Shown here piece after piece: positions 1 to 64,000 of a DNA stretch of 64,000 nucleotides. The notes under the pieces were generated by a model that saw nothing but the letters and a program-made list of their open reading frames with translations, was not told the origin of the DNA and ran no database searches. Position 1 is the first letter of the stretch; each line of letters opens with the position of its first letter. Origin of the DNA: Hysterangium stoloniferum (lineage: Eukaryota; Basidiomycota; Agaricomycetes; Hysterangiales; Hysterangiaceae); contig WHVD01000207.1 in assembly GCA_015178975.1 (NCBI GenBank), positions 1 to 64,000 of the forward strand. The letters run 5' to 3'. Made by a program: the position numbers and the translations under genes.

Positions 1-156
1 TATTTATGCTCGCATTCGTAGACTAAACCCCTAGCGACAGATAATAAAAATGAAACAGTGTTCTGATCGGAAAATTATCTACCCTCTCTTTACCCCCTGA
101 GACACGGCGGTAGACCGCTCCGTGCCAAGTCCGCCACCAGGTCCGCTCCCGTTACA
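1..156 (-). repeat. 3' LTR of the Gypsy element, cut by the window edge
   Basis: It matches 8480-8635 except for one C missing from a C run. On the minus strand it starts TGTAACGG at 156, directly after the polypurine tract. The rest of the LTR lies beyond the left edge. Confidence 0.95.
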
Positions 157-169
157 CCCGCCCTCCCAC
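157..169 (-). promoter_or_regulatory. polypurine tract of the Gypsy element
   Basis: On the minus strand GTGGGAGGGCGGG abuts the TG of the 3' LTR. This is the expected place for the plus-strand DNA primer in an LTR retrotransposon. Confidence 0.85.
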
Positions 170-202
170 GCTGCAACGCAGTGTGCCATTAACAGGGCTG
201 GT

Positions 203-1288
203 TTAGCCATGCAATTCCCTCACCCCCTGCTCCAGCTCGTCTAAGTCGTCACTCACGTAATCACCATCGAGGTCCATCTCCTCCTCGTGGCCATGACCAA
301 TCTGTTGCGTCAATGCATGTGGTCCGTCCTTCTTGATCACCTGAGATTGTGCTGACGCCCTTACACACCCCTCCGTGGCCTGCAGCTGACTTAAGACTGG
401 CGCCCCTTCACAGGCCGAGTTTCGAGGCCGCGCACTGAAGATGATGCCATTGGTCCGGAAATACCCTGCTGCCGCCTCCTTCTTTGGGCGACGTATAGCA
501 CTTGAGGCCTGTAGTGATGGTAGGCTCCCAGGTAACTCCCGCCGTGGAGACAACCTGTCTATCAGCGACGCAGATTGTTGTCTCTCCCTCCAGGCACGGG
601 TCCGTTCCCTTACACGAGGGTTGAATGTTGATTTGGGTTGCGGTATGTTATTCCTCTGCTGTGCTTCGAGGAGTTGACGCTGCATAGTCTCGAACTGCTC
701 CATACGCAAGTCCCATGCCACTTGGACACCTCGAAGAGCACTATCGCGAACGGCAGCCATTGTAGTCGTCAAGAACTCGGTGGATACTTGCGTTGGATAA
801 TCCTGAGCATCCATAGTGGGTGATTCTTGCACAGCGATTGGGACCGCTGAGCCAACATAAATAGAAGGTAAGTCCTCAGCGCTTGATTTGCAAGACACTC
901 CCTGATGACACTCCGAGCTCAAAGACATCTTGGCGATTTCGATGCGATTCGAGAGCCGCCCTTGGCCCCTGGGCAATGATCGAACGCTTGTAACACCTAG
1001 TGCCTCCAGGTAAGCCTTCAATGAATGAACATGCTGAAGAGCTTGATATGGCAACCAGGTAGTTTCTCCCGTGTTCCACAAAACCTCAAAGAAGGCCTCG
1101 AGACCCTTTCCTGAATGAGCAAGAATCTTCTCGACTGCCCACTCACGAGGCTGACTACCAAAACCAGGAATCTGCCTCAACTGCCTCCCTGGGAAAAGAC
1201 GATCGTCATTCGGAATGTGTATCCGAAGCAACGAGGCCATGAAAACTTGGTTAATACCCTGTTGCTTGAGCTCCCGTGACAGTTCCAA
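203..1288 (-). pseudogene. Gypsy pol C-terminal part with chromodomain-like segment
   Basis: This 361-codon open stretch is the tail of the broken polyprotein. Near its start it contains EWAVEKILAHSGKG followed by FFEVLWNTGETTWLPY, the pattern of a chromodomain at the end of chromoviral integrases, which directs insertion to particular chromatin. The remainder is charged and Ser/Arg/Gln-rich and ends in an acidic stretch (EEEMDLDGDYVSDDLDEL). The Met at 1288 is internal to the former polyprotein, so it is not a genuine start. Frameshifts in 1289-1512 separate it from the integrase core. Family logic supports the chromodomain call; no profile search was possible. Confidence 0.75.
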
Positions 1289-1710
1289 CTGGTATGTCGC
1301 TCCTGGCTCCAGTACCCGGCTAATCCTAAATGGTCCTATATATTTGGCAGCAGTTTACGCGCCCGATTTTTTGGTAAACGTAAGTTCTTCGTGGATAAAT
1401 AAACTAAATCATTGACGTTAAATACCGCAGACCTCCGGTGTCGATTTGCCTGACGCGTCTGCTTTAACCCTAGCAGTCAGTATCTCATCGTGAGCATTCA
1501 TGATTGCCAGCTTCATCCGTTCTGCAAATTCAAGCACACCTGGATACTTCGTATTGTTGTCCCAGAGCAGTGCCGTGGCAGCCGACCATAATTCAAAAAA
1601 AATGGTGAGAATCCAGTTGTTTCCGATGTAGCGTTATTCATCGCAAACTCAATAGCTGACAGTTTCGACACCCAATCTTTCTGGTTTGGTGCTACACATT
1701 GCCTAAGCAT
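1289..1710 (-). pseudogene. Gypsy integrase C-terminal linker, frameshifted
   Basis: The frame at 1513-1710 begins MLRQCVAPNQKDWV and continues LSAIEFAMNNATSETTGFSP and NYGRLPR, the usual continuation of a Ty3/Gypsy integrase just after its catalytic Glu. The preceding integrase frame ends at 1703 in a shifted register, and the break falls near ACAACAAATG. From 1512 down to 1289 the integrase C-terminal barrel can be followed only in pieces in changing frames (for example NAHDEILTARVK). Confidence 0.75.
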
Positions 1711-2572
1711 TTGTTGTCATCGTCCGATTCGCACGTTCGGTAGCGCCATCTGTTTGGGGGTGGTATGATGAAGACATCCGCAGTTCGACTCCTATCAGTC
1801 GATGAAGCTCCCTCCAAAAGATACTTGTAAATAATGAATCTCGATCGCTAACAATTTTGTCGGGCAGCCCATGCAACTTGTAAACATGGTCGAAGATCAC
1901 CTCAGCCATTTGAATAGCAGTATAGTTGCTGCGCACCGGTACCAAATGGACCATGCAGGTTAAGTGGTCAATAATAACGCAGATGCTATCGAACTCTCCA
2001 AGGCGATTCCTAGACGTTGGCAAGGGTCCTACAAAATCAATCCCAATTGCCTCCCACGGCTGTGATGGCACTTCCATTGAGCGAAGGTGTCCCTGCGGTT
2101 TCTGTGTTTCAGATTTCGATGTGGCACACACACTGCATGACTTGCAAAATAATTCGACATCCTTGGTTAATGATGGCCACCACACATTGGTTCGCAAATA
2201 TGTAGCAGTTTTCCTGGCCCCTAGATGCGCCAAGATGGAATGTGCATGCGAGATAACAATTTCCCGCACTCGTCGATTCCCAATGGTAATATCAGGGATG
2301 CAAAGTAGCTTGACGCCCTCCAGATTGAAAAACAGAAACCCATCCTGCGACGTAAAGCCCTTATACTCCTGCGGCGTTGCCCATATCCTCGAGAAGAAAA
2401 CGTCTGCTCCATACTGTCGTCGTAAAGCTTCTGGGATGTCCAATCCATCATGGCCCTCCAATGGGATTTCTGCTAGTAGAAAATCCGGAGGCAACTCAGG
2501 TAACGCACCCTCCATTGTCTCTCGTGAAACATGCCGTTCAACATAATGTTGATGACCAGATGTATTTGGCAT
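1703..2572 (-). pseudogene. Gypsy integrase (zinc finger and DDE core)
   Basis: The 289-codon stretch holds the H2C2 zinc finger (HAHSILAHLG ... CKSCSVC) and the DDE core: first Asp in GIDFVGPLP, second Asp in VSDRDSLF, Glu in TDGATERANRT. All three catalytic residues are present. It is separated from the RNase H frame at ~2573-2580 by a frameshift at an A5 run and from its own C terminus at ~1706. Integrase inserts the cDNA into the genome. The first Met at 2572 is simply the first Met after the frameshift. Confidence 0.9.
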
Positions 2573-3894
2573 GTTTTTCTCCTCGCTCCTTGTGATGGAT
2601 GCTCCAGGGGCGATCCAGGTGACTTACTATGATCACTGTGTATCTTTTCGGTCATCTCTCCTGATCGTTCATTACGTCCTTTCCTTCTTGCTCCCAGCCC
2701 TGCGAGTGTTGCATATGACGGACGCGTTTGGGTAGCCAACCTTCTTGACTGTCTTGGTGCTTCCTCCAGTGCTACCGCTGCAGACCCTGTATACAGTGGT
2801 GTTGACACACTGTTGAAGGCAGGAACCCCTGAAACGTAGTGCATCCCCCGTGTATCCTCTTCCATCCCTGGAATGTCAGTTACGTACTCGGATTCAGCCC
2901 TAATGGTGCCCAATGGCTCATCGCTATAGATTCTAGATAAAGCATCGGCAAATGTGTTCGACTTTCCAGGGATATATAGAATCTCGAAGTGGAATTCGTT
3001 TAGCAGATCCAGCCACCTTGTCTGCCTCGGGGACAAGTTCTTCTGTGTAAGTATATATTCTATCCCTTTATGGTCAGTACAGATTCGAAATTTTACCCCC
3101 AACAGTTGTGACCGGAATCTTTTCAATGACTCCACGATAGCCAACAACTCCTGTTCGTGGACAGGGTAGTTCTGTTGTGCCGAATTGAATTTCCCTGACC
3201 AGAATGACACGATTGCGGCAGTGCAAAGATCTTCCCCTTGACTGAGAATGCCACTCGCACCTGTTAAAGAAGCATCTGTTACCAAATTAATGGTTTGATG
3301 ACCTCGTGAGTAGTCCAATGCAATTCTATAACTGTCACGATGGGCCTGAACAATCCGCTTGACGTCTTCAAAGGCACGCTGCTCTGTTGCACCCCAATGC
3401 CACTGCCTATTTACTCCTGTCTGCGCTGCTAAAATAGCCATTGGGATTCGAACTCCCTCACAGTTGTTAGCGAGATATCCCACTGCCCCCAAAAATCCCG
3501 CCAGGAGTTGCTTATTTGTCGGAATCTTCCAGTTGCTCACTGTATCAACTTTATGTGGGTCCATTTTTATACCTTTATTGTTAATCACATGCCCTAAAAC
3601 TGGTAACTCCGAAGCAAACAGGTGCATCTTGTTGACAGCGAGGTATAACTTTTCCCGACGGAGCACTGTAAACACAGTGCGTAGATGCTTGACATGATCA
3701 CTGATGGAATCCGAGTAGACGACAATATCATCCAAATATACATCCATGAAGACGCCAATGTATGGCGCAAATATGTGGTTCATCAATGTCTGGTAAGTCG
3801 ACGGACCATTGCAATCCCCTATTTGTAACGTCAGGCTTTCCATAGTGCCATCAGGAGAGGTGAACAATGTCCGGTGGACATGCTCGGGAACCAC
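2473..3894 (-). pseudogene. Gypsy reverse transcriptase (C half) and RNase H
   Basis: It begins immediately after an in-frame TGA (3893-3895) and carries the RT active site MDVYLDDIVVYSD, followed by the thumb/connection (LGHVINNKGIKMDPHK, FLGAVGYLANN). RNase H has TDASLTGASG, EQELLAIVESLK, TDHKGIEYIL and FADALSR, so its acidic residues are all present. The stop replaces a position that is normally Arg in the motif DAYEQIR; TGA for CGA would be a CpG transition. Its last ~30 codons overlap the integrase frame because of the frameshift near 2575. Confidence 0.9.
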
Positions 3895-6822
3895 TCAGAT
3901 CTGCTCGTAGGCATCCTTCCCATCTATCAAACTCCGATACTTATGACGCACAACATTTCGTAGAATAGCTTCGATATCTGGCAAGGGGGTCGCCAGCTTA
4001 TATGTGTTAGCATTCTGCTCACGCTTATCCACTACGGTGCGTATTCGCAATGTTCCATCCGCTTTTGGAGGTTTAGGAATAATGAGCATAGGACATGCGT
4101 TCGTTCCCGTGGCTACCCTCCACCTCCCATTTTTGATATACACGGTTTTCTTTTCATGCCATAGATCTCTCATTGCTTCGGGACATTTGGATGGTCTCCA
4201 TGAGTAAGCCTTGGCGTCATCAATTATTGGAATGGTATGATTAACAGCCCTTAATGGAGGCAGTGCTGTTGATGCAGTGTCTGGGTCCAGGTCAGCCGCC
4301 TCAGCACGTAAATCTGCCCTTAACCTCTCTAACTCATCGTCAAAAATTTCAGCTACCGCAGAACAGAGAGTCTCGATGGTGTCTCCTTCCATGGGAAGTG
4401 GCTGCGCTGACCCAATGTTGACCCTTGTTGGATTCAACCCCATCATAACTTGATGTTGAAATATGAAAGGGGTCCCTAATATCAAGTCATACGAATCAAG
4501 GTTAGCAACATCGAAACGCCGAGTGCACTTTATGTTCTGATATGAAACCTCAGCAGTAGCTGAATAATTAATTTTTGACCGTGATCCGTGAACAGCCAAC
4601 TGGATAGTAAGTGGTTTTACTAGTGGATCCTTGACTACTTGCAGCTGATCGACTAACATCGTCGACATGAAGTCTGCAAGTGATCCACTATCGATCAGGG
4701 CTTTCACCGGTCGTTCATTGATGAATGCCTCAATGACCACAGGTTTCGGTAAGCAACGAGTAAAGTCTTTTGGTTGCATTGAGGTACGCTGGACCATTTC
4801 CACCCCGTCATTTTGTAACTGCCTCTTCTTCCTATGTACTAACACCTTTTTCGTAGGCATATGAGCGGCATTGACAAACACAACTGCCCCTGATAAGTCC
4901 TCTGTGACTTCTCCCCTGGCCACAATGTGTGGCACGGTCCATTCATCCTGTTGGAGATGGTCCTTCGTAACCAGGTACGTTACTGATAACTCCCGGTCAC
5001 GAATCCGATACGACCCTGCCGTGAATCGGATGATAAATCGCTGTCGCTCCACCCCATTTAAATCCGTCAAGATGCCTGTCTTATAATAGACTCGAAAACG
5101 AATCTCCAACAACTTACACATTGCCTCCTGGCAGTGTCGTCGAAAAGCTGGCATATCTTCGGTGAACCCAGGTATGTGTTCTTCATATACGGCTTGTATT
5201 TTATCCTCTATGGCTTCGTCAACCCTGAACACAGACCATGGCATAAACAATGGCAAGTCAGTATTGGACTCATCCCAAATCCGCAACCCAGACTCTTCTG
5301 TATGGACCTGAAACCGAGCTTCAGGGGAAATTCCTTCCTGCAAAGCCTCTTCTGGCGTGAAGTACTCTTTCAAAGCGGCCAGGAGGTACTGTCCTGGAGT
5401 GGGCCTGTTTTCTCTCATTGGTTCGTCATCCTCCAAAAACTCTTCTCGATCTGTCCCGCCCTCCATTAAAATAGCTGTACTAGCCATTTGAGCGATTGTC
5501 CAGTCCCCACTTAGGAGGGCCTGTTTTGATATCGCCATATACAAGTGGGGACGGAGGTGATCTACTATTTCATATGTCCAGTGATAAGGATCAAATATCA
5601 CCTTAAACCGCTCGGTGTGACGCATCCCGGCATCAATGGACTCAACATTTGAAAAATACAGGCAACACTGATGTTGTATCAGAGTTGCAACAGCAATTCG
5701 GTCGGCACAGTTATTGGTAAGTCTTTTCCCAGACCATTCGAAGTTACTTAAGATACTTTGCTCCACGCGATACCCAGGTTCCCTACATTCTACCTTTCCA
5801 ATATGCAGGTGAGGCCCGGGTAAGACGTTATCTTTGATCACAAAATCTGCCGTTGTCAAGGACACTTCAAATCGTGTCCTTGGATTTTGCCCCTCCGCGA
5901 TGGCAGTATCCGGCCCAAAATATTCAGTAATTGATTTTTGTAACCAAGATGCGTAAATCTGCTCATGCAAACTATTAAACTCCTGTTGGTCTTCCGTGTT
6001 TCTCAACACAAAGGAGGCCATGTGTAGTGGAATCTCAGCACGCTCCTTTTTCTTTTCCAAATCTGTGAGTCGTTTAACTCTGACAGATCCAGCTGATATC
6101 ACAGTACCCTTCTTGGGCGCCGAAAGGAATTTTCCTTGAGGACAATTGCGGGATTCATGACCCTCCTTCTTGCAGTTAAAGCATCGTCCTTCTGCTCGAA
6201 GTTGATTCATTTCTGTACGACTCAATTTCAAGCGATGTACTTTAGTGGTGTTTTCGAACCCGGAAGATGTCGATGGATGAGTTCTTCTTCCCTTTTCATC
6301 AGCTTGTCCCACTATCTGATTGGCTTGGTCAGTCTTTCGTATCCATCCTCGGTTCGACTTGACAACTGAGATTTCCCTTCGTCCTTTGTCTATCTTACGA
6401 AACTCTTGGGCTGCTTCGAATCGAGTTGCCGTCTTGATGAGTCTCTTCCATGACGTATTGTCAGGGTTTAACCCCTTGTCTAGCCATTTTTCCTTAAGGT
6501 AATTGTACGCACCATCCCATACAATCTGCTTAAGTTGACGCTCCTGGATGTCAGGAAACCGAATCGCATTATGCTCAACATCTTGAGCGAAATCCCGAAA
6601 GCACCTTCCATCCTGTCGGGAAGTGGTCAATCGCTTACGCAACTGCAACTTGTAATCTGCCGGAAAACAATAGTCGAATAGACCATCGTACACAGCCTTT
6701 AACGTCCACTTCCTCTTGCTCAGGGCCACATGTTTCATATAGAAGGAACTAGCCTTGCCATCCAGGAAGTAAATGATGAGCTTAACCGCCCATTTACGAT
6801 CTAACCCATTAATTTCTGCCAC
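3895..6822 (-). pseudogene. Gypsy gag C half, zinc knuckle, protease and RT N half
   Basis: This 975-codon open stretch begins with a capsid-like region (NGLDRKWAVKLIIYFLDGKA). It has a CCHC knuckle CFNCKKEGHESRNC at residues ~211-225, an aspartic protease site ALIDSGSLADFMS at ~710, and RT N-terminal motifs (IIPKPPKADGTLRIRTVVDK). Between knuckle and protease lie ~430 residues with a repeated pattern, EYFGPDTAIAEGQNPRTRF and EYFTPEEALQEGISPEARF, with a weaker third copy. The codon at 6822 is GTG and is not a true start; the frame joins the upstream gag after a frameshift within ~6805-6825. It ends at the TGA at 3893-3895. Confidence 0.9.
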
Positions 6823-8228
6823 AGATCATAGGCGTAGATGAAGGCTTCAAGTACATCAATTTCAGCTACGCCGTTATATATAACAGCCTGCTTCGTTTTA
6901 ACTCCAGCTAACAATTTTTTAGTCCGTTTAGCATCAGCCTTCGACCTTTTTCGCTTTTCATGTCTTATGCGATTAGAGCTTGGTGAGGTTTTCTTTCCAC
7001 CCTTCTTTTTTTCTGTTTCAGAATTGCTTTCCGTAGAATCTTCTGATCCCGATCCTGAATCAGGTGCGTCTATGCTCCTACTGATTTCCGAATCAGTGGA
7101 TATACTGCTGGCTGAATCATCTGATCCATCACTACTAGATGGACTGCTGGAGTCGGATGGTGGTCCGAACTTTCCTTGCCCTCCCACTGCAAAGTACCCG
7201 CCATCAGGCACTTGGGAGGGTTCTCGTACATACTGGTTCGTCACATTCTTATCCATCTGCTTTCTCAGCAGCTGACGATTTCGCTTCTTGCTCTCCCCGC
7301 TAGTGTTCAAACTCGGGGAAGCCTTAGTAGGTTTCTTTAAGGGACGTTCACCCTCCATTCTCTCCTTTCCTTTAGGGGACTGGGTTGACGACTTATTTTT
7401 AGATCCATCTGCGTTTGCAGGTTCTAACCTAGAGGAGGATGCTTCGGTTGGAAGGGGTTCATTTTCGTCTACCTCAATGACAATGGCGCTTAGATTTAGG
7501 GAGACATGGGGAAAAGTAACTGGACTCTCCAACCCTCTAATCATTCTCCTGGCTTTAGGTAACGTCCATGTTTCTGGTAGCGGCCCCAACTGATCTTCAT
7601 CAGACTCCGAACAATCGGACCATCTAAACTGATCAGCCTGGCTGCGCTCCCGTGCCATAGCCTTGGACGCTCCCTCCTGCCTTTCATTGTCATCGCAACT
7701 ACTCTCCATTTCAAACCACTCTGGAAAAAAGAGCGACTTTGCAGGGATGAGAGGCATCTCCTTTCGCCGCCTCCTCCGGAAGGTCTTTCGAGGGGCGGCC
7801 AGCTCTTCAGGATACAATAGGCTATACTGGTATGTCCAGTTCTGAAGAGTAACCGGAGTACGGAGGTCTTCATCAATAAGGGGAAAAAGCTCTCTCTCTC
7901 CCCCGCTTTCAGACGATTCATTCGAGGCTTCATTACTGGGAGCATGGTCGTTTCCACCAGCCGGGGCCATCGAGGAATCGGAGGTTATTGCCGCTACCTC
8001 TTCCATCTCGGCATCACAGTCCATCCTTCCCTCTCCCCCCTGAGACGTAGGGAGGATTGGTTCGGGGCCCGTGGCATTCTGAGGCGAAGAAGTACTACTC
8101 ACCGTTGCTACGTCCGGAACGTTCAACTCATCTACTACCCCCGATTGTCGAACAATTCTCTTGCTCCACACGGGGATTGCGCTTCGGACTGTGCCTCGGC
8201 GAGTAACGGGTTGATTTATATCAGACAT
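6801..8228 (-). pseudogene. Gypsy gag, N-terminal part
   Basis: ATG at 8228 (MSDINQPVTRRG) is the first start after the right LTR, as expected for gag. The 475 codons are mostly low-complexity: acidic, Ser-rich and Lys-rich tracts (SSSPSSSDGSDDSASS near the middle, then KKKGGKKTSPSS). It ends YNGVAEIDVLEAFIYAYDLW, typical of the start of a Gypsy capsid domain that continues in the next frame at 6822. Either a programmed shift or a mutation separates the two; three other unrelated frameshifts make mutation or sequencing error more likely. Confidence 0.8.
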
Positions 8229-8295
8229 TATGACGGTATTGGTAGGTTTTTTGGTTTGGTAGTGTGCACACGTGTTCTTGTGAAAACCTAGTGGG

Positions 8296-8635
8296 TGATC
8301 AGTCCACTAGTAGAAAATATAAAAGAATACGAAATTGAAGACAAAATACTCAAAAAGTGTAAGGTTCGGCTTTAAAGATAGCATAATCCTTCGGTTTGAG
8401 CTTCTTACGAAGAGGAACGAGCAGAGTAGGAATAGGCTCCAATTTGAAATAACTACTGTAGCTAATGGGTGGTTTCCCTATTTATGCTCGCATTCGTAGA
8501 CTAAACCCCCTAGCGACAGATAATAAAAATGAAACAGTGTTCTGATCGGAAAATTATCTACCCTCTCTTTACCCCCTGAGACACGGCGGTAGACCGCTCC
8601 GTGCCAAGTCCGCCACCAGGTCCGCTCCCGTTACA
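8296..8635 (-). repeat. 5' LTR of the Gypsy element (left boundary uncertain)
   Basis: The right edge is fixed at 8635 by identity to the other LTR. The other edge lies between 8229 and ~8310; I chose TGATCA at 8296 because the minus strand would then end in CA. No convincing primer-binding site starting TGG is visible. A near-perfect 23-bp palindrome (CTAGTGG...CCACTAG) spans the proposed edge. Confidence 0.7.
8479..8488 (-). promoter_or_regulatory. probable TATA box in the LTR
   Basis: The minus strand reads GCATAAATAGGG inside the LTR, about 150 nt from its 5' edge and ~250 nt before the gag ATG. It is conserved at position 1-8 of the other LTR. Confidence 0.5.
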
Positions 8636-8742
8636 TGGTCACACCTTGGTTCCTTATGTGTCCACATGGTCCCATTGTTATTTTGATCCAAATATAGTTA
8701 TGGTGTTATCCAATATGTACTCCTCTTCACATGGGAATCCTG

Positions 8743-9249
8743 TTATCTGAGTCCTAAGAAGCTGCAGAGGCATGTGAACTTAGAGGGGTCAAGGGCTTTG
8801 GTGAAAACATCAGAGAGATTGTCCATGGTATGAATGTAGTGGAGAGTAAAATCGCCCACATGAACACATTCATAAAGAAAATAATATGTGATATTGATGT
8901 ACTTGACATGAGAGTGTAGTAATGGATCTTCAGATAAATTGATAGCAGCATTGTTACCACAAAAGATAGTTGTAGATCCAGTACAAGGAAAATAAATGCT
9001 GGTAAGGAGGGCATGAAGCCAAGTGCCTTCCTTGATGGCTTTGAAAGCAGCAACATATTCAGCCTCACAAGAGGAAGTGGTGACAGTTTTTTGTTTCTTT
9101 GTAGCCCAAGAGATGATGCCAGAGCCTAAGGTAAACATGTACCCATTAACACTGTGATGGGACTCACATTTAGAGGAAGTAGCAAGAGAGGTTGGTCTCA
9201 TACCTTTGAGGAGGCCATTATTGAACATATCACAGATGGCTTGATACAT
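8743..9249 (-). pseudogene. Copia RNase H fragment
   Basis: The 168 codons match the end of Ty1/Copia pol: SWATKKQKTVTTSSCEAEYV, IFCGNNAAINLSEDPLLHSH and TMDNLSDVFTKALDPSK. In the motif usually written CDNQAAI the catalytic Asp is replaced by Gly (CGNNAAI). Upstream RT is absent and the left side abuts the Gypsy insertion at 8636, so this is an inactive relic. CpG is depleted. Confidence 0.85.
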
Positions 9250-9257
9250 AGTTCACA

Positions 9258-9442
9258 TGTTGGAATAATGGATTATGTGAGCATGCACAATGTGCTACAC
9301 CAGTTAAGCCACCCCATTGTTGTTAGCTTGTCCCATTGTTTTATTGTTCTTTTGTTCCACTTTTATGTTGTGTCACAAAATCTATTGTTCCTTTTAGTTA
9401 AATAGAGCAGCTACATGATTGTATCTACATGCGTTTGCAACA
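9258..9442 (+). repeat. possible short Copia-type solo LTR
   Basis: A 185-bp stretch begins TGTTGGAATAATGG and ends TTGCAACA, in the style of a Copia LTR. The flanks TCACA and GAGTT do not match, so no target duplication supports the call. It may be related to the neighbouring RNase H fragment. Confidence 0.3.
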
Positions 9443-10028
9443 GAGTTGGCAAACTTCTTGCTTACCTGCGATCCCCTGCCTGTAATTCTAACATCACATA
9501 CCCAAGGGAGCAGTGCCATGTGTCAAGTGTAAGTGTTCAATACACAAGTAAGACATGTTTAGCTTGAGCCAAATGGATAAATAAAGAGTAAAGGTTCTTT
9601 TGTGGAAGTAGGTTGCCTCTGGTGATGACTGCACCAGATGACTTCACACTAAGCCAACAGGAAGTGTCATCAAAGTGTGAAATGGCATTTAAAGAGGATT
9701 TTATACTACAATGAGCCAGATGACTGGGGTCTGATCAAGGAAGCAAAGGGTGAAATGGATCATAAGAAGTCAATGACAAGGTGGGGAGACTAAATGTAAA
9801 ATACTAAACAATACTAAAAAGGTTTGAGGTGGCAAGTGAGATGTGTACAGGAAGATGGTGATGGGAAAATGATGGAATGGAAAGCTCGAGGGTCAAACTA
9901 TAATGAAAAACAAGTGTCAGGGGCACTGCAAGCAGTGTTACTGTGAGCAGGGTACCAATAGTAGGACAATGAAGGGTTACAAGACTGAAAACAGCTTGTG
10001 GGGGTCCAAAATGACAGGGATCCTAACA
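9443..10028 (-). repeat. decayed LTR family F copy, reverse orientation
   Basis: The right edge, GGATCCTAACA at 10018-10028, is the reverse complement of the family F start TGTTAGGATCC. Reading leftward on the minus strand it follows the family F copy at 25779 (the segments around CTGCAG, CATCATTTTCCC and GCCACCTCA). The left limit is unclear. No gene is visible in 9443-9700. Confidence 0.6.
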
Positions 10029-10246
10029 AGAGGCCACAATACTAAAAGATACCAACTGAACATGGGACCAAGTTCCAATGACATCCAATGTGGCTTGACT
10101 TTACCCTGCCCTGAGTGTGAAGAGTCGAGTAATTAACCACTCAATGTGTGAGCAATATCGACTTGTAACAGTGCAATAGTGAGATCAATGTATTAAGATA
10201 GCAGTAAGTAAATGATATAGTAACCTACTACTCAAATGATAGAAGT

Positions 10247-10375
10247 AGGGTTGACCTTCAAGGTGCGATCAATGAGATGAAGTACTTATGAGTGAAGATC
10301 AACCTCTAGATGTGATCAAAGAGATGAAATACTTAAGAGTGAGGATCAAACTCAAGATGCAATTAGAGATTACTT
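10247..10375 (+). repeat. imperfect ~52-bp tandem repeat
   Basis: Roughly two and a half copies of a unit containing GATCAATGAGATGAAGTACT / GATCAAAGAGATGAAATACT. No coding potential is seen in 10029-10455. Confidence 0.6.
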
Positions 10376-10455
10376 ATAGGTAGAGAGAGAGAGTAAGAGT
10401 AGTGTCACTACTATGAGAAAGGAGTGAACGACTTGAGGGATGTGTCCTGTTAAGC

Positions 10456-11320
10456 TGTTATGACCAGAAAACCTGCTGGACCCTGGGCACTACCTTATAT
10501 GCACCCACACCCTATATGCACCAGTTATCAGTTAACTGGAATACCTACTAGGACCTGGATGATGAACCTGCCCATGTCTGACCTTTGTTGTCTCATGAAT
10601 CAGTCACTTGAATACCCACCAGGACCTGTGCACATCATACCTGTCTATCTCTGACCCTGTCCCATGCATCAGTCACTGGACCCACTCAGAAAACCCATCA
10701 GCTCTCTAACTGAGCCCCATTCCCATTATGGTCAAATGACCTGTCACATTGTGGACTCTGCTCCCACCTCATTCCCATTATGGTCTAACAACCTGTCACA
10801 TTTCAGACTCCACCCCCATTCCATTCCACTCCTAAAACCTAATTTGGTGTTTACTTATCTCATTTTATGATTACTAGTTTGGATTTCATTATTACTGGAT
10901 TTGGTATAACATACATACATTCCACAGTCCATATAGTCTGGCAGATGTTATACATACAATCCAGTCAGAAAATCAGCTTAGATTCCCCCCAGTAATCTCA
11001 GTACATTTTCTGCTCTATTCCTCTCTTTGAAACCCACTGCTAATTACCTTGTCGGAGCCCACAGGCTGCGATCTACCTATCACTCGACCTCTGACCCATC
11101 ACCACCTGACCCCCAACCTCCACAGGATTCCCACAATTGACCCTCTGACCTCTCAACCCACTACTCCTGGACTCCCTGGGATTCCTGTCTCCCTGTCTGA
11201 AATTGGACGCCATGATCTCACAAGGGCACAGCCTATATGTAAGCTGAAGCCAAGTCCTACCACCTTTCCCACAGGTTTCTCCAGAAACCCTCTGCTAAGC
11301 TCCATGTGCACTCCTCAGCA
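10456..11320 (+). repeat. LTR family G copy
   Basis: Starts TGTTATGACCAGAAAACC and ends near CTCCTCAGCA. It aligns along its length with the reverse copies at 15771-16627 and 23005-23819 (shared blocks ATGCACCCACACCCTATATG, CAGTCAGAAAATCAGC, GGCACAGCCTATA). Flanks TAAGC and TATGT do not match, so this copy has lost its target duplication or its edge has been rearranged. A Tc1 element sits 6 nt beyond its end. Confidence 0.8.
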
Positions 11321-11326
11321 TATGTA

Positions 11327-11536
11327 CAGTGGCTTCCAAAACTGTCCCAATGTTTTGGTAATTCTCAATAAATGATTTATAACCCACCAAATAAATTTTC
11401 TAAAATAGTGAGATTATTGCTACATATACCTTAGCATACTAGCTTTGATATACCCAAATATTACATAATGTAGATGGATATTGGTGTCACAGTGAATATT
11501 TAAAAATGACCAATCATTGGGACAGTTTTGCAACTG
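11327..11536 (+). repeat. left long inverted repeat of Tc1-A
   Basis: Outer end CAGTGGCTTCCAAAACTGTC, inner end CATTGGGACAGTTTTGCAAC. The arm is the reverse complement of 12711-12920 with a few differences and is itself bounded by inverted copies of the terminal motif. Confidence 0.9.
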
Positions 11537-11564
11537 CCCTTTTTGAATCAGCTATCTTGTTATT

Positions 11565-12575
11565 CTAGTACTTTGTATGGCCTCCCTTAGGCTTTACTAC
11601 AGCATCAAGTCTTCTGGGCATAGTTTCAATCAGTTTCTGATACTTCTGAGGCTCAATCTTTGCCCATTCCACTTCCATCCTCTCCTATAACCCCTAAACT
11701 TCCTTTAATGGTGAAGGATATTTCTGGAGCTGTTTCTTCAGGTGGAATCATATTCTATGGGATTCAGGTCAGGAGACTGTGCTGTCCAGTCTAACACCTG
11801 AATATGATTTTCAAAAAACCATTTTTGTGCCATCTTGGATATGTGTTTAGGTTATTATCCTGCTGGAAAATGGCCTCATCTGCTGAAATATCCAAATCTT
11901 CAATGCTCTGGGACAAATGCTGAGCCAGGATCTCCACATATTGTGCAGAATCTATCCATCCTTCAATCTCTGCCAGCATTCCCACTCCATTCCAACCCAT
12001 ACAGCCCTACACCATGATATCTCCACCTCCATACTTGACTGTAAGTTAAGTTGTCCTATCAGAAAGTGGTCCTCCAGCTTTCTTCAACACATATTGATGT
12101 CCATATGACCCAATCTTATTGATATTGGTCTCATCAGACCACAAGACCCTTTTCTGATCATCCATAGTCCAGTTTTGGTACTTGAGGGCAAAGCTTAACC
12201 TGGCCTTTCTATGTTGAGCCTTGATCAAAGGTCTTTTTGCATTGACTACAGCTTTGAAACCATGCTGTTTCAAGGTCCTTCTGACTATTTTGGGTGAGAC
12301 ATGATATTTATTGATGGAATTAATGTAGTGTGTGGCCTGGATAGCATTATCTAGTTTGCCAGAGGTGATTTGATTATGATCCTCCTTTGGTCAGTAGGAG
12401 AAAGCTTGGATGGACATCCTCCTTTCAGGTTTTCTTTGTCTATCTCTATCTCCTGAGCAATTCTACTGATAGTAGATTTGCTAAGACCTGTTGTAGAGGC
12501 TACATTCCTCTTGGAGAGTCCATTTTGTAGGAGGGAGATGGCTTGTTCTCTTTTGAGAGGGGAAATAGCTTTCAT
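11565..12575 (-). pseudogene. Tc1-family transposase, decayed
   Basis: ATG at 12575 (MKAISPLKREQAISLLQNGL) opens an N-terminal helix-turn-helix (TTGLSKSTISRIAQEIE), followed by a GCPSKLS hinge. The catalytic part shows WTMDDQKRVLWSDETNINKI (first Asp), IFQQDNN (second Asp) and WTAQSPDLNPIEY (Glu). It finishes MPRRLDAVVKPKGGH before the stop at 11565. Frameshifts and stops lie near 12350, 12045 and 11790, so no functional protein is made. It would cut and paste the element at TA sites. Confidence 0.9.
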
Positions 12576-12710
12576 GATAAGAATGATAGTTAAAATGTGA
12601 CATTTCATGTCATATTAATTAGAACATCAAATAGATGTCACGTGAATTTTCTTGTAATTTTTCTGGCCCTCTAGAATATAACATGATATAATGAAATGTG
12701 TGAAAAGAGA

Positions 12711-12920
12711 GGGTTGCAAAACTGTCCCAATGATTGGTCATTTTTAAATATTCACTGTGACACCAATATCCATCTATATTATGTAATATTTGGGTATATC
12801 AAAGCTAGTATGCTAAGGTATATGTGAGAATAACTTCACTATTTTAAACAATTTATTTGGTAGGTTATAAAGCATTTATTGAGAATTACCAAAACATTGG
12901 GACAGTTTTGGAAGCCACTG
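12711..12920 (-). repeat. right long inverted repeat of Tc1-A
   Basis: Mirror of 11327-11536. The inner end is GGGTTGCAAAACTGTCCC and the outer end is GACAGTTTTGGAAGCCACTG. Confidence 0.9.
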
Positions 12921-12922
12921 TA

Positions 12923-13622
12923 TATCTCAGGTTTGGAGTGAAGGAAAAATGCAATGGCTATCTTCAAGCAATTGTTTGAGAGCACCCAAATCCCCAACTA
13001 TGCCCCTGACCATACATTTTGTATTGCCCAAAGTGGGAAACCAATCACTGCTAGTTCATCATGACCATCCCCACTTCCATTCTTGATAGGGGCCTAACAG
13101 GATGAGCAGCAAATAGTTTATTTTTCTCATGCCAAGTTGTCTAATCACAAAGCCAGCTGGGTCTTGGAATCACATAGTTGATGTAAAAAAACTCCTACAA
13201 ACAGTTATCAATCAAAAACATGAAGTGAATCACAATATATGTACTTACCTTGTCAAGTTAATCCCAGTCCTTGCAGTAATTGCTGCCTTCACCACCTGTC
13301 ATCCTTGTTGACTTGTAGGATCCTGAGCCATTTGGTCAAGAACAAGCTGCCACTTCACAGTATTCAGAAGACTCTTTGTTATAGCCCCACTGCCTTGTAA
13401 GCCACACTGAGTATAATGGTGAGCAATAGTTGCTTCACTAATGAAAGGAATCACTGAGGATCAAAAATACTGTATAGAGCATGAAATAAATAGACATACC
13501 TTATCTGGATCCCATGCTCTGCAAGAAATATGTAGCTTGCTGAGTTCTTTATGGTTGGTAATGCCATGTTGGTGGTATTCAACAATACATTGCTTTATGT
13601 TTTCATCCTCAGAGGATGCCAT
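12923..13622 (-). pseudogene. integrase-core (DDE) gene, left copy, truncated
   Basis: ATG at 13622 gives MASSEDENIKQCIVEYHQHG. Exon 1 is 13500-13622; intron 13438-13499 (GTATGT...TTAG); exon 2 is 13249-13437; intron 13195-13248 (GTAAGT...TGTAG); exon 3 runs from 13194 leftward. Recognisable motifs are QGSGAITKSLLNTVKWQLVL, LDQMAQDP, EWxWGWS (normally EWSGDGHD), DVWSGA-like and LGIWVL. These fit the N half of the basidiomycete integrase-core protein family seen in fungal mobile elements. A stop and frameshifts are present in exons 2-3, and the gene breaks off at the Tc1-A insertion. It lies head-to-head with the right copy starting ~14645. Confidence 0.75.
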
Positions 13623-14644
13623 GAGTAGTTATTTGAAAGAAAAGAAATTAACAGTGATTATATCAAAGACAGTGGAAGATGACTCATGGCAGTGCCTGTA
13701 TTGATTGAACCCTATGGGATTGCAATTGTAGTGCATGTTAGGCTGGGATTGCATAGATTTGGTATCTGGCATCACCAGGGATATTAAGCAGAAGCAGTGA
13801 TGATAGTGAGCAGTGGGGGAGATGATAGTAAGGGGCCATGATGGCAATATTGGACAGTGGCAGTGGTGGCAGTGGTGGAGATAATAGTAAGGGGCCACAA
13901 CAGCAATGTTGGATAGCAGCAGTGATGATAGTGAGCAGTGGTGGAGATGATAGTATGGGACCATGATAGCAATATTGGATAGTGGTGGTGAGAGTGACAA
14001 TGATAGTGGTGACAATGAGGAGCAATAATTGTCAATGTGAGTGAAGACTTACCCAAGATGGGCAAGTGTTAGGGCTGACACATCTGCTTGGCACTCTTGA
14101 AATGCTAATGTCAAACCCCAGATTCAAAATTCAAAATTCAAAAAGAAAATAGACCTGACACAGTTGGGACACCATAAAGGGACTGTTGGGAAAAATATCT
14201 AGGTGAATGAAGGTGGGTGCCAATACTATGGTGTCCCAACTGTATCAGGTCTATATTCTGACAGCGATGGGTTAAATGTAAATGTCACCCATCAACTCAC
14301 CAAATCCAAACTCATTACAGTTTCACATGAATTCTCATTGACAATGGTTGACATTGACATTGCAGCTGCCTTCTATCACTGTCATTTTTCACTGCCAGCT
14401 GCCCAATATTACTATCATTCCCTCCACTATCACCTCCACTGCTATCCACTATCATTGCCACTGCTGTCCACTGTCACTGCTGCCACCAGTCATATCATTG
14501 TCATTGATGTCAGATACCGAGTCTGTGCTATCCCAGCCTAGCACCCAGTACAATCAGAATCCTTCAGGATCCAATCAATATGTACAAGCACTGCCATGAG
14601 TAATCTTCCACTGTCTCATATAATTATTGTTAACATTTTTTGAA
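13623..14644. other. shared upstream region between the two integrase copies
   Basis: A low-complexity tract made of CACTATCAT/TGGTGGCAG-type triplets occupies 13790-14030, and its inverted, more diverged counterpart lies at 14370-14510. A CpG-poor spacer at 14180-14226 is the axis. A minus-strand donor-like GGTAAGT at ~14050 suggests a further 5' exon. The long open frames here come from the triplet bias and are not called as genes. Confidence 0.55.
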
Positions 14645-14928
14645 TAACCACTCAAAGCACCTTCTAAAGACAAAAACATAAAGCAACTTCTCATTGAATA
14701 CCACTGATGTGGCATTACCAACTGTAAGGTACTCAGCAAGCTACTTCTTGTGGAGCATGGGATCCAGATGAGGTACAACTTGTATCACTCTCTAGATATT
14801 CAACCTCACTTTTTTTCTTTTATTAGTGAAGCAACTATTGCTTGCCATTGCAGGCAGCTTGGCTTACAAGGCAGCAGTGCTACAATGAAGCATCTCCCAA
14901 ATACCATGAAGTGGGAACTCATTCTTGA

Positions 14929-15411
14929 TGTCACAAGCTCAAATTTCAATAATATTCAATTTAACTTTCTTCGACATTCCTTTGACTTTCCAACTCAATT
15001 TCTGACTCAACTTCCAACTCAACTTCCAACTCAACTTCCAACTCAACTATTCTTCAACAATCTTGAATATCTTCAACTTGTCTCAGTTCGATATCATTGA
15101 TGATTTCATTCTGATATCATATGTATTATCATCATAGGTAAATGATATATAATATAAAAGGGCTACAATAGGAGCGAAGTCAGTCAGAAAACCTGTATCA
15201 TAATTATATTATTTACTGTATTACATAATCATCAAACTTTTCTGAGACTTTCTTCCACTTAATTATTTGTGAGCCTCTGTGTCCTATTTTTTCCTCATGC
15301 TTTATCAACCAGACGAATTAATACTTTGTTGAACAAGGCATCTGTATTTGGTTTAGTTGAATATATTACAATTATATTTCGACTAGATCAAAGGAAATTT
15401 GATTCATGTCA
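14929..15411 (+). mobile_element. solo LTR, family J
   Basis: A 483-bp insertion begins TGTCACAAGC and ends GATTCATGTCA, flanked by CTTGA on both sides (14924-14928 and 15412-15416). It interrupts integrase-core exon 2. It contains a 12-bp tandem (CAACTTCCAACT) near 14990-15048. A relative lies in reverse at ~50590-50880. Confidence 0.85.
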
Positions 15412-15770
15412 CTTGACCAAATGGCTCAGGATCCCACAAGCCAGCAAGGACCATGGGTAGTGAAGGAAGCCATTGCTGCAGGGACTGGGGTTAACTTAAC
15501 ATGCTATGTGTGTGTGCATTGCAGCCTACTGCATTTTTTAATAATTCTTTCTAGAAGTTTTACTACACAAACTATGTGGCTTCAAGACCCAACCGGTTTC
15601 GCAATTAGACAACCTGGTGCAAGAAAGATAAATTGTTCACCCCTTGTGCTATTGGGCTCTCATCAAGAATGGAATGGGGATGGCCATGACAAGCTTGCAG
15701 CAATTGGTTTTCTGCTGTGGGAAATACAAGATGTATGGTCAGGGGCATGGTTGGGGATCTGGGTGCTTCC

Positions 15771-16627
15771 TGTTAAGAGGCATGTGTGGAGCTTATCAGA
15801 GGGTTTCTGGAGAAACCTGCAGTAAAGCCAGTAGGACTTGGCTTCAGCTTATAGGCTGTGCCCTCGCAAGATCATGTCATCCAATTTCAGACAGGTGGAC
15901 GGGAATCTGGGGAGTCTGGGAGTAGTTGGTGGGTTGTGAGGTCAGAGAGTCAACTGCGGGAATCCCGCGGAAGTTGAGGGGTTGGGTGGAGATGAGTCGG
16001 AGGTCAAGTAATAGATAGGTTGGAGCCTGTGGGCCCTGACAAGGTACTGTAAATAGTGGTGTGTTTCAAAGAGGAGATTAGAGCAGAAAATGCACTGAGA
16101 TTACTGGAGAGAATCTAAGCTGATTTTCTGATTGGATTGTATGTACAACATCTGCCAGACTATATAGACTGTGGAATGTATGTCATACCAAATCCAGTAA
16201 TAATTAAATCCAAACTAGTGATCATGAAACAAGATAAGTAAACACCAAGTTTGGTGTTAGGAATGGAACAGAGCAGAGTGGAGTCCAAAATGTGACAGGT
16301 CATTAGACCATAACAGGAATGGGGCAGGAGTGGAGTCCAAAACATGACAGGTCATTTGACCATAACAGGAACAGGGCTCAGTTAAAGGGCTGATGGGTTT
16401 TCTGAGTGGGATTCGGTGACTGGTACATGGGACAGGGTCGGAGATAGACAGGTACAGGTCCCAGCAGGTATTCTGGTGACTGATACATGAAGTGATGAAA
16501 GTTGAACACAGACAGGTCTGATGTCCAGAGTCTGGCAGGTATTCCGGTAAACTGATAACTGGTGCATATAGGGTGTGGGTGCATATAAGTTAGTGCCTGG
16601 ATTCCGGTGGGTTTTCCAGTCATAAGA
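15771..16627 (-). mobile_element. solo LTR, family G
   Basis: The plus strand begins TGTTAAGAGG and ends CCAGTCATAAGA, flanked by CTTCC at 15766-15770 and 16628-16632. The minus-strand end TCTTATGAC is a mutated form of TGTTATGAC. It disrupts the integrase-core gene after WVLP. It aligns with 10456-11320 and 23005-23819. Confidence 0.85.
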
Positions 16628-17256
16628 CTTCCAAAAAATCATCTGAAGGTGGCGATTGTGTATTTGTATTTGAGCTTGATCAAAAAGATGGGTGGTGAGT
16701 TTTCCAGCTGACAATTTATTGTACTGATGTAATACAGATACATATGCCTGTTCAAACGACAACCAACTGTGGGAGTGAGACTAGCAGAGTCTTTGGTATT
16801 GTGAATGCCTTAAGGTGCAATGGTGTTATGTCTATTGTTTTTCTACTGATGTTTGGTTATGTACATATAGGGAGACATTTTCACCAGATTTGTGTGTAGA
16901 TGGCCTTCCTGCACACCATTTTTGAAATCAATCCACAATACTACCATTGAGCACAGGTGGCTCCAACTTTGTTTCAAGTGGGGTGATGTGAAAGTACACT
17001 GGGATGCTGGTAAGGACATGTATAATCCAATGGACATTTGTCCATAGTAAGTCTTACTCATTGGATAATTATCACTGACACATCACAGTGAGCTGGTTCA
17101 GTGGTTATGGCCAAAGCTCATCCAACAGGAGCTTAATGATTTACAAGATCACTTCAACAATCATTAGGTTTGGAAGGACAAACACAAGGTTTTTCCATCC
17201 GGGATGTCACCTAATGTGGCACTTGGTACATACAAAGATCTTGGTGCTGAAAACCT

Positions 17257-17525
17257 TATTAAAAATAGTATGAGTTGGCCTATTGTAATACACAATCAAC
17301 AAGGTGGTAATAGTCTTGTAATATAAGTATTTATATCTCAATCAATGTGTCAGTTAGTTAATCACCTTCTGACATAGTAGGTAGGATGCTAGTTTAGGTG
17401 TACACTGGTTCTGGCATGCATTGACCTCCAAAAACATGGTCCACAATTAGCATCCTCCTATGAAAAAGTGAAGAAATAGGTGAACTGCCCCTAAGAAAAG
17501 GATGGTTTCATCACCAATTCCAACA
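17257..17525 (-). repeat. Copia 3' LTR
   Basis: Matches 21773-22038 with about nine substitutions and a short indel near 17340. On the minus strand it starts TGTTGGAATTGGTGATG at 17525. Confidence 0.93.
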
Positions 17526-17707
17526 CACCTCTTTGATTAAACACCTTTTTATCCCATATCTGTTCAGTTTCCTAATCCCATCATGGCTCTGAAGTTCTCC
17601 ACCTTTGGTTTTGGTAATGCTTTGGTTAGGATATCTGCTGGCATTTCATCTGTTTATAAGTAGATGGGGTTGGTTAATTCCTTTTCTACCATGTCATGTA
17701 ACCAGTA

Positions 17708-19608
17708 TTAGCACCAATCCAGATGTTTCATTTGTCCAGGATGTTCTGGGTTCTTGGCTACAGTATGTGCTGACTGGTTGTCAATGAAGAGTTTTGATGG
17801 ACATGGTGCCTTGTATCCCAATTCCTTTAATAGATTCTGCATCCAACAAATCTCCTTTCCTGCTGCAACTGCTGCAACATATTCAGCTTCTGTGGTTGAT
17901 AGTGTCACAATCAGTTGTAGCTTGCTGCTCCAACATACTGCTGCTGATCCTACTTTGATTATATAGCCTGTTGTTGATTTTCCACTGTCCTTGTCTCCAC
18001 CATAACTAGCATCACTGAAGCCAACAAATAGGTTGAGATTTGAAGGATCTAGACCATATGTGAGTTTCATATCCATAGTTCCCTTCAAATATTGCAGTAG
18101 GTGTTTGACAGCCTTCCAGTGTGCCATACCAGGGTTTGAGTTAAACTGAGCCAATAGTCCTGCAGTGTATGCAATGTAGGGACAGGTGGTGGTGGCCAAG
18201 TACATCATGGACCCAACTGCATTCATGTAGGGAATTTCACACATTTCATTCTGTTCCTCCATGGTTTTGGGTGATTGATCTGATGATAGTTTTGCCCCTG
18301 GATCTATGGGTGTACCCACTGTATGACAATTTGAGATCCCAAATTCCTGTAATTTGTTCAAGATGTACTGGCATTGTGATAGAGAGATAGTCTGATTTTC
18401 TTGATCTTGTGTGATTTCAATGCCTAATAGGAAAGATGTAGGTCCTAGATCCCTGAGTTTGAAATGTGTAGCTAATTCAGCTACAAAATCATCCAGGACT
18501 TTTTCAGATGGTCCTGCAAGGGTGATGTCATCTACAAATATTGGAACAATGACTTTGATTTCATCTCATTGATAGATATAGACTGATGGATCAGAATAAA
18601 TCCACTTGAAGTCCATTTTCTCTAGTACACTCCACAGGTGTTTGCTCCAGAGGTTGCTTGCCTGCTTGAGTCCATATAGTGACTTGTCTAGTCTACATGC
18701 TACATCTGATCCTCCTTAGTGAAATCCTTCTGGCTGGACCTGTATATTTCTGCATCAATATCACTGTTGATGAATGCATGTGATATGTCAACTGATCAGA
18801 GGTGGAGGCCTTCTGCTACAGCCAGTGCTAATACTAGACGAATAGTAGCATGGCACATTGTTGGGGCAAAAATCTCTGTATAGTCAAATCCTGGTCTCTG
18901 GTTGTATCCTTTAGCAACCAATCGTGCCTTAAAGTGTTCTATTGATCCATCTGCCTTTCATTTCACTTTGAAAACCCATTTTGATCCTATAGCCTTTTTT
19001 CCTGGTGGTGGTCCAAGTTCCATTGCTCATGTGTGTGTTCATTTCCTCCAACGCTGCCTCTCTCTATTGTCTTGCCTGTGGACCATTCATTGCCTCTGTA
19101 AATGTCCTTGGTTCAGAAATAATTGACACATGTGCCTCCTCCAATTCCACTACATTGGTACTGTCAGAAGTGGTAGGATTGGGTTCCCAGGTTTTCCACC
19201 ATTCATTAGGAGGTTTTTTGTTGTGCAAAGGTTTTCAAATAGCAATTGGTCTGTTATCTTCCTCCTCCTCATTATCTGTGATCTGGGGGGTGATGTGATA
19301 ACATTGTCTTCAGATTCAGGTGCAGGTAATTCGTGATCCTCCAGAGGGGCAGTTGGTAATTCACTTGGTGGATTACCATCTTCTTCAACAACTGGACCCC
19401 CTGGGATATAATCCCTAGTACTTGATTCATCCTTCCCACCAGTATCTGGAACTTGTGGTGGTTGGTGTTTCCATGTATATCATTCATCAAATTCAGCTCG
19501 TTCACTGATCACTATCCTTCTTGTCAATGGGCTGTAGAATAACCATCCCTTATATCCTTCAGGATGCCCAATGAAGATGCATTTCTCCATGTGAGATCCC
19601 AGGCTTGA
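17708..19608 (-). pseudogene. Copia reverse transcriptase and RNase H, broken
   Basis: 17708-18361 is open and carries the end of RT and RNase H: VGTPIDPGAKLS, MMYLATTTCPYIAY, LLQYLKGTMDMKLTYG, FSDASYGGDKDSGKSTTGY, STTEAEYVAA and LFIDNQSAHTVAKNP. The RT active site reads IFVDDITLAGPSEKV at ~18500-18545, just after an in-frame stop. From 18560 to 19608 RT motifs appear only in short pieces in several frames, with many stops. Confidence 0.88.
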
Positions 19609-21618
19609 TCATTTGTCCTTTTGAATGTGAACATATGCAATGCATCCCCAAACTCTGATGTGACTGATATTTGGTTTCTTTTTGTGCCAAATTTCATATG
19701 GGGTTTTGTCCTTTAAGGCAGATGATGGGCAGTGGTTCCAGATGTGTACAAATGCAGCCAGGCAGTACTCCCAGAAGTTCTTGGGTAGTTCAGACTCTGT
19801 TAGCATGGTTGTAATCCCTTCTGCTAATGTCCAGTTTGCATGCTCTGCCATTCCATTTTGCTGAGGTCTATTACAGACTGAATGCTGATACAAGATACCA
19901 TATTTATTGGTGAATTCAATGAATGCCCTTGACATGTATTCTTCACCCTTGTCATCCCTAAGTTTCTTTATTTTCCATCCAAGGAGGTTTTCTGCAAATG
20001 CTTTGTACTGTTTGAATGCCCAGAAAACACCACTTTTGGACTTGATTGGGATGATGTAATAGAATATTGAAGCCTCATCAATGAATGTGACCCAATAGTA
20101 ACATCCAGATCGGGATCTTGTGCCAATATAGTGTACATCTGTATGTACCAACTCCAAAGGTTCATTGCAGTGATGTTCTGAGGAGGGAAATGGGTTGGCA
20201 TGCATCTTTCCTGCAAGACATGGTTCACAAATTGGATCTGGTTTAGCCTTTGAATTAAGTACCAATCCTGTAACCATGTTTCTTCTCATTAGATTCTTTA
20301 TCCCCTCATAGTGGTGAGGTCCCAATCTTCTATGCCACAGAGACAGATCTAGAGGTAAAGTAGAGGACATGTGCACATTCTCCATTTTATTTTTAATAGT
20401 CTTGCCATCCAAGTAGCCCACATTTTGATCAGTGATTGATGCAGTGAATAAAAGATTCCCATGGAGATTAAATCTTATGGTTTTGGATGAAATGTGTACA
20501 TCAAATTCTTTATAACGTGTGAGGTATAGGACAGCAAGAAGATTATTATGTAAAGCTGGAACATGTAATACTTTTGTGAATTCAACCTCCTGGCTAACTC
20601 TTCCATCAATGATTGGTTGAAAAATAACACTCCCAACACCTTCAGAATATACAATTCTATTGTCTGCAAGTTTTATTGGGGTTCTGTATAGGGTATAGGT
20701 GTGGAACCAGTTGTAATGGGATGTCATATGTGATGTGGCCCCTGTGTTTGTATTCCAATCATAGATATTAGCTGAGGTTGCACATGCATTATGTTGTGAA
20801 AAGACACTTGCTTTTCCTGTCTGTTCCTCTACTTCCTCTATTTTTGCCTCTTCCATCTTGTTAGCACTGTTGCATGACTTCCAGTTGTGCTGTAGCTTTT
20901 CTTTATTCCTTGGCTTTGGACAGTCATAGCTGAGATGCCCTTCCTTGTCACAATTATAGCAAACCATCTTTTTTCGATGCTTGATGGGTGCTTTGGCCCT
21001 ATTAACCATTTCTCCACAGCAATTGTGATTTAATTCCTCACTTCTGAATGCCTGGAGAATGGTATTCTTGTCCAACTTCTCCATGAGTAATAATGATGAG
21101 AAGAGGTGTGCATATTCCTCAGGAAGGGCCCAGATGAGTGCCATGCACTGTAATTCTTCATCCAACTTTTCAATCGTGAAGTCCTTTGGGTGCAGGTTTT
21201 GAATAGTCCCCATTGTTTTATCAATTCTGACACCCAAATCCATCAAAGACTCCTTTTCATCCTTTTGGATTAAGAATAGGTCATCATAGGCATTGAAACA
21301 AGCACCTGGTTTTTGTTGTAAGTGTGTCCTTTCCAACAAGTCCCACATTTTGATTGGATCTTCTTCAAATCCATGGAAATGCACTCTTTGATCATTTTCC
21401 ACCATAAGATATATCTCTGCAGCTGCTGTCTCTGCCTTTGTTTCCCACTTCTCAATGTTATCACTGCCATTTACTGGCTTGATTTCTTTTCCACAAACAA
21501 GCTTCCAATAACCCAACTTCATCAACCATGCCTTCATTTCTCCAGACCATTCTGGATAATTTTGGTTGTTTAATGGTTTGAATTTTGGTAATGATTCTGA
21601 GGATGTCATGCTTGACAC
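19609..21618 (-). pseudogene. Copia gag-protease-integrase frame
   Basis: A 669-codon open frame from ATG 21618 (MSSMTSSESLPKFKPLNNQN). It has a gag UBN2-like region, a CCHC knuckle CYNCDKEGHLSYDC and a protease site reading WNTNTGATSHMT, where the usual Asp-Thr-Gly-Ala is Asn-Thr-Gly-Ala. The integrase HHCC region (LWHRRLGPHHYEG ... CEPCLAG) is followed by a core with HTDVHYIG, LRDDKGEEYMS and QQNGMAEHANWTL. The protease Asp-to-Asn change should abolish processing, so the long open frame does not mean activity. It ends in VHIQKDK at the junction with broken RT. Confidence 0.92.
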
Positions 21619-21756
21619 AGTAGGGAAATTTTCGAAAATCTGAAAATTAAGGTTTCTTGCTTATGCAAGCAAAAGTGACAGGCTCAACCAAACCAAAAGT
21701 TGGTTTGTTATGCCTCCAAATTCAAGTACTTATAGTAATGTGTATTACAATTAGAA

Positions 21757-21772
21757 GCTGGGGCCCATAACT
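21757..21772 (-). promoter_or_regulatory. Copia primer-binding site, half-tRNA type
   Basis: Next to the 5' LTR the minus strand reads AGTTATGGGCCCCAGC. This resembles the complement of the initiator tRNA-Met anticodon arm (GTTATGAGCCC), the internal site used by Drosophila copia, with one mismatch and one extra C. Confidence 0.55.
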
Positions 21773-22038
21773 TATTAAAAATAGTATGAGTTGGCTTATT
21801 GTAATACACAATCAACAAGGTGGTAATAGTCTTGTAATATAACTATTTATTCAATCAATGTGTCAGTTAGTGAATCACCTTCTGACATAGTCAGTAGGAT
21901 GCTAGTTTAGGTGTACACTGGTTCTGGCATGCATTAACCTCCAAAAACATAGTCCACAATTAGCATCCTCCTATGAAAAAGTGAAGAAATAGGTGAACTG
22001 CCCCTAAGAAAAGGGTGGTTTCATCACCAATTCCAACA
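21773..22038 (-). repeat. Copia 5' LTR
   Basis: 266 bp, ending CCAATTCCAACA on the plus strand before the AACCT duplication. It is the partner of 17257-17525. Confidence 0.93.
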
Positions 22039-22236
22039 AACCTTCTGCAGCCTGTAGATTGGGATGTGGTCTGTCAATTGAGGGAAGAGTTAGGAGGAGA
22101 AGATCTTTTGCAGTTTGTGAGTGCTGAGTATGAAAAATGTGCATCTGATGTATATGAGTCAAGACAAGGGCTTCAATCTAATCCTGAACTTGAAGATTCA
22201 GAGGCCAAGATCTGGGACAGAAGTAAATGCCAGTGA

Positions 22237-22535
22237 CTTGAAGGTTGGCTTAAGTAATATGTCACGTGACACCAAAAACATGCATATAGCAACAAGGCAA
22301 TGTGCTGGGAAGCAATAACTAGGTTAATAAAAGATAAATAATTAGTTAAAAATTATAATTAATTAATTAAAATATAATAGCATTATATGAGCTCATATAT
22401 GCTATTATTATGTGAAGTTAAAAGGAACTAGGCCTTATATTTCACAATAAAAATATAATAAAAATACAATAAATTTGAAAAAATACTAATTAATTTCAAA
22501 CAAAATTAAGAGAATTTTATGAGATAATACTGATA
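22237..22535. other. AT-rich spacer
   Basis: 22300-22510 is a strongly AT-rich tract (AATTAATTAATTAAAATATA type) after the integrase-core stop. No gene or repeat family was recognised. Confidence 0.5.
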
Positions 22536-22810
22536 CCTCACAGGTAGCAATGGCACTGCCAGGAATGCATTCCACTGTATGGTGGGCTCACAACTTTCTG
22601 AGAATATCTGTAGTGTCTTCTACTTCATCTACCAATTTTCCAATGAAGGTATCCTCTGTATTCCATCTGAGAGCTTAAATTCAAACAATTAATTAGATTT
22701 CAAATCACATTTATCTGTGGTTTGACTCACCTGGTATATTTTCAGTATTACTAGACCTAATGCATTCATTAAATGACTCAACAAAATATTTGCCCCAGGC
22801 TAGAAGCATG
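22536..22810 (-). pseudogene. unrecognised gene fragment with one intron
   Basis: On the minus strand an open stretch WGKYFVESFNECIRSS... runs to a donor GTGAGT at 22730. An intron of 57 nt (22674-22730, ending TTTAAG) is followed by LRWNTEDTFIGKLVDEVEDT and then an in-frame TGA. A second donor-like GTGAGG follows IPGSAIAT at ~22541. Codon continuity across the intron argues for a former gene; I do not recognise the family. Confidence 0.45.
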
Positions 22811-22814
22811 AGTT

Positions 22815-24296
22815 CTGTTACAACTGGAAAACCCACCAGACTCCGGGAACTACTCTATATGCACCTACCTCAGCATCATGAAACCTGTTTCACTGTATAA
22901 TACCCCTTTAGGCATTCTGTTCTATCTCTGTTCTGATGCTCTCCCTTCATCCATTCTATGTATATGTAAACATTATTTGCCACCTCACACCCTTTCAGAA
23001 TACTTGTTAGGATACGTACAGGGCAGGTCTCCGGAGAAACCCACAGAATATCTGGTAGGACTTGGCTTCAGCTTATAGGCTGTGCCCTCGCTAGATCATG
23101 TCATCCAATTTCAGACAGGTGGATGGGAATCCCAGGGAGTCTGGGCGGGGGTTGTGGGTCATGAGTCGTAAGTCAGAGGTCGTGGGTCGTGAGTCAAGAC
23201 TGGTGAGAGAGATAGATATGCTGGAGCCCGTGGGCTCCAACTAGTGCGAGCGGTGTGAATCAAGTAGGGTTTTAGAGCAGAAAATGTTTTAGATTACTGG
23301 GGGGAATCTAAGCCAATTTTCTGACTGGGTTGTATGTACAACATCTGCCAGTTTAAATAGACCGTCGAGTAAATGTCATACCGAATCCAGTAATAATGAA
23401 ACAAAATGAGCAAAACATAAAACAGGAATAGTAAACACCAAATTGGTGTTAGGAATGGGACAGAACGGAGCGGAGTCTGAATAGTGACAAATCATAAACC
23501 ATAACAGGAAACGGGAGTGGGAGTGGAGTCTGAATCGTGACAGGTCATTTGACTAAAATGGGAACAGGGCTCGGTTAGAGGGAAGACAGGTATTCTGAGT
23601 GGGGTCTGGTGACTAACGCGCGGGATGAGGTCGGAATTAGACAGAGACGGAGTCCGGTGAGTATTCTGGTGACTGAAACACAATGTAATGAAGACGAACG
23701 TAGACGAGTCTGACGTACAGAGTCCGGTGGGAATTCTGGTGAACTGATAATGGGTGCGTATAGGGCGCGGGTGCATATAAGTTAGTGCCCAGAGTCCAGC
23801 AGGATTTCCGGTCGTAACAATACTCTCCTATGTTGTATTTAGTCACATTTGGATCCCCATTCCTTCCCCCACTTCTTTTCGACCTGTCACTACTTCCACT
23901 CCCTTAATCAGACCTCCAACTCTCCATTATACCTTTGTATAAAGTTCCTACCATGTATGCTACAGTTATTTAGTTTGAAACTTGTTTAAATCCTCTTATA
24001 TTTCCCTTAATACTCTTTACTCTACAACTCTTAGTATTTTTGGTCCTCTGGTCAATTGAGCTAAGTGTTGATCTTTGTTCTTATTGTACTATCTGCTCTG
24101 TTTGAAATACCAGAGCACCCTAACAGTTCATGTGAGGGCACAACACATATGTTGAAGCCAAGCTACACTTTGCCTTATAGAATCAGATCTCCTGATTAGT
24201 ACAATTTCCTATTTTCAGACCTCCCAATTAGTACCATTCACTATTTTCAGACCTCCAAAATCACCCCCTTTTTGCCCCCTTGCTTAGATCTTAACA
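22815..24296 (+). repeat. LTR family G scrap and LTR family F copy, interrupted
   Basis: 22815-22870 looks like the first ~55 bp of a family G LTR (TGTTACAACTGGAAAACCC). From ~22870 to 23004, resuming at 23825-24296, the sequence follows the 3' part of family F (TTTGCCACCTCACACC, CCTTTGTATAAAGTTCCTAC, GAAATACCAGAGCACCCTAA) and ends AGATCTTAACA. The break is the LTR-G insertion at 23005. Confidence 0.7.
23005..23819 (-). mobile_element. solo LTR, family G, intact target duplication
   Basis: 815 bp from TGTTAGGATACG to CCGGTCGTAACA, flanked by ATACT at 23000-23004 and 23820-23824. It lies inside an older family F LTR. It is richer in CpG than its surroundings, which fits a younger age. Confidence 0.93.
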
Positions 24297-24771
24297 GTTC
24301 TGATGAAATCTCACAGCTTCATATAAACCTCAGTAAACAGCATGCTGAACACTTCAGACACCCTTCTTTTCATTTTGGGCTAGTTTTCATACTCTCTCTA
24401 CATTCTCTTCAAACCTACTTGCATCTCATTTCTTTTCAGCACACTGACTTATGTATAGCTAGATGATGGAACATCTGCCTTAAGAGGAGACCAGCTATAA
24501 TGTACCCAACACCCAGTATATCAGACCCCCGATATTTGCCAATCACTCAGTCCTAGTTGTTCACAAAACAAGCACTGTCTGACACCTTATAAAAAATATC
24601 TTTTCTTTTTAGATCTCTGCTCTTTGGCACCCCAATATCCCTGGATTCATTACCATTACTCCTTATTGCCCCCATGTCTCTTTTTAGCTTTCTCTCATTC
24701 CTGACTTTCTCATTTTTTCTTTACACTGACACATTTTAAGTCTTGATGATTTACAATTAATATTTTCTAAT
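24297..24771. other. no recognised feature
   Basis: CpG-poor, pyrimidine-rich on the plus strand. No ORF of note, repeat family or RNA gene was recognised. Confidence 0.4.
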
Positions 24772-25600
24772 CTAGAATATCAATTGAGGCTTCTCCTTTT
24801 CCTCCTCACCTCTGGACCTACTTCTGCTTCTCCTCTCAGCCACTAAACTAGTTCCAGGCCAATTTATAATACCAAATACACTTTGACTCCCTTCAAATGG
24901 CACCTCTGCCTTAACTGGTACCCCCAATTCCTGTCTATTCTCTGCCACAGACCACCACTTCTCTGACTGACAACAGTAATAGGCTACTATTTCCAGCACA
25001 CCTAAGATCCCTTTCAGGGTCTCCCCAATCTCTTTCAGGGGCTCCACCACTGACTCCAATGATGTTGTTACAAAGGTACACCCTTTCTTGCTTCTCTTAC
25101 ACTGTGCACAGGCCTTATTGAAGCCCATGAGAGTGCATTAAATGCCCACCACTGTGCATCCTACACATTATGGACTCCCTGAAGCTGGAACCTTCCTGTA
25201 GTCATGTTAGTATCAAAAGAGAAATAGGAAATAATGAAAAAAACTTACCATCTGGAACCTCCAGCCCCCTCAAGCTCATCATCCTCATCATCATCCACAT
25301 GTTTCCTTTTTGTCTGTTTCTACTGTCAGTAAGGACAAAACAAAAGAAGAAAGCATGTGTCTTGGCTGGCCCTGCCATCACCTTACCCTTTCCCTTTCCC
25401 TTGCCCTTCACATCATTAGCAGCTTTCCACTTCATCGCTAACACTGCCTGATGACCCTCCTCCTCTCTTTGCTTCTTCTCAGTGGCTTCCCATTCAAGTT
25501 GTAATTAATGCTGTTCCTCAGCCTCCCATAGTTGTTGATGAAGCTCCTCAATATTATCTTCATCACTGACACTTGGTAGGAAGAGAGGTAGAGGCATTAG
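24772..25600 (-). pseudogene. Glu-rich/Lys-rich protein with cysteine motif, degenerate (family Z copy 1)
   Basis: From right to left the minus strand encodes an acidic coiled-coil segment (SVSDEDNIEELHQQLWEAEE, then a stop, then LEWEATEKKQREEEG). A Lys/Gly segment ending KVMAGPAKT follows, then an intron 25196-25248 (GTAAGT...CTAACATGACTACAG, 53 nt). Next come the cysteine motif KACAQCKRSKKGC, a leucine-rich helix (SLESVVEPLKEIGETLKGIL) and a basic end (ERRSRSRSRG). This order resembles a family repeatedly found beside retrotransposons in basidiomycete genomes. An in-frame stop precedes the cysteine exon unless a further intron is removed. Function unknown. Confidence 0.55.
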
Positions 25601-25778
25601 GAATGAAGACAAAGAGGCAATAATTTATTTTGCATTTTTTTGAATTTTTATATTCCACTAGCATCCATTTTGACTAATAGGTCATAGACATGAATATTTC
25701 AAACAAATGAGTACACAAGGCATACTAACATCATTTTCTAGAAAGCTCTTAAAGGGTCTCAACCTAATGAGGGGATAC

Positions 25779-26721
25779 TGTTAGGATCCCCATTGTTTCA
25801 GACTCCCATGAGTTGTTTCAGTTTTGTAACCCTCCATCATCCTACTATCAGTACCCCTGCTCACAGTAGTACCACCTGCAGTCCTCCCAACATTTGTTTT
25901 ATTGTATCATAGCACCTTAGCCTTCCATCCTGTCTCCATTCCATCCTGTCTCCATTCCATCCTGTCTCCATTCCATCCTGTCTCCATTCCATCCTGTCTC
26001 CATTCCATCCTGTCTCCATTCCATCCTGTCTCCATTCCATCCTGTCTCCATTCCATCCTGTCTCCATTCCATCCTGTCTCCATTCCATCCTGTCTCCATT
26101 CCATCCTGTCTCCATTCCATCCTGTCTCCATTCCATCCTGTCTCCATTCCATCCTGTCTCCATTCCACTCACTCTCCCATCACCATTCCATGTATATGTA
26201 TATTCCATTTGCCACCTCACACCTTTTAAGTATGTATACTTTGCTATGTTGTATTTAGTCTCATTTATATCCCCATTTCCTTCCCCCACTTCCTTTTGAC
26301 CAGTTATCACCCTCACTTCTCTGATCAGCCTTCTGATCATCCATCTCCCTGTAGTATAAAGTTCTTTCATGTATGCTACATTTTTCTCAGTTCAACTACA
26401 TATTCTAATACTCTCAAAGGGGTCCTTGGCAAGCCACAACCCTTTACCTCATGACTTTTAGTAATTTGGCCCTCCAGTCAATTGAGCTAAGGGTTGATCT
26501 CTGTTTCTATTGTACTATCCACTCTGTTTGAAATACCAGAGCACCCTAACAGTTCATACAAGGGCACAACACATACATTGAAGCCAAGCTACACTACATT
26601 TATAGAGTCAGACTTCCTGACTAGTACAATCTCTATCATCAGCCCCCCAATTAACTTGTTTCTTATCATCAGTCTCCTGACTAGAGCCCCCTTTCTCCCT
26701 GTTTAGACTTAGATCTTAACA
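25779..26721 (+). repeat. LTR family F, most complete copy
   Basis: Begins TGTTAGGATCCCC directly after a purine-rich ATGAGGGGATAC (a polypurine-tract-like end of an internal region) and ends AGATCTTAACA. Flanks GATAC/GAGCA do not match, so it is probably the 3' LTR of a former longer element. It contains the minisatellite at 25918-26165. Confidence 0.8.
25918..26165 (+). repeat. 16-bp minisatellite inside LTR family F
   Basis: About fifteen head-to-tail copies of CATTCCATCCTGTCTC, nearly identical. The single-copy form of this motif is present in other family F LTRs (for example 43780-43815), so the array expanded inside this copy. Confidence 0.95.
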
Positions 26722-27016
26722 GAGCATCAGGATGGAATGACCCAAAAAGATAATCTACAGAGAAACAGGTGTTGGGATGCTGCAGGTGGTAACACTGTGG
26801 TTGGGAGTACCAATAGCAGAATACTGGAGGGTTATGAGAGTAAAACCAAGTTGCAGGGATCCAAATGATAGGGATCCTAACAGGGTGCAACACATAAGTT
26901 AAAGCCAAGCTCCACTTGCCTTATATGTAGAACTGGACCTCCCAATTAAATATGTTCTAACTCTGTGACCACTCTGGCATGCCATCCTCTTTCAGCCCTT
27001 AGACTTAGACCTTAAC
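26722..27016. repeat. LTR family F fragments in opposite orientations
   Basis: 26722-26881 is the reverse of the family F 5' end (terminating GGGATCCTAACA). 26882-27016 is the 3' end in forward orientation (starting GGGTGCAACACATAAG, ending GACCTTAACA). 27017-27230 holds nothing recognised. Confidence 0.65.
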
Positions 27017-27230
27017 AAAATGGCACAATGTAGCAAATGCATGTGGATGGGGCATGAGCCATACTGCATATACCAGTGGATGGAGTTTTCACCATTACTC
27101 ATAAACTATATTGTGAGACTACAATGTTATTAATAGTCCATATCTATCCATTTGCAGGATCAAAGCCTGAATGTGCTCGGAAGAAATATCCTCCATGAAA
27201 TGCATTATGAAGGATAAAATATAAGCCACT

Positions 27231-29913
27231 TCAAGAATTGTATAGCTTACAGAGGCTACCCAGATCAGCACTCATGACAACTAGAGGATACAAACACTTA
27301 CTAGATTTCAAGAGAATTTCAATCAGTATACAACGATGTTGCAAAGGTGGTGTGGGTAAATATAGATGGCACAATGCAGATAGGACTATCTGCAGCTTAA
27401 TGTTGGTAAGGCAACCTGCAAGACCGTCAAAGAAGTTAATTATGCAAAGAATTAAAGCTTACCATATTGAGCAAAAGCGACAAACAAATTTCCACCAACT
27501 GAAATGACTTCATCATTGTCGGCATCAAGAAGGGATATACAGTGATGTTGTAGGTTACAGTCAATAATAGCTGTACGAAAGCAATCTTGGAAAACATGGG
27601 TGAGGGGAAGGTGTTGACTTGCGTGTCAAGGGCACACACCATCAGCCGCTAGCTTAACGAGCAAGTCAACAACTTGTGTTTGAGTGTTTAAATATGAGTC
27701 TTCCAACAGTGCAACAATATCGGGAATAGCACCCGCAATGGCGGCTCGAAATCCAGCTGTGGTCAAATGTCAGCTGGATTGCCATCCTATTGTCACACGC
27801 ACCTTGCTCTGAAACCTTCCCCAGGGCCGATACTGCGCTTGATTGAACGTACCGCTCGGAGTCCTTCAACAGTGCAACAATGTCGGGAATGACACCCGCA
27901 ATGGCGGCTCGAAATCCGGCTGTGGTCAAATATCAGCTGGATTTCCATCCCATTGTCACACACCGCACCTTGCTCTGAAAGCTTCCCCAGGGCCGATACT
28001 GCGCTTGATCGAACGTCCCACTCAGAGTCCTTCAACAGTGCAACAATGTCAAGAATGACACCCGCAATGGCGGCTCGAAATTCGGCTGTGGTGAAATGTC
28101 AGCTGGATTCCCATCCCATTGTCACACACCGCACCTTGCTCTGAAACCTTCTCCAGGGCCGATACTGCGCTTGATCGAACGCCCGAGTGAGAGTCCTTCA
28201 ACAGTGCAACAATGTCGGGAATGACACCCGCAATGACGACTCGACATTCGACTGTGGTAAAATGTCAGCTGGATTCCCATCCCATTGTCACACACCGCAC
28301 CTTGCTCTGAAACCTTCCCCAGGGCCGATACTGCGCTTGATCGAACGTCAGAGTGAGAGTCCTTCAATAGTGCAAGAATGTCAGGAATGACACCCGCAAT
28401 GGCAGCTCGAAATTCGGCTGTGGTCAAATGTCAGCTGGATTCCCATCCCATTGTCACACACCGCACCTGGCTCTGAAACCTTCTCCAGGGCGGATACTGC
28501 CCTTGATCGAACGTCAGAGTGAGAGTCCTTCAATAGTGCAAGAATGTCGGGAATGACACCCGCAATGGCGGCTCGAAATTCGGCTGTGGTCAAATGTCAG
28601 CTGGATTCCCATCCCATTGTCACACCGCACCTTGCTCTGAAACCTTCCCCAAGGCCGATACTGCGCTTGATCGAACGTGCCACTCAGAGTCCTTCAACAG
28701 TGCAACAATGTCGGGAATGACACCCGCAATGGCGGCTCGAAATCCGGCTGTGGTCAAATGTCAGCTGGATTCCCATCCCATTGTCACACCGCACCTTGCT
28801 CTGAAACCTTCCCCAGGGCCGATACTGCGCTTGATCGAACGTGCCACTCAGAGTCCTTCAACAGTGCAACAATGTCGGGAATGACACTCGCAATGGCGGC
28901 TCGAAATTCGGCTGTGGTCAAATGTCAGCTGGATTCCCATCCCATTGTCACATCGCACCTTGCTCTGAAACTTTCTCCAGGGCCGATACTGAGCTCGATC
29001 GAACGTCAGAGTGAGAGTCCTTCAACAGTGCAACAATGGCGGGGAAGGCCGGCGCAATAACAGCTCGAAATTCGGCTGTGGTCAAATGTCAGCTGGATTC
29101 CCATCCCATTGTCACACACCGCACCTTGCTCTGAAACCTTCCCCAGGGCCAATACTGCGCTTGATCGAATGTGCCACTCAGAGTCCTTCAACAGTGCGAC
29201 AATGTCAAGAATGACACCCGCAATGGTGGCTCGAAACTCGGCTGTGGTCAAATGTCAGCTGGATTCCCGTCCCATTGTCACACACCGCACCTTGCTCTGA
29301 AACATTCTCCAGGGCCGATACTGCGCTTTGCCACTCAGAGTCCTTCAACAGTGCAACAATGTCGGGAATGATACCCGCAATGGCGGCTCGAAATTCAGCT
29401 GTGGTGAAATGTCAGCTGGATTTCCATCCAATTGTCACACACCGCACCTTGCTTTGAAACCTTCTCCAGGGCCGATAGTGCGCTTGATCGAACGTCAGAG
29501 TCAGAGTGCTTCAACAGTGTAAGAATGTCGGGAATGACACTCGCAATGGCGGCTCGAAATTCGGCTGTGGTCAAATGTCAGCTGGATGTCCATCCCATTG
29601 TCACACACCGCACCTTGCTCTGAAAGCTTCCCTAGCGCCGATACTGCGATTGATCGAACGTGCCACTTAGAATCCTTCAACAGTGCAACAATGTCGGGAA
29701 TGACACCCGCAATGGCGGCTCGAAATTCGGCTGTGGTCAAATGTCAGCTGGATTCCCATCTCATTGTCACACCGCACCTTGCTCTGAAACCTTCCCCAGG
29801 GCCGATACTGCGCTTGATCGAACGTCAGAGTCAGAGTCCTTCAACAGTGCAACAATGTCGGGAATGGCGGCGGCAATGGCGGTTCCAAATGCGTCTGCAA
29901 ATCCATGAATCAT
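27231..29913 (-). CDS. HEAT-repeat protein encoded by tandem exon-intron units (left array)
   Basis: Fourteen HEAT exons of ~117 nt (39 codons) alternate with ~47-49-nt introns, each exon keeping phase 1. A unit encodes EFRAAIAGVIPDIVALLKDS, three variable residues, VRSSAVSALGKVSEQ. The leftmost units differ: a HEAT exon ending LVKLAAD, then FRTAIIDCNLQHHCISLLDA, an intron with GTAAGC...CTTGCAG, and a tail CLTNIKLQIVLSALCHLYLP ending at TGA 27231. The rightmost exon (29778-29913) can start at ATG 29913 with correct phase; a TATATA lies ~35 nt upstream. Its 3'-splice-site-like TTTGCAG at the HEAT exon edge also allows this array to be the continuation of the gene at 30086-35287. HEAT repeats form a superhelical protein-binding scaffold. 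Confidence 0.75.
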
Positions 29914-32900
29914 GGCAGTTTACGAGGAATTGGTGCACGGACCAAATATATACAGAGCAGTGACCATCCTTAGCAGAGCGAACTTTCCATTTCGCGCTTT
30001 CAGGTCGAATCTAGATAAGGGAAGGTAAAAATTCCGCGCTTAAAGTGGGATGGAAATTAGTGAATGAATAATACATGACCTGTCTTCACATACATGTAAT
30101 TATTACACATTGAATGATCTTGATGTCTTGATGACGCGAAATACTATCAGTACTATGCAAGAGATCCACAGTTGACGACAGCGGACAGGTAGACAATCCG
30201 GGGAGGTCTCGCATATCGGGCACACTTGCTAGATTACCGTAAGATTGATCAGAATGAGAGGGAAAACAAGAGGGAATGGGAATACTTTCAAGTGGGATTG
30301 GAAGTGACTCACGCAGCGTTGGTCGCTTCGACAATCCTACAGTCGCATGTATTTCAGCCCTGACGAGAGGGAGAAGCTCCCCTGTGGAGATTTAAGACAG
30401 ATCCTTAGACAAGATTTATTGGATCACCTTGTTCTGAAAATTTCGACAGGGCTGATGCTGCGCTTGATCGAACGTGCCACTCAGAGTGCTTCAACAGTGC
30501 AACAATGTCGGGAATGACACCCGCAATGGCAGCTCGAAATTCGGCTGTGGTCAAATGTCAGCTGGATTCTCATCCCATTGTCACACCGCACCTTGCTCTG
30601 AAACCTTCCCCAGGGCCGATACTACGCTTGATCGAATGCGCCACTCAGAGTCCTTCAACAGTGCAACAATGTCGAGAATGACACCCGCAATGGCGGCTCG
30701 AAATTCGGCTGTGGTGAAATGTCAGCTGGATTCCCATCCCATTGTCACACACCGCACCTTGCTCTGAAACCTTCTCCAGGGCCGATACTGCGTTTGATCG
30801 CACGTAAGAGTCAGAGTCCTTCAACAGTGCAAGAATGTCGGGAATGACACCCGCAATGGCGGCTCGAAATTCGGCTGTAGTCAAATGTCAGCTGGATTCT
30901 CATCCCATTGTCACACCGCACCTTGCTCTGAAACCTTCTCCAGAGCCGATACTGCGCTTGATCGAACGTCAGAGTGAGAGTCCTTCAATAGTGCAAGAAT
31001 GTCGGGAATGACACCCGCAATGGTGGCTCGAAATTCGGCTGTGGTAAAATGTTAGCTGGATTCCCATCCCATTGTCACACCGCACCTTGCTCTGAAACCC
31101 TCCCCAGGGCCGATACTGCGCTTGATCGAATGCGCCACTCAGAGTGCTTCAACAGTGCAACAATGTCAATAATGACACCCGCAATGGTGGCTCGAAATTC
31201 GGCTGTGGTGCAATGTCAGCTGGATTCCCATCCCATTGTCACACACCGTACCTTGCTCTGAAAGCTTTCCCAGGGCCGATACTGCCCTTGATCGAACGCC
31301 AGAGTCAGAGTCCTTCAACAGTGCAACAATGTCAGGAATGACACCCGCAATGGCGGCTCGAAATTCGGCTGTGGTGAAATGTCAGCTGGATTCCCATCTC
31401 ATTGTCACACACCGCACCTTGCTCTGAAACCTTCTCCAGGGCCGATACTGCGCTTGATCGAACGTACCGCTCAGAGTGCTTCAACAATGCAACAATGTCG
31501 GGAATGACATCCACAATGGCAGCTCGAAATTCGGCTGTGGTCAAATGTCAGCTGGATTCCCATCCCATTGTCACACCGCACCTTGCTCTGAAACCTTCCC
31601 CAGAGCCGATACTACGCTTGATCGAATGCGCCACTCAGAGTCCTTCAACAGTGCAACAATGTCGGGAATGACACCCGCAATGGCGGCTCGAAATTCGGCT
31701 GTGGTGAAATGTCAGCTGGATTCCCATCCCATTGTCACACACCGCACCTTGCTCTGAAACCTTCGCCAGGGCCGATACTGCCCTTGATCGAACGTACTGC
31801 TCAGAGTCCTTCAACAGTGCAACAATGTCGGGAATGACACCCGCAATGGCGGCTCGAAATTCGGCTGTGGTCAAATGTCAGCTGGATTTCCATCCCATTG
31901 TCACACACCGCACCTTGTTTTGAAACTTTCCCCAGGGCCAATACTGAGCTTGATCGAACGTGCCACTCAGAGTGCTTCAACAGTGCAACAATGTCGGGAA
32001 TGACACCCGCAATGGCGGCTCGAAATTCGGCTGTGGTCAAATGTCAGCTGGGTTCCCATCCCATTGTCACACACCGCACTTTGCTCTGAAAGCTTCCCCA
32101 GGGCCGATACTGCGCTTGATCGAACGTGCCACTCAGAGTCCTTCAACAGTGCAACAATGTCAAGAATGGCACCCGCAATGGCGGCTCGAAATTCAGCTGT
32201 GGTCAAATGTCAGCTGGATTCCCATCCCATTGTCACACACCGCGCCTTGCTCTGAAACCTTCTCCAGGGCCGATACTGCGCTTGATCGAACGTACCGCTT
32301 GGAGTGCTTCAACAGTACAACAATGTCGGGAATGACATCCGCAATGGCGGCTCGAAATTCGGCTGTGGTCAAATGTCAGCTGGATTTCCATCCCATTGTC
32401 ACACACCGCACCTTGCTCAGAAACCTTCCCCAGGGCCGATACTGCGCTTGATCGAACGTACCGCTCAGAGTGCTTTAACAGTGCAACAACGTCGGGAACG
32501 ACACCCGCAATAGCGGCTCGAAATTCGGCTGTGGTGAAATGTCAGCTGGATTCCCATCCCATTGTGACACCGCACCTTGCTCTGAAACCTTCTCCAGGGC
32601 CGATACTGCCCTTGATCGAACGTCAGAGTCAGAGTCCTTCAACAGTGCAACAATGTCGGGAATGACACCCGCAATGACGACTCGACATTCGGCTGTGGTA
32701 AAATGTCAGCTGGATTCCCATCCCATTGTCACACACCGCACCTTGCTCTGAAACCTTCCCCAGGGCCGATACTGCGCTTGATCGAACGTCAGAGTCAGAG
32801 TCCTTCAACAGTGCAAGAATGTTGGGAATGACACCCGGCATAGCGGCTCGAAATTCGACTGTGGTCAAATGTTAGCTGGATTCCCATCCCATTGTCACAC

Positions 32901-33356
32901 ACCGCACCTTGCTTCGAAAGCTTCCCCAGGGCCGATACTGCCCTTGATCGAACGTACTGTTCAGAGTCCTTCAACAGTGCAACAATGTCGGGAATGACAC
33001 CCGCAATGGCGGCTCGAAATTCGGCTGTGGTGAAATGTCAGCTGGATTCCCATCCCATTGTCACACACCGCACCTTGCTCTGAAACCTTCTCCAGGGCCG
33101 ATACTGCGCTTGATCGAACGTATCGCTCGGAGTGCTTCAACAGTGCAACAATGTCGGGAACGACACCCGCAATGGCCGCTCGAAATTCGGCTGTGGTCAA
33201 ATGTCAGCTAGATTCCCATCCCATTGTCACACACCGCGCCTTGTTCTGAAACCTTCTCCAGGGTAGATACTGCGTTTGATTGCACGTAAGAGTCAGAGTC
33301 CTTGATCAGTGCAACAATGTCGGGGATGGCACCGACCATGCCCGTTGGGAATCTAG
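27680..33356 (-). repeat. ~166-bp tandem HEAT exon + intron units (14 + 18 copies)
   Basis: The unit is one 117-nt exon plus one 47-49-nt intron (GTGCGGTGTG ... AGCTGACATTTGACCACAG). Thirty-two copies are seen, interrupted at 29914-30420 by non-repeat sequence. Intron copies are as similar to each other as exon copies. In-frame 9-nt and similar indels occur in exons (for example near 29325), but I saw no stop in the exons I translated. Confidence 0.93.
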
Positions 33357-35287
33357 CTGAACACCCGTGCATATTACATCGTACTTCTTGTCCACTTGGC
33401 ATTTTCTTACCACATTCCACTAGTAATTGTTCCACAGAAACACCTGCTTTTTTAACCCTTTTCTTCATCCACTCCTTTTCTTTTCCTGCTGTGTTAATAA
33501 TTAGGTACGTGTGTTTTGACTCATGGGAAATGTATTTTACCTGCTATTAAACCCTTTTCTTCCAGCATTTTGCGGCAATCCGCTGCCCATTAATCAGTTT
33601 CTTTGCCGGTGCTATGGAAAAAATCCTTACCAAGATGCCAATATGCTAATATTAACCGTTCGCAGGTTACATGTAAGCCCTTCTTTTCTGACAGTGCTCC
33701 ATCAATAGTCGCCGCCATTAAAGTCCTTCGCTCGTATGGTGCTGCACCCATAGTGGCCACCGTTTCAATTTGTCGTTCTGTCGGCACCTCTAGGTTCCCG
33801 TCATCCATGTTTACCCAAATACCCATATGAACCGCCCATCCCAATGTCTTCACGCAAGGGTCTAAATTATCCAACCGATGCAATGGTCTCCCAACATGTA
33901 AGAGTCTTTTGAAGGGGGTAAGGTACTCTTTGTTCATGAGTTTGTCTGTTGGCGGCGATAGGACTCGTGACATTGCAAGGAGAGAAACTTCCGCAAGCGC
34001 TGCATCCCGTATAGTGACGACGCCTGCGGTAAAGTTAAAGCAGTTCTCCAAAATTTTGCATAATTTCTCCGTGACGGCTAGTTTACACAAGGCAATCCGC
34101 AATTGTTGACATTGTTTAGCACCCGCTACAGCCCTAAGTGCCTCGTTAACTGCCTCCTCCGATGTGGAGTTTGCAATCACCCATGCCAGGATATCAGCTT
34201 CAAGTTCGGCCCGTGGAGGCTTGCCATGCAATTCGGCGAAGAACCGAGCAAGGCTTTCTAGCCATTCAGAAATTCCGAATGTATACGGCCTTGTCTGTGG
34301 CGAAGACCCACAGTAGTCTGAGGTGGACGAGTGATACTTTGCGCTTGCAGAGACGACTGGGAAAAACCGCGACGCTGTTGTCTGAAAGGGACAAGCGGGG
34401 GAAAACAAGGGAAAAACGGTGCCGAGTATATATAGCACGATTGCAAATATGGTCAAAAAAAGCATAAGAACGCCCAAAGCTACACTGTTATTCCAGGTGA
34501 ATAAGACGAGACCTGTCGAGAAAAGGAAGAGAGCTATTTGAATCAAAAGCGGGATTCCAGTAACAACTGACTCGAGGCGCCATTGTTGTGCTCTCTTAAC
34601 ACGAAGGAGACGTTGGCATGCATCACTTGAGCGACTTCCGGGGGACACAGGAATATACTTTGTCAGCCATTCTCTTGCAAGTACAGCACAAAGAGCACTG
34701 AAGAGAGTCAGACCGAGACTAGTGAACCACAAATAGTTAACAATAAGGGATGATTTGGAGACTTCAAAAGTCTGAGAGGTGGTTACAGCGAACCGATTTT
34801 GAAGCGCCTGAAGGATTTCCTGAACAGGATCTACCTGCAAATCCTTCCTACTTTCGATCAGGAACGCGGTAAGAATCGCTCCGAACAAACCAGCCTGAAA
34901 AGCTGGAAATTTATTAAATATGTATGAAGGAAAAGGTATTCAACATACAAATATTAGAAGCTGGTCGACACCAACTTGCAATGAATTGGCAAGTTCTTTG
35001 TCCTCTTTTTCCGTTTCCTTCAGATATAATGACCATATGGTTGAATCGGATTTAACGTATTTGCTATAGGGGTTATCGTCCTCGCTTTCTAAGCCATTAT
35101 CATCACTGGATGCCGGCTCGGTTGGGCTTGAGGGAACATTGGTAGACGAAGGTTGACGGTTGGTCGTTCCTTGTTCCTCTGCGTGCGTGCCTCAGTTTAG
35201 AATAAGTGTAAACTTTGATTTAATACCTGAGACAAACGGTATCTGTGATTCGGCGTAGCTAAGGTCTTGTGCATACGGCGAAGACAT
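30086..35287 (-). CDS. DUF6535-like membrane domain + HEAT-repeat protein (right array)
   Basis: A complete exon model can be read: exon 1 35227-35287 (MSSPYAQDLSYAE), exon 2 34949-35178, exon 3 33631-34894, exon 4 33541-33582, exon 5 33411-33488, then ~18 HEAT exons from 33356 down to ~30438. Introns are 35179-35226, 34895-34948, 33583-33630, 33489-33540 and 33357-33410 (48-54 nt), and all phases agree. Exon 3 has the DUF6535 pattern AGLFGAILTAFLIESRKDLQ with further membrane segments at NYLWFTSLGLTLFSALCAVL, GIPLLIQIALFLFSTGLVLF and VLMLFLTIFAIVLYILGTVF, then a soluble helical region. The HEAT part is ~700 residues. After the last repeat, an exon from ~30390 (GELLPLVRAEIHATVGLSKR) stays open to a stop at 30086, or the gene splices on to 29905. 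It is probably membrane-anchored; ligand unknown. Confidence 0.8.
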
Positions 35288-35588
35288 GGCCTGAGTCAGT
35301 TGGAGGCTTCAAACGCCAACAACAGTCGATATAAACGTGCACCATTTCATTAAGCCCCCGAAACCCGATGATGCACGAGAAGCACATTAGCTGTAATCAA
35401 TTCGGCGTGGCCTAGCGTTAACCAAAGCTTATTTGCCATCTATTATCCTTTCTATTTCTACCGCTACCAACGTCGTCCCTTCCTTTTAGGCTGTACTTTT
35501 TGTAGAAGACTGTACATGATTTTGTAGATGGTTTTGTGGAATACCTGACAATTTTTGTAGAAGACTTTTAGTAGCAGCTTCTCTATTC
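35288..35588 (-). promoter_or_regulatory. upstream region of the DUF6535-HEAT gene
   Basis: The minus strand has GTTTATATCG at ~35328-35337, about 45 nt before the ATG, a possible TATA element. The TIR element begins 301 bp upstream, so the promoter is short or overlaps it. Confidence 0.35.
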
Positions 35589-36102
35589 ACACATCAGGAG
35601 TTACAACATTTAAGGCGGCACTAAAATATTATTTAAACCTGTTTACAAAACTTTAAGTCCTAAAATGGATTTGTACTCAGTTATTACTTCAACTATAGAC
35701 ATAAGTTTGGGTAAGAATTTAAACTCAAAGTGTGGATATCTGTGGAAAGCAATGTCTAAACCTAAGACTATACTTCAGGTATAATTAGGCCCAAAACTTA
35801 TGCCCTTCCAATTCCTTTTAATTTTAGTTTAGACGTGATCCAAACTTGTTGTTTAGGACACGCTTTTACCAGAGTTTTTATTCTAAGTCCAGACAAATGT
35901 TTACCCCTTATAGAAACCCCAAGTTTGAATATAGGTTTAAAAATAAAATAAAACCCCAAGTTTTGTAAAGACCTAGAACTAATTGCCCGCTCATCGCCCA
36001 CCCATTGCTTGCCCATTACCCACCCATCGGCAGATCAATGCCAGACCGTTGGCCAGCCATCGCACACATTCTGCCTGCCCAGAAAAGTGCACAAGATACA
36101 CA
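35589..36102 (+). repeat. left terminal inverted repeat
   Basis: About 99% identical to the complement of 38472-38983. It contains two CAAACTTGGGGTTT-like subrepeats (in complement) and ends GTGCACAAGATACACA. Confidence 0.92.
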
Positions 36103-36487
36103 TTTGTCGTCGTGCCGATCACTGTTGTCTTGCTCTCCAGACTTTCATCGCCGCGATACAAACCTTTTTGTTAATTATGTTTATAAGAAGACAATTGGAA
36201 TCTTATGATATGCCAAGGCAAATGACTTCGAAGCAACAATAAGTGAATAATGAATCATGTGCGACTATTACTCTTTTGTGGTTTTTTTTTGTGTCCGTAA
36301 AAGGAAGTCCTGTGACTTGGCATACTCTCATACAAGGGGACCAGTATCTCATTAACTAACACCCCCGCTCACATCTACCACTCACATCGCCCGCTGGTCC
36401 TTCATCTGCGCTGGTCGTCTCACTGCTCTCACCACTTGCCTCTCATCCCCGCCCCAGTCTGCCCTATCAGTTGCACAAACTTCCTCG

Positions 36488-37062
36488 ATGGAAACTACCA
36501 GACCGGCTGCGTTGTTCTTCGATCCAGGGTTGCCTCCAGCGGCGTTGCCTATACTCACCTCTCATACGGACCTACACTCTGTCGCCCACCCTCATCGGGT
36601 CCTGGCTCATGAGGAACTGCCTCACCTCGATGCCACACACTCTGTATCCCGCCCCTCTTGTCGGGTCCTGGATGCCACGCATGTCAGTACCCCAAAGGCA
36701 CATGCAAGAACACACCCCAAAAATCCTGTAAGACCCAGGGAAAGGGACATTCATATCGACCCCCGCGACGATGAAGATGAGGGTGCCGCTTCGGATGACA
36801 CAGAGTCTACGACGAGATCGTCCACAGCTTCCAACAACGAAGTATCCGACGATCCAGAGACCAAGATCCTGAAGCCCGACGGCAAACCTGGGCGCCCCGG
36901 TCGTGGGGGATACAACTTACAATGTGCCTTGAACTGGAACGTTAGTGCCTACAACAAGCTGAAGGTAAGATGGCATGCTCATCCCTTGGAAAAGTACTGA
37001 TTCTCTAGCATCCAGAAATGACGACGTTCGCAATTTTCTGCAATATTTCCCTGCAAATCTAG
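36488..37062 (+). CDS. small cargo protein with KPxGKPGRPGRGGYNL motif
   Basis: ATG 36488 (METTRPAALFFDPGLPP). Exon 1 runs to 36964, an intron 36965-37008 (GTAAGA...TACTGAT...CTCTAG, 44 nt) follows, and exon 2 ends at TAG 37060-37062. The ~176-residue product has a Pro/His-rich N half, an acidic Ser/Thr linker (DDEDEGAASDDTESTTRSS) and the motif KILKPDGKPGRPGRGGYNLQ with ALNWNVSAYNKLK. This motif occurs in many basidiomycete proteins of unknown role, often near mobile DNA, and those I recall continue further after the motif, so this copy may be truncated. It is enclosed by the long TIRs. Confidence 0.55.
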
Positions 37063-37167
37063 CATGCGCCTTACATAACGAAAAGCGCTGTAAGCCAGAT
37101 TGCCGCTTACCAAGCTCCTTGTTCGGACTCCCATGAGTGTGCGCGTAAATTCTGAACTCTGCACATC

Positions 37168-37310
37168 TGAGATGCTCTATTCTCCAGTCGCCCACCCTTC
37201 GCCCACTCACATCCCTCTTATCTCTAGTTGCCCACTCAAATCCTCATGAGTGAGATGCTTTCTTCTCCAGTCACCCACCCTTCACCCACTCACATCCCTT
37301 ATCTCTAGTA
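37168..37310 (+). repeat. two direct copies of a ~60-bp motif
   Basis: GAGATGCTYTMTTCTCCAGT CRCCCACCCTTC-type sequence occurs at ~37168-37226 and ~37252-37308, with the shared end CACATCCCTTATCTCTAG. Confidence 0.7.
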
Positions 37311-38471
37311 TCTTATCATAGGTGATGTATTGCCAAAGACTGGTATTACTGACATGTGCGAGCTACACCCAACAGTCTGTGGAATGTTATGGAGTGTGGT
37401 ACTGATCTACGTGCCCTTATGCCATTGACCCATGATTGTCGTCCTTTTCTAGGGGCAATGAATTGTTGATGCTGAGGCAGCAATGTCGTTTGAAGAAAAA
37501 TGCATAGTGGTAAATGTTATTCCCCTCGTGAACATTTACAATGCAATTGTGAATATAAGGTTGTAGGATGGCGTTGTCAAAGAAACATTCAGTATAGGGG
37601 TATCGATTTGTAAACTGCACCCGACCAGTGCAACGTGTAGGGACAGCTACCTGTCGCGGCCTGTGATGACTTGCTGAATACAGACGGCAGCGTATCATCA
37701 ACTCACATGTCTAGAGAGTGTAGTGAGTATTGATACAGTTCTAAGAATTTTGAAGACTAACTTCAGGCATTGGGGGAATGTAGGTTCGGGAATTGACCAT
37801 GATAAAGAAAAGAAGTTGGTATATGTGGGGGGAGTCGTTATTATGAGGTGACGACGGCCAGGTTGTGAGGTACGAGTAACGCAGTGATGAGTAGGAGACG
37901 AGAGGGGGCGACGACACCCAGTGAAGAGAGCGGGCGACGAGAGCGTGTGACGAGAAAAAAAAAAAGGTGCAACCAGTGCGGCGAAGAGAGCGGGCGATGA
38001 GATTGGACAGAAGTAAATGCAACACAGGAGACTTTTAGCAGAAGCGGACAAAAAAAAAAGACATGGCGACGAGCGTGGCACGCTATCTTGCCAAATAGAG
38101 AAGTACAAAAAAAAGACTTGCCAAATAGAGAATTACAAAAGCACAATTAGTCAATTAGTATAATTGTAGAGCTTGTCACCTGAGATACGCAATGTGCCTT
38201 ATCAATACATTATAATTACTATTACCATTACAATCCGAGAACGAAGCGATAACATGGGGCTGGGACAAAAAGTCACCAAGTGATAATATGTACAAACATG
38301 GTCTCTTCGATGAGCGTTGGATGATCAAAAGATAATATATTAAAGTCTGACGACTGCCTTAAAGGATTAGTGCAGTTTATGTGTATAACTAAAGTTGTAA
38401 AAAATATGAAATGAATAAATGCTACATTGAGTGAAAGTTAGGCTCGAGAGGATTAGGTAGTAAAGTCTTGT
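37311..38471. other. interior of the TIR element without recognised gene
   Basis: 37840-38110 is purine-rich on the plus strand, with GACGAGAG repeats and A9-A11 runs, and a duplicated TTGCCAAATAGAGAA (38089-38103 and 38120-38134). The minus-strand frames here are low-complexity and have no recognisable domain. Confidence 0.45.
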
Positions 38472-38983
38472 TGTGTATCTTGTGCACTTTTCTGGGCAGG
38501 CAGAATGTGTGCGATGGCTGGCCAACAGTCTGGCATTGATCTGCCGATGGGTGGGTAATGGGCAAGCAATGGGCGGGCGATGAGCGGGCAATTAGTTCTA
38601 GGTCTTTACAAAACTTGGGGTTTTATTTTATTTTTAAACCTATATTCAAACTTGGGGTTTCTATAAGGGGTAAACATTTGTCTGGACTTAGAATAAAAAC
38701 TCTGGTAAAAGCGTGTCCTAAACAACAAGTTTGGATCACGTCTAAACTAAAATTAAAAGGAATTGGAAGGGCATAAGTTTTGGGCCTAATTATACCTGAA
38801 GTATAGTCTTAGGTTTAGACATTGCTTTCCACAGATATCCACACTTTGAGTTTAAATTCTTACCCAAACTTATGTCTATAGTTGAAGTAATAACTGAGTA
38901 CAAATCCATTTTAGGACTTAAAGTTTTGTAAACAGGTTTAGATAATATTTTAGTGCCGCCTTAAATGTTGTAACTCCTGATGT
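38472..38983 (-). repeat. right terminal inverted repeat
   Basis: Mirror of 35589-36102; outer end TGTTGTAACTCCTGATGTGT. Confidence 0.92.
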
Positions 38984-41900
38984 GTCAGATGTTAGACGCA
39001 TACCTTCAAAGAGGGCGTCGGGTAATAATAATGTATAGAGTATTTTGTAACAAATCAAACAAAAAAGAGCTTAGGGTTTACTCAACTCTGTCCATAACGC
39101 ACTTTCCCTATCGAAACGGGCATACGCCTGATGGGCCTTGCAGTCGGGTCGTACAGCAACCACCTCTCAAGACATTTATATTTTCTGTAAATCTAATCCT
39201 TCCTTTAATTAGCGTGGCATTGGTCATCTCATCTACCTTCTGTATACCGGACACTCAAAAGTCTCCTACAGTTGCAAAGCGTGTCACAGTGACATCGGCA
39301 AACGCTTCACCCGCAATCGCGGGTATGCTTCACAATTCCCGGTTCAATCTAAAACCGAAGACTTCACGATACTACTCCCTTTATATGGGACAAGATGCGT
39401 TGCAGAGAGATAATATGTTGACGTGACAATACCCGTGTTACCCCACTGTCACCTGGTTTTTGTAATGATATATGACCAGAAGTCTCGCCAAGGAGTAGGT
39501 GTGGTCAATCCTCGTATTTATACATTTACTGTTTGCTCATGTACACGTTTTTGTCCATACATATTGCCCATCGCACGTCATTCCTCCCATGTAGCCTTCA
39601 CAAATATTCTAAGCGCTCAACAAGATGAACTCGAGAGCTAGCATGGTTTGGAGAATCTAATGTCAGCTATCCAACCTTCATTAAGCATAACAGATTACAC
39701 TGTCTCCTCATCTATGATTCGCCCTTTGTACTTGTCTTTTTTCTTGGTCTCCCTTCACCGTTTCCTATCACCATGGCCTCTTCAATCCATTCTACTTTGA
39801 CATACGTGGCCAATATTGTGGCTCCATCATTATATCTCGTCATTGGGTTACAGTGACCTCGCTTCTGGTTTCATTATCGTTCATCCGTCTCCGCTGTGCG
39901 TTCCTTTCTCACATTTGTCACGTCTGTCAAGAGTTTCACACACGCCATGTTCCTCGTACAACATCTCTCCCCGGGCTCACATAACCTTCCTTACGAAGAC
40001 AATCTACATTTGATGTTATGCTTTCGCTCTGAACACACTCTGCATGACGACATGTTGAATCATGTACATACAAGTATCAGACTGTGATTCTTGCCACCAG
40101 GTTAAATAAGACGATGGGGGAAAACTTAATGAGTATGGAGCCTATTTGAGGCAATTTTCGAACGGAAGACGATGCTGACGTTTACATTTATAACAGAAAT
40201 ACGGCGGATTATACGCTCTGTGTGTATCTCAAACCTGAAGTCGATTTCTTGCGTAGCCCGACCCCAAACACCGCGCCACGATTCCCCACGATAATATTGA
40301 GGATGTCGACCATATACATGCGCCATTTTTACGGTTAAAGATAGGTATGACGATCGTGACTGCGCGCGACGTACTCGTGGACTATCTTAGCATCGATACT
40401 AATGACCTTTGTTTTTATGTTCAGCACTAAATATGGCTGTCCTCAGCGGCTTCTACTGCATACACCTCTTTCCTGCCACGTTCCGAAGCGTGACAACCTA
40501 CACCATCCTTCACGCCGGAAACGCCGGAACCATACTAGCAAGCATAAGCTCAAGGCCAGCAACAATGCGTAATAGAACGCGCATACCTCTTTGACCTAGG
40601 TTTGGGCGTGGCCACTACAACTTGGCAATAGGGAGACGTTGGATAATGGGTGTGGGTTATGACAAATTGTCTGACCATACAACTTTAATTAACACTGGCT
40701 CACCTAGATGCAGTGTTTCAGCATATCTGGAGAATGTAGAGTACAATTAGCGCGTATCTCTAATGTACTCGGTTACTACAACCTATCTATGTGCGGTAAA
40801 AGAGCCCGGATATTAAACAATCTTATAGGAAGTTCACTATCGTGCACTTGTTCTACGTATCACAAAGCAAAGAGATTTTCTCATAAGTATCATCTCTAGC
40901 TGTTTCCTATTGAACTAATCTCTTTAAAGCAACTTTTCCCATACGCAGAACTTGAACGCCAGATTAGGAGAACTATGGAACCTACACCACCTCGAGATCG
41001 CGCCGTGACAGCCACGTTCCCTCTACTTCCTTTCCTTTGACTCCGATGCAACCTTTACCCTGTCCCATTGAGATCTGTCCCGGCGGCCTTAGTGCGGTGG
41101 TCACAGTAGGCGACGTCTTAGAGGGTATCTATCACAACTGATTGCGACATCTCGCAGGCTTGAATGGTACGGTGCACTTGTTAACACCAGGAAGCGCATC
41201 AGGGCAGTCGTCGCTCCGCCGTTGCAAACCCTAGTTGACATGAGTGACCACTCGACAAGATGGACTCGAGAGCTAGCTAGCATGGTTTGGCGACTCTAGC
41301 GCCAGCTGTCTGTCCTTCGTTATAGCTAAGCTATTATGCGTCGCGCCCCTTCTCCTCATATACCCATTCGTCCTTTGGACTTGTCTTTTCTTGGTCAACC
41401 TGTTGCCTATCACCATGATATCCTCTTCACTGCATTCTCTTTCAACACGGGGCTAAGAAATACGCACCGTTATATCTCGCCGTTGGGTTGCCGTGACTTG
41501 GCTCAAAGCTTCAAGACCCACATTGTCGTGATATCTCCAAACTGTAGAAAGCCACGAGCGCTAGTCTGTGGACATCCTCTAAGATTACGGTTAAGGACAG
41601 GTATGACCATCGTGGCTGCAACATCTTCGTTGGTCATCTTGGCATCAATCGTTAATGATCTTGACTTCAGTTTAGCACTAAATGTAGGCGCCTTCAATGA
41701 CTCCTGCCGCATACACCTCTTGCCCATCATCGTTCCAACGGTTAATCAAACTACATCATTCTCGGTGCCGGAATGTGTCTAACTGTACTAGCCAAACATG
41801 TGCTCAAGGCCGGCAAATACCACTTGAAACCGCGCCAGAACGTGGATATCTCTTGGAGTCAATTCTGCCGTAGCCACTGCAGGTTGTCAGGACGCATAAT

Positions 41901-42300
41901 TGGTGTGACTCGTAACAAAGCGTCTGGAGGGTAGTGGAGCGCGAACAATAGAATCCATAAGCCAAAGAACGATCCGTAGGTCTAGTTTTTCATAGAGCTA
42001 TCGAACCTTTGTTTTAAAATCACATCTACCATCAAATCATTTTATCCCTGGTTCTGATGATTTACATAACATTCTAAACCGGCAATCAAGAGGTCCCTGT
42101 TTGAATATTTTTGCACCAAAGTAAATGTAAATTTCCCTTTTTAATAGAGACTGAGAGTTACATCCCAAAGCAAGTGCGATATCGTTCAGTATCACGCCAG
42201 ACAAAATTCGACCGCTTCAAATCCATAATCCCAAATAAGTAATTCATTGAGTAATGAGAAAAAAGAAAAGTATTATACACTAAGTCTCTGCAGCTGAAAA
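38984..42300. other. CpG-normal region without recognised gene
   Basis: Base composition resembles the HEAT locus rather than the surrounding transposon sediment. The longest frames (38980-39426 and 41336-41782, 148 codons each, plus strand) show no domain and lie in poorly coding-like sequence. A diverged duplication is present (separate entry). I cannot name a gene here. Confidence 0.4.
39620..41960 (+). repeat. diverged direct duplication (39620-40640 / 41240-41960)
   Basis: Shared blocks in the same order include GAGAGCTAGCATGGTTTGG / GCTAGCATGGTTTGGCGA, CTTTGTACTTGTCTTTT / CTTTGGACTTGTCTTTT, ACGGTTAAAGATAGGTATGA / ACGGTTAAGGACAGGTATGA, and CTGCATACACCTCTTTCC / CCGCATACACCTCTTGCC. Identity looks like roughly 70-80%, so the duplication is old. 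Confidence 0.7.
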
Positions 42301-42619
42301 TTTGTCTCCATTGAATACTTCAATATCATTTTAAATTATAAAACCGTCCTCGTATCTCAACTCTTCCCCTCTGCCTTCATACTCTTCGCCTCCGATTCCG
42401 CTATCCGACTCTCATCTGTATCCTTCTGAAAAAAAAAAAAATCTATATTGTCTCCCCCCGCCTTCAGACATTTTCGTCCTTCGACAAAAATCAAGAATGC
42501 CCTATCAGCAGCCATTTCCAGTCATTCAAGATGTTCACAGAGGCCTTCAAAAACAGCTTTCCACATCATGTCAGATAAGAAAGGAATAATGGTTGAGAAA
42601 GAAACAACGATAGGTAAGG

Positions 42620-42750
42620 AAAGACATTGATTTGATTTTGCTGGGATTGATTGAGAATTGATTTAACATTGAGTAGGGATGGATTGAACATTGAGTGAGA
42701 ATTGATTGATAATTGATTCAGCATTGATTATCAATTAATTGAGCGTTGCA
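42620..42750 (+). repeat. imperfect short tandem of ATTGATTGAGAATTGATT type
   Basis: Repeated ATTGATT/AACATTGAGT words occur over ~130 bp, just left of the LTR family F copies. 42301-42619 holds no recognised gene. Confidence 0.65.
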
Positions 42751-42903
42751 AGGATTTTGTATGGATGGTCTCATATTTAATGGAATTGATAAATTTGCAA
42801 CAATAGTTGAGAAAGAAACAATGGTTGGGAAGGGAATGGAACAGTTTAACAATTTAACAATATCAAAGGTTTAAGACTGCCAATGGTTGAGTTGAGGGTC
42901 AAT

Positions 42904-44360
42904 TGTTAGGATCCCATCATTTTGGACCTCTGTGACCTGTTTTAGACTCAAAACCCCCAGTCATCTCACTGTTGGAACCTCCATCCAAACTATCACTGCT
43001 CATGGCACCCCTGATACTTGTTTCATTATAGTATTTGACTTTCTAGCATTCCATTCTGTCTCTGTCCCATTTCACTCTCCCATCACCATCTCCCTCTGAC
43101 ACATCTCACTTGCCACCTCAGACCCCTCTAATACTGTTTAGTATATTACATTTAGTCTCCCCACCTCATCATCAACTTCTCATAATCTGCTTCACCCTTC
43201 ATTTCCTTGATAGGCCCTCTGGTCATCCATCTCATCATAGTATACATAAATCTTCTTCATGTATACTACAGTTCTTCAGTTCAAAAATTGACTTAGATTA
43301 CCCTCTATTAGTTCCCAGTCCCTTTCCTCCCTTCTCAATATCCTGAAAGACATTCTCAGCAAGCTGCAAACTCTTACTTCATGACTCTTAGTACAGTGAC
43401 CCAAAAAAGTGTCTGGATGTTTGGTAAAATTGGAAAGAGGGGTTCACAGCTCCAGAAATAAAATAGATAAAAATCTGAAAAATCAGAAGTAAGAGGTATA
43501 CATCTGACCTATATGATGACATAAGCATGACATCATAGCTTTCCTTATCAGGAGAGTAAAAAATGAACAATGGACTAGTGCATCCAGACACTTTTTTTTG
43601 CTCTATCAACTGATACATGAAACTCAACTAAGGTTCATATGACTGTGGGAATTTCTGGTTAGGTTCAACAAGGTCATGTGACCACATGTTTAAATAACAT
43701 CCCACTATTGGTACCCCTAACCATGGTGTCACCACCTGCAGTGCCCCAACACTTGGTTCACTATGATTTTCCCTTTTCATTATCCTATCACATCTCCATC
43801 CTGATGCTCTCCCATCACCTGTTCTACATGTAAATGTTATTTGCCACCTCATACCCTCTAGAATACCTTTGTTACATTGTATTTAGTTCTGGTCTGATCC
43901 CTACCCTACCCCTTCTCATGCTTCCTTTGACCTGTCACTACTTCTCACTTCCTTGATTGGACCTCCACTCATCCATTACACCTTTGTATAAATTTCCTAC
44001 CATGTATGCTACTACTCTTCAGTTCTAATATTGACTTAGATTACCTCTGTTTAGTCTTCAGCCACCTTACTCCTCCTCTAATATCTTTGGTGTCACCAGC
44101 AAGCTGCAACCCTTTCATGACTCTTAGCATTTCAGCCCTCTGGTTGAATGAGCTCAGTGTTGTCTTTAGTTCTTATCATACTACCCACTCTGTCTGAAAT
44201 ACTGGAGCACCTTAACAGTTTGTATGAGGGCAAAATACATAAGTTGAAGCCAAGCTCCACCCATTTTATAGAGTTGGACCTCCCAACTAGTACAATTTCT
44301 ATCATCAGCTCTCTGACATAGAGCCTCCTTTACCCCCTTTTGCTAGATCTTACTGTAACA
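42904..44360 (+). repeat. two overlapping LTR family F copies with nested MITE
   Basis: The first copy starts TGTTAGGATCCCATC at 42904 after a purine stretch and runs to ~43640, with the MITE inside. A second partial copy (~43650-44360) restarts at the promoter-proximal part (GTACCCCTAACC ... CACCTGCAGTGCCCCAACA) and ends AGATCTTACTGTAACA. Confidence 0.7.
43394..43613. mobile_element. Tc1-type MITE, ~220 bp
   Basis: Left end CAGTGACCCAAAAAAGTGTC after TA (43392-43393). The right end is the complement of CAGTTGATAGAGCAAAAAAA with the shared core AAAAAAGTGTCTGGATG. The right TA is offset by one base. The minus strand has no coding potential of its own. Its size and two unlike ends match one arm of the Tc1 elements in this window. 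Confidence 0.8.
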
Positions 44361-44772
44361 GTATACATATTAGAACTCAAGCTTATAAACTGTTATCCTC
44401 TAACTATGGCCTTCTGGCTCAATGTGTCCACTCTTTCAAACCCCAATTTGCTCTTCATTTCCTTGAGCTCAGCACTCACCTCTTGAGTCCAGGTTGACCC
44501 CATTGCTTCATTGACACTGATTTCCTCACCATTCACAAACTCAAGACTCAATTGGTCAACCTAGTCCCCTCTGACTCTTTGATGGCACTGGCTCCTTCAG
44601 TCTCAGCCAGCTCTGCTGGCCAACTCCTCCATGATAGACCCCCCATCCATCTCTTTAGTTAATGCTGACCCATTTTTACATGCCAGTAAGATGGATGGAT
44701 CCCAGATATTTTCTTTAAATGTCTCTCAGCTCAGCATCTCTGTGTGTGTGACTACCATTTCAGAAACCACTG
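44361..44772 (+). pseudogene. decayed Gypsy pol upstream part
   Basis: Leu/Ser-rich scraps with many stops precede the clear RT start at 44773. Position suggests the protease-RT linker of the same element; no motif is diagnostic. Confidence 0.4.
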
Positions 44773-45050
44773 TTGAACCTCAATGGCATCCTGGAGAAGT
44801 ATCACAACTTTGTGGACATTTTCAGCAAATGGCATGCTGACACTTTAGCTCCCCATAGAACCTATGATCTCAAGATTGACCTTGAGGATAGTATGGACCC
44901 TCCTCTTGTGCACACATACTCCCTCTCACAATCTGAACTGGTTTTCCTTAGAGAATGTATAGACAAACACCTTCATATTGGCTTTATATGCTCTCCATGC
45001 TGTCATATGGCACTCCAATTCTTTTCATTAGAAAGAATGATGGTTCATTA

Positions 45051-45186
45051 TGTTAGAAATGGCTGACCGAAATATGACAATGCTGACCGGATGATGTGCG
45101 CAGTGGACAAAGAAGCTCTGTAATTATTATTACATAATACAGCGCTACTGATTCTGCACCTCGAGCCGTAACCACAAAAACTAACA
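45051..45186 (-). repeat. 3' LTR of the gag-only element
   Basis: 136 bp, TGTTAGAAATGG...ACTAACA; partner of 46464-46599. Confidence 0.95.
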
Positions 45187-45195
45187 CCCCCACTC
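45187..45195 (-). promoter_or_regulatory. polypurine tract of the gag-only element
   Basis: The minus strand reads GAGTGGGGG directly before the TG of the 3' LTR. Confidence 0.75.
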
Positions 45196-45312
45196 GGAGA
45201 AGAGGTGCAGTGTAAAGGTAGAGAAGAGATAATAAATAAATGAAGATGAAATAACTCTCACTAAAAATGCAAAACCCCCACTGAACTTAAGGCCCGGTGA
45301 TATACTGTAGAA

Positions 45313-46374
45313 CTAAATCCTCAGCAACACCCTGCGAGTGGCTCGGCCAACGTCCTTTGGGGTTGGAAGTTCTCCAGTGCTGCAAGTATTAGTATCGTTG
45401 GCCTTCACTTCCTTGGAGTCCCATTTTGAGGCAGAGTCGGAATCGGAAGCAATGTGGGCAATGTAAGCAGCGTTATCTTCTGACAACTGATGTAACCGTC
45501 TTCGAGACTTTGCTTCACTGATGACTTTGTCCTTAATCTTCTGTGGCATATCAGCAATGCAGTGTGAGGACCGATGGCCCGGACGTCCACACCAATGACA
45601 GACATCCCTGTTCTTTGGGTTCAGCCAGTCAAACTGGGCTTCTCCCTCAGACTCTGAGTCCAAATCTGAATCATCCTTCTTTCGGCGCCATTTCCCTTTT
45701 CCTTTTCCTGCTCTCTTCTGTGAATACAAGGCTGCCTCAAGTTCCTGGGTCTGAGTGCTGCCATTAAGTGCAGTTTTTGTATCTTCTTGATCAGTTAAGG
45801 TTTTCTTAACAATAGTAAGAGTAGGCTCTAATGATCCTGATGTGAGAAGAGTCCGAACGATTGCAAAAGAAGAGTCGAGGTTCATGAGAATGGAGTCAAC
45901 AATATCTGTTGCAGCGGGTGCATGCCCAAGAGTTGTAAGTTCTTCAGCAGCCGAAACAATGTCCTGGATATAGAGTGAGACTGGTTTGGAGGTGTCATGG
46001 ACTGGATTATAAAGACGTTTCTTGAGTTCAAAACGGGCTGCACGAGAATCCTTTTTGTATTCAGATTTGAGGCTCAGCCAAACGTCGTTTGCAGTTTGTG
46101 GTGGAGTTGTATCCTTGAAGTGGGTTGTCCGAACAGCGTTCGATGAAATTGTTTTGTAGAGGGCTGCCCTAGCTCGTTGGTCTGCTTTGAGCCATGCCTG
46201 GAGTGTAGTGTCATCCTTTAGTGGTTTTGATGAGCTCTTTATGTGCTCCATAAAGTCAATGTCCTCTCCAAAAGTCATCTCAAACTCCTGAGTCCAGATC
46301 CCATAATTTTCACCAGTGAATTTGTTTTGGTCATCGAAGGTTTGAAGTAAATCATATATGGTAGGCTGTACCAT
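45313..46374 (-). CDS. Copia-type Gag protein
   Basis: The likely start is ATG 46374 (MVQPTIYDLLQTFDDQNKF), because the upstream 24 codons run back toward the primer site; the frame is open from 46446. The 353-residue product has a UBN2-type Gag region (FTGENYGIWTQEFEMTF, LKADQRARAALYKTISSNAV, DVWLSLKSEYKKDSRAARFE). A basic linker (KRAGKGKGKWRRKKD), an acidic stretch, a CCHC knuckle CHWCGRPGHRSSHC near residue 270 and a Ser/Asp-rich tail follow. Gag would form the particle and bind RNA. The ORF is intact, unlike nearly all other element ORFs here. No protease follows, so particle processing would depend on a partner element. Confidence 0.93.
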   Translation of the reverse strand: MVQPTIYDLLQTFDDQNKFTGENYGIWTQEFEMTFGEDIDFMEHIKSSSKPLKDDTTLQAWLKADQRARAALYKTISSNAVRTTHFKDTTPPQTANDVWLSLKSEYKKDSRAARFELKKRLYNPVHDTSKPVSLYIQDIVSAAEELTTLGHAPAATDIVDSILMNLDSSFAIVRTLLTSGSLEPTLTIVKKTLTDQEDTKTALNGSTQTQELEAALYSQKRAGKGKGKWRRKKDDSDLDSESEGEAQFDWLNPKNRDVCHWCGRPGHRSSHCIADMPQKIKDKVISEAKSRRRLHQLSEDNAAYIAHIASDSDSASKWDSKEVKANDTNTCSTGELPTPKDVGRATRRVLLRI

Positions 46375-46448
46375 GATGATGTGGTAGTACGAGATGTTGA
46401 AATAAAAAGTGGAGAAAGAGAAAAGAGAGTATGAGAGTTGATGCACTG

Positions 46449-46463
46449 GCGGGGCCCGTAACC
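46449..46463 (-). promoter_or_regulatory. putative primer-binding site of the gag-only element
   Basis: The minus strand reads GGTTACGGGCCCCGC right after the 5' LTR. It resembles the half-tRNA-type site of the Copia at 21757-21772 (GTTATGGGCCCCAGC). Confidence 0.5.
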
Positions 46464-46599
46464 TGTTAGAAATGGCTGACTGAAATATGACAATGCTGAC
46501 CGGATGATGTGCACAGTGGACAAAGAAGCTCTGTAATTATTATTACATAATACAGCGCTACTGATTCTGCACCTCGAGCCGTAACCACAAAAACTAACA
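46464..46599 (-). repeat. 5' LTR of the gag-only element
   Basis: 136 bp, adjoining the right CATTA duplication at 46600-46604. Confidence 0.95.
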
Positions 46600-47485
46600 C
46601 ATTACACCTTTGTGTAGATTTTAGAGGACTCAACAAAGTTACAAAAAAGGATAGGTGCCTTCTTCCACTCATTACAGACCTTTTAGATGCCCTTCAGAGA
46701 GCCCACATTTATGTACTGTATATCAAGATTGATTTGTGACATGCCTATCATTTGGTGCAGATCACTGCAGGTGACAAATGGAAAATGGCATTCCAAACAT
46801 ACCATGGTTCTTTTGAATGGTTGGTTATGCTGTTTGGACTCACCAATGCTCCAGCAGCCTTCCAACACTTTATGAATGACATCCTTGGTGACCTACTGTA
46901 CTTGATGTTTGTGTTATCATATATCTTGACAACATTCTCATTTATTTGGAAAACCAAACAATACATGACAAATATGTTTGTGAAGTGTTTGGAGGCTCCA
47001 AGAGCATGGACTCTTTGTCTGTGGTCATAAATATTCTTTTGAGGTTGATCATATCAAATACATATCTAGGTTACATCATGGGACCCAATGGACTTACAAT
47101 AGATGAAGACAAAATCCAGACTATCTGAAAATGGCTGGAACCCTGCAAAGTGAAAGACATTCAGTCTTTCCTCAGTTTTGCCAACTTCTACCACTGTTTC
47201 ATTTACAACTATTCAGACATCTTAGTCCCCCTCACCCACCTTACTCATAAGGAGGCCCCATGGAACTTTACAACTCAATGCAGGACAGCATTTCAACAAC
47301 TTCAAAGATTCTTTCGTATCAGTGCTGGTACACATATTTTGGACTCATCTCATTTTTCCTTGTTGCCCTATGTCTCTTTTTGCTTTACAGATGTCTGATT
47401 TGTTTCATTTGTCTTAAGTGAACCTTCTGCAGGTTTTCCCATTTTTTACCCCTTCTTGTTAAAGTATTAAAAGAAAATTATTATT

Positions 47486-48985
47486 TTAATCATCTATTAT
47501 TATAATAGGTCCTTCTCCTTCCATGTCCACAAACTCCCTGTGTAACTCTTGTATTTTCTCAGCCCCCACAGACCTGTCCACCTCCTCAGAATCCTTGGAA
47601 CTCCTGACTTTGGACTCCTCATAGTCCTTGTAATCTTTCAGGAACTCACAGAATAACCCATGGAACTCCTGAAACCCACCTAAAATGTTCTGGGTCTCTA
47701 TTATCCCCCCCAAAACCTCCTCCAAGGCCCTCAGCCTTTCCACATGCCCACCCACTTCCTGGGAACTAGACCCCAAAGCTTTCAAGTGCATGCAGGGCCC
47801 GCAGTCTGGGCCCCAACTGGACTTTTTAGAAACCAGTATTCCAGTCATGACAACTGGAACACCATGGGTTGTTTTTGGTATCCAGTTGGGCTGGATGAGT
47901 TTTCCAGACCTTCTGTGGTTATGAGTTAAAATCTTATGAACATTGAAGGATGCCTCACTTACCTTGTGGGGGGATGTTCCAGCTCTCCATTGGACTCTGT
48001 CTCTACTTCAGCCACTTTGTGCTAGTAGGAGACTGTCAGCAAGGACTTAACACAAAAAAAAAGTGTACACTTACATACCTTACCTGCAGCTATCACAGAT
48101 GCCTTGGCACACTCACTCCATGGCAACCCAGGCTGCCTCCTTATCTGCTGCTACTGCTTTTCTGGCAGCTGCTTCTTCCTCTTCCTTTTTTATCCTCTCC
48201 TATGCCTCATTCTCTGCAGCCACTGCAGCCTGGTACTCTCTCTCCAGCACCTCTTCCTCCTCCCTGGTGTTACAATCTGTATTCTTGGTAAATTGTTGGG
48301 TGTCTCAATTCACACAAAGCTGTTGGCTTTCCAAATAACCCTATAGGCATTTTCTTTGTTCCCATTTTGTGTTTTCATCCACCCTTGTCCAATACCACTA
48401 GATCAATAATCCCACCTTTCTGTTCCCATAACCGTTTCCATCCACATCCAGATTTATAATGCTCCATTGACCAGTGCTCATTCACGTCACTCTATTTTGT
48501 CCCATCTCCTCCATTAGTACTTCTCTTTGTTCTGTTTTCATTCAGCTAAGTGCTGGTTCTCTGTATATAAGTTGTTCATGTATTGTAGTCTTAGGGCAAT
48601 CAGAATATTGATTCAGAACACTCCTATGCAACTCTCATAGTCTTGCTCTAAATATCCCACTCTCCACCTCTGCTTGCACTCACTCACCCTCAGTTTCTGA
48701 CTCTTGGTCTCTAACCCTTCAACCCAACCCTCAACTTATCCTTCAGCTTCTGATCAGTGACTTACTAAGAGGATTATTTGACAGGACTAGTTTCCTGCCC
48801 ACCCGAAATTTAAGGACACCTGACAGTAACTTTCAAGGGCACAGCTTATAACCTGAAGCCAAGTCCTTCTGTTCAGTTCCCATCAGTCTTCTGACCATAG
48901 TCAGTTTTCTGTTCTTAACACCTGGCCTTTTTCTCTTCCTCCTCCCATCACCACCACTGTTCTTAACACTGCTCAAGTATTTCAG
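47486..48985 (-). pseudogene. Glu-rich protein with cysteine motif (family Z copy 2), split by a solo LTR
   Basis: The minus strand reads, right to left: an acidic coiled coil (EEEKKAREEEEVLEREYQAA) that continues in frame across the LTR-I target site CCTGG, further Glu/Ala-rich helix (KKEEEEAAARKAVAADKEAA), then after a gap the cysteine segment WGPDCGPCMHLKALGSSSQ, leucine-heptad helix (RLRALEEVLGGIIETQNILG) and an acidic C-terminus ending IIIIDD at 47486. Stops after ENEA and VAME show decay. The order of parts equals the copy at 24772-25600. I do not know its function. Confidence 0.6.
48268..48920 (+). mobile_element. solo LTR, family I, intact target duplication
   Basis: 653 bp from TGTTACAATCTG to TCTGTTCTTAACA, flanked by CCTGG at 48263-48267 and 48921-48925. 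It interrupts the coiled-coil coding segment of family Z copy 2. A reverse relative is at 52595-53240. Confidence 0.92.
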
Positions 48986-49386
48986 CAGGCATGAGCAGAT
49001 CCCAGCACATGGTGTTAGATTTAGTGACATGGCACATTAGCTACAACTTGTGTACTGTTGTGGGTCCATAGTGCATGCTGGTGAAATTTACATTTGCTCA
49101 TTCATGTCAGTGTCTGTGTCTAAACTCCTACACTTCCAATCCTTCACATCCACCTCCCTTCTTCATTTTAATATACATATGGCCCCCATGGAAGGCTTGG
49201 CAGTGGTAGGAGGTTTGCATGGCATGGGCATTGGTCCTATTTTTTGGACATTGATGGGGTATGAAAGAAGAAGAAATTTTATTATTTCCTTCCAGATCAC
49301 CTGATATCTTGGCATGTATGTGTAACTGATGAACCTTAACAAGTTCTAGGGCCTCTTTGGGACTTTAGCCTTAAAGGGAGGATACT
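48986..49386 (+). other. probable 3' end of a retroelement internal region
   Basis: No motif-bearing frame is visible. The last bases TTAAAGGGAGGATAC form a polypurine-tract-like run directly before an LTR start at 49387, so this is likely the 3' internal end of a lost element. Confidence 0.45.
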
Positions 49387-49592
49387 GTTAGGACCAGGAA
49401 ACCCACCAGGACCCAGGACCCATCCCATCCTATATGCACCCAACTCTCTATATTGTATGAACCAGTCACCATCACCAGACTCCAACCGGACACTCTGGAC
49501 CCCCTTGTTCCCAATCCATCCAACATCTTTTCCATCATAGACCCCCTTGTTCCTGTTACATTTAACATCTGGTTTATTGTTTTATTGTATGC
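49387..49592 (+). repeat. LTR family G-like start, interrupted
   Basis: Begins TGTTAGGACCAGGAAACCC and follows family G (CCTATATGCACCCAAC...) until the solo LTR-H at 49593. Its continuation after 50521 is not clearly recognisable. Confidence 0.6.
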
Positions 49593-50516
49593 TGTTATGA
49601 CCTGTTCCTGGATACTTCAACATCCAATATTATCTGACACATCCAACTTTCCACCCCAAGTCTCTGATCCAACTTCCTGCCTCAATATCTGATCCCGACT
49701 TCTGACTATGGAACATTTATAGTTCCCATACTTCTGGATCTCATCCTTGTTCTGCATTTGGTAACCTGTCCATTGACAAGTATTCACTTGTTTGATTATT
49801 GTATTTCCCATTTCAGAAATATATTTCCTTAGCCCATCTTATTGTATTCCCATTACGGAATACTACCAATTCTGTCTTATTGTGGTCTTAGTTTGTAGTA
49901 CAATAACAAGAAAACTTATATTAGTTTCTGCAATTTGTACTTTACCTCAGATCTGATATTGACTTAGTTTCTTATTCCTTCCTTCTCTCTGTACACTCAA
50001 TATTCAGAACTCTTCAGAACTCTGAATATCCATAGTCTTGTTAAATGTGACCTGTGACTTACTGTGACACATGACACACTCAAGTCTGAGGAAAGTTGTT
50101 ACTATTCAGGTCACTAACTACAAGCTTATATATGTTATACATCAGTAGGCTTGTCAGCTGTCAAAAGTGACAGCTGATTGACAGCTTGAATGGAAACTGA
50201 CAGCTGATTGACAGCTGGAATACAATCTGACAGCTGATTGACAGCTGTCATTGGAAATGGAACTAAGAATACCCTGGAACATGCTGGAAGCTTCTAAAAG
50301 GTTCTAGAAGGTTCCAGAAGGTCTTGGAGACAGTGGAGGCAGTTTTAACAAGTCTTCCAGCATGAATTCCATCTTTGAAATTAAGGACATTCTGAGTGTT
50401 TATGTAGAGGTGCAGCACATAAGCTGAAGCCAACATCCTGAACCTATCCTGAGGTTTCTGAGTTCCTGGACATTTCCCAATAGTTCCAGAATAAGTTCCC
50501 AACACAGCACTTAACA
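49593..50516 (+). mobile_element. solo LTR, family H, intact target duplication
   Basis: 924 bp from TGTTATGACCTGTTCC to CAGCACTTAACA, flanked by TATGC at 49588-49592 and 50517-50521. It is the longer version of the LTR at 51205-51766. Confidence 0.93.
50155..50255 (+). repeat. ~36-bp tandem repeat with internal palindromes
   Basis: Three copies of TGACAGCTGATTGACAGCTK plus spacer inside LTR-H. CAGCTG and TGACAGCTGTCA-type palindromes recur. This block is missing from the short LTR-H copy. Confidence 0.85.
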
Positions 50517-50521
50517 TATGC

Positions 50522-51204
50522 CTGTTCTGTCTTTTTGTCTATCTGGATTAGTAGTACAATAATCTATCCATCTATATAGTCAAGTAGCTATCTGTACTGA
50601 CACAAATCAAATTTCTACTCAACAAAGTTAAATACTAATCAAATAATATTCTATTTATCGAATGCAGAAGCCTTGTTCAATGAAGTATTAATTTGTCCTA
50701 TTGATAAAGTGTGAGGCAAGGATAGAACACAGAGGCACACCAATAATTATATCAAAGAAATCCCAGATAGAAGTCAAATTAGCAATACAATATTAAGTAT
50801 ACAGATTATTATACATGTTTTCTGACTGACTTCCCTTGCTCCTATCATTGCTGTTTTATACTATATACCCTATGATGATAATTTTCCCTCTTCATTGTCC
50901 CATCCCATCTCTGTCCTGATGCTCTCCCACTACCCATTCTACTTGTAAATAATATTTTGCCACCCCATACCCTCTAGAATGCTTTTACCACATTGAATTT
51001 AGTTCTAGTATGATCCCTACCTTTTCCCATGCTTCTTTTGACCTGTCACTGCTTCCCACTTCCTTGATCAGCCCTCAGCCCATCCATTCCACCTTTGTAT
51101 AAAGTTCCTACCATATACATATGCTACTACTCTTCAGTTCTAATATTGACTTAGATTACCCCTGTTTAGTCTTTGGCAAGCTATGACCCTCTATCTTACA
51201 ACTC
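50522..51204. repeat. fragments of LTR families J (reverse) and F
   Basis: ~50590-50880 is the reverse complement of the 3' two-thirds of LTR-J (CAAATCAAATTTC, GCCTTGTTCAATGAAGTATT, TTTCTGACTGACTTCCCTTG). ~50881-51200 follows LTR family F (CCCATCTCTGTCCTGATGCT, TTTGTATAAAGTTCCTACCA). Confidence 0.65.
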
Positions 51205-51766
51205 TGTTATGACCTGTTCCTGGATACTATCCGATATTATCTGACACATTCTGACTTTTCACCTCAAGTCTCTGATCCGACTTCCCACCTCAATATCCAA
51301 TCCCAACTTCTGACTATGGAACATTTATAGTTCCCATACTTCTGGATCTCATCCTTGTTCCACATTTGGTAACTTGTCAGTTGACAAGTATTCACTCATT
51401 TGTTTATTGTATTCTCATTTCGGGATATTTTTCCTTAGTCCATCTTATTGTGATCCTAGTTTGTCCTACAATAATGAGAAAACTTATATTAGTTTCTGCA
51501 AATTTGTACTTTACATTAGATCTGATATTGACTTAGTTTCTTATTCCTTCCTTCTCTCTGCATGCTCAATATTCAGAACTCTTCAGAACTCTGAATATCC
51601 ATATCCTCCAGCATAAATCCCATCTCTGAAATTAAGGACTTCTGAGCATCTGTGTAGAGGTGCAGCACATAAGCTGAGGCTGACATCCTGACCCTATTTG
51701 GAAGTTTCTAAGTTCCCAGTCACTTTCCGATAGTTCTGGAATAAGTTCCCAACATGGCACTTAACA
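51205..51766 (+). repeat. 5' LTR, family H, short form
   Basis: 562 bp, TGTTATGACCTG...GGCACTTAACA. Compared with 49593-50516 it lacks ~325 bp including the CAGCTG repeat. A gag gene begins 34 bp downstream, so this is a 5' LTR. Confidence 0.85.
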
Positions 51767-51800
51767 GTATATCAGATCTCAACTCTGTGACTCACTCATT

Positions 51801-52600
51801 ATGGGTCCCAAATGCAAAGCTGCCAAAGGACCATCCCAACTTCAATCCCCATTGCAACTTTATACCACTCAACCTGAAGCCCCAGCTCAGCCAATAGCAT
51901 CAGCTTCCATTGAAGAATTTACTGAGGTAGCAAAGGATGCTGATGCTTCCGAGGTTTCTGATGATGATGTAGAAGAACAACTGGACAAATTAAAAAAGAA
52001 ATCTACTGATGAACAGACTGAAATGATGTTTATCAACTCTATTGTGAAATTTGCTGGCAAAGAATCATCCCACACCGGAGTCAAAGAACCTGAACCATTT
52101 ACCAGCAAGGATCCAAACAAATTGAAGAATTTCCTTCTCCAATGCTGTTTCAGTTTCTGTGATCAACCCACTGCATTCAAGTCTGACATTCAAAAAGTCA
52201 ACTTCATGCTCTCATATCTTAAGGATACCACTTGGGATTGGTTTGAACCCAGACTATCTGGAATATCCAATGAGACACCCATATGGCTCAATGACTGGGA
52301 CAAATTTGTCAAAGAACTGGAAATTAACTTTGGATCTTACAATCAATCTGGTGAAGCAGAAAATGAACTAATGATGCTTAAGATGAAGGACAATCAACGA
52401 GTTTCTAATTATCTTGTCAAGTTCAATACCCTCACTGCATGCTGTGGATGGGATGATTCCACCCTCAGGCACCATTTCTATATGGTCTTCTGTCATGCCT
52501 AAAAGATGACATCTGCAAAGATGGAAAGCCGAAAACTCTCCCACTCATGCAGATGAAAGCTCAGACATCTGATGCCCACTATTGGGAACAAAAAGCAGAT
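51801..52600 (+). pseudogene. Ty3/Gypsy gag, truncated
   Basis: ATG 51801 (MGPKCKAAKGPSQLQ) opens 233 codons. An acidic linker (SDDDVEEQLDKLKKKS) and a capsid region follow: PEPFTSKDPNKLKNFLLQC, FMLSYLKDTTWDWFEP, WLNDWDKFVKELEINFG and MLKMKDNQRVSNYLVKFNTL, the Retrotrans_gag pattern. After a frameshift near 52480 it can be followed (LKDDICKDGKP, HYWEQKADWAG) to ~52600, where LTR-I sequence begins. Zinc knuckle and pol are gone. Confidence 0.88.
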
Positions 52601-53240
52601 TGGGCAGGTGGAAAACTAGTCCTGTCGATAATCCTCTCAGTAAGTCACTGATCAGAAACTGAAGGATAAGTTGAGGGTTGGGTTGAAGGGTCAGAAACTG
52701 GGAGTTGGAAACTGACGGTGCACGAGTGCAGGCAGAGGTGGAGAGCAGGATATTTAGAGCAATACTATGAGAGTTGCTTTAGGGGTGTTCTGAGTCGATA
52801 TTCTGATTGCCTTGTAGCTACATTACAGGTGGAGTTAAATACTAGTTATTGGTGTCTCGAAATACTAACTAAGGTAAGAGTGGGAATGTCCAACTAGTGA
52901 TAAATAAACTTGACTTAAGGTTACAATACGATCAGAAGCTGTGATTAACTGAGAGTGGAATTACAAGAAAAGGAAATAGTCCAAGAGCTACAAGTATATA
53001 CGGGCATTTGTGAAACATAGAGTAGAACAGATCATCATAATAAAAAAGGGGATGTATCAAAGCATAACCAGATGGTACAAGTATAACTTGACAGGGGCAT
53101 AAATGGGGTTTGATTGCCATGAAGGTATATGTCAGTGTCAGTTTACTGATGGTTGCCGATAAGATGACTTGGCCAGTAACTTGAAATGCAGGCAGACAAT
53201 AATATCATCAAAGACCATCAGTTGCAACACAGTTGTAACA
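52595..53240 (-). repeat. LTR family I, reverse copy
   Basis: Mirror of 48268-48920: the right end CAGTTGTAACA complements the LTR-I start, and the blocks GTAAGTCACTGATCAGAAAC and GATATTCTGATTGCC match. The left part is truncated at the gag remnant. Confidence 0.75.
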
Positions 53241-53829
53241 GGCTATGACTACATGTTTTAGGAGTTTATATTTCATTATCCCAAAATTTCATCTTTAAAA
53301 CTTGTATACTCTTTTAAAATATACACAAATATCATGGTTAACCAAGATTATTTGGGTTATGACTTAATCTTTGGGATGAGATCCATTCTCTAGTATCTCT
53401 GTGACTTTTAAAATGTCCACAAACATTATAATTAAACAAAATTATTTGGGTTATGACTTAATCTTTGGGATAAGATGTATTCTCTCATATATTATGCAAA
53501 CTTTCAAATGTAGCTCATATAATTTAAATTTACAAGGCTGTGACCTGTGGGGGGCAAGCCCCCACCATGCTACCACCCCACAACTTTACTCAGTCACTGC
53601 GTGACCTGGTGGGTCAATTATCTATGACCATGTCATATTGAGGACTTCTACATTCCAGCTTCTCATTTATTCTCATTCAGAGACTTATTTTTAAAGTGCT
53701 TAAATTTTAAATTGTATGCATTATATACTTTTGTAAATTCACTGAACCTAAAAAACATAAGTCAGTCTCTTTTTGGAACCTTGCTGAATACTTACTCATG
53801 GATCAATAATAACATCCTTAAGCACTATA
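53241..53829. other. AT-rich region with a duplicated ~90-bp block and GC-rich hairpin
   Basis: The words ATTATTTGGGTTATGACTTA and ATCTTTGGGATRAGAT occur at ~53346-53384 and again at ~53442-53480. At ~53545 GTGGGGGGCAAGCCCCCAC can form a perfect stem, followed by GTCACTGCGTGAC. No gene was recognised. Confidence 0.6.
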
Positions 53830-54045
53830 CAGTAGGTCAAAAAACTGCCCCAATGTTTGTGGATTTTAGAAAGATTGAGATTGTGTGAAGGAATGACATC
53901 AGCAAAAATTCTGCAAAATTCACATGATATACTAGAACATGTTGGCTATCTACTAACTTAATAAATCATGTGATTCCAATCAAAACTCATCTCTCAATAA
54001 ATCAAACAAAATAATCCTTCATTGGGGCAGTTTTTTGACCCTCTA
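53830..54045 (+). repeat. left long inverted repeat of Tc1-B
   Basis: 216 bp, outer and inner ends are inverted copies of one ~26-bp motif. Confidence 0.93.
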
Positions 54046-54057
54046 TTATTTTACAAT

Positions 54058-55080
54058 CTAATCCTTTATATGACCCCCCTTTGCATTTAAAACTGCCTGT
54101 ATCCTCCTAGGCATGCTTTCTATTAGCTTCTGGCATGTCTCTGGTGGTATTTCAGTCCACTCCTTTTCCACCCTGTCCCATAATTCATGTACTCCTTTGG
54201 GTGGTACTGTATGTCATATTGCTGGAGTTTGGCCTTGAGGTGTTGCCAGAGGTGTTCAATGGGATTTAGATCAGGGGATTGGGCAGGCCATTTCATGGGA
54301 ATTATGTTATTGTCAGAAAACCACTGGTCTGCCTTTTTTGAGGTATGTTTTGGATCATTGTCCTGTTGGAAGTACCACTTATCCCCAGCCATCTCCAAAC
54401 TTTCAATGCTCTCCTCCACTCCCTCCTCCAAAATCTCACAATACTGCACTGCATCCATGGCCCCCTGTACCTCTATCAACTTCCCCACCCCATTCCAGCC
54501 CATACACCCCCAAACCATCAAGTTATTCCCTCCTCCATGTTTGACAGTTGGTGTAGTGGTCCTGTCTGATACTGGTTCTCCTTGTTGCTTCCAAACATAT
54601 ACCTTCCCATCTGACCCAATCCTATTGATTTTTGCCTCATCCGTCCACAACACCCTCTTCCAGTCCTCCATAGTCCAATTTTCATGGCATTGGGCAAACT
54701 TTAGATGTTGCTGATGATGAGACCCCTTGAGCATAGGGACTTTCTTCTTTGTTGCTGACCTACAGGCAGCTTCCTTCAACACATTCCTAACAGTCTGAGG
54801 AGTGACAGAGGTAGATATGATGGGATTTATGAATTGGGTGGCTTGGACAGCATTGTCAAGCTTCCCAGAGCTGATTTGATGGATAATTGACTGTTTATCA
54901 TAAGGGGAAAGCTTGGAAGGATGACCACCAGGATGATTTTCCTTATCTCCCTCTATCTCCCTACTGATCCTGCCAATAGTACCCTTCCCCAGGCTAGTCC
55001 TAGCTTGAATTTTATGATGGGAATACCCCTCATGAGGAGAGAAACAACAGAAGAATGCTTTTCAGCAGAGATGGATTTCA
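54058..55080 (-). pseudogene. Tc1-family transposase, two frameshifts, catalytic triad intact
   Basis: ATG 55080 (MKSISAEKHSSVVSLLMRG) starts the DNA-binding part. A frameshift at ~55026 (G run) is followed by SHHKIQARTSLGKGTIGRIS and HPGGHPSKLSPYDKQ. 54123-54782 is open and carries the catalytic domain: WTMEDWKRVLWTDEAKINRI (Asp 1), YFQQDNDPKHTSKKA (Asp 2), WPAQSPDLNPIEHLW (Glu), with exactly 34 residues between Asp 2 and Glu (DD34E). A second frameshift near 54205 precedes the end MPRRIQAVLNAKGGHIKD and the stop at 54058. It is much better preserved than Tc1-A. Confidence 0.93.
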
Positions 55081-55225
55081 TAGTGGTGGTAAGGAGTCAA
55101 GGAGATAAATGAACAAAGTTCAACATGCCAAATTGATACAAATAAGGTCACATGACATGTTGATGATTCACATGACTCACTTCTACCTTATACTGGTGTG
55201 TAACATTGAAAATCAGAGAAAATAA

Positions 55226-55441
55226 TAGAGGGTCAAAAAACTGCCCCAATGAGTGATTATTTTGTTTGATGTATTGAGCAATGAGTTTTGATTGGAATCA
55301 CATGATTTCTTAAGTTAGTAGATAGCCAACATGTTCTAGTATATCATGTGAATTATTCAGAATTTTTGCTGATGTCATTCCTTCACACAATATCAATCTT
55401 TCTAAAATGCACAAACATTGGGGCAGTTTTTTGACCCACTG
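55226..55441 (-). repeat. right long inverted repeat of Tc1-B
   Basis: 216 bp mirror of 53830-54045. Confidence 0.93.
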
Positions 55442-55443
55442 TA

Positions 55444-56689
55444 TGTATATTTGGCTTGGAATAGCATTTTCATTCTTCCTCAATTTTTTTCTCTTGAAGT
55501 GTCAGGTGTTTTGTTCCACATTGGACTTCCAACTTCCCATATGGCTGTGATTGTCCTTCCCATGTCATATTGGGGACTTCTGCAGATTCTAGCTCCCCAT
55601 TTATTCTCCCCCATACTCATAACCCACTTTCCTTCCATTCCACTCATCCATCTGTCATTTAATCGTTTAGTATAAATTATTGTCTTGTATTCTACTTATA
55701 ACATTGTTCAGACCCCTATGTGTATTTTCAACCTACATATACTGTCCTCTAGCATGGTGATACTCAGCAACACACCCACTTAATGCTTTCCTTTTCCAGC
55801 CACTCTATCTCAGTTCTGTTCTAATGACATTCTATTATTCCTTGCATCACTTCACCATATTATTTGCCATCTCAGAATATTCATCTTTTTTTTGTTGTCT
55901 TGTATTCCTCTTCCCAAATTCCTTTGTTCTGTGAATATCGAATCTCCACTTTCAGCTCTGTGCTTCCATTTATTTTAGTATACATAAAACCCCATGATGT
56001 ACACTACTATCCTTCAGTTTGAATATTGACTTACATAAAATACTCATGTAGAATCCCACTCTCATCTTTAGAGGTGTATGCAATAATACCTTCATTTACT
56101 TTTAAGTGCTGTTCATACTGCTTAATCCTTTTGCTAGTGTCTGCCAGACTGAGACTTATGACCCTTTTTGACCTTAGCCTCTGAACCCCCATTTACAGCT
56201 ACATTTTTAGAATCCCCCTCTCATGTTTAGAAGCTGATGGAATAATACCTTCAAAGTATTGTTCATACTGCTTAATCCTTTTGCTGGTGTCTGGCCAGAC
56301 TGAGACTTACTCCCTTTGCAAGCTTAGCCATGGAGCCCAATGTATAACTACAGTAAGTGTCATTATATGTACTTCCTGGTACATACTTTGTTGCCTGTTT
56401 TGAAGTACTGGAGCATCTGACAGTTTTGTGCAGGGTGGAACATGCTGTATGTTGAAGTCTAAGCTCCACTTCTCTTTAGTAACAGGAATTTTTCCCATTT
56501 TGTCCCACTCTTAACACTTCCCTCTAATACATACATCAACTTTGGGAAAACCTTTTGTAATTATGGAGAATTGAGCAATTCCACAGTTTGCTTGCATTTG
56601 GTCAGTTGGTACTTCATTTTTGATTCAAGTAGTTGAAGTGATTGGTTTTTGAAATGGTTGCAATTATTTGCTTTGATTGGAAATTTCCC
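55444..56689 (+). repeat. decayed LTR material, with a ~165-bp tandem duplication
   Basis: Words typical of the family F class recur (GTTTGAATATTGACTTACAT, AAGTACTGGAGCATCTGACA, TGTTGAAGTCTAAGCTCCAC) and the stretch ends CCCACTCTTAACA at ~56516. A block with TGTTCATACTGCTTAATCCT, TTTGCTRGTGTCTG and CCAGACTGAGACTTA occurs at ~56110-56160 and ~56262-56312. No gene was recognised. Confidence 0.55.
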
Positions 56690-56835
56690 TTTTTATTTTG
56701 ACTTAATGTATTTTATTTTGATTTTTCTGATTTCCTTTTATTTTGAAGCATTTTATTGTCATTTAATTTTGTCATTTAATTTTGATTTATTCTATTCTAT
56801 TCTATTCTATTTTATTTTATTTTGATTCGAAAAAG
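56690..56835 (+). repeat. T-rich block with TCTATTCTATTCTATT
   Basis: Runs of TTTATTTTGATTT and TTCTA. A similar block stands at 60635-60780, in front of the second GA-rich array. Confidence 0.8.
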
Positions 56836-56839
56836 GTGT

Positions 56840-59170
56840 GGGAGCAAGATAGAGAGAGAAGGAACAGGAAAAGAGGAGGCTGATCAGAGCGGGATGGAGT
56901 GAGAAGGAAAGGGCACACACACCTCCTGGAGGAAAGAGAGAGGGGGCCGGTCAGAGGAGGGAGAGACAGAAACGGTACACGCACTGGCTGGAGGAAAGAG
57001 AGAGCGGATCAGAGGAGGACGGAGAGAGAAGGAAAGGGGACATGTACCACCTGGAGGAAAGAGAGAGGAAGCCAATGAGAGCAGGACAGAGAGAGAAGGA
57101 AAGGGGACACACACTGGCTGGAGGAAAGAGAGAGGAGGACAGTCAGAGGAGGACAAAGAGAGAAGGAAAGGGTAGTACACTCACCTCTGGGAGGAAAGAG
57201 AGAGGAGGCTGGTCAGAGGAGGACAGAGACGGAAATGGAAATGGGACACGCACCAGCTGGAGGAAAGAGAGGAGGACAAAGAGAGAAGGAAATGGTAAGT
57301 ACACTGGCTGAAAGAAAGAGAGAGGAGGCCGGTCAGAGGAGGACGAAGAGAGAAGGGAAGGGGACACGCACCGGCTGAAGAAAAGAGAGAGAAGGAAACA
57401 GTGCTTTCATGTGCTGGAGGAAGAGAGGAGGCCAGTCAGAGGAGGATGAAGAGAAAGGAAAAGGGACACACACATCCTGGAGGAAAGAGAGGAGGCCAAT
57501 CAGAGGAGGACGGAGGAAGAAGGAAACGATACACATACCACCTGGAGGAAAGAGAGAGGAGGCCGGTCAGAGGAGGACAGAGAGAGAAGGATAGGGTACA
57601 CGCACCATCTGGAGGAAAGGAAGAGAGGCTGCTCAGAGGAGAATGAAGAGAGAAGGAATGGGGACATGCACTGGCTGGAGGAAAGAGAGAGGAAGATGAA
57701 GAGAGAAGGTAAGGGTAGATGCACCGGCTGGAGGAAAGAGATAGGGCCGATGAGAACAGTATGGCGGGAGCCAGCAAAGGATACATGCACTGGCTGGAGG
57801 AAAGAGAGAGGGCCGATCAGAGGAGGACGAAGAGAGAAGGGAAGGGTAGATGCACCGGAGGAGGATAGAGAGAGCAGGAAAGGCAACGCGCACCACCTGG
57901 AGGAAAGATAAGAGGATCAGAGGAGGACAGAGGAAGAAAGAAACGGTACACACACTACCTGGAGGAAAGAGAGGGCCAATCAGAGGAGGATGGAGATAGA
58001 AGGAAAGGGAATTCTCACCGGCTGGAGGAAAGAGAGGAGGCCAGTCAGAGGAGGATGGAGAGAGAGGGAAAGGGAACGTGCACCGGCTGGAGGACAGAGA
58101 GGAGGCTGATCAGAGGAGGACAGAAAGAAGGAAAGGGAACACGCACTGGGTGGAGGAAAGAGGAGGCCAATCAAAGGAGAACAGAGAGAAGGGGAAAAGG
58201 AACACGCACAGACTGGAGGAAAGAGGAGGCCCATCAGAGGAGGATGGAGAGAGAAGGAAATGGTATATGCACCGACTGGAGGAAAAGAGAGGGGAGGTAC
58301 ACACCGACTGGAGGAAAAGAGAGGGGAGGTACACACCGACTGGAGGAAAAGAGAGGGGAGGTACGCACCGACTGGAAGAAAAGAGAGGGGAGGTAAGCAC
58401 CAACTGGAGGAAAAGAGAGGGGAGGTACGCACGGACTGGAGGAAAAGAGAGGGGAGGTACGCACTGACTGGAGGAAAAGAGAGGGGAGGTACGCACTGAC
58501 TGGAGGAAAAGAGAGGGGAGGTACGCACCGACTGGAAGAAAAGAGAGGGGAGGTAAGCACCAACTGGAGGAAAAGAGAGGGGAGGTACGCACTGACTGGA
58601 GGAAAAGAGAGGGGAGGTACGCACTGACTGGAGGAAAAGAGAGGGGAGGTACGCACTGACTGGAGGAAAAGAGAGGGGAGGTAAGCACCGACTGGAAGAA
58701 AAGAGAGGAGGTAAGCACTGACTGGAGGAAAAGAGAGGGGAGGTCGATCAGAGGAGGAGGGAGAGAGACAGAAGGAATACATGCACTGGCTGGAGGAAGA
58801 GAGAGGAGGCCGATCAGAGGAGGAAGGAGAGGGAAGGAAGAGGAACTCGCACCTGCTGGAGGAAGAGAGAGGTGGCCGATCAGAAGAGGATAGAGAGGGA
58901 AAGGGAACACGTACCAGCTGGAGGAAAGAGGCCGATCAGAGGAAGATAGAGAGAGGGGAAAGGAATGGTATATGCACCAGCTGGAGGAAAGAGAGAGGGC
59001 CAGTCAGAGGATGACGGTGCAAGAAGGAAAGGGAATGTGCACGCATGGAGGAAGAGGAAGCTGGTCAGAGAAGGACGGTGATCAGAGGAGGACAAAGAGA
59101 AGAAAACACATTACACGCACCTCCTGGAGAAAAGAGAGAGGAGGACAAAGAGAAGGAAACGGTACAGGAG
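56840..59170 (+). repeat. GA-rich minisatellite, module 1
   Basis: Degenerate ~60-66-bp units of the form CRSCTGGAGGAAAGAGAGAG, GAGGCCGATCAGAGGAGGAC, AGAGAGAAGGAAAGGGNACA. The frames on both strands come from the repeat period and do not look like genes. Confidence 0.92.
58272..58745 (+). repeat. 32-bp subarray within the GA-rich minisatellite
   Basis: About fourteen copies of CGACTGGAGGAAAAGAGAGG + GGAGGTACGCAC, near identical, with a higher-order pattern in which GTAAGCAC replaces GTACGCAC every few units. Confidence 0.92.
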
Positions 59171-59199
59171 GCTGGTTGAGAAATATTGAACAAAGTGAC

Positions 59200-59460
59200 A
59201 GGGTGACATAACACCGTGGGAAGCCCGAAGGCTCACTTTGCTCGCAGGTGCTTCTATTTTATGACTCAGTAATGATGCCCACAGACCCACCGACGTGAAT
59301 TAATTTATATGACAAGCTTAGGAACCCTTGCTATGCTGCAGGGCTTCGCGACCGGCCCCACAACTTTGCTGCAGGCTCCAGCTTGTTGGGTGGAAAAGCC
59401 CGCCAAACCCCCCCCCCCCCCGTGTCGACAACTTTTAAGTATTTCTGAGACTCATTGTTT
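59200..59460 (+). repeat. conserved GC-rich spacer, copy 1
   Basis: Contains CCCACAGACCCACC, GGAACCCTTGCTA, GGCCCCACAACTTTGCTGCA, GGCTCCAGCTTGTTGG, C14 at ~59409-59422 and CAACTTTTAAGTATTTCTGA. A homologous spacer is at 62540-62735. Confidence 0.85.
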
Positions 59461-60108
59461 GAATGGAAAGTGTTTGGAGAACGGAAAGTGTTTAGAGAAC
59501 GGAAAGTGTTTAGAGAACGGAAAGTGTTTAGAGAACGGAAAGTGTTTAGAGAACGGAAAGTGTTTAGAGAACGGAAAGTGTTTAGAGAACGGAAAGTGTT
59601 TAGAGAACGGAAAGTGTTTAGAGAACGGAAAGTGTTTAGAGAACGGAAAGTGTTTAGAGAACGGAAAGTGTTTAGAGAACGGAAAGTGTTTAGAGAACGG
59701 AAAGTGTTTAGAGAACGGAAAGTGTTTAGAGAATGGAAAGTGTTCAGAGAGCGGAAAGTTTCTAAGAGCAGAAAGTTTTCTAAGAACGGAAAGTGTTCTA
59801 AGAACGGAAAGTGTTCTAAGAACGGAAAGTGTTCTAAGAACAGAAAGTGTTCTAAGAACAGAAAGTGTTCTAAGAACAGAAAGTGTTCTAAGAACAGAAA
59901 GTGTTCTAAGAACAGAAAGTGTTCTAAGAACAGAAAGTGTTCTAAGAACAGAAAGTGTTCTAAGAACAGAAAGTGTTCTAAGAACAGAAAGTGTTCTAAG
60001 AACAGAAAGTGTTCTAAGAACAGAAAGTGTTCTAAGAACAGAAAGTGTTCTAAAAATGGAAAGTGTTCTAAGAGCGGAAAGTGTTCTAAGAACAGAAACA
60101 TCAGTCAC
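59461..60108 (+). repeat. 18-bp satellite B, module 1
   Basis: About 36 units of 18 bp. The first half is GAACGGAAAGTGTTTAGA, the second half AACAGAAAGTGTTCTAAG. Confidence 0.97.
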
Positions 60109-60114
60109 AAATGG

Positions 60115-60598
60115 AAGCCACAGCCCCAAAAGGAAACAATGGTTACAAAAGGAGACAAAGGTTACAAAAGGAAACAACAGTTACAAAAGGAAACAACGGT
60201 TACAAAAGGAAACAACGGTTACAAAAGGAAACAACGGTTACAAAAGGAAACAACAGTTACAAAAGGAAACAACGGTTACAAAAGGAAACAACGGTTACAA
60301 AAGGAAACAACGGTTACAAAAGGAAACAATGGTTACACAGGAAACAACAGTTACAAAAGGAGACAAAGGTTACAAAGGAAACAGTGGTTACAAAGGAGAC
60401 AATGGTTACAAAAGGAAACAATGGTTACAAAAGGAAACAATGGTTACAAAAGGAAACAATGGTTACAAAAGGAAACAATGGTTACAAAAGGAAACAATGG
60501 TTACAAAAGGAAACAATGGTTACAAAAGGAAACAATGGTTACAAAAGGAAACAATGGTTACAAAAGGAAACAATGGTTACAAATGGAAAGAGTGGTTA
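60115..60598 (+). repeat. 18-bp satellite C, module 1
   Basis: About 26 units of GGAAACAACGGTTACAAA / GGAAACAATGGTTACAAA. 18 is a multiple of three, so long frames arise automatically in several frames. Confidence 0.97.
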
Positions 60599-60782
60599 AA
60601 TTGACTCTCAACTGCAAGTAATTACTGTGGTCACTCAATTTATTTATTTTGATTTAACATATTTTATTTTGATTTATTGGATTTTATTTTATTTCATTGT
60701 TTTTCATTTCAATTTATTTTATTTTTAAACATTTTACATTCATTTATTATATTTTATTTGAATTATTCTGATTTTATTGAGG
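60599..60782 (+). repeat. T-rich block, copy 2
   Basis: TTTATTTTGATTTAACATAT and similar words. It separates module 1 from module 2. Confidence 0.75.
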
Positions 60783-62175
60783 CCGATCAGAGAGGGATGG
60801 AGGAAGAAGGAAACAGTACACACAGCAGCTGGACAAAGAGAGCAGGAAATTGTACACACTCACTGAAGAAAGGGTACACACACCACCTGGAGGAAAGAGA
60901 GGGCTGGTCAGAGGAGGATGGTGGAAGAAGGAAATGGGTAGACACACACTGCAGGAAAGAGAGAGGAGGCCAATCAGAGGAACACACTGGCTGGAGGAAA
61001 GAGAATGGAGGCCAATCAGGGCAGGATAAAGAGAGAAGGAAAGGGTACACAAACCACCTGGAGGGAAGAGAGAGGGCCGATCAGAGCAGGATGGAGAGAG
61101 AAGGAAATAGTACATGCACTTGCTGGAAGAAAGAGAGAGGAGGCCAATCAGAGCAGGACAGAGGGAGGAGGAAAGGGGACACGCACCTCCTGGAGAAAAG
61201 AGAGAGGAGGATGAAGGGAGAAGGAAACGGTACATGCAGTGGCTGGAGGAAAGAGAGAGGATGACGGTCAGAGGCCAAAGAGAGAAGGAAATGGTACACA
61301 CACCTCTTGGAGGAAAGAGAGAGGACAAAGGGAGAAGGAAACGGTACATGCACTGGCTGGAGGAAAGAGAGAGGAGGCCAATTAGAGGAGGATGAAGAGA
61401 GAAGGAAATGGTACACGCACCTCCTGGAGGAAAGAGAGAGGAGGCCAATCAGAGGAGGATGAAGGGAGGAGGAAACAGTACATGCACCGGCTGCAGGAAA
61501 GAGAGAGGAGGACAGAGGGAGAAGGAGCAGTACACGCACCGGCTGGAGGAAAGAGAGAGGAGGACAAAGGGAGAAGGAGCAGTACACGCACCAGCTGGAG
61601 AAAAGAGAGGAGGACACAGGGAGAAGGAGCGGTACACACACCGGCTGGAGGAAAGAGAGGGGGCCAATCAGAAGAGGACAGAGAGAGGGAAAGGGAACGC
61701 ACACCGGCTGGAGGAAAGAGAGAGGGACAATCAGAGGAGGATAAAGAGAGAGGGGAAAGGGAATGCACACCGGCTGGAGGAAAGAGAGAGGGCCAATCAG
61801 AAGAGGACAGAGAGAGAGGGAAATGGAATGTGCACCGGCTGGAGGAAAGAGAGAGGAGGCAAATCAGTGCAGGACAGAGGAAGAAGGAAATGGTAGACAC
61901 ACTGGCTGGAGGAAAGAGAGAGGGTCCCAATGAGAGGAGGACAGAGAGAGAAGGAAATGGTACACACACCTGGAGGAAAGAGAGGAGGATGATCAGAGGA
62001 CAAAGAAAGAGGAAATGGTACATGCACCAGCTGGATGGAAGAGAGAAGAGGTCAATTAGAGGAGGACAGAGACAGAAGGAAATGGTACACACACTGGCTG
62101 GAGGAAAGAGAGAGGAGGCAGATTAGCACAGGATGGAGGGAGAAGGAAAGAGTACATGCATCACCTGGAGGAAAG
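60783..62175 (+). repeat. GA-rich minisatellite, module 2
   Basis: Same unit type as 56840-59170 (GCTGGAGGAAAGAGAGAGGA, GGCCAATCAGAGGAGGA), about 62 bp with shorter variants. Confidence 0.92.
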
Positions 62176-62189
62176 AGAGAGGGTGCACT

Positions 62190-62480
62190 GTGAATGGGAG
62201 TGGGTGCACAGTGGTGGATGGGTGCGGGTGGATGGGTGTGCAGTGGATGGGTGCAGGTGTGCAGTGGATGGGTGCAGGTGTGCGATGGATGGGTGCACAG
62301 TGGATGGGTGTGCCGTGGATGGGTGCATGGTGGATGGGTGCATGGTGGATGGGTGCGCGGTGGATGGGTGCACAGTGGATGGGTGCACAGTGGATGGGAG
62401 TGGGTGCACAGTGGATGGGCGTGCGGTGGATAGGTGCGTGGATGGGTGCGTCATGGATGGGTGCACCGTGGGATGGGTGC
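62190..62480 (+). repeat. 15-bp satellite D
   Basis: About 17 units of TGGATGGGTGCACAG with GCATGG, GCGCGG and GCAGGTG variants. It has no counterpart in module 1. Confidence 0.95.
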
Positions 62481-62489
62481 GCTGAATAA

Positions 62490-62735
62490 GGAGGTGACTA
62501 AGCTGATGGTACCTTTTACCTGCCTTTTACGGCCCTCACAGTGCCTAAAAACACCCACGGACCCACCATGCTCCTTTCACTTATTGGACAAGCCTGGGAA
62601 CCCTTGCTACACTGTGGGGCGGTCACTTGGTGACCTGCCCCACAACCTTGCTGTGGGCTCCGGCTTGTTGGGGGGCGAAGCCCCCCAAACCCCCCTGCAT
62701 CGACAACTCTTAAGTATTTCTGAGGCCCATTGTTC
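62490..62735 (+). repeat. conserved GC-rich spacer, copy 2, with two hairpins
   Basis: Homologous to 59200-59460. GGTCACTTGGTGACC (~62630) and GGGGGGCGAAGCCCCCC (~62671) form perfect stems. It ends CAACTCTTAAGTATTTCTGA. Confidence 0.85.
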
Positions 62736-62749
62736 TAAAAGGGAAGCTG

Positions 62750-63064
62750 TTAGAATGGAAAGTCATGTTAGAATGGAAAGTCATGTTAGAATGGAAAGTC
62801 ATGTTAGAATGGAAAGTCATGTTAGAATGGAAAGTCATGTTAGAATGGAAAGTCTTGTTAGAATGGAAAGTTGTGTTAGAACGGAAAGTTGTGTTAGAAC
62901 AGAAAGTTGTGTTAGAACGGAAAGTTGTGTTAGAACGGAAAGTTGTGTTAGAACGGAAAGTTGTGTTAGAACGGAAAGTTGTGTTAGAACGGAAAGTTGT
63001 GTTAGAACGGAAAGTCACTTTAGAATGGAAAGTCACTTTAGAACGGAAAGTCACATTAGACGGA
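62750..63064 (+). repeat. 18-bp satellite B, module 2
   Basis: About 17 units of TTAGAATGGAAAGTCATG, changing to TTAGAACGGAAAGTTGTG. Confidence 0.97.
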
Positions 63065-63975
63065 AAGTGTTATAAAGGAAACACCCATTACAAAGGAAAT
63101 ACCCATTACAAAGGAAGGAAACAACAAAGGAAGGAAACAACAAAGGAAGGAAACAACGGTTACAAAGAAAACACCAGTTACAAAAGAAATCAACAGTTAC
63201 AAAGGAATCAAGGGTTACAAAGGAATCAAGGGTTACAAAGGAATCAAGGGTTACAAAGGAATCAAGGGTTACAAAGGAATCAAGGGTTACAAAGGAATCA
63301 AGGGTTACAAAGGAATCAAGGGTTACAAAGGAATCAAGGGTTACAAAGGAATCAAGGGTTACAAAGGAATCAAGGGTTACAAAGGAATCAAGGGTTACAA
63401 AGGAATCAAGGGTTACAAAGGAATCAAGGGTTACAAAGGAATCAAGGGTTACAAAGGAATCAAGGGTTACAAAGGAATCAAGGGTTACAAAGGAATCAAG
63501 GGTTACAAAGGAATCAAGGGTTACAAAGGAATCAAGGGTTACAAAGGAATCAAGGGTTACAAAGGAATCAAGGGTTACAAAGGAATCAAGGGTTACAAAG
63601 GAATCAAGGGTTACAAAGGAATCAAGGGTTACAAAGGAATCAAGGGTTACAAAGGAATCAAGGGTTACAAAGGAATCAAGGGTTACAAAGGAATCAAGGG
63701 TTACAAAGGAATCAAGGGTTACAAAGGAATCAAGGGTTACAAAGGAATCAAGGGTTACAAAGGAATCAAGGGTTACAAAGGAATCAACGGCTACAAAGGA
63801 ATCAAGGGTTACAAAGGAATCAATGGTTACAAAGGAATCAACGGTTACAAAGGAATCAATGGTTACAAAGGAATCAACGGTTACAAAGGAATCAAAAGTT
63901 ACAAAGGAATCAACGGTTACAAAGGAATCAATGGTTACAAAGGGAACAACTGTTACAAAAGGGAACAACCATTAC
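63065..63975 (+). repeat. 18-bp satellite C, module 2
   Basis: After short variants (AAAGGAAACACCCATTAC, AAAGGAAGGAAACAAC) come ~42 units of GAATCAAGGGTTACAAAG, the middle ~32 perfectly identical. It ends at a new AACTTTTAAGTATATCTGGG near 63979, the spacer motif that borders the B arrays. Confidence 0.97.
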
Positions 63976-64000
63976 ATAACTTTTAAGTATATCTGGGGCT

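Follow-up and report, generated by a model that had tools for sequence, protein, structure and literature searches.

A DUF6535 membrane domain joined to two arrays of single-exon HEAT repeats: a candidate recognition receptor gene in Hysterangium stoloniferum

Introduction

Fast-changing repeats are already known in fungal recognition, namely for NLRs. The excerpts of the two papers used here present Podospora het-d, het-e and het-r, as well as Pa_6_7270 with its sesB-like/NACHT/TPR(HEAT) architecture, as fungal NLRs whose repeats are of high internal conservation (PMC4986451, PMC12222747), a property defined in the excerpted text as more than 85% identity over at least 100 amino acids (PMC4986451). 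Among artificial proteins, the closest system is that of the alphaRep binders, whose variable positions are given in the excerpt as 18, 19, 22, 23, 26 and 30 (PMC3754942). For DUF6535 and for fungal HEAT repeats, the literature provided no useful lead among the matches listed; in the excerpt of a paper on Flammulina, DUF6535 appears in an expression table (PMC12387923).

The locus analyzed here lies in a 64,000-nucleotide stretch of H. stoloniferum DNA (the window). A preliminary description, made from the letters of this DNA, had read it as a DUF6535-like head followed by 32 near-identical HEAT repeats and had proposed a membrane-tethered recognition protein.

Results and Discussion

Gene model and locus layout

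The gene was spliced manually and verified by translation, its splice sites and stop being compared with those of paralogues. The resulting model (35287-27231, minus strand) comprises 41 exons with a 6057-nt coding sequence for 2018 amino acids and no internal stops; a start codon at 35287 and a stop codon at 27231 agree with it (Table 1). Two GC donors are present, one after unit 1 and one after unit 7. The C-terminal cap had no Pfam match at E ≤ 0.1. Elsewhere, the window contains transposon ORFs, and its block at 39.4-41.7 kb displayed no clear gene on inspection by eye.

Table 1. Positions of the gene and its parts in the window.
Feature	Position	Strand	Basis
Whole gene	27231..35287	-	Manual splice model and translation, paralogue comparison
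Head, exons 1-5: acidic N-terminus, DUF6535, linker, first HEAT unit	33240..35287	-	Gene model, DUF6535 profile match
Head exons	35287-35227, 35190-34949, 34894-33631, 33582-33541, 33485-33240	-	Gene model
DUF6535 match, split by a 54-bp intron	34490..35035	-	Pfam profile
HEAT array 1, units 1-18, 117-bp phase-1 exons, introns 47 or 49 bp	30428..33356	-	Gene model
Variable-site example, codons 22-24 of unit 10	31794..31802	-	Offset from unit start
Central module, 92-aa bridge linking the arrays	29943..30381 (exons 30381-30313, 30228-30090, 30010-29943)	-	Paralogue comparison
HEAT array 2, units 19-32	27640..29894	-	Gene model
C-terminal cap, exons 40 and 41	27231..27585 (27585-27463, 27415-27231)	-	Gene model, paralogue comparison

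The complete five-exon head with DUF6535-like membrane segments, as first described, was confirmed: it is open, it matches DUF6535 (PF20153; profile 1-177) with an E-value of 1.6e-44 and 152.3 bits against a cut-off of 23.9, and four hydrophobic segments occupy protein residues 90-117, 151-169, 207-236 and 238-271. Pfam assigns DUF6535 no function. Besides this domain, the 618-aa head contains none above its Pfam cut-off, and no known cell-death-type N-terminal effector domain. Neither NACHT nor NB-ARC was matched at E ≤ 0.1 in the head (618 aa), in the central module with unit 19 or in the C-terminus; elsewhere in the genome 38 NACHT matches were obtained at E ≤ 0.001. The AlphaFold model of head exon 3 (mean pLDDT 46.3) was too poor for use. 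For the same exon the median dN/dS was 0.43 (0.27-0.75) in 91 pairs from 14 of the 20 loci read, five others having no matching boundary patterns and L054 being left out; judging by these comparisons, the head is under purifying selection.

HEAT units and their reading frame

The 32 HEAT-unit exons (minus strand, 33356-27640) follow the rule of one exon per unit with constant phase noted previously, all being in phase 1 and none carrying a stop; 31 of them measure 117 bp, unit 22 has 108 bp due to an in-frame loss of 9 nt, and the introns between units are 46-49 bp long. The count of 32 thus held, but not the single run, as the units fall into two arrays (1-18 and 19-32, i.e., 18 + 14) with a 533-bp stretch between them. 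Unit 1 belongs to head exon 5, whose last part encodes it, and the boundary units 19 and 32 are divergent. A four-unit test protein, composed of three exact units from the window and one consensus unit, matched PF02985 (HEAT) in four stretches with 75.9 bits against a cut-off of 23.5. To call the units near-identical was an overstatement: the mean pairwise amino acid identity of the 27 canonical window units is 79.7% (91.5% to the best partner), and the all-pairs mean at the paralogous locus L039 is 85.5%, values which were obtained by a method other than that behind the 85% line in the excerpted source (PMC4986451).

The 533-bp stretch, which includes three more coding exons in the gene model, had initially suggested a gene boundary, because one reading frame continues to a stop there and an in-frame ATG lies close to a TATA-like sequence. 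The two-gene reading was set aside because the three-exon splice of the module is open in 19 of the 20 loci, with exon lengths differing by multiples of 3; the split two-array layout is present in all 20, the window included. The first donor of the module is without GT in six loci (L044, L045, L048, L051, L052 and L054), which were translated at the aligned position regardless, two acceptors in L051 and one in L055 are without AG, and in L043 the module is broken, a piece of it being lost. The splice that would join both arrays through this module is thus a predicted one. Pfam matches on the bridge together with unit 19 sit on unit 19 or at its edge.

A stop was found in three of all 578 units, with 3 of the 20 loci having a stop-bearing unit, and a length not divisible by three in one. 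After removal of 68 units (first units, module-adjacent units and units not of 117 bp), 510 canonical units remained, one of which carries a stop, while random placement of their 5,622 differences from the locus consensus would be expected to yield 210.9 stops; with each distinct substitution counted once, 26 of 2,264 make a stop alone on the consensus versus 88.6 expected. These figures, namely one stop-bearing unit in 510 and the frame kept by exon length in 577 of 578, together with the dN/dS of the head, make it very improbable that we deal mostly with repeats decaying in transposon-rich DNA and retaining little function, for which the transposon ORFs of the window, the broken module of L043, the head of L054 and the array on C17 could be cited. 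The L054 head is apparently out of frame (two single-base gaps in the alignment, a one-frame match spanning only residues 134-522), and the C17 array has no readable head, gypsy-like ORFs lying upstream. No alternative head was found on C17, the sole array lacking a DUF6535 match that was read (C533 and C346 were left out).

Variable codons compared with neutral yardsticks

Variation is concentrated, not spread evenly over the 39 positions of the unit, in agreement with the preliminary description: among the 31 full-length window units, entropy peaks at positions 22, 23 and 24 (1.82, 1.90 and 2.26 bits), followed by positions 34 (1.49) and 28 (1.35), all others being at 1.10 bits or below. The eight triplets listed there after KDS/KHS (ERY, EWH, EWD, HSD, DSY, DSD, EQY and KWH) all occur, and the 510 canonical units contain 157 distinct triplets at codons 22-24. 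The scaffold is indeed almost invariant; this is no evidence of constraint, however, as the repeat introns are even more alike (95.8%) than the repeat exons (89.4%). Scaffold conservation therefore mostly reflects homogenisation, and the contrast between scaffold and variable residues, on which the recognition argument had been built, proves nothing by itself; what stood of that argument is the concentration of variation.

Outside these codons the means over 20 loci were 0.125 for pN, 0.154 for pS and 0.115 for introns (the latter based on 350 units with a 49-nt intron), so far as divergence between units inside one genome, not between alleles, can tell; the scaffold is accordingly close to neutral overall on this sequence measure, some core positions alone falling below the intron level. 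Such values, like the intron similarity, are in line with neutral concerted evolution, in which unequal exchange homogenises the tandem exons and codons 22-24 encode unconstrained loop residues. We regard this explanation as unlikely, since codons simply freed from constraint should diverge no further than the neutral level, whereas in all 20 loci pN at codons 22-24 is higher than intron divergence, by approximately threefold on means (0.36 vs. 0.115) and eightfold in the window (0.404 vs. 0.048). It also exceeds the synonymous divergence of the remaining exon in 20/20 loci; the sign test for 20/20 gives 9.5e-7, which is not a strict probability because the paralogues are related.

Another possibility is that the region of codons 22-24 mutates faster or evades homogenisation, so that old variants persist unselected. 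The synonymous divergence there is likewise high (NG86, mean 0.38), the triplets are numerous, and 7 of the 10 residues given differ somewhat more in codon choice at 22-24 than elsewhere (R, 0.281 vs. 0.153; E, 0.139 vs. 0.089; compare D, 0.144 vs. 0.150), leaving a modest effect of mutation or age. Nevertheless, in same-residue pairs codons 22, 23 and 24 differ in 0.141, 0.171 and 0.177, inside the range of other codons (0.029-0.405) and too little for a threefold excess, and the non-adjacent positions 28 and 35 vary as well, as on the alphaRep surface; a purely local effect is thus rather improbable. Taken together, the comparisons support amino acid-changing divergence at codons 22-24 beyond two neutral yardsticks, any mutation bias being modest at most.

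Candidate binding surface

Among the best sequence hits in the PDB are both alphaRep binders and PP2A scaffold chains. The variable alphaRep positions align here to 23, 24, 27, 28, 31 and 35, and entropy at these positions is 1.90 vs. 0.96 bits (one-sided p = 0.0014). On the other hand, 27 and 31 lack strong variability in spite of their variable alphaRep counterparts, and strong variability occurs at 9, 13, 16 and 32. The residues W, Y and F make up 23% at positions 23-24 versus 1% at seven comparison positions chosen by the analyst. AlphaFold rendered a lone unit as one continuous helix with no hairpin. As far as the alignment to alphaRep can indicate, an overlap of the variable sites with a known HEAT binding surface is supported.

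Gene family and array turnover

Strong head matches occur in at least 44 places of the genome. No allele of the window locus was identified in the assembly: the best head match (C157) is a paralogue with 95% identity over 2.19 kb of head and 5' flank, beyond which the DNA is unmatched there, and the comparison of unit order therefore concerns paralogues, not strains. Between the window (18 + 13 units compared) and C157 (13 + 20), five units were collinear versus a mean of 5.4 after shuffling, i.e., without excess, and turnover of array content between close paralogues is supported by this comparison. Not one of 350 units had an exact copy at a different locus, so recent exchange between loci is unsupported.

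These data also bear on a structural or adaptor role, in which a long HEAT spring would scaffold trafficking or membrane contacts and the paralogues would be tuned to fixed partners. Such a role would suit the PP2A scaffold chains among the PDB sequence matches and the purifying selection on the head, but paralogues whose heads are 95% identical have unrelated array content, and the large copy number combined with such arrays would be unusual for fixed partners; we consider it improbable.

Proposed function

The membrane segments, one exon per repeat, concentrated variation, excess divergence at codons 22-24, overlap with a binding surface and turnover between paralogues are all consistent with the function proposed initially. 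We therefore favor, with a probability of roughly 0.57, a membrane-tethered recognition protein diversified by repeat turnover and selection on one face. The DUF6535 part would serve as the anchor, leaving both protein ends in the cytosol, and the concave face of the solenoid would bind a protein ligand via residues 22-24 (plus 28 and 35) of each repeat, while gain, loss and exchange of single-exon units, along with selection on 22-24/28/35, would keep shifting specificity. By analogy with fungal NLRs, one might guess that ligand binding alters the membrane domain and elicits a response, e.g., cell death or fusion arrest; the recognition part is better supported than this trigger step. More tentatively, the dozens of paralogues may constitute a receptor repertoire without a nucleotide-binding switch, built of reshuffled single-exon cassettes as a natural counterpart of an alphaRep library and serving self/non-self, partner or parasite recognition.

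If the favored reading is true, a family having a membrane domain instead of a nucleotide-binding one would imply that the sensing half can couple to other outputs, and DUF6535 would gain a testable role. As each repeat has its own exon, the gain, loss and order of units are directly readable in long reads.

Comparison with known systems

Like fungal NLRs, as portrayed in the excerpts used, the present genes form families with similar tandem repeats changing in number and with above-expectation variation at a few surface positions per repeat, HEAT being among the repeat types reported. Unlike them, the window gene has DUF6535 and four hydrophobic segments in front, each repeat has its own exon, and two arrays are joined by a shared module; since neither NACHT nor NB-ARC was matched in the parts scanned, the protein is NLR-like in repeat evolution only. 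With alphaRep it shares the HEAT-type scaffold and diversity at positions 23, 24, 28 and 35, which equal alphaRep 18, 19, 23 and 30, in contrast to alphaRep 22 and 26, whose counterparts are not strongly variable here. It further differs from alphaRep in being natural, in its 39-aa unit, approximately 8 residues longer than the alphaRep repeat as aligned here, and in its predicted membrane anchor. The overlap with these designed binders suggests that nature reached the same binding face.

Gene structure, paralogues and surroundings

Splicing by hand gave a frame without internal stops (see the table), and the splice model bore out the preliminary description in that the gene contains 32 HEAT-unit exons, all in phase 1, which are separated by introns of 46-49 bp; the four units tested gave a Pfam HEAT match of 75.9 bits. 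The units do not form a single array, being divided after unit 18 by a 533-bp stretch (the module), whose three exons encode an open bridge of 92 residues. All comparisons were made within one assembly of 111 Mb, the window lying on its contig C121 and the loci compared being paralogues, and the locus-level statistics refer to 20 loci, the window among them, read wholly or nearly so. In each of the 20, a counterpart of the module (492-547 bp) lies between two arrays, which comprise 2-25 units 5' and 10-30 units 3' of it in a scan that omits the divergent end unit. Nineteen loci have an open bridge; among them its exon lengths vary in steps of three, exon C measuring 68 nt throughout the 20, and the intron lengths also by non-multiples of three (45-47, 82-85 and 78-81, some being larger). 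The module is nevertheless the least certain portion of the gene model, since 6 of the 20 loci lack one donor, and L051 and L055 lack one or two acceptors. Locus L043 is apparently broken, a piece of its module having been lost. The C-terminal exons and the stop codon aligned in most paralogues compared. GC donors, present at two units of the window gene, were seen again in L051, L053, L054 and L056.

Features of the window gene and its surroundings
Feature	Position	Strand	Remarks
Window gene	35287-27231	minus	41 exons spliced by hand; 6057-nt coding sequence, 2018 residues
Head of the gene	exons 1-5	minus	acidic N-terminus, DUF6535 domain (E 1.6e-44), linker
Four hydrophobic segments	residues 90-117, 151-169, 207-236, 238-271		hydropathy
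GC instead of GT donors	33239, 32245	minus	after units 1 and 7
3.4-kb repeat	35589-38985		immediately upstream of the gene; 514-bp terminal inverted repeats, 99% alike
Transposable-element ORFs	1-8635, 17708-21660, 45313-46536, 54123-55061		retroviral-type protease (inside 8.6-kb repeat), copia-type gag/integrase, transposase
Probably duplicated block	39454-41724		79-93% similar to DNA near DUF6535 loci on contigs C377, C1, C54, C57
Long tandem arrays	56870-63970		short units mostly 16-67 bp, some matches at least 95%

The loop following the second hydrophobic segment carries a net charge of +5, which, by the positive-inside rule for the orientation of membrane proteins, suggests that the N- and C-termini are both cytosolic. 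The AlphaFold model of the head (exon 3), with a mean pLDDT of 46.3, was of no use for structure.

A 1-kb array query gave 194 matches, forming at least 26 places among the matches listed by our own grouping, while a DUF6535 search of the assembly gave 75 matches and a search with the window head protein 103 matching pieces, with 44 places above 500 bits (manual count, window included). According to a loose motif of our own, one or more HEAT-like units lie about 1.2 kb downstream in 29 of the 30 best DUF6535 loci, the window included, and were absent at L009 alone. Locus L054 is a seemingly broken member, its head being apparently out of frame; at L058 (G000:C17:219000-221700) a HEAT array has no DUF6535 match, and gypsy-like ORFs occupy the expected position of the head.

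The 3.4-kb repeat has 99% identical copies on contigs C1 and C512, and on C377 flanks matching its own adjoin directly, the repeat being absent. The block at 39454-41724, in which no clear gene was found by eye, probably belongs to segmental duplications.

Coding evidence and variation along the repeat

That the family is coding is indicated by several tests. Among the 510 canonical units of the 20 loci one bears a stop, against 210.9 expected under random placement of the 5,622 differences from the consensus. With distinct substitutions counted once, 88.6 stop-makers were expected against 26 that would make a stop alone on the consensus, these being scored singly although actual units differ at other bases of the same codon too. 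Among all 578 units, three contain a stop and one has an exon length that is not a multiple of three, in contrast to the introns, which range from 42 to 56. The median dN/dS of head exon 3 was 0.43 (91 pairs, 14 loci).

The sameness of the repeat scaffold, previously read as conservation, is real, but it is no evidence of constraint: between units of the window the introns are more identical than the exons (95.8% vs 89.4%), so the units are alike chiefly through homogenisation and a recent common origin, and constraint is not the main cause. The codon tests that follow count differences between pairs in a simple way and do not model recombination. Outside codons 22-24 the 20-locus means were 0.125 for pN, 0.154 for pS and 0.115 for introns; codon 11 (median ratio 0.05) and codons 3, 7, 17, 18, 33 and 37 (median ratios 0.31-0.41) lie well below the intron level. 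The strong variation described for the three-residue site was confirmed. The mean pN at codons 22-24 is 0.36 and surpasses the intron value at every one of the 20 loci, as do codons 23 and 24 singly (codon 22 in 15 of 20), and 157 distinct triplets occur among the 510 units. The NG86 pS at these codons is likewise high (0.38), an argument against taking the excess at face value, and a modest effect of mutation or age is possible in view of the somewhat greater codon change found there for 7 of the 10 residues compared. However, codon differences between same-residue pairs at codons 22, 23 and 24 (0.141, 0.171 and 0.177) fall inside the range of other codons (0.029-0.405), and such an effect was judged too small to give the 3-fold excess.

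Turnover of units

A paralogue on contig C157 is 95% identical to the window across 2.19 kb that take in the head and the 5' flank; counted by the same method, it has 13+20 units and the window 18+13. Collinear unit matches between the two (at most 5 differences) numbered 5, which does not exceed the shuffled orders (mean 5.4, maximum 8). Among 350 units with 49-nt introns, the nearest partner lay within the own locus for 208, 20 had an exact copy in their own locus, and none of the 350 had one elsewhere; thus, exchange of units within a locus is visible, while recent exchange between loci is not visible among these exact copies.

Proposed working and comparison with known systems

Taken together, the sequence data support a HEAT solenoid behind a predicted membrane domain, in which a few residues per repeat would be altered by selection while the cassettes turn over. 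The simplest account would be a putative receptor that faces the cytosol and recognises protein partners which vary.

Among the solved chains nearest in sequence are the PP2A scaffold and artificial binders of the alphaRep type; structure prediction of a lone unit gave one helix. The alphaRep repeat is reported to vary at positions 18, 19, 22, 23, 26 and 30, and the binder bA3-2 to contact its target via the concave face bearing them (PMC3754942). These align to positions 23, 24, 27, 28, 31 and 35 of the repeat studied here, where the mean entropy is 1.90 bits, against 0.96 at the remaining positions (one-sided Mann-Whitney test, p = 0.0014, or p = 0.013 when restricted to positions 20-39). 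The likeness comes from positions 23, 24, 28 and 35, whereas 27 (1.26) and 31 (0.99) add no signal, and positions 22, 9, 16, 32 and 13 are variable though outside the equivalent set. Aromatic residues make up 23% at positions 23-24 vs 1% at seven comparison positions of our choice.

In a full-text search covering few subscription papers, the sole mention of DUF6535 was its naming in Flammulina, within an expression table (PMC12387923), and among the matches listed for HEAT repeats, again with few subscription papers, none described this gene family. This occurrence of the domain, together with the shortness of the introns, points to a fungal source. Neither NACHT nor NB-ARC was found by Pfam scan of the head, the module with unit 19 and the C-terminus, and the gene is therefore not classed as an NLR. 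Fungal NLRs, according to two reports, have repeats, HEAT among their types, that evolve in like manner (PMC4986451, PMC12222747), and it is this manner of repeat evolution that the window gene has in common with them.
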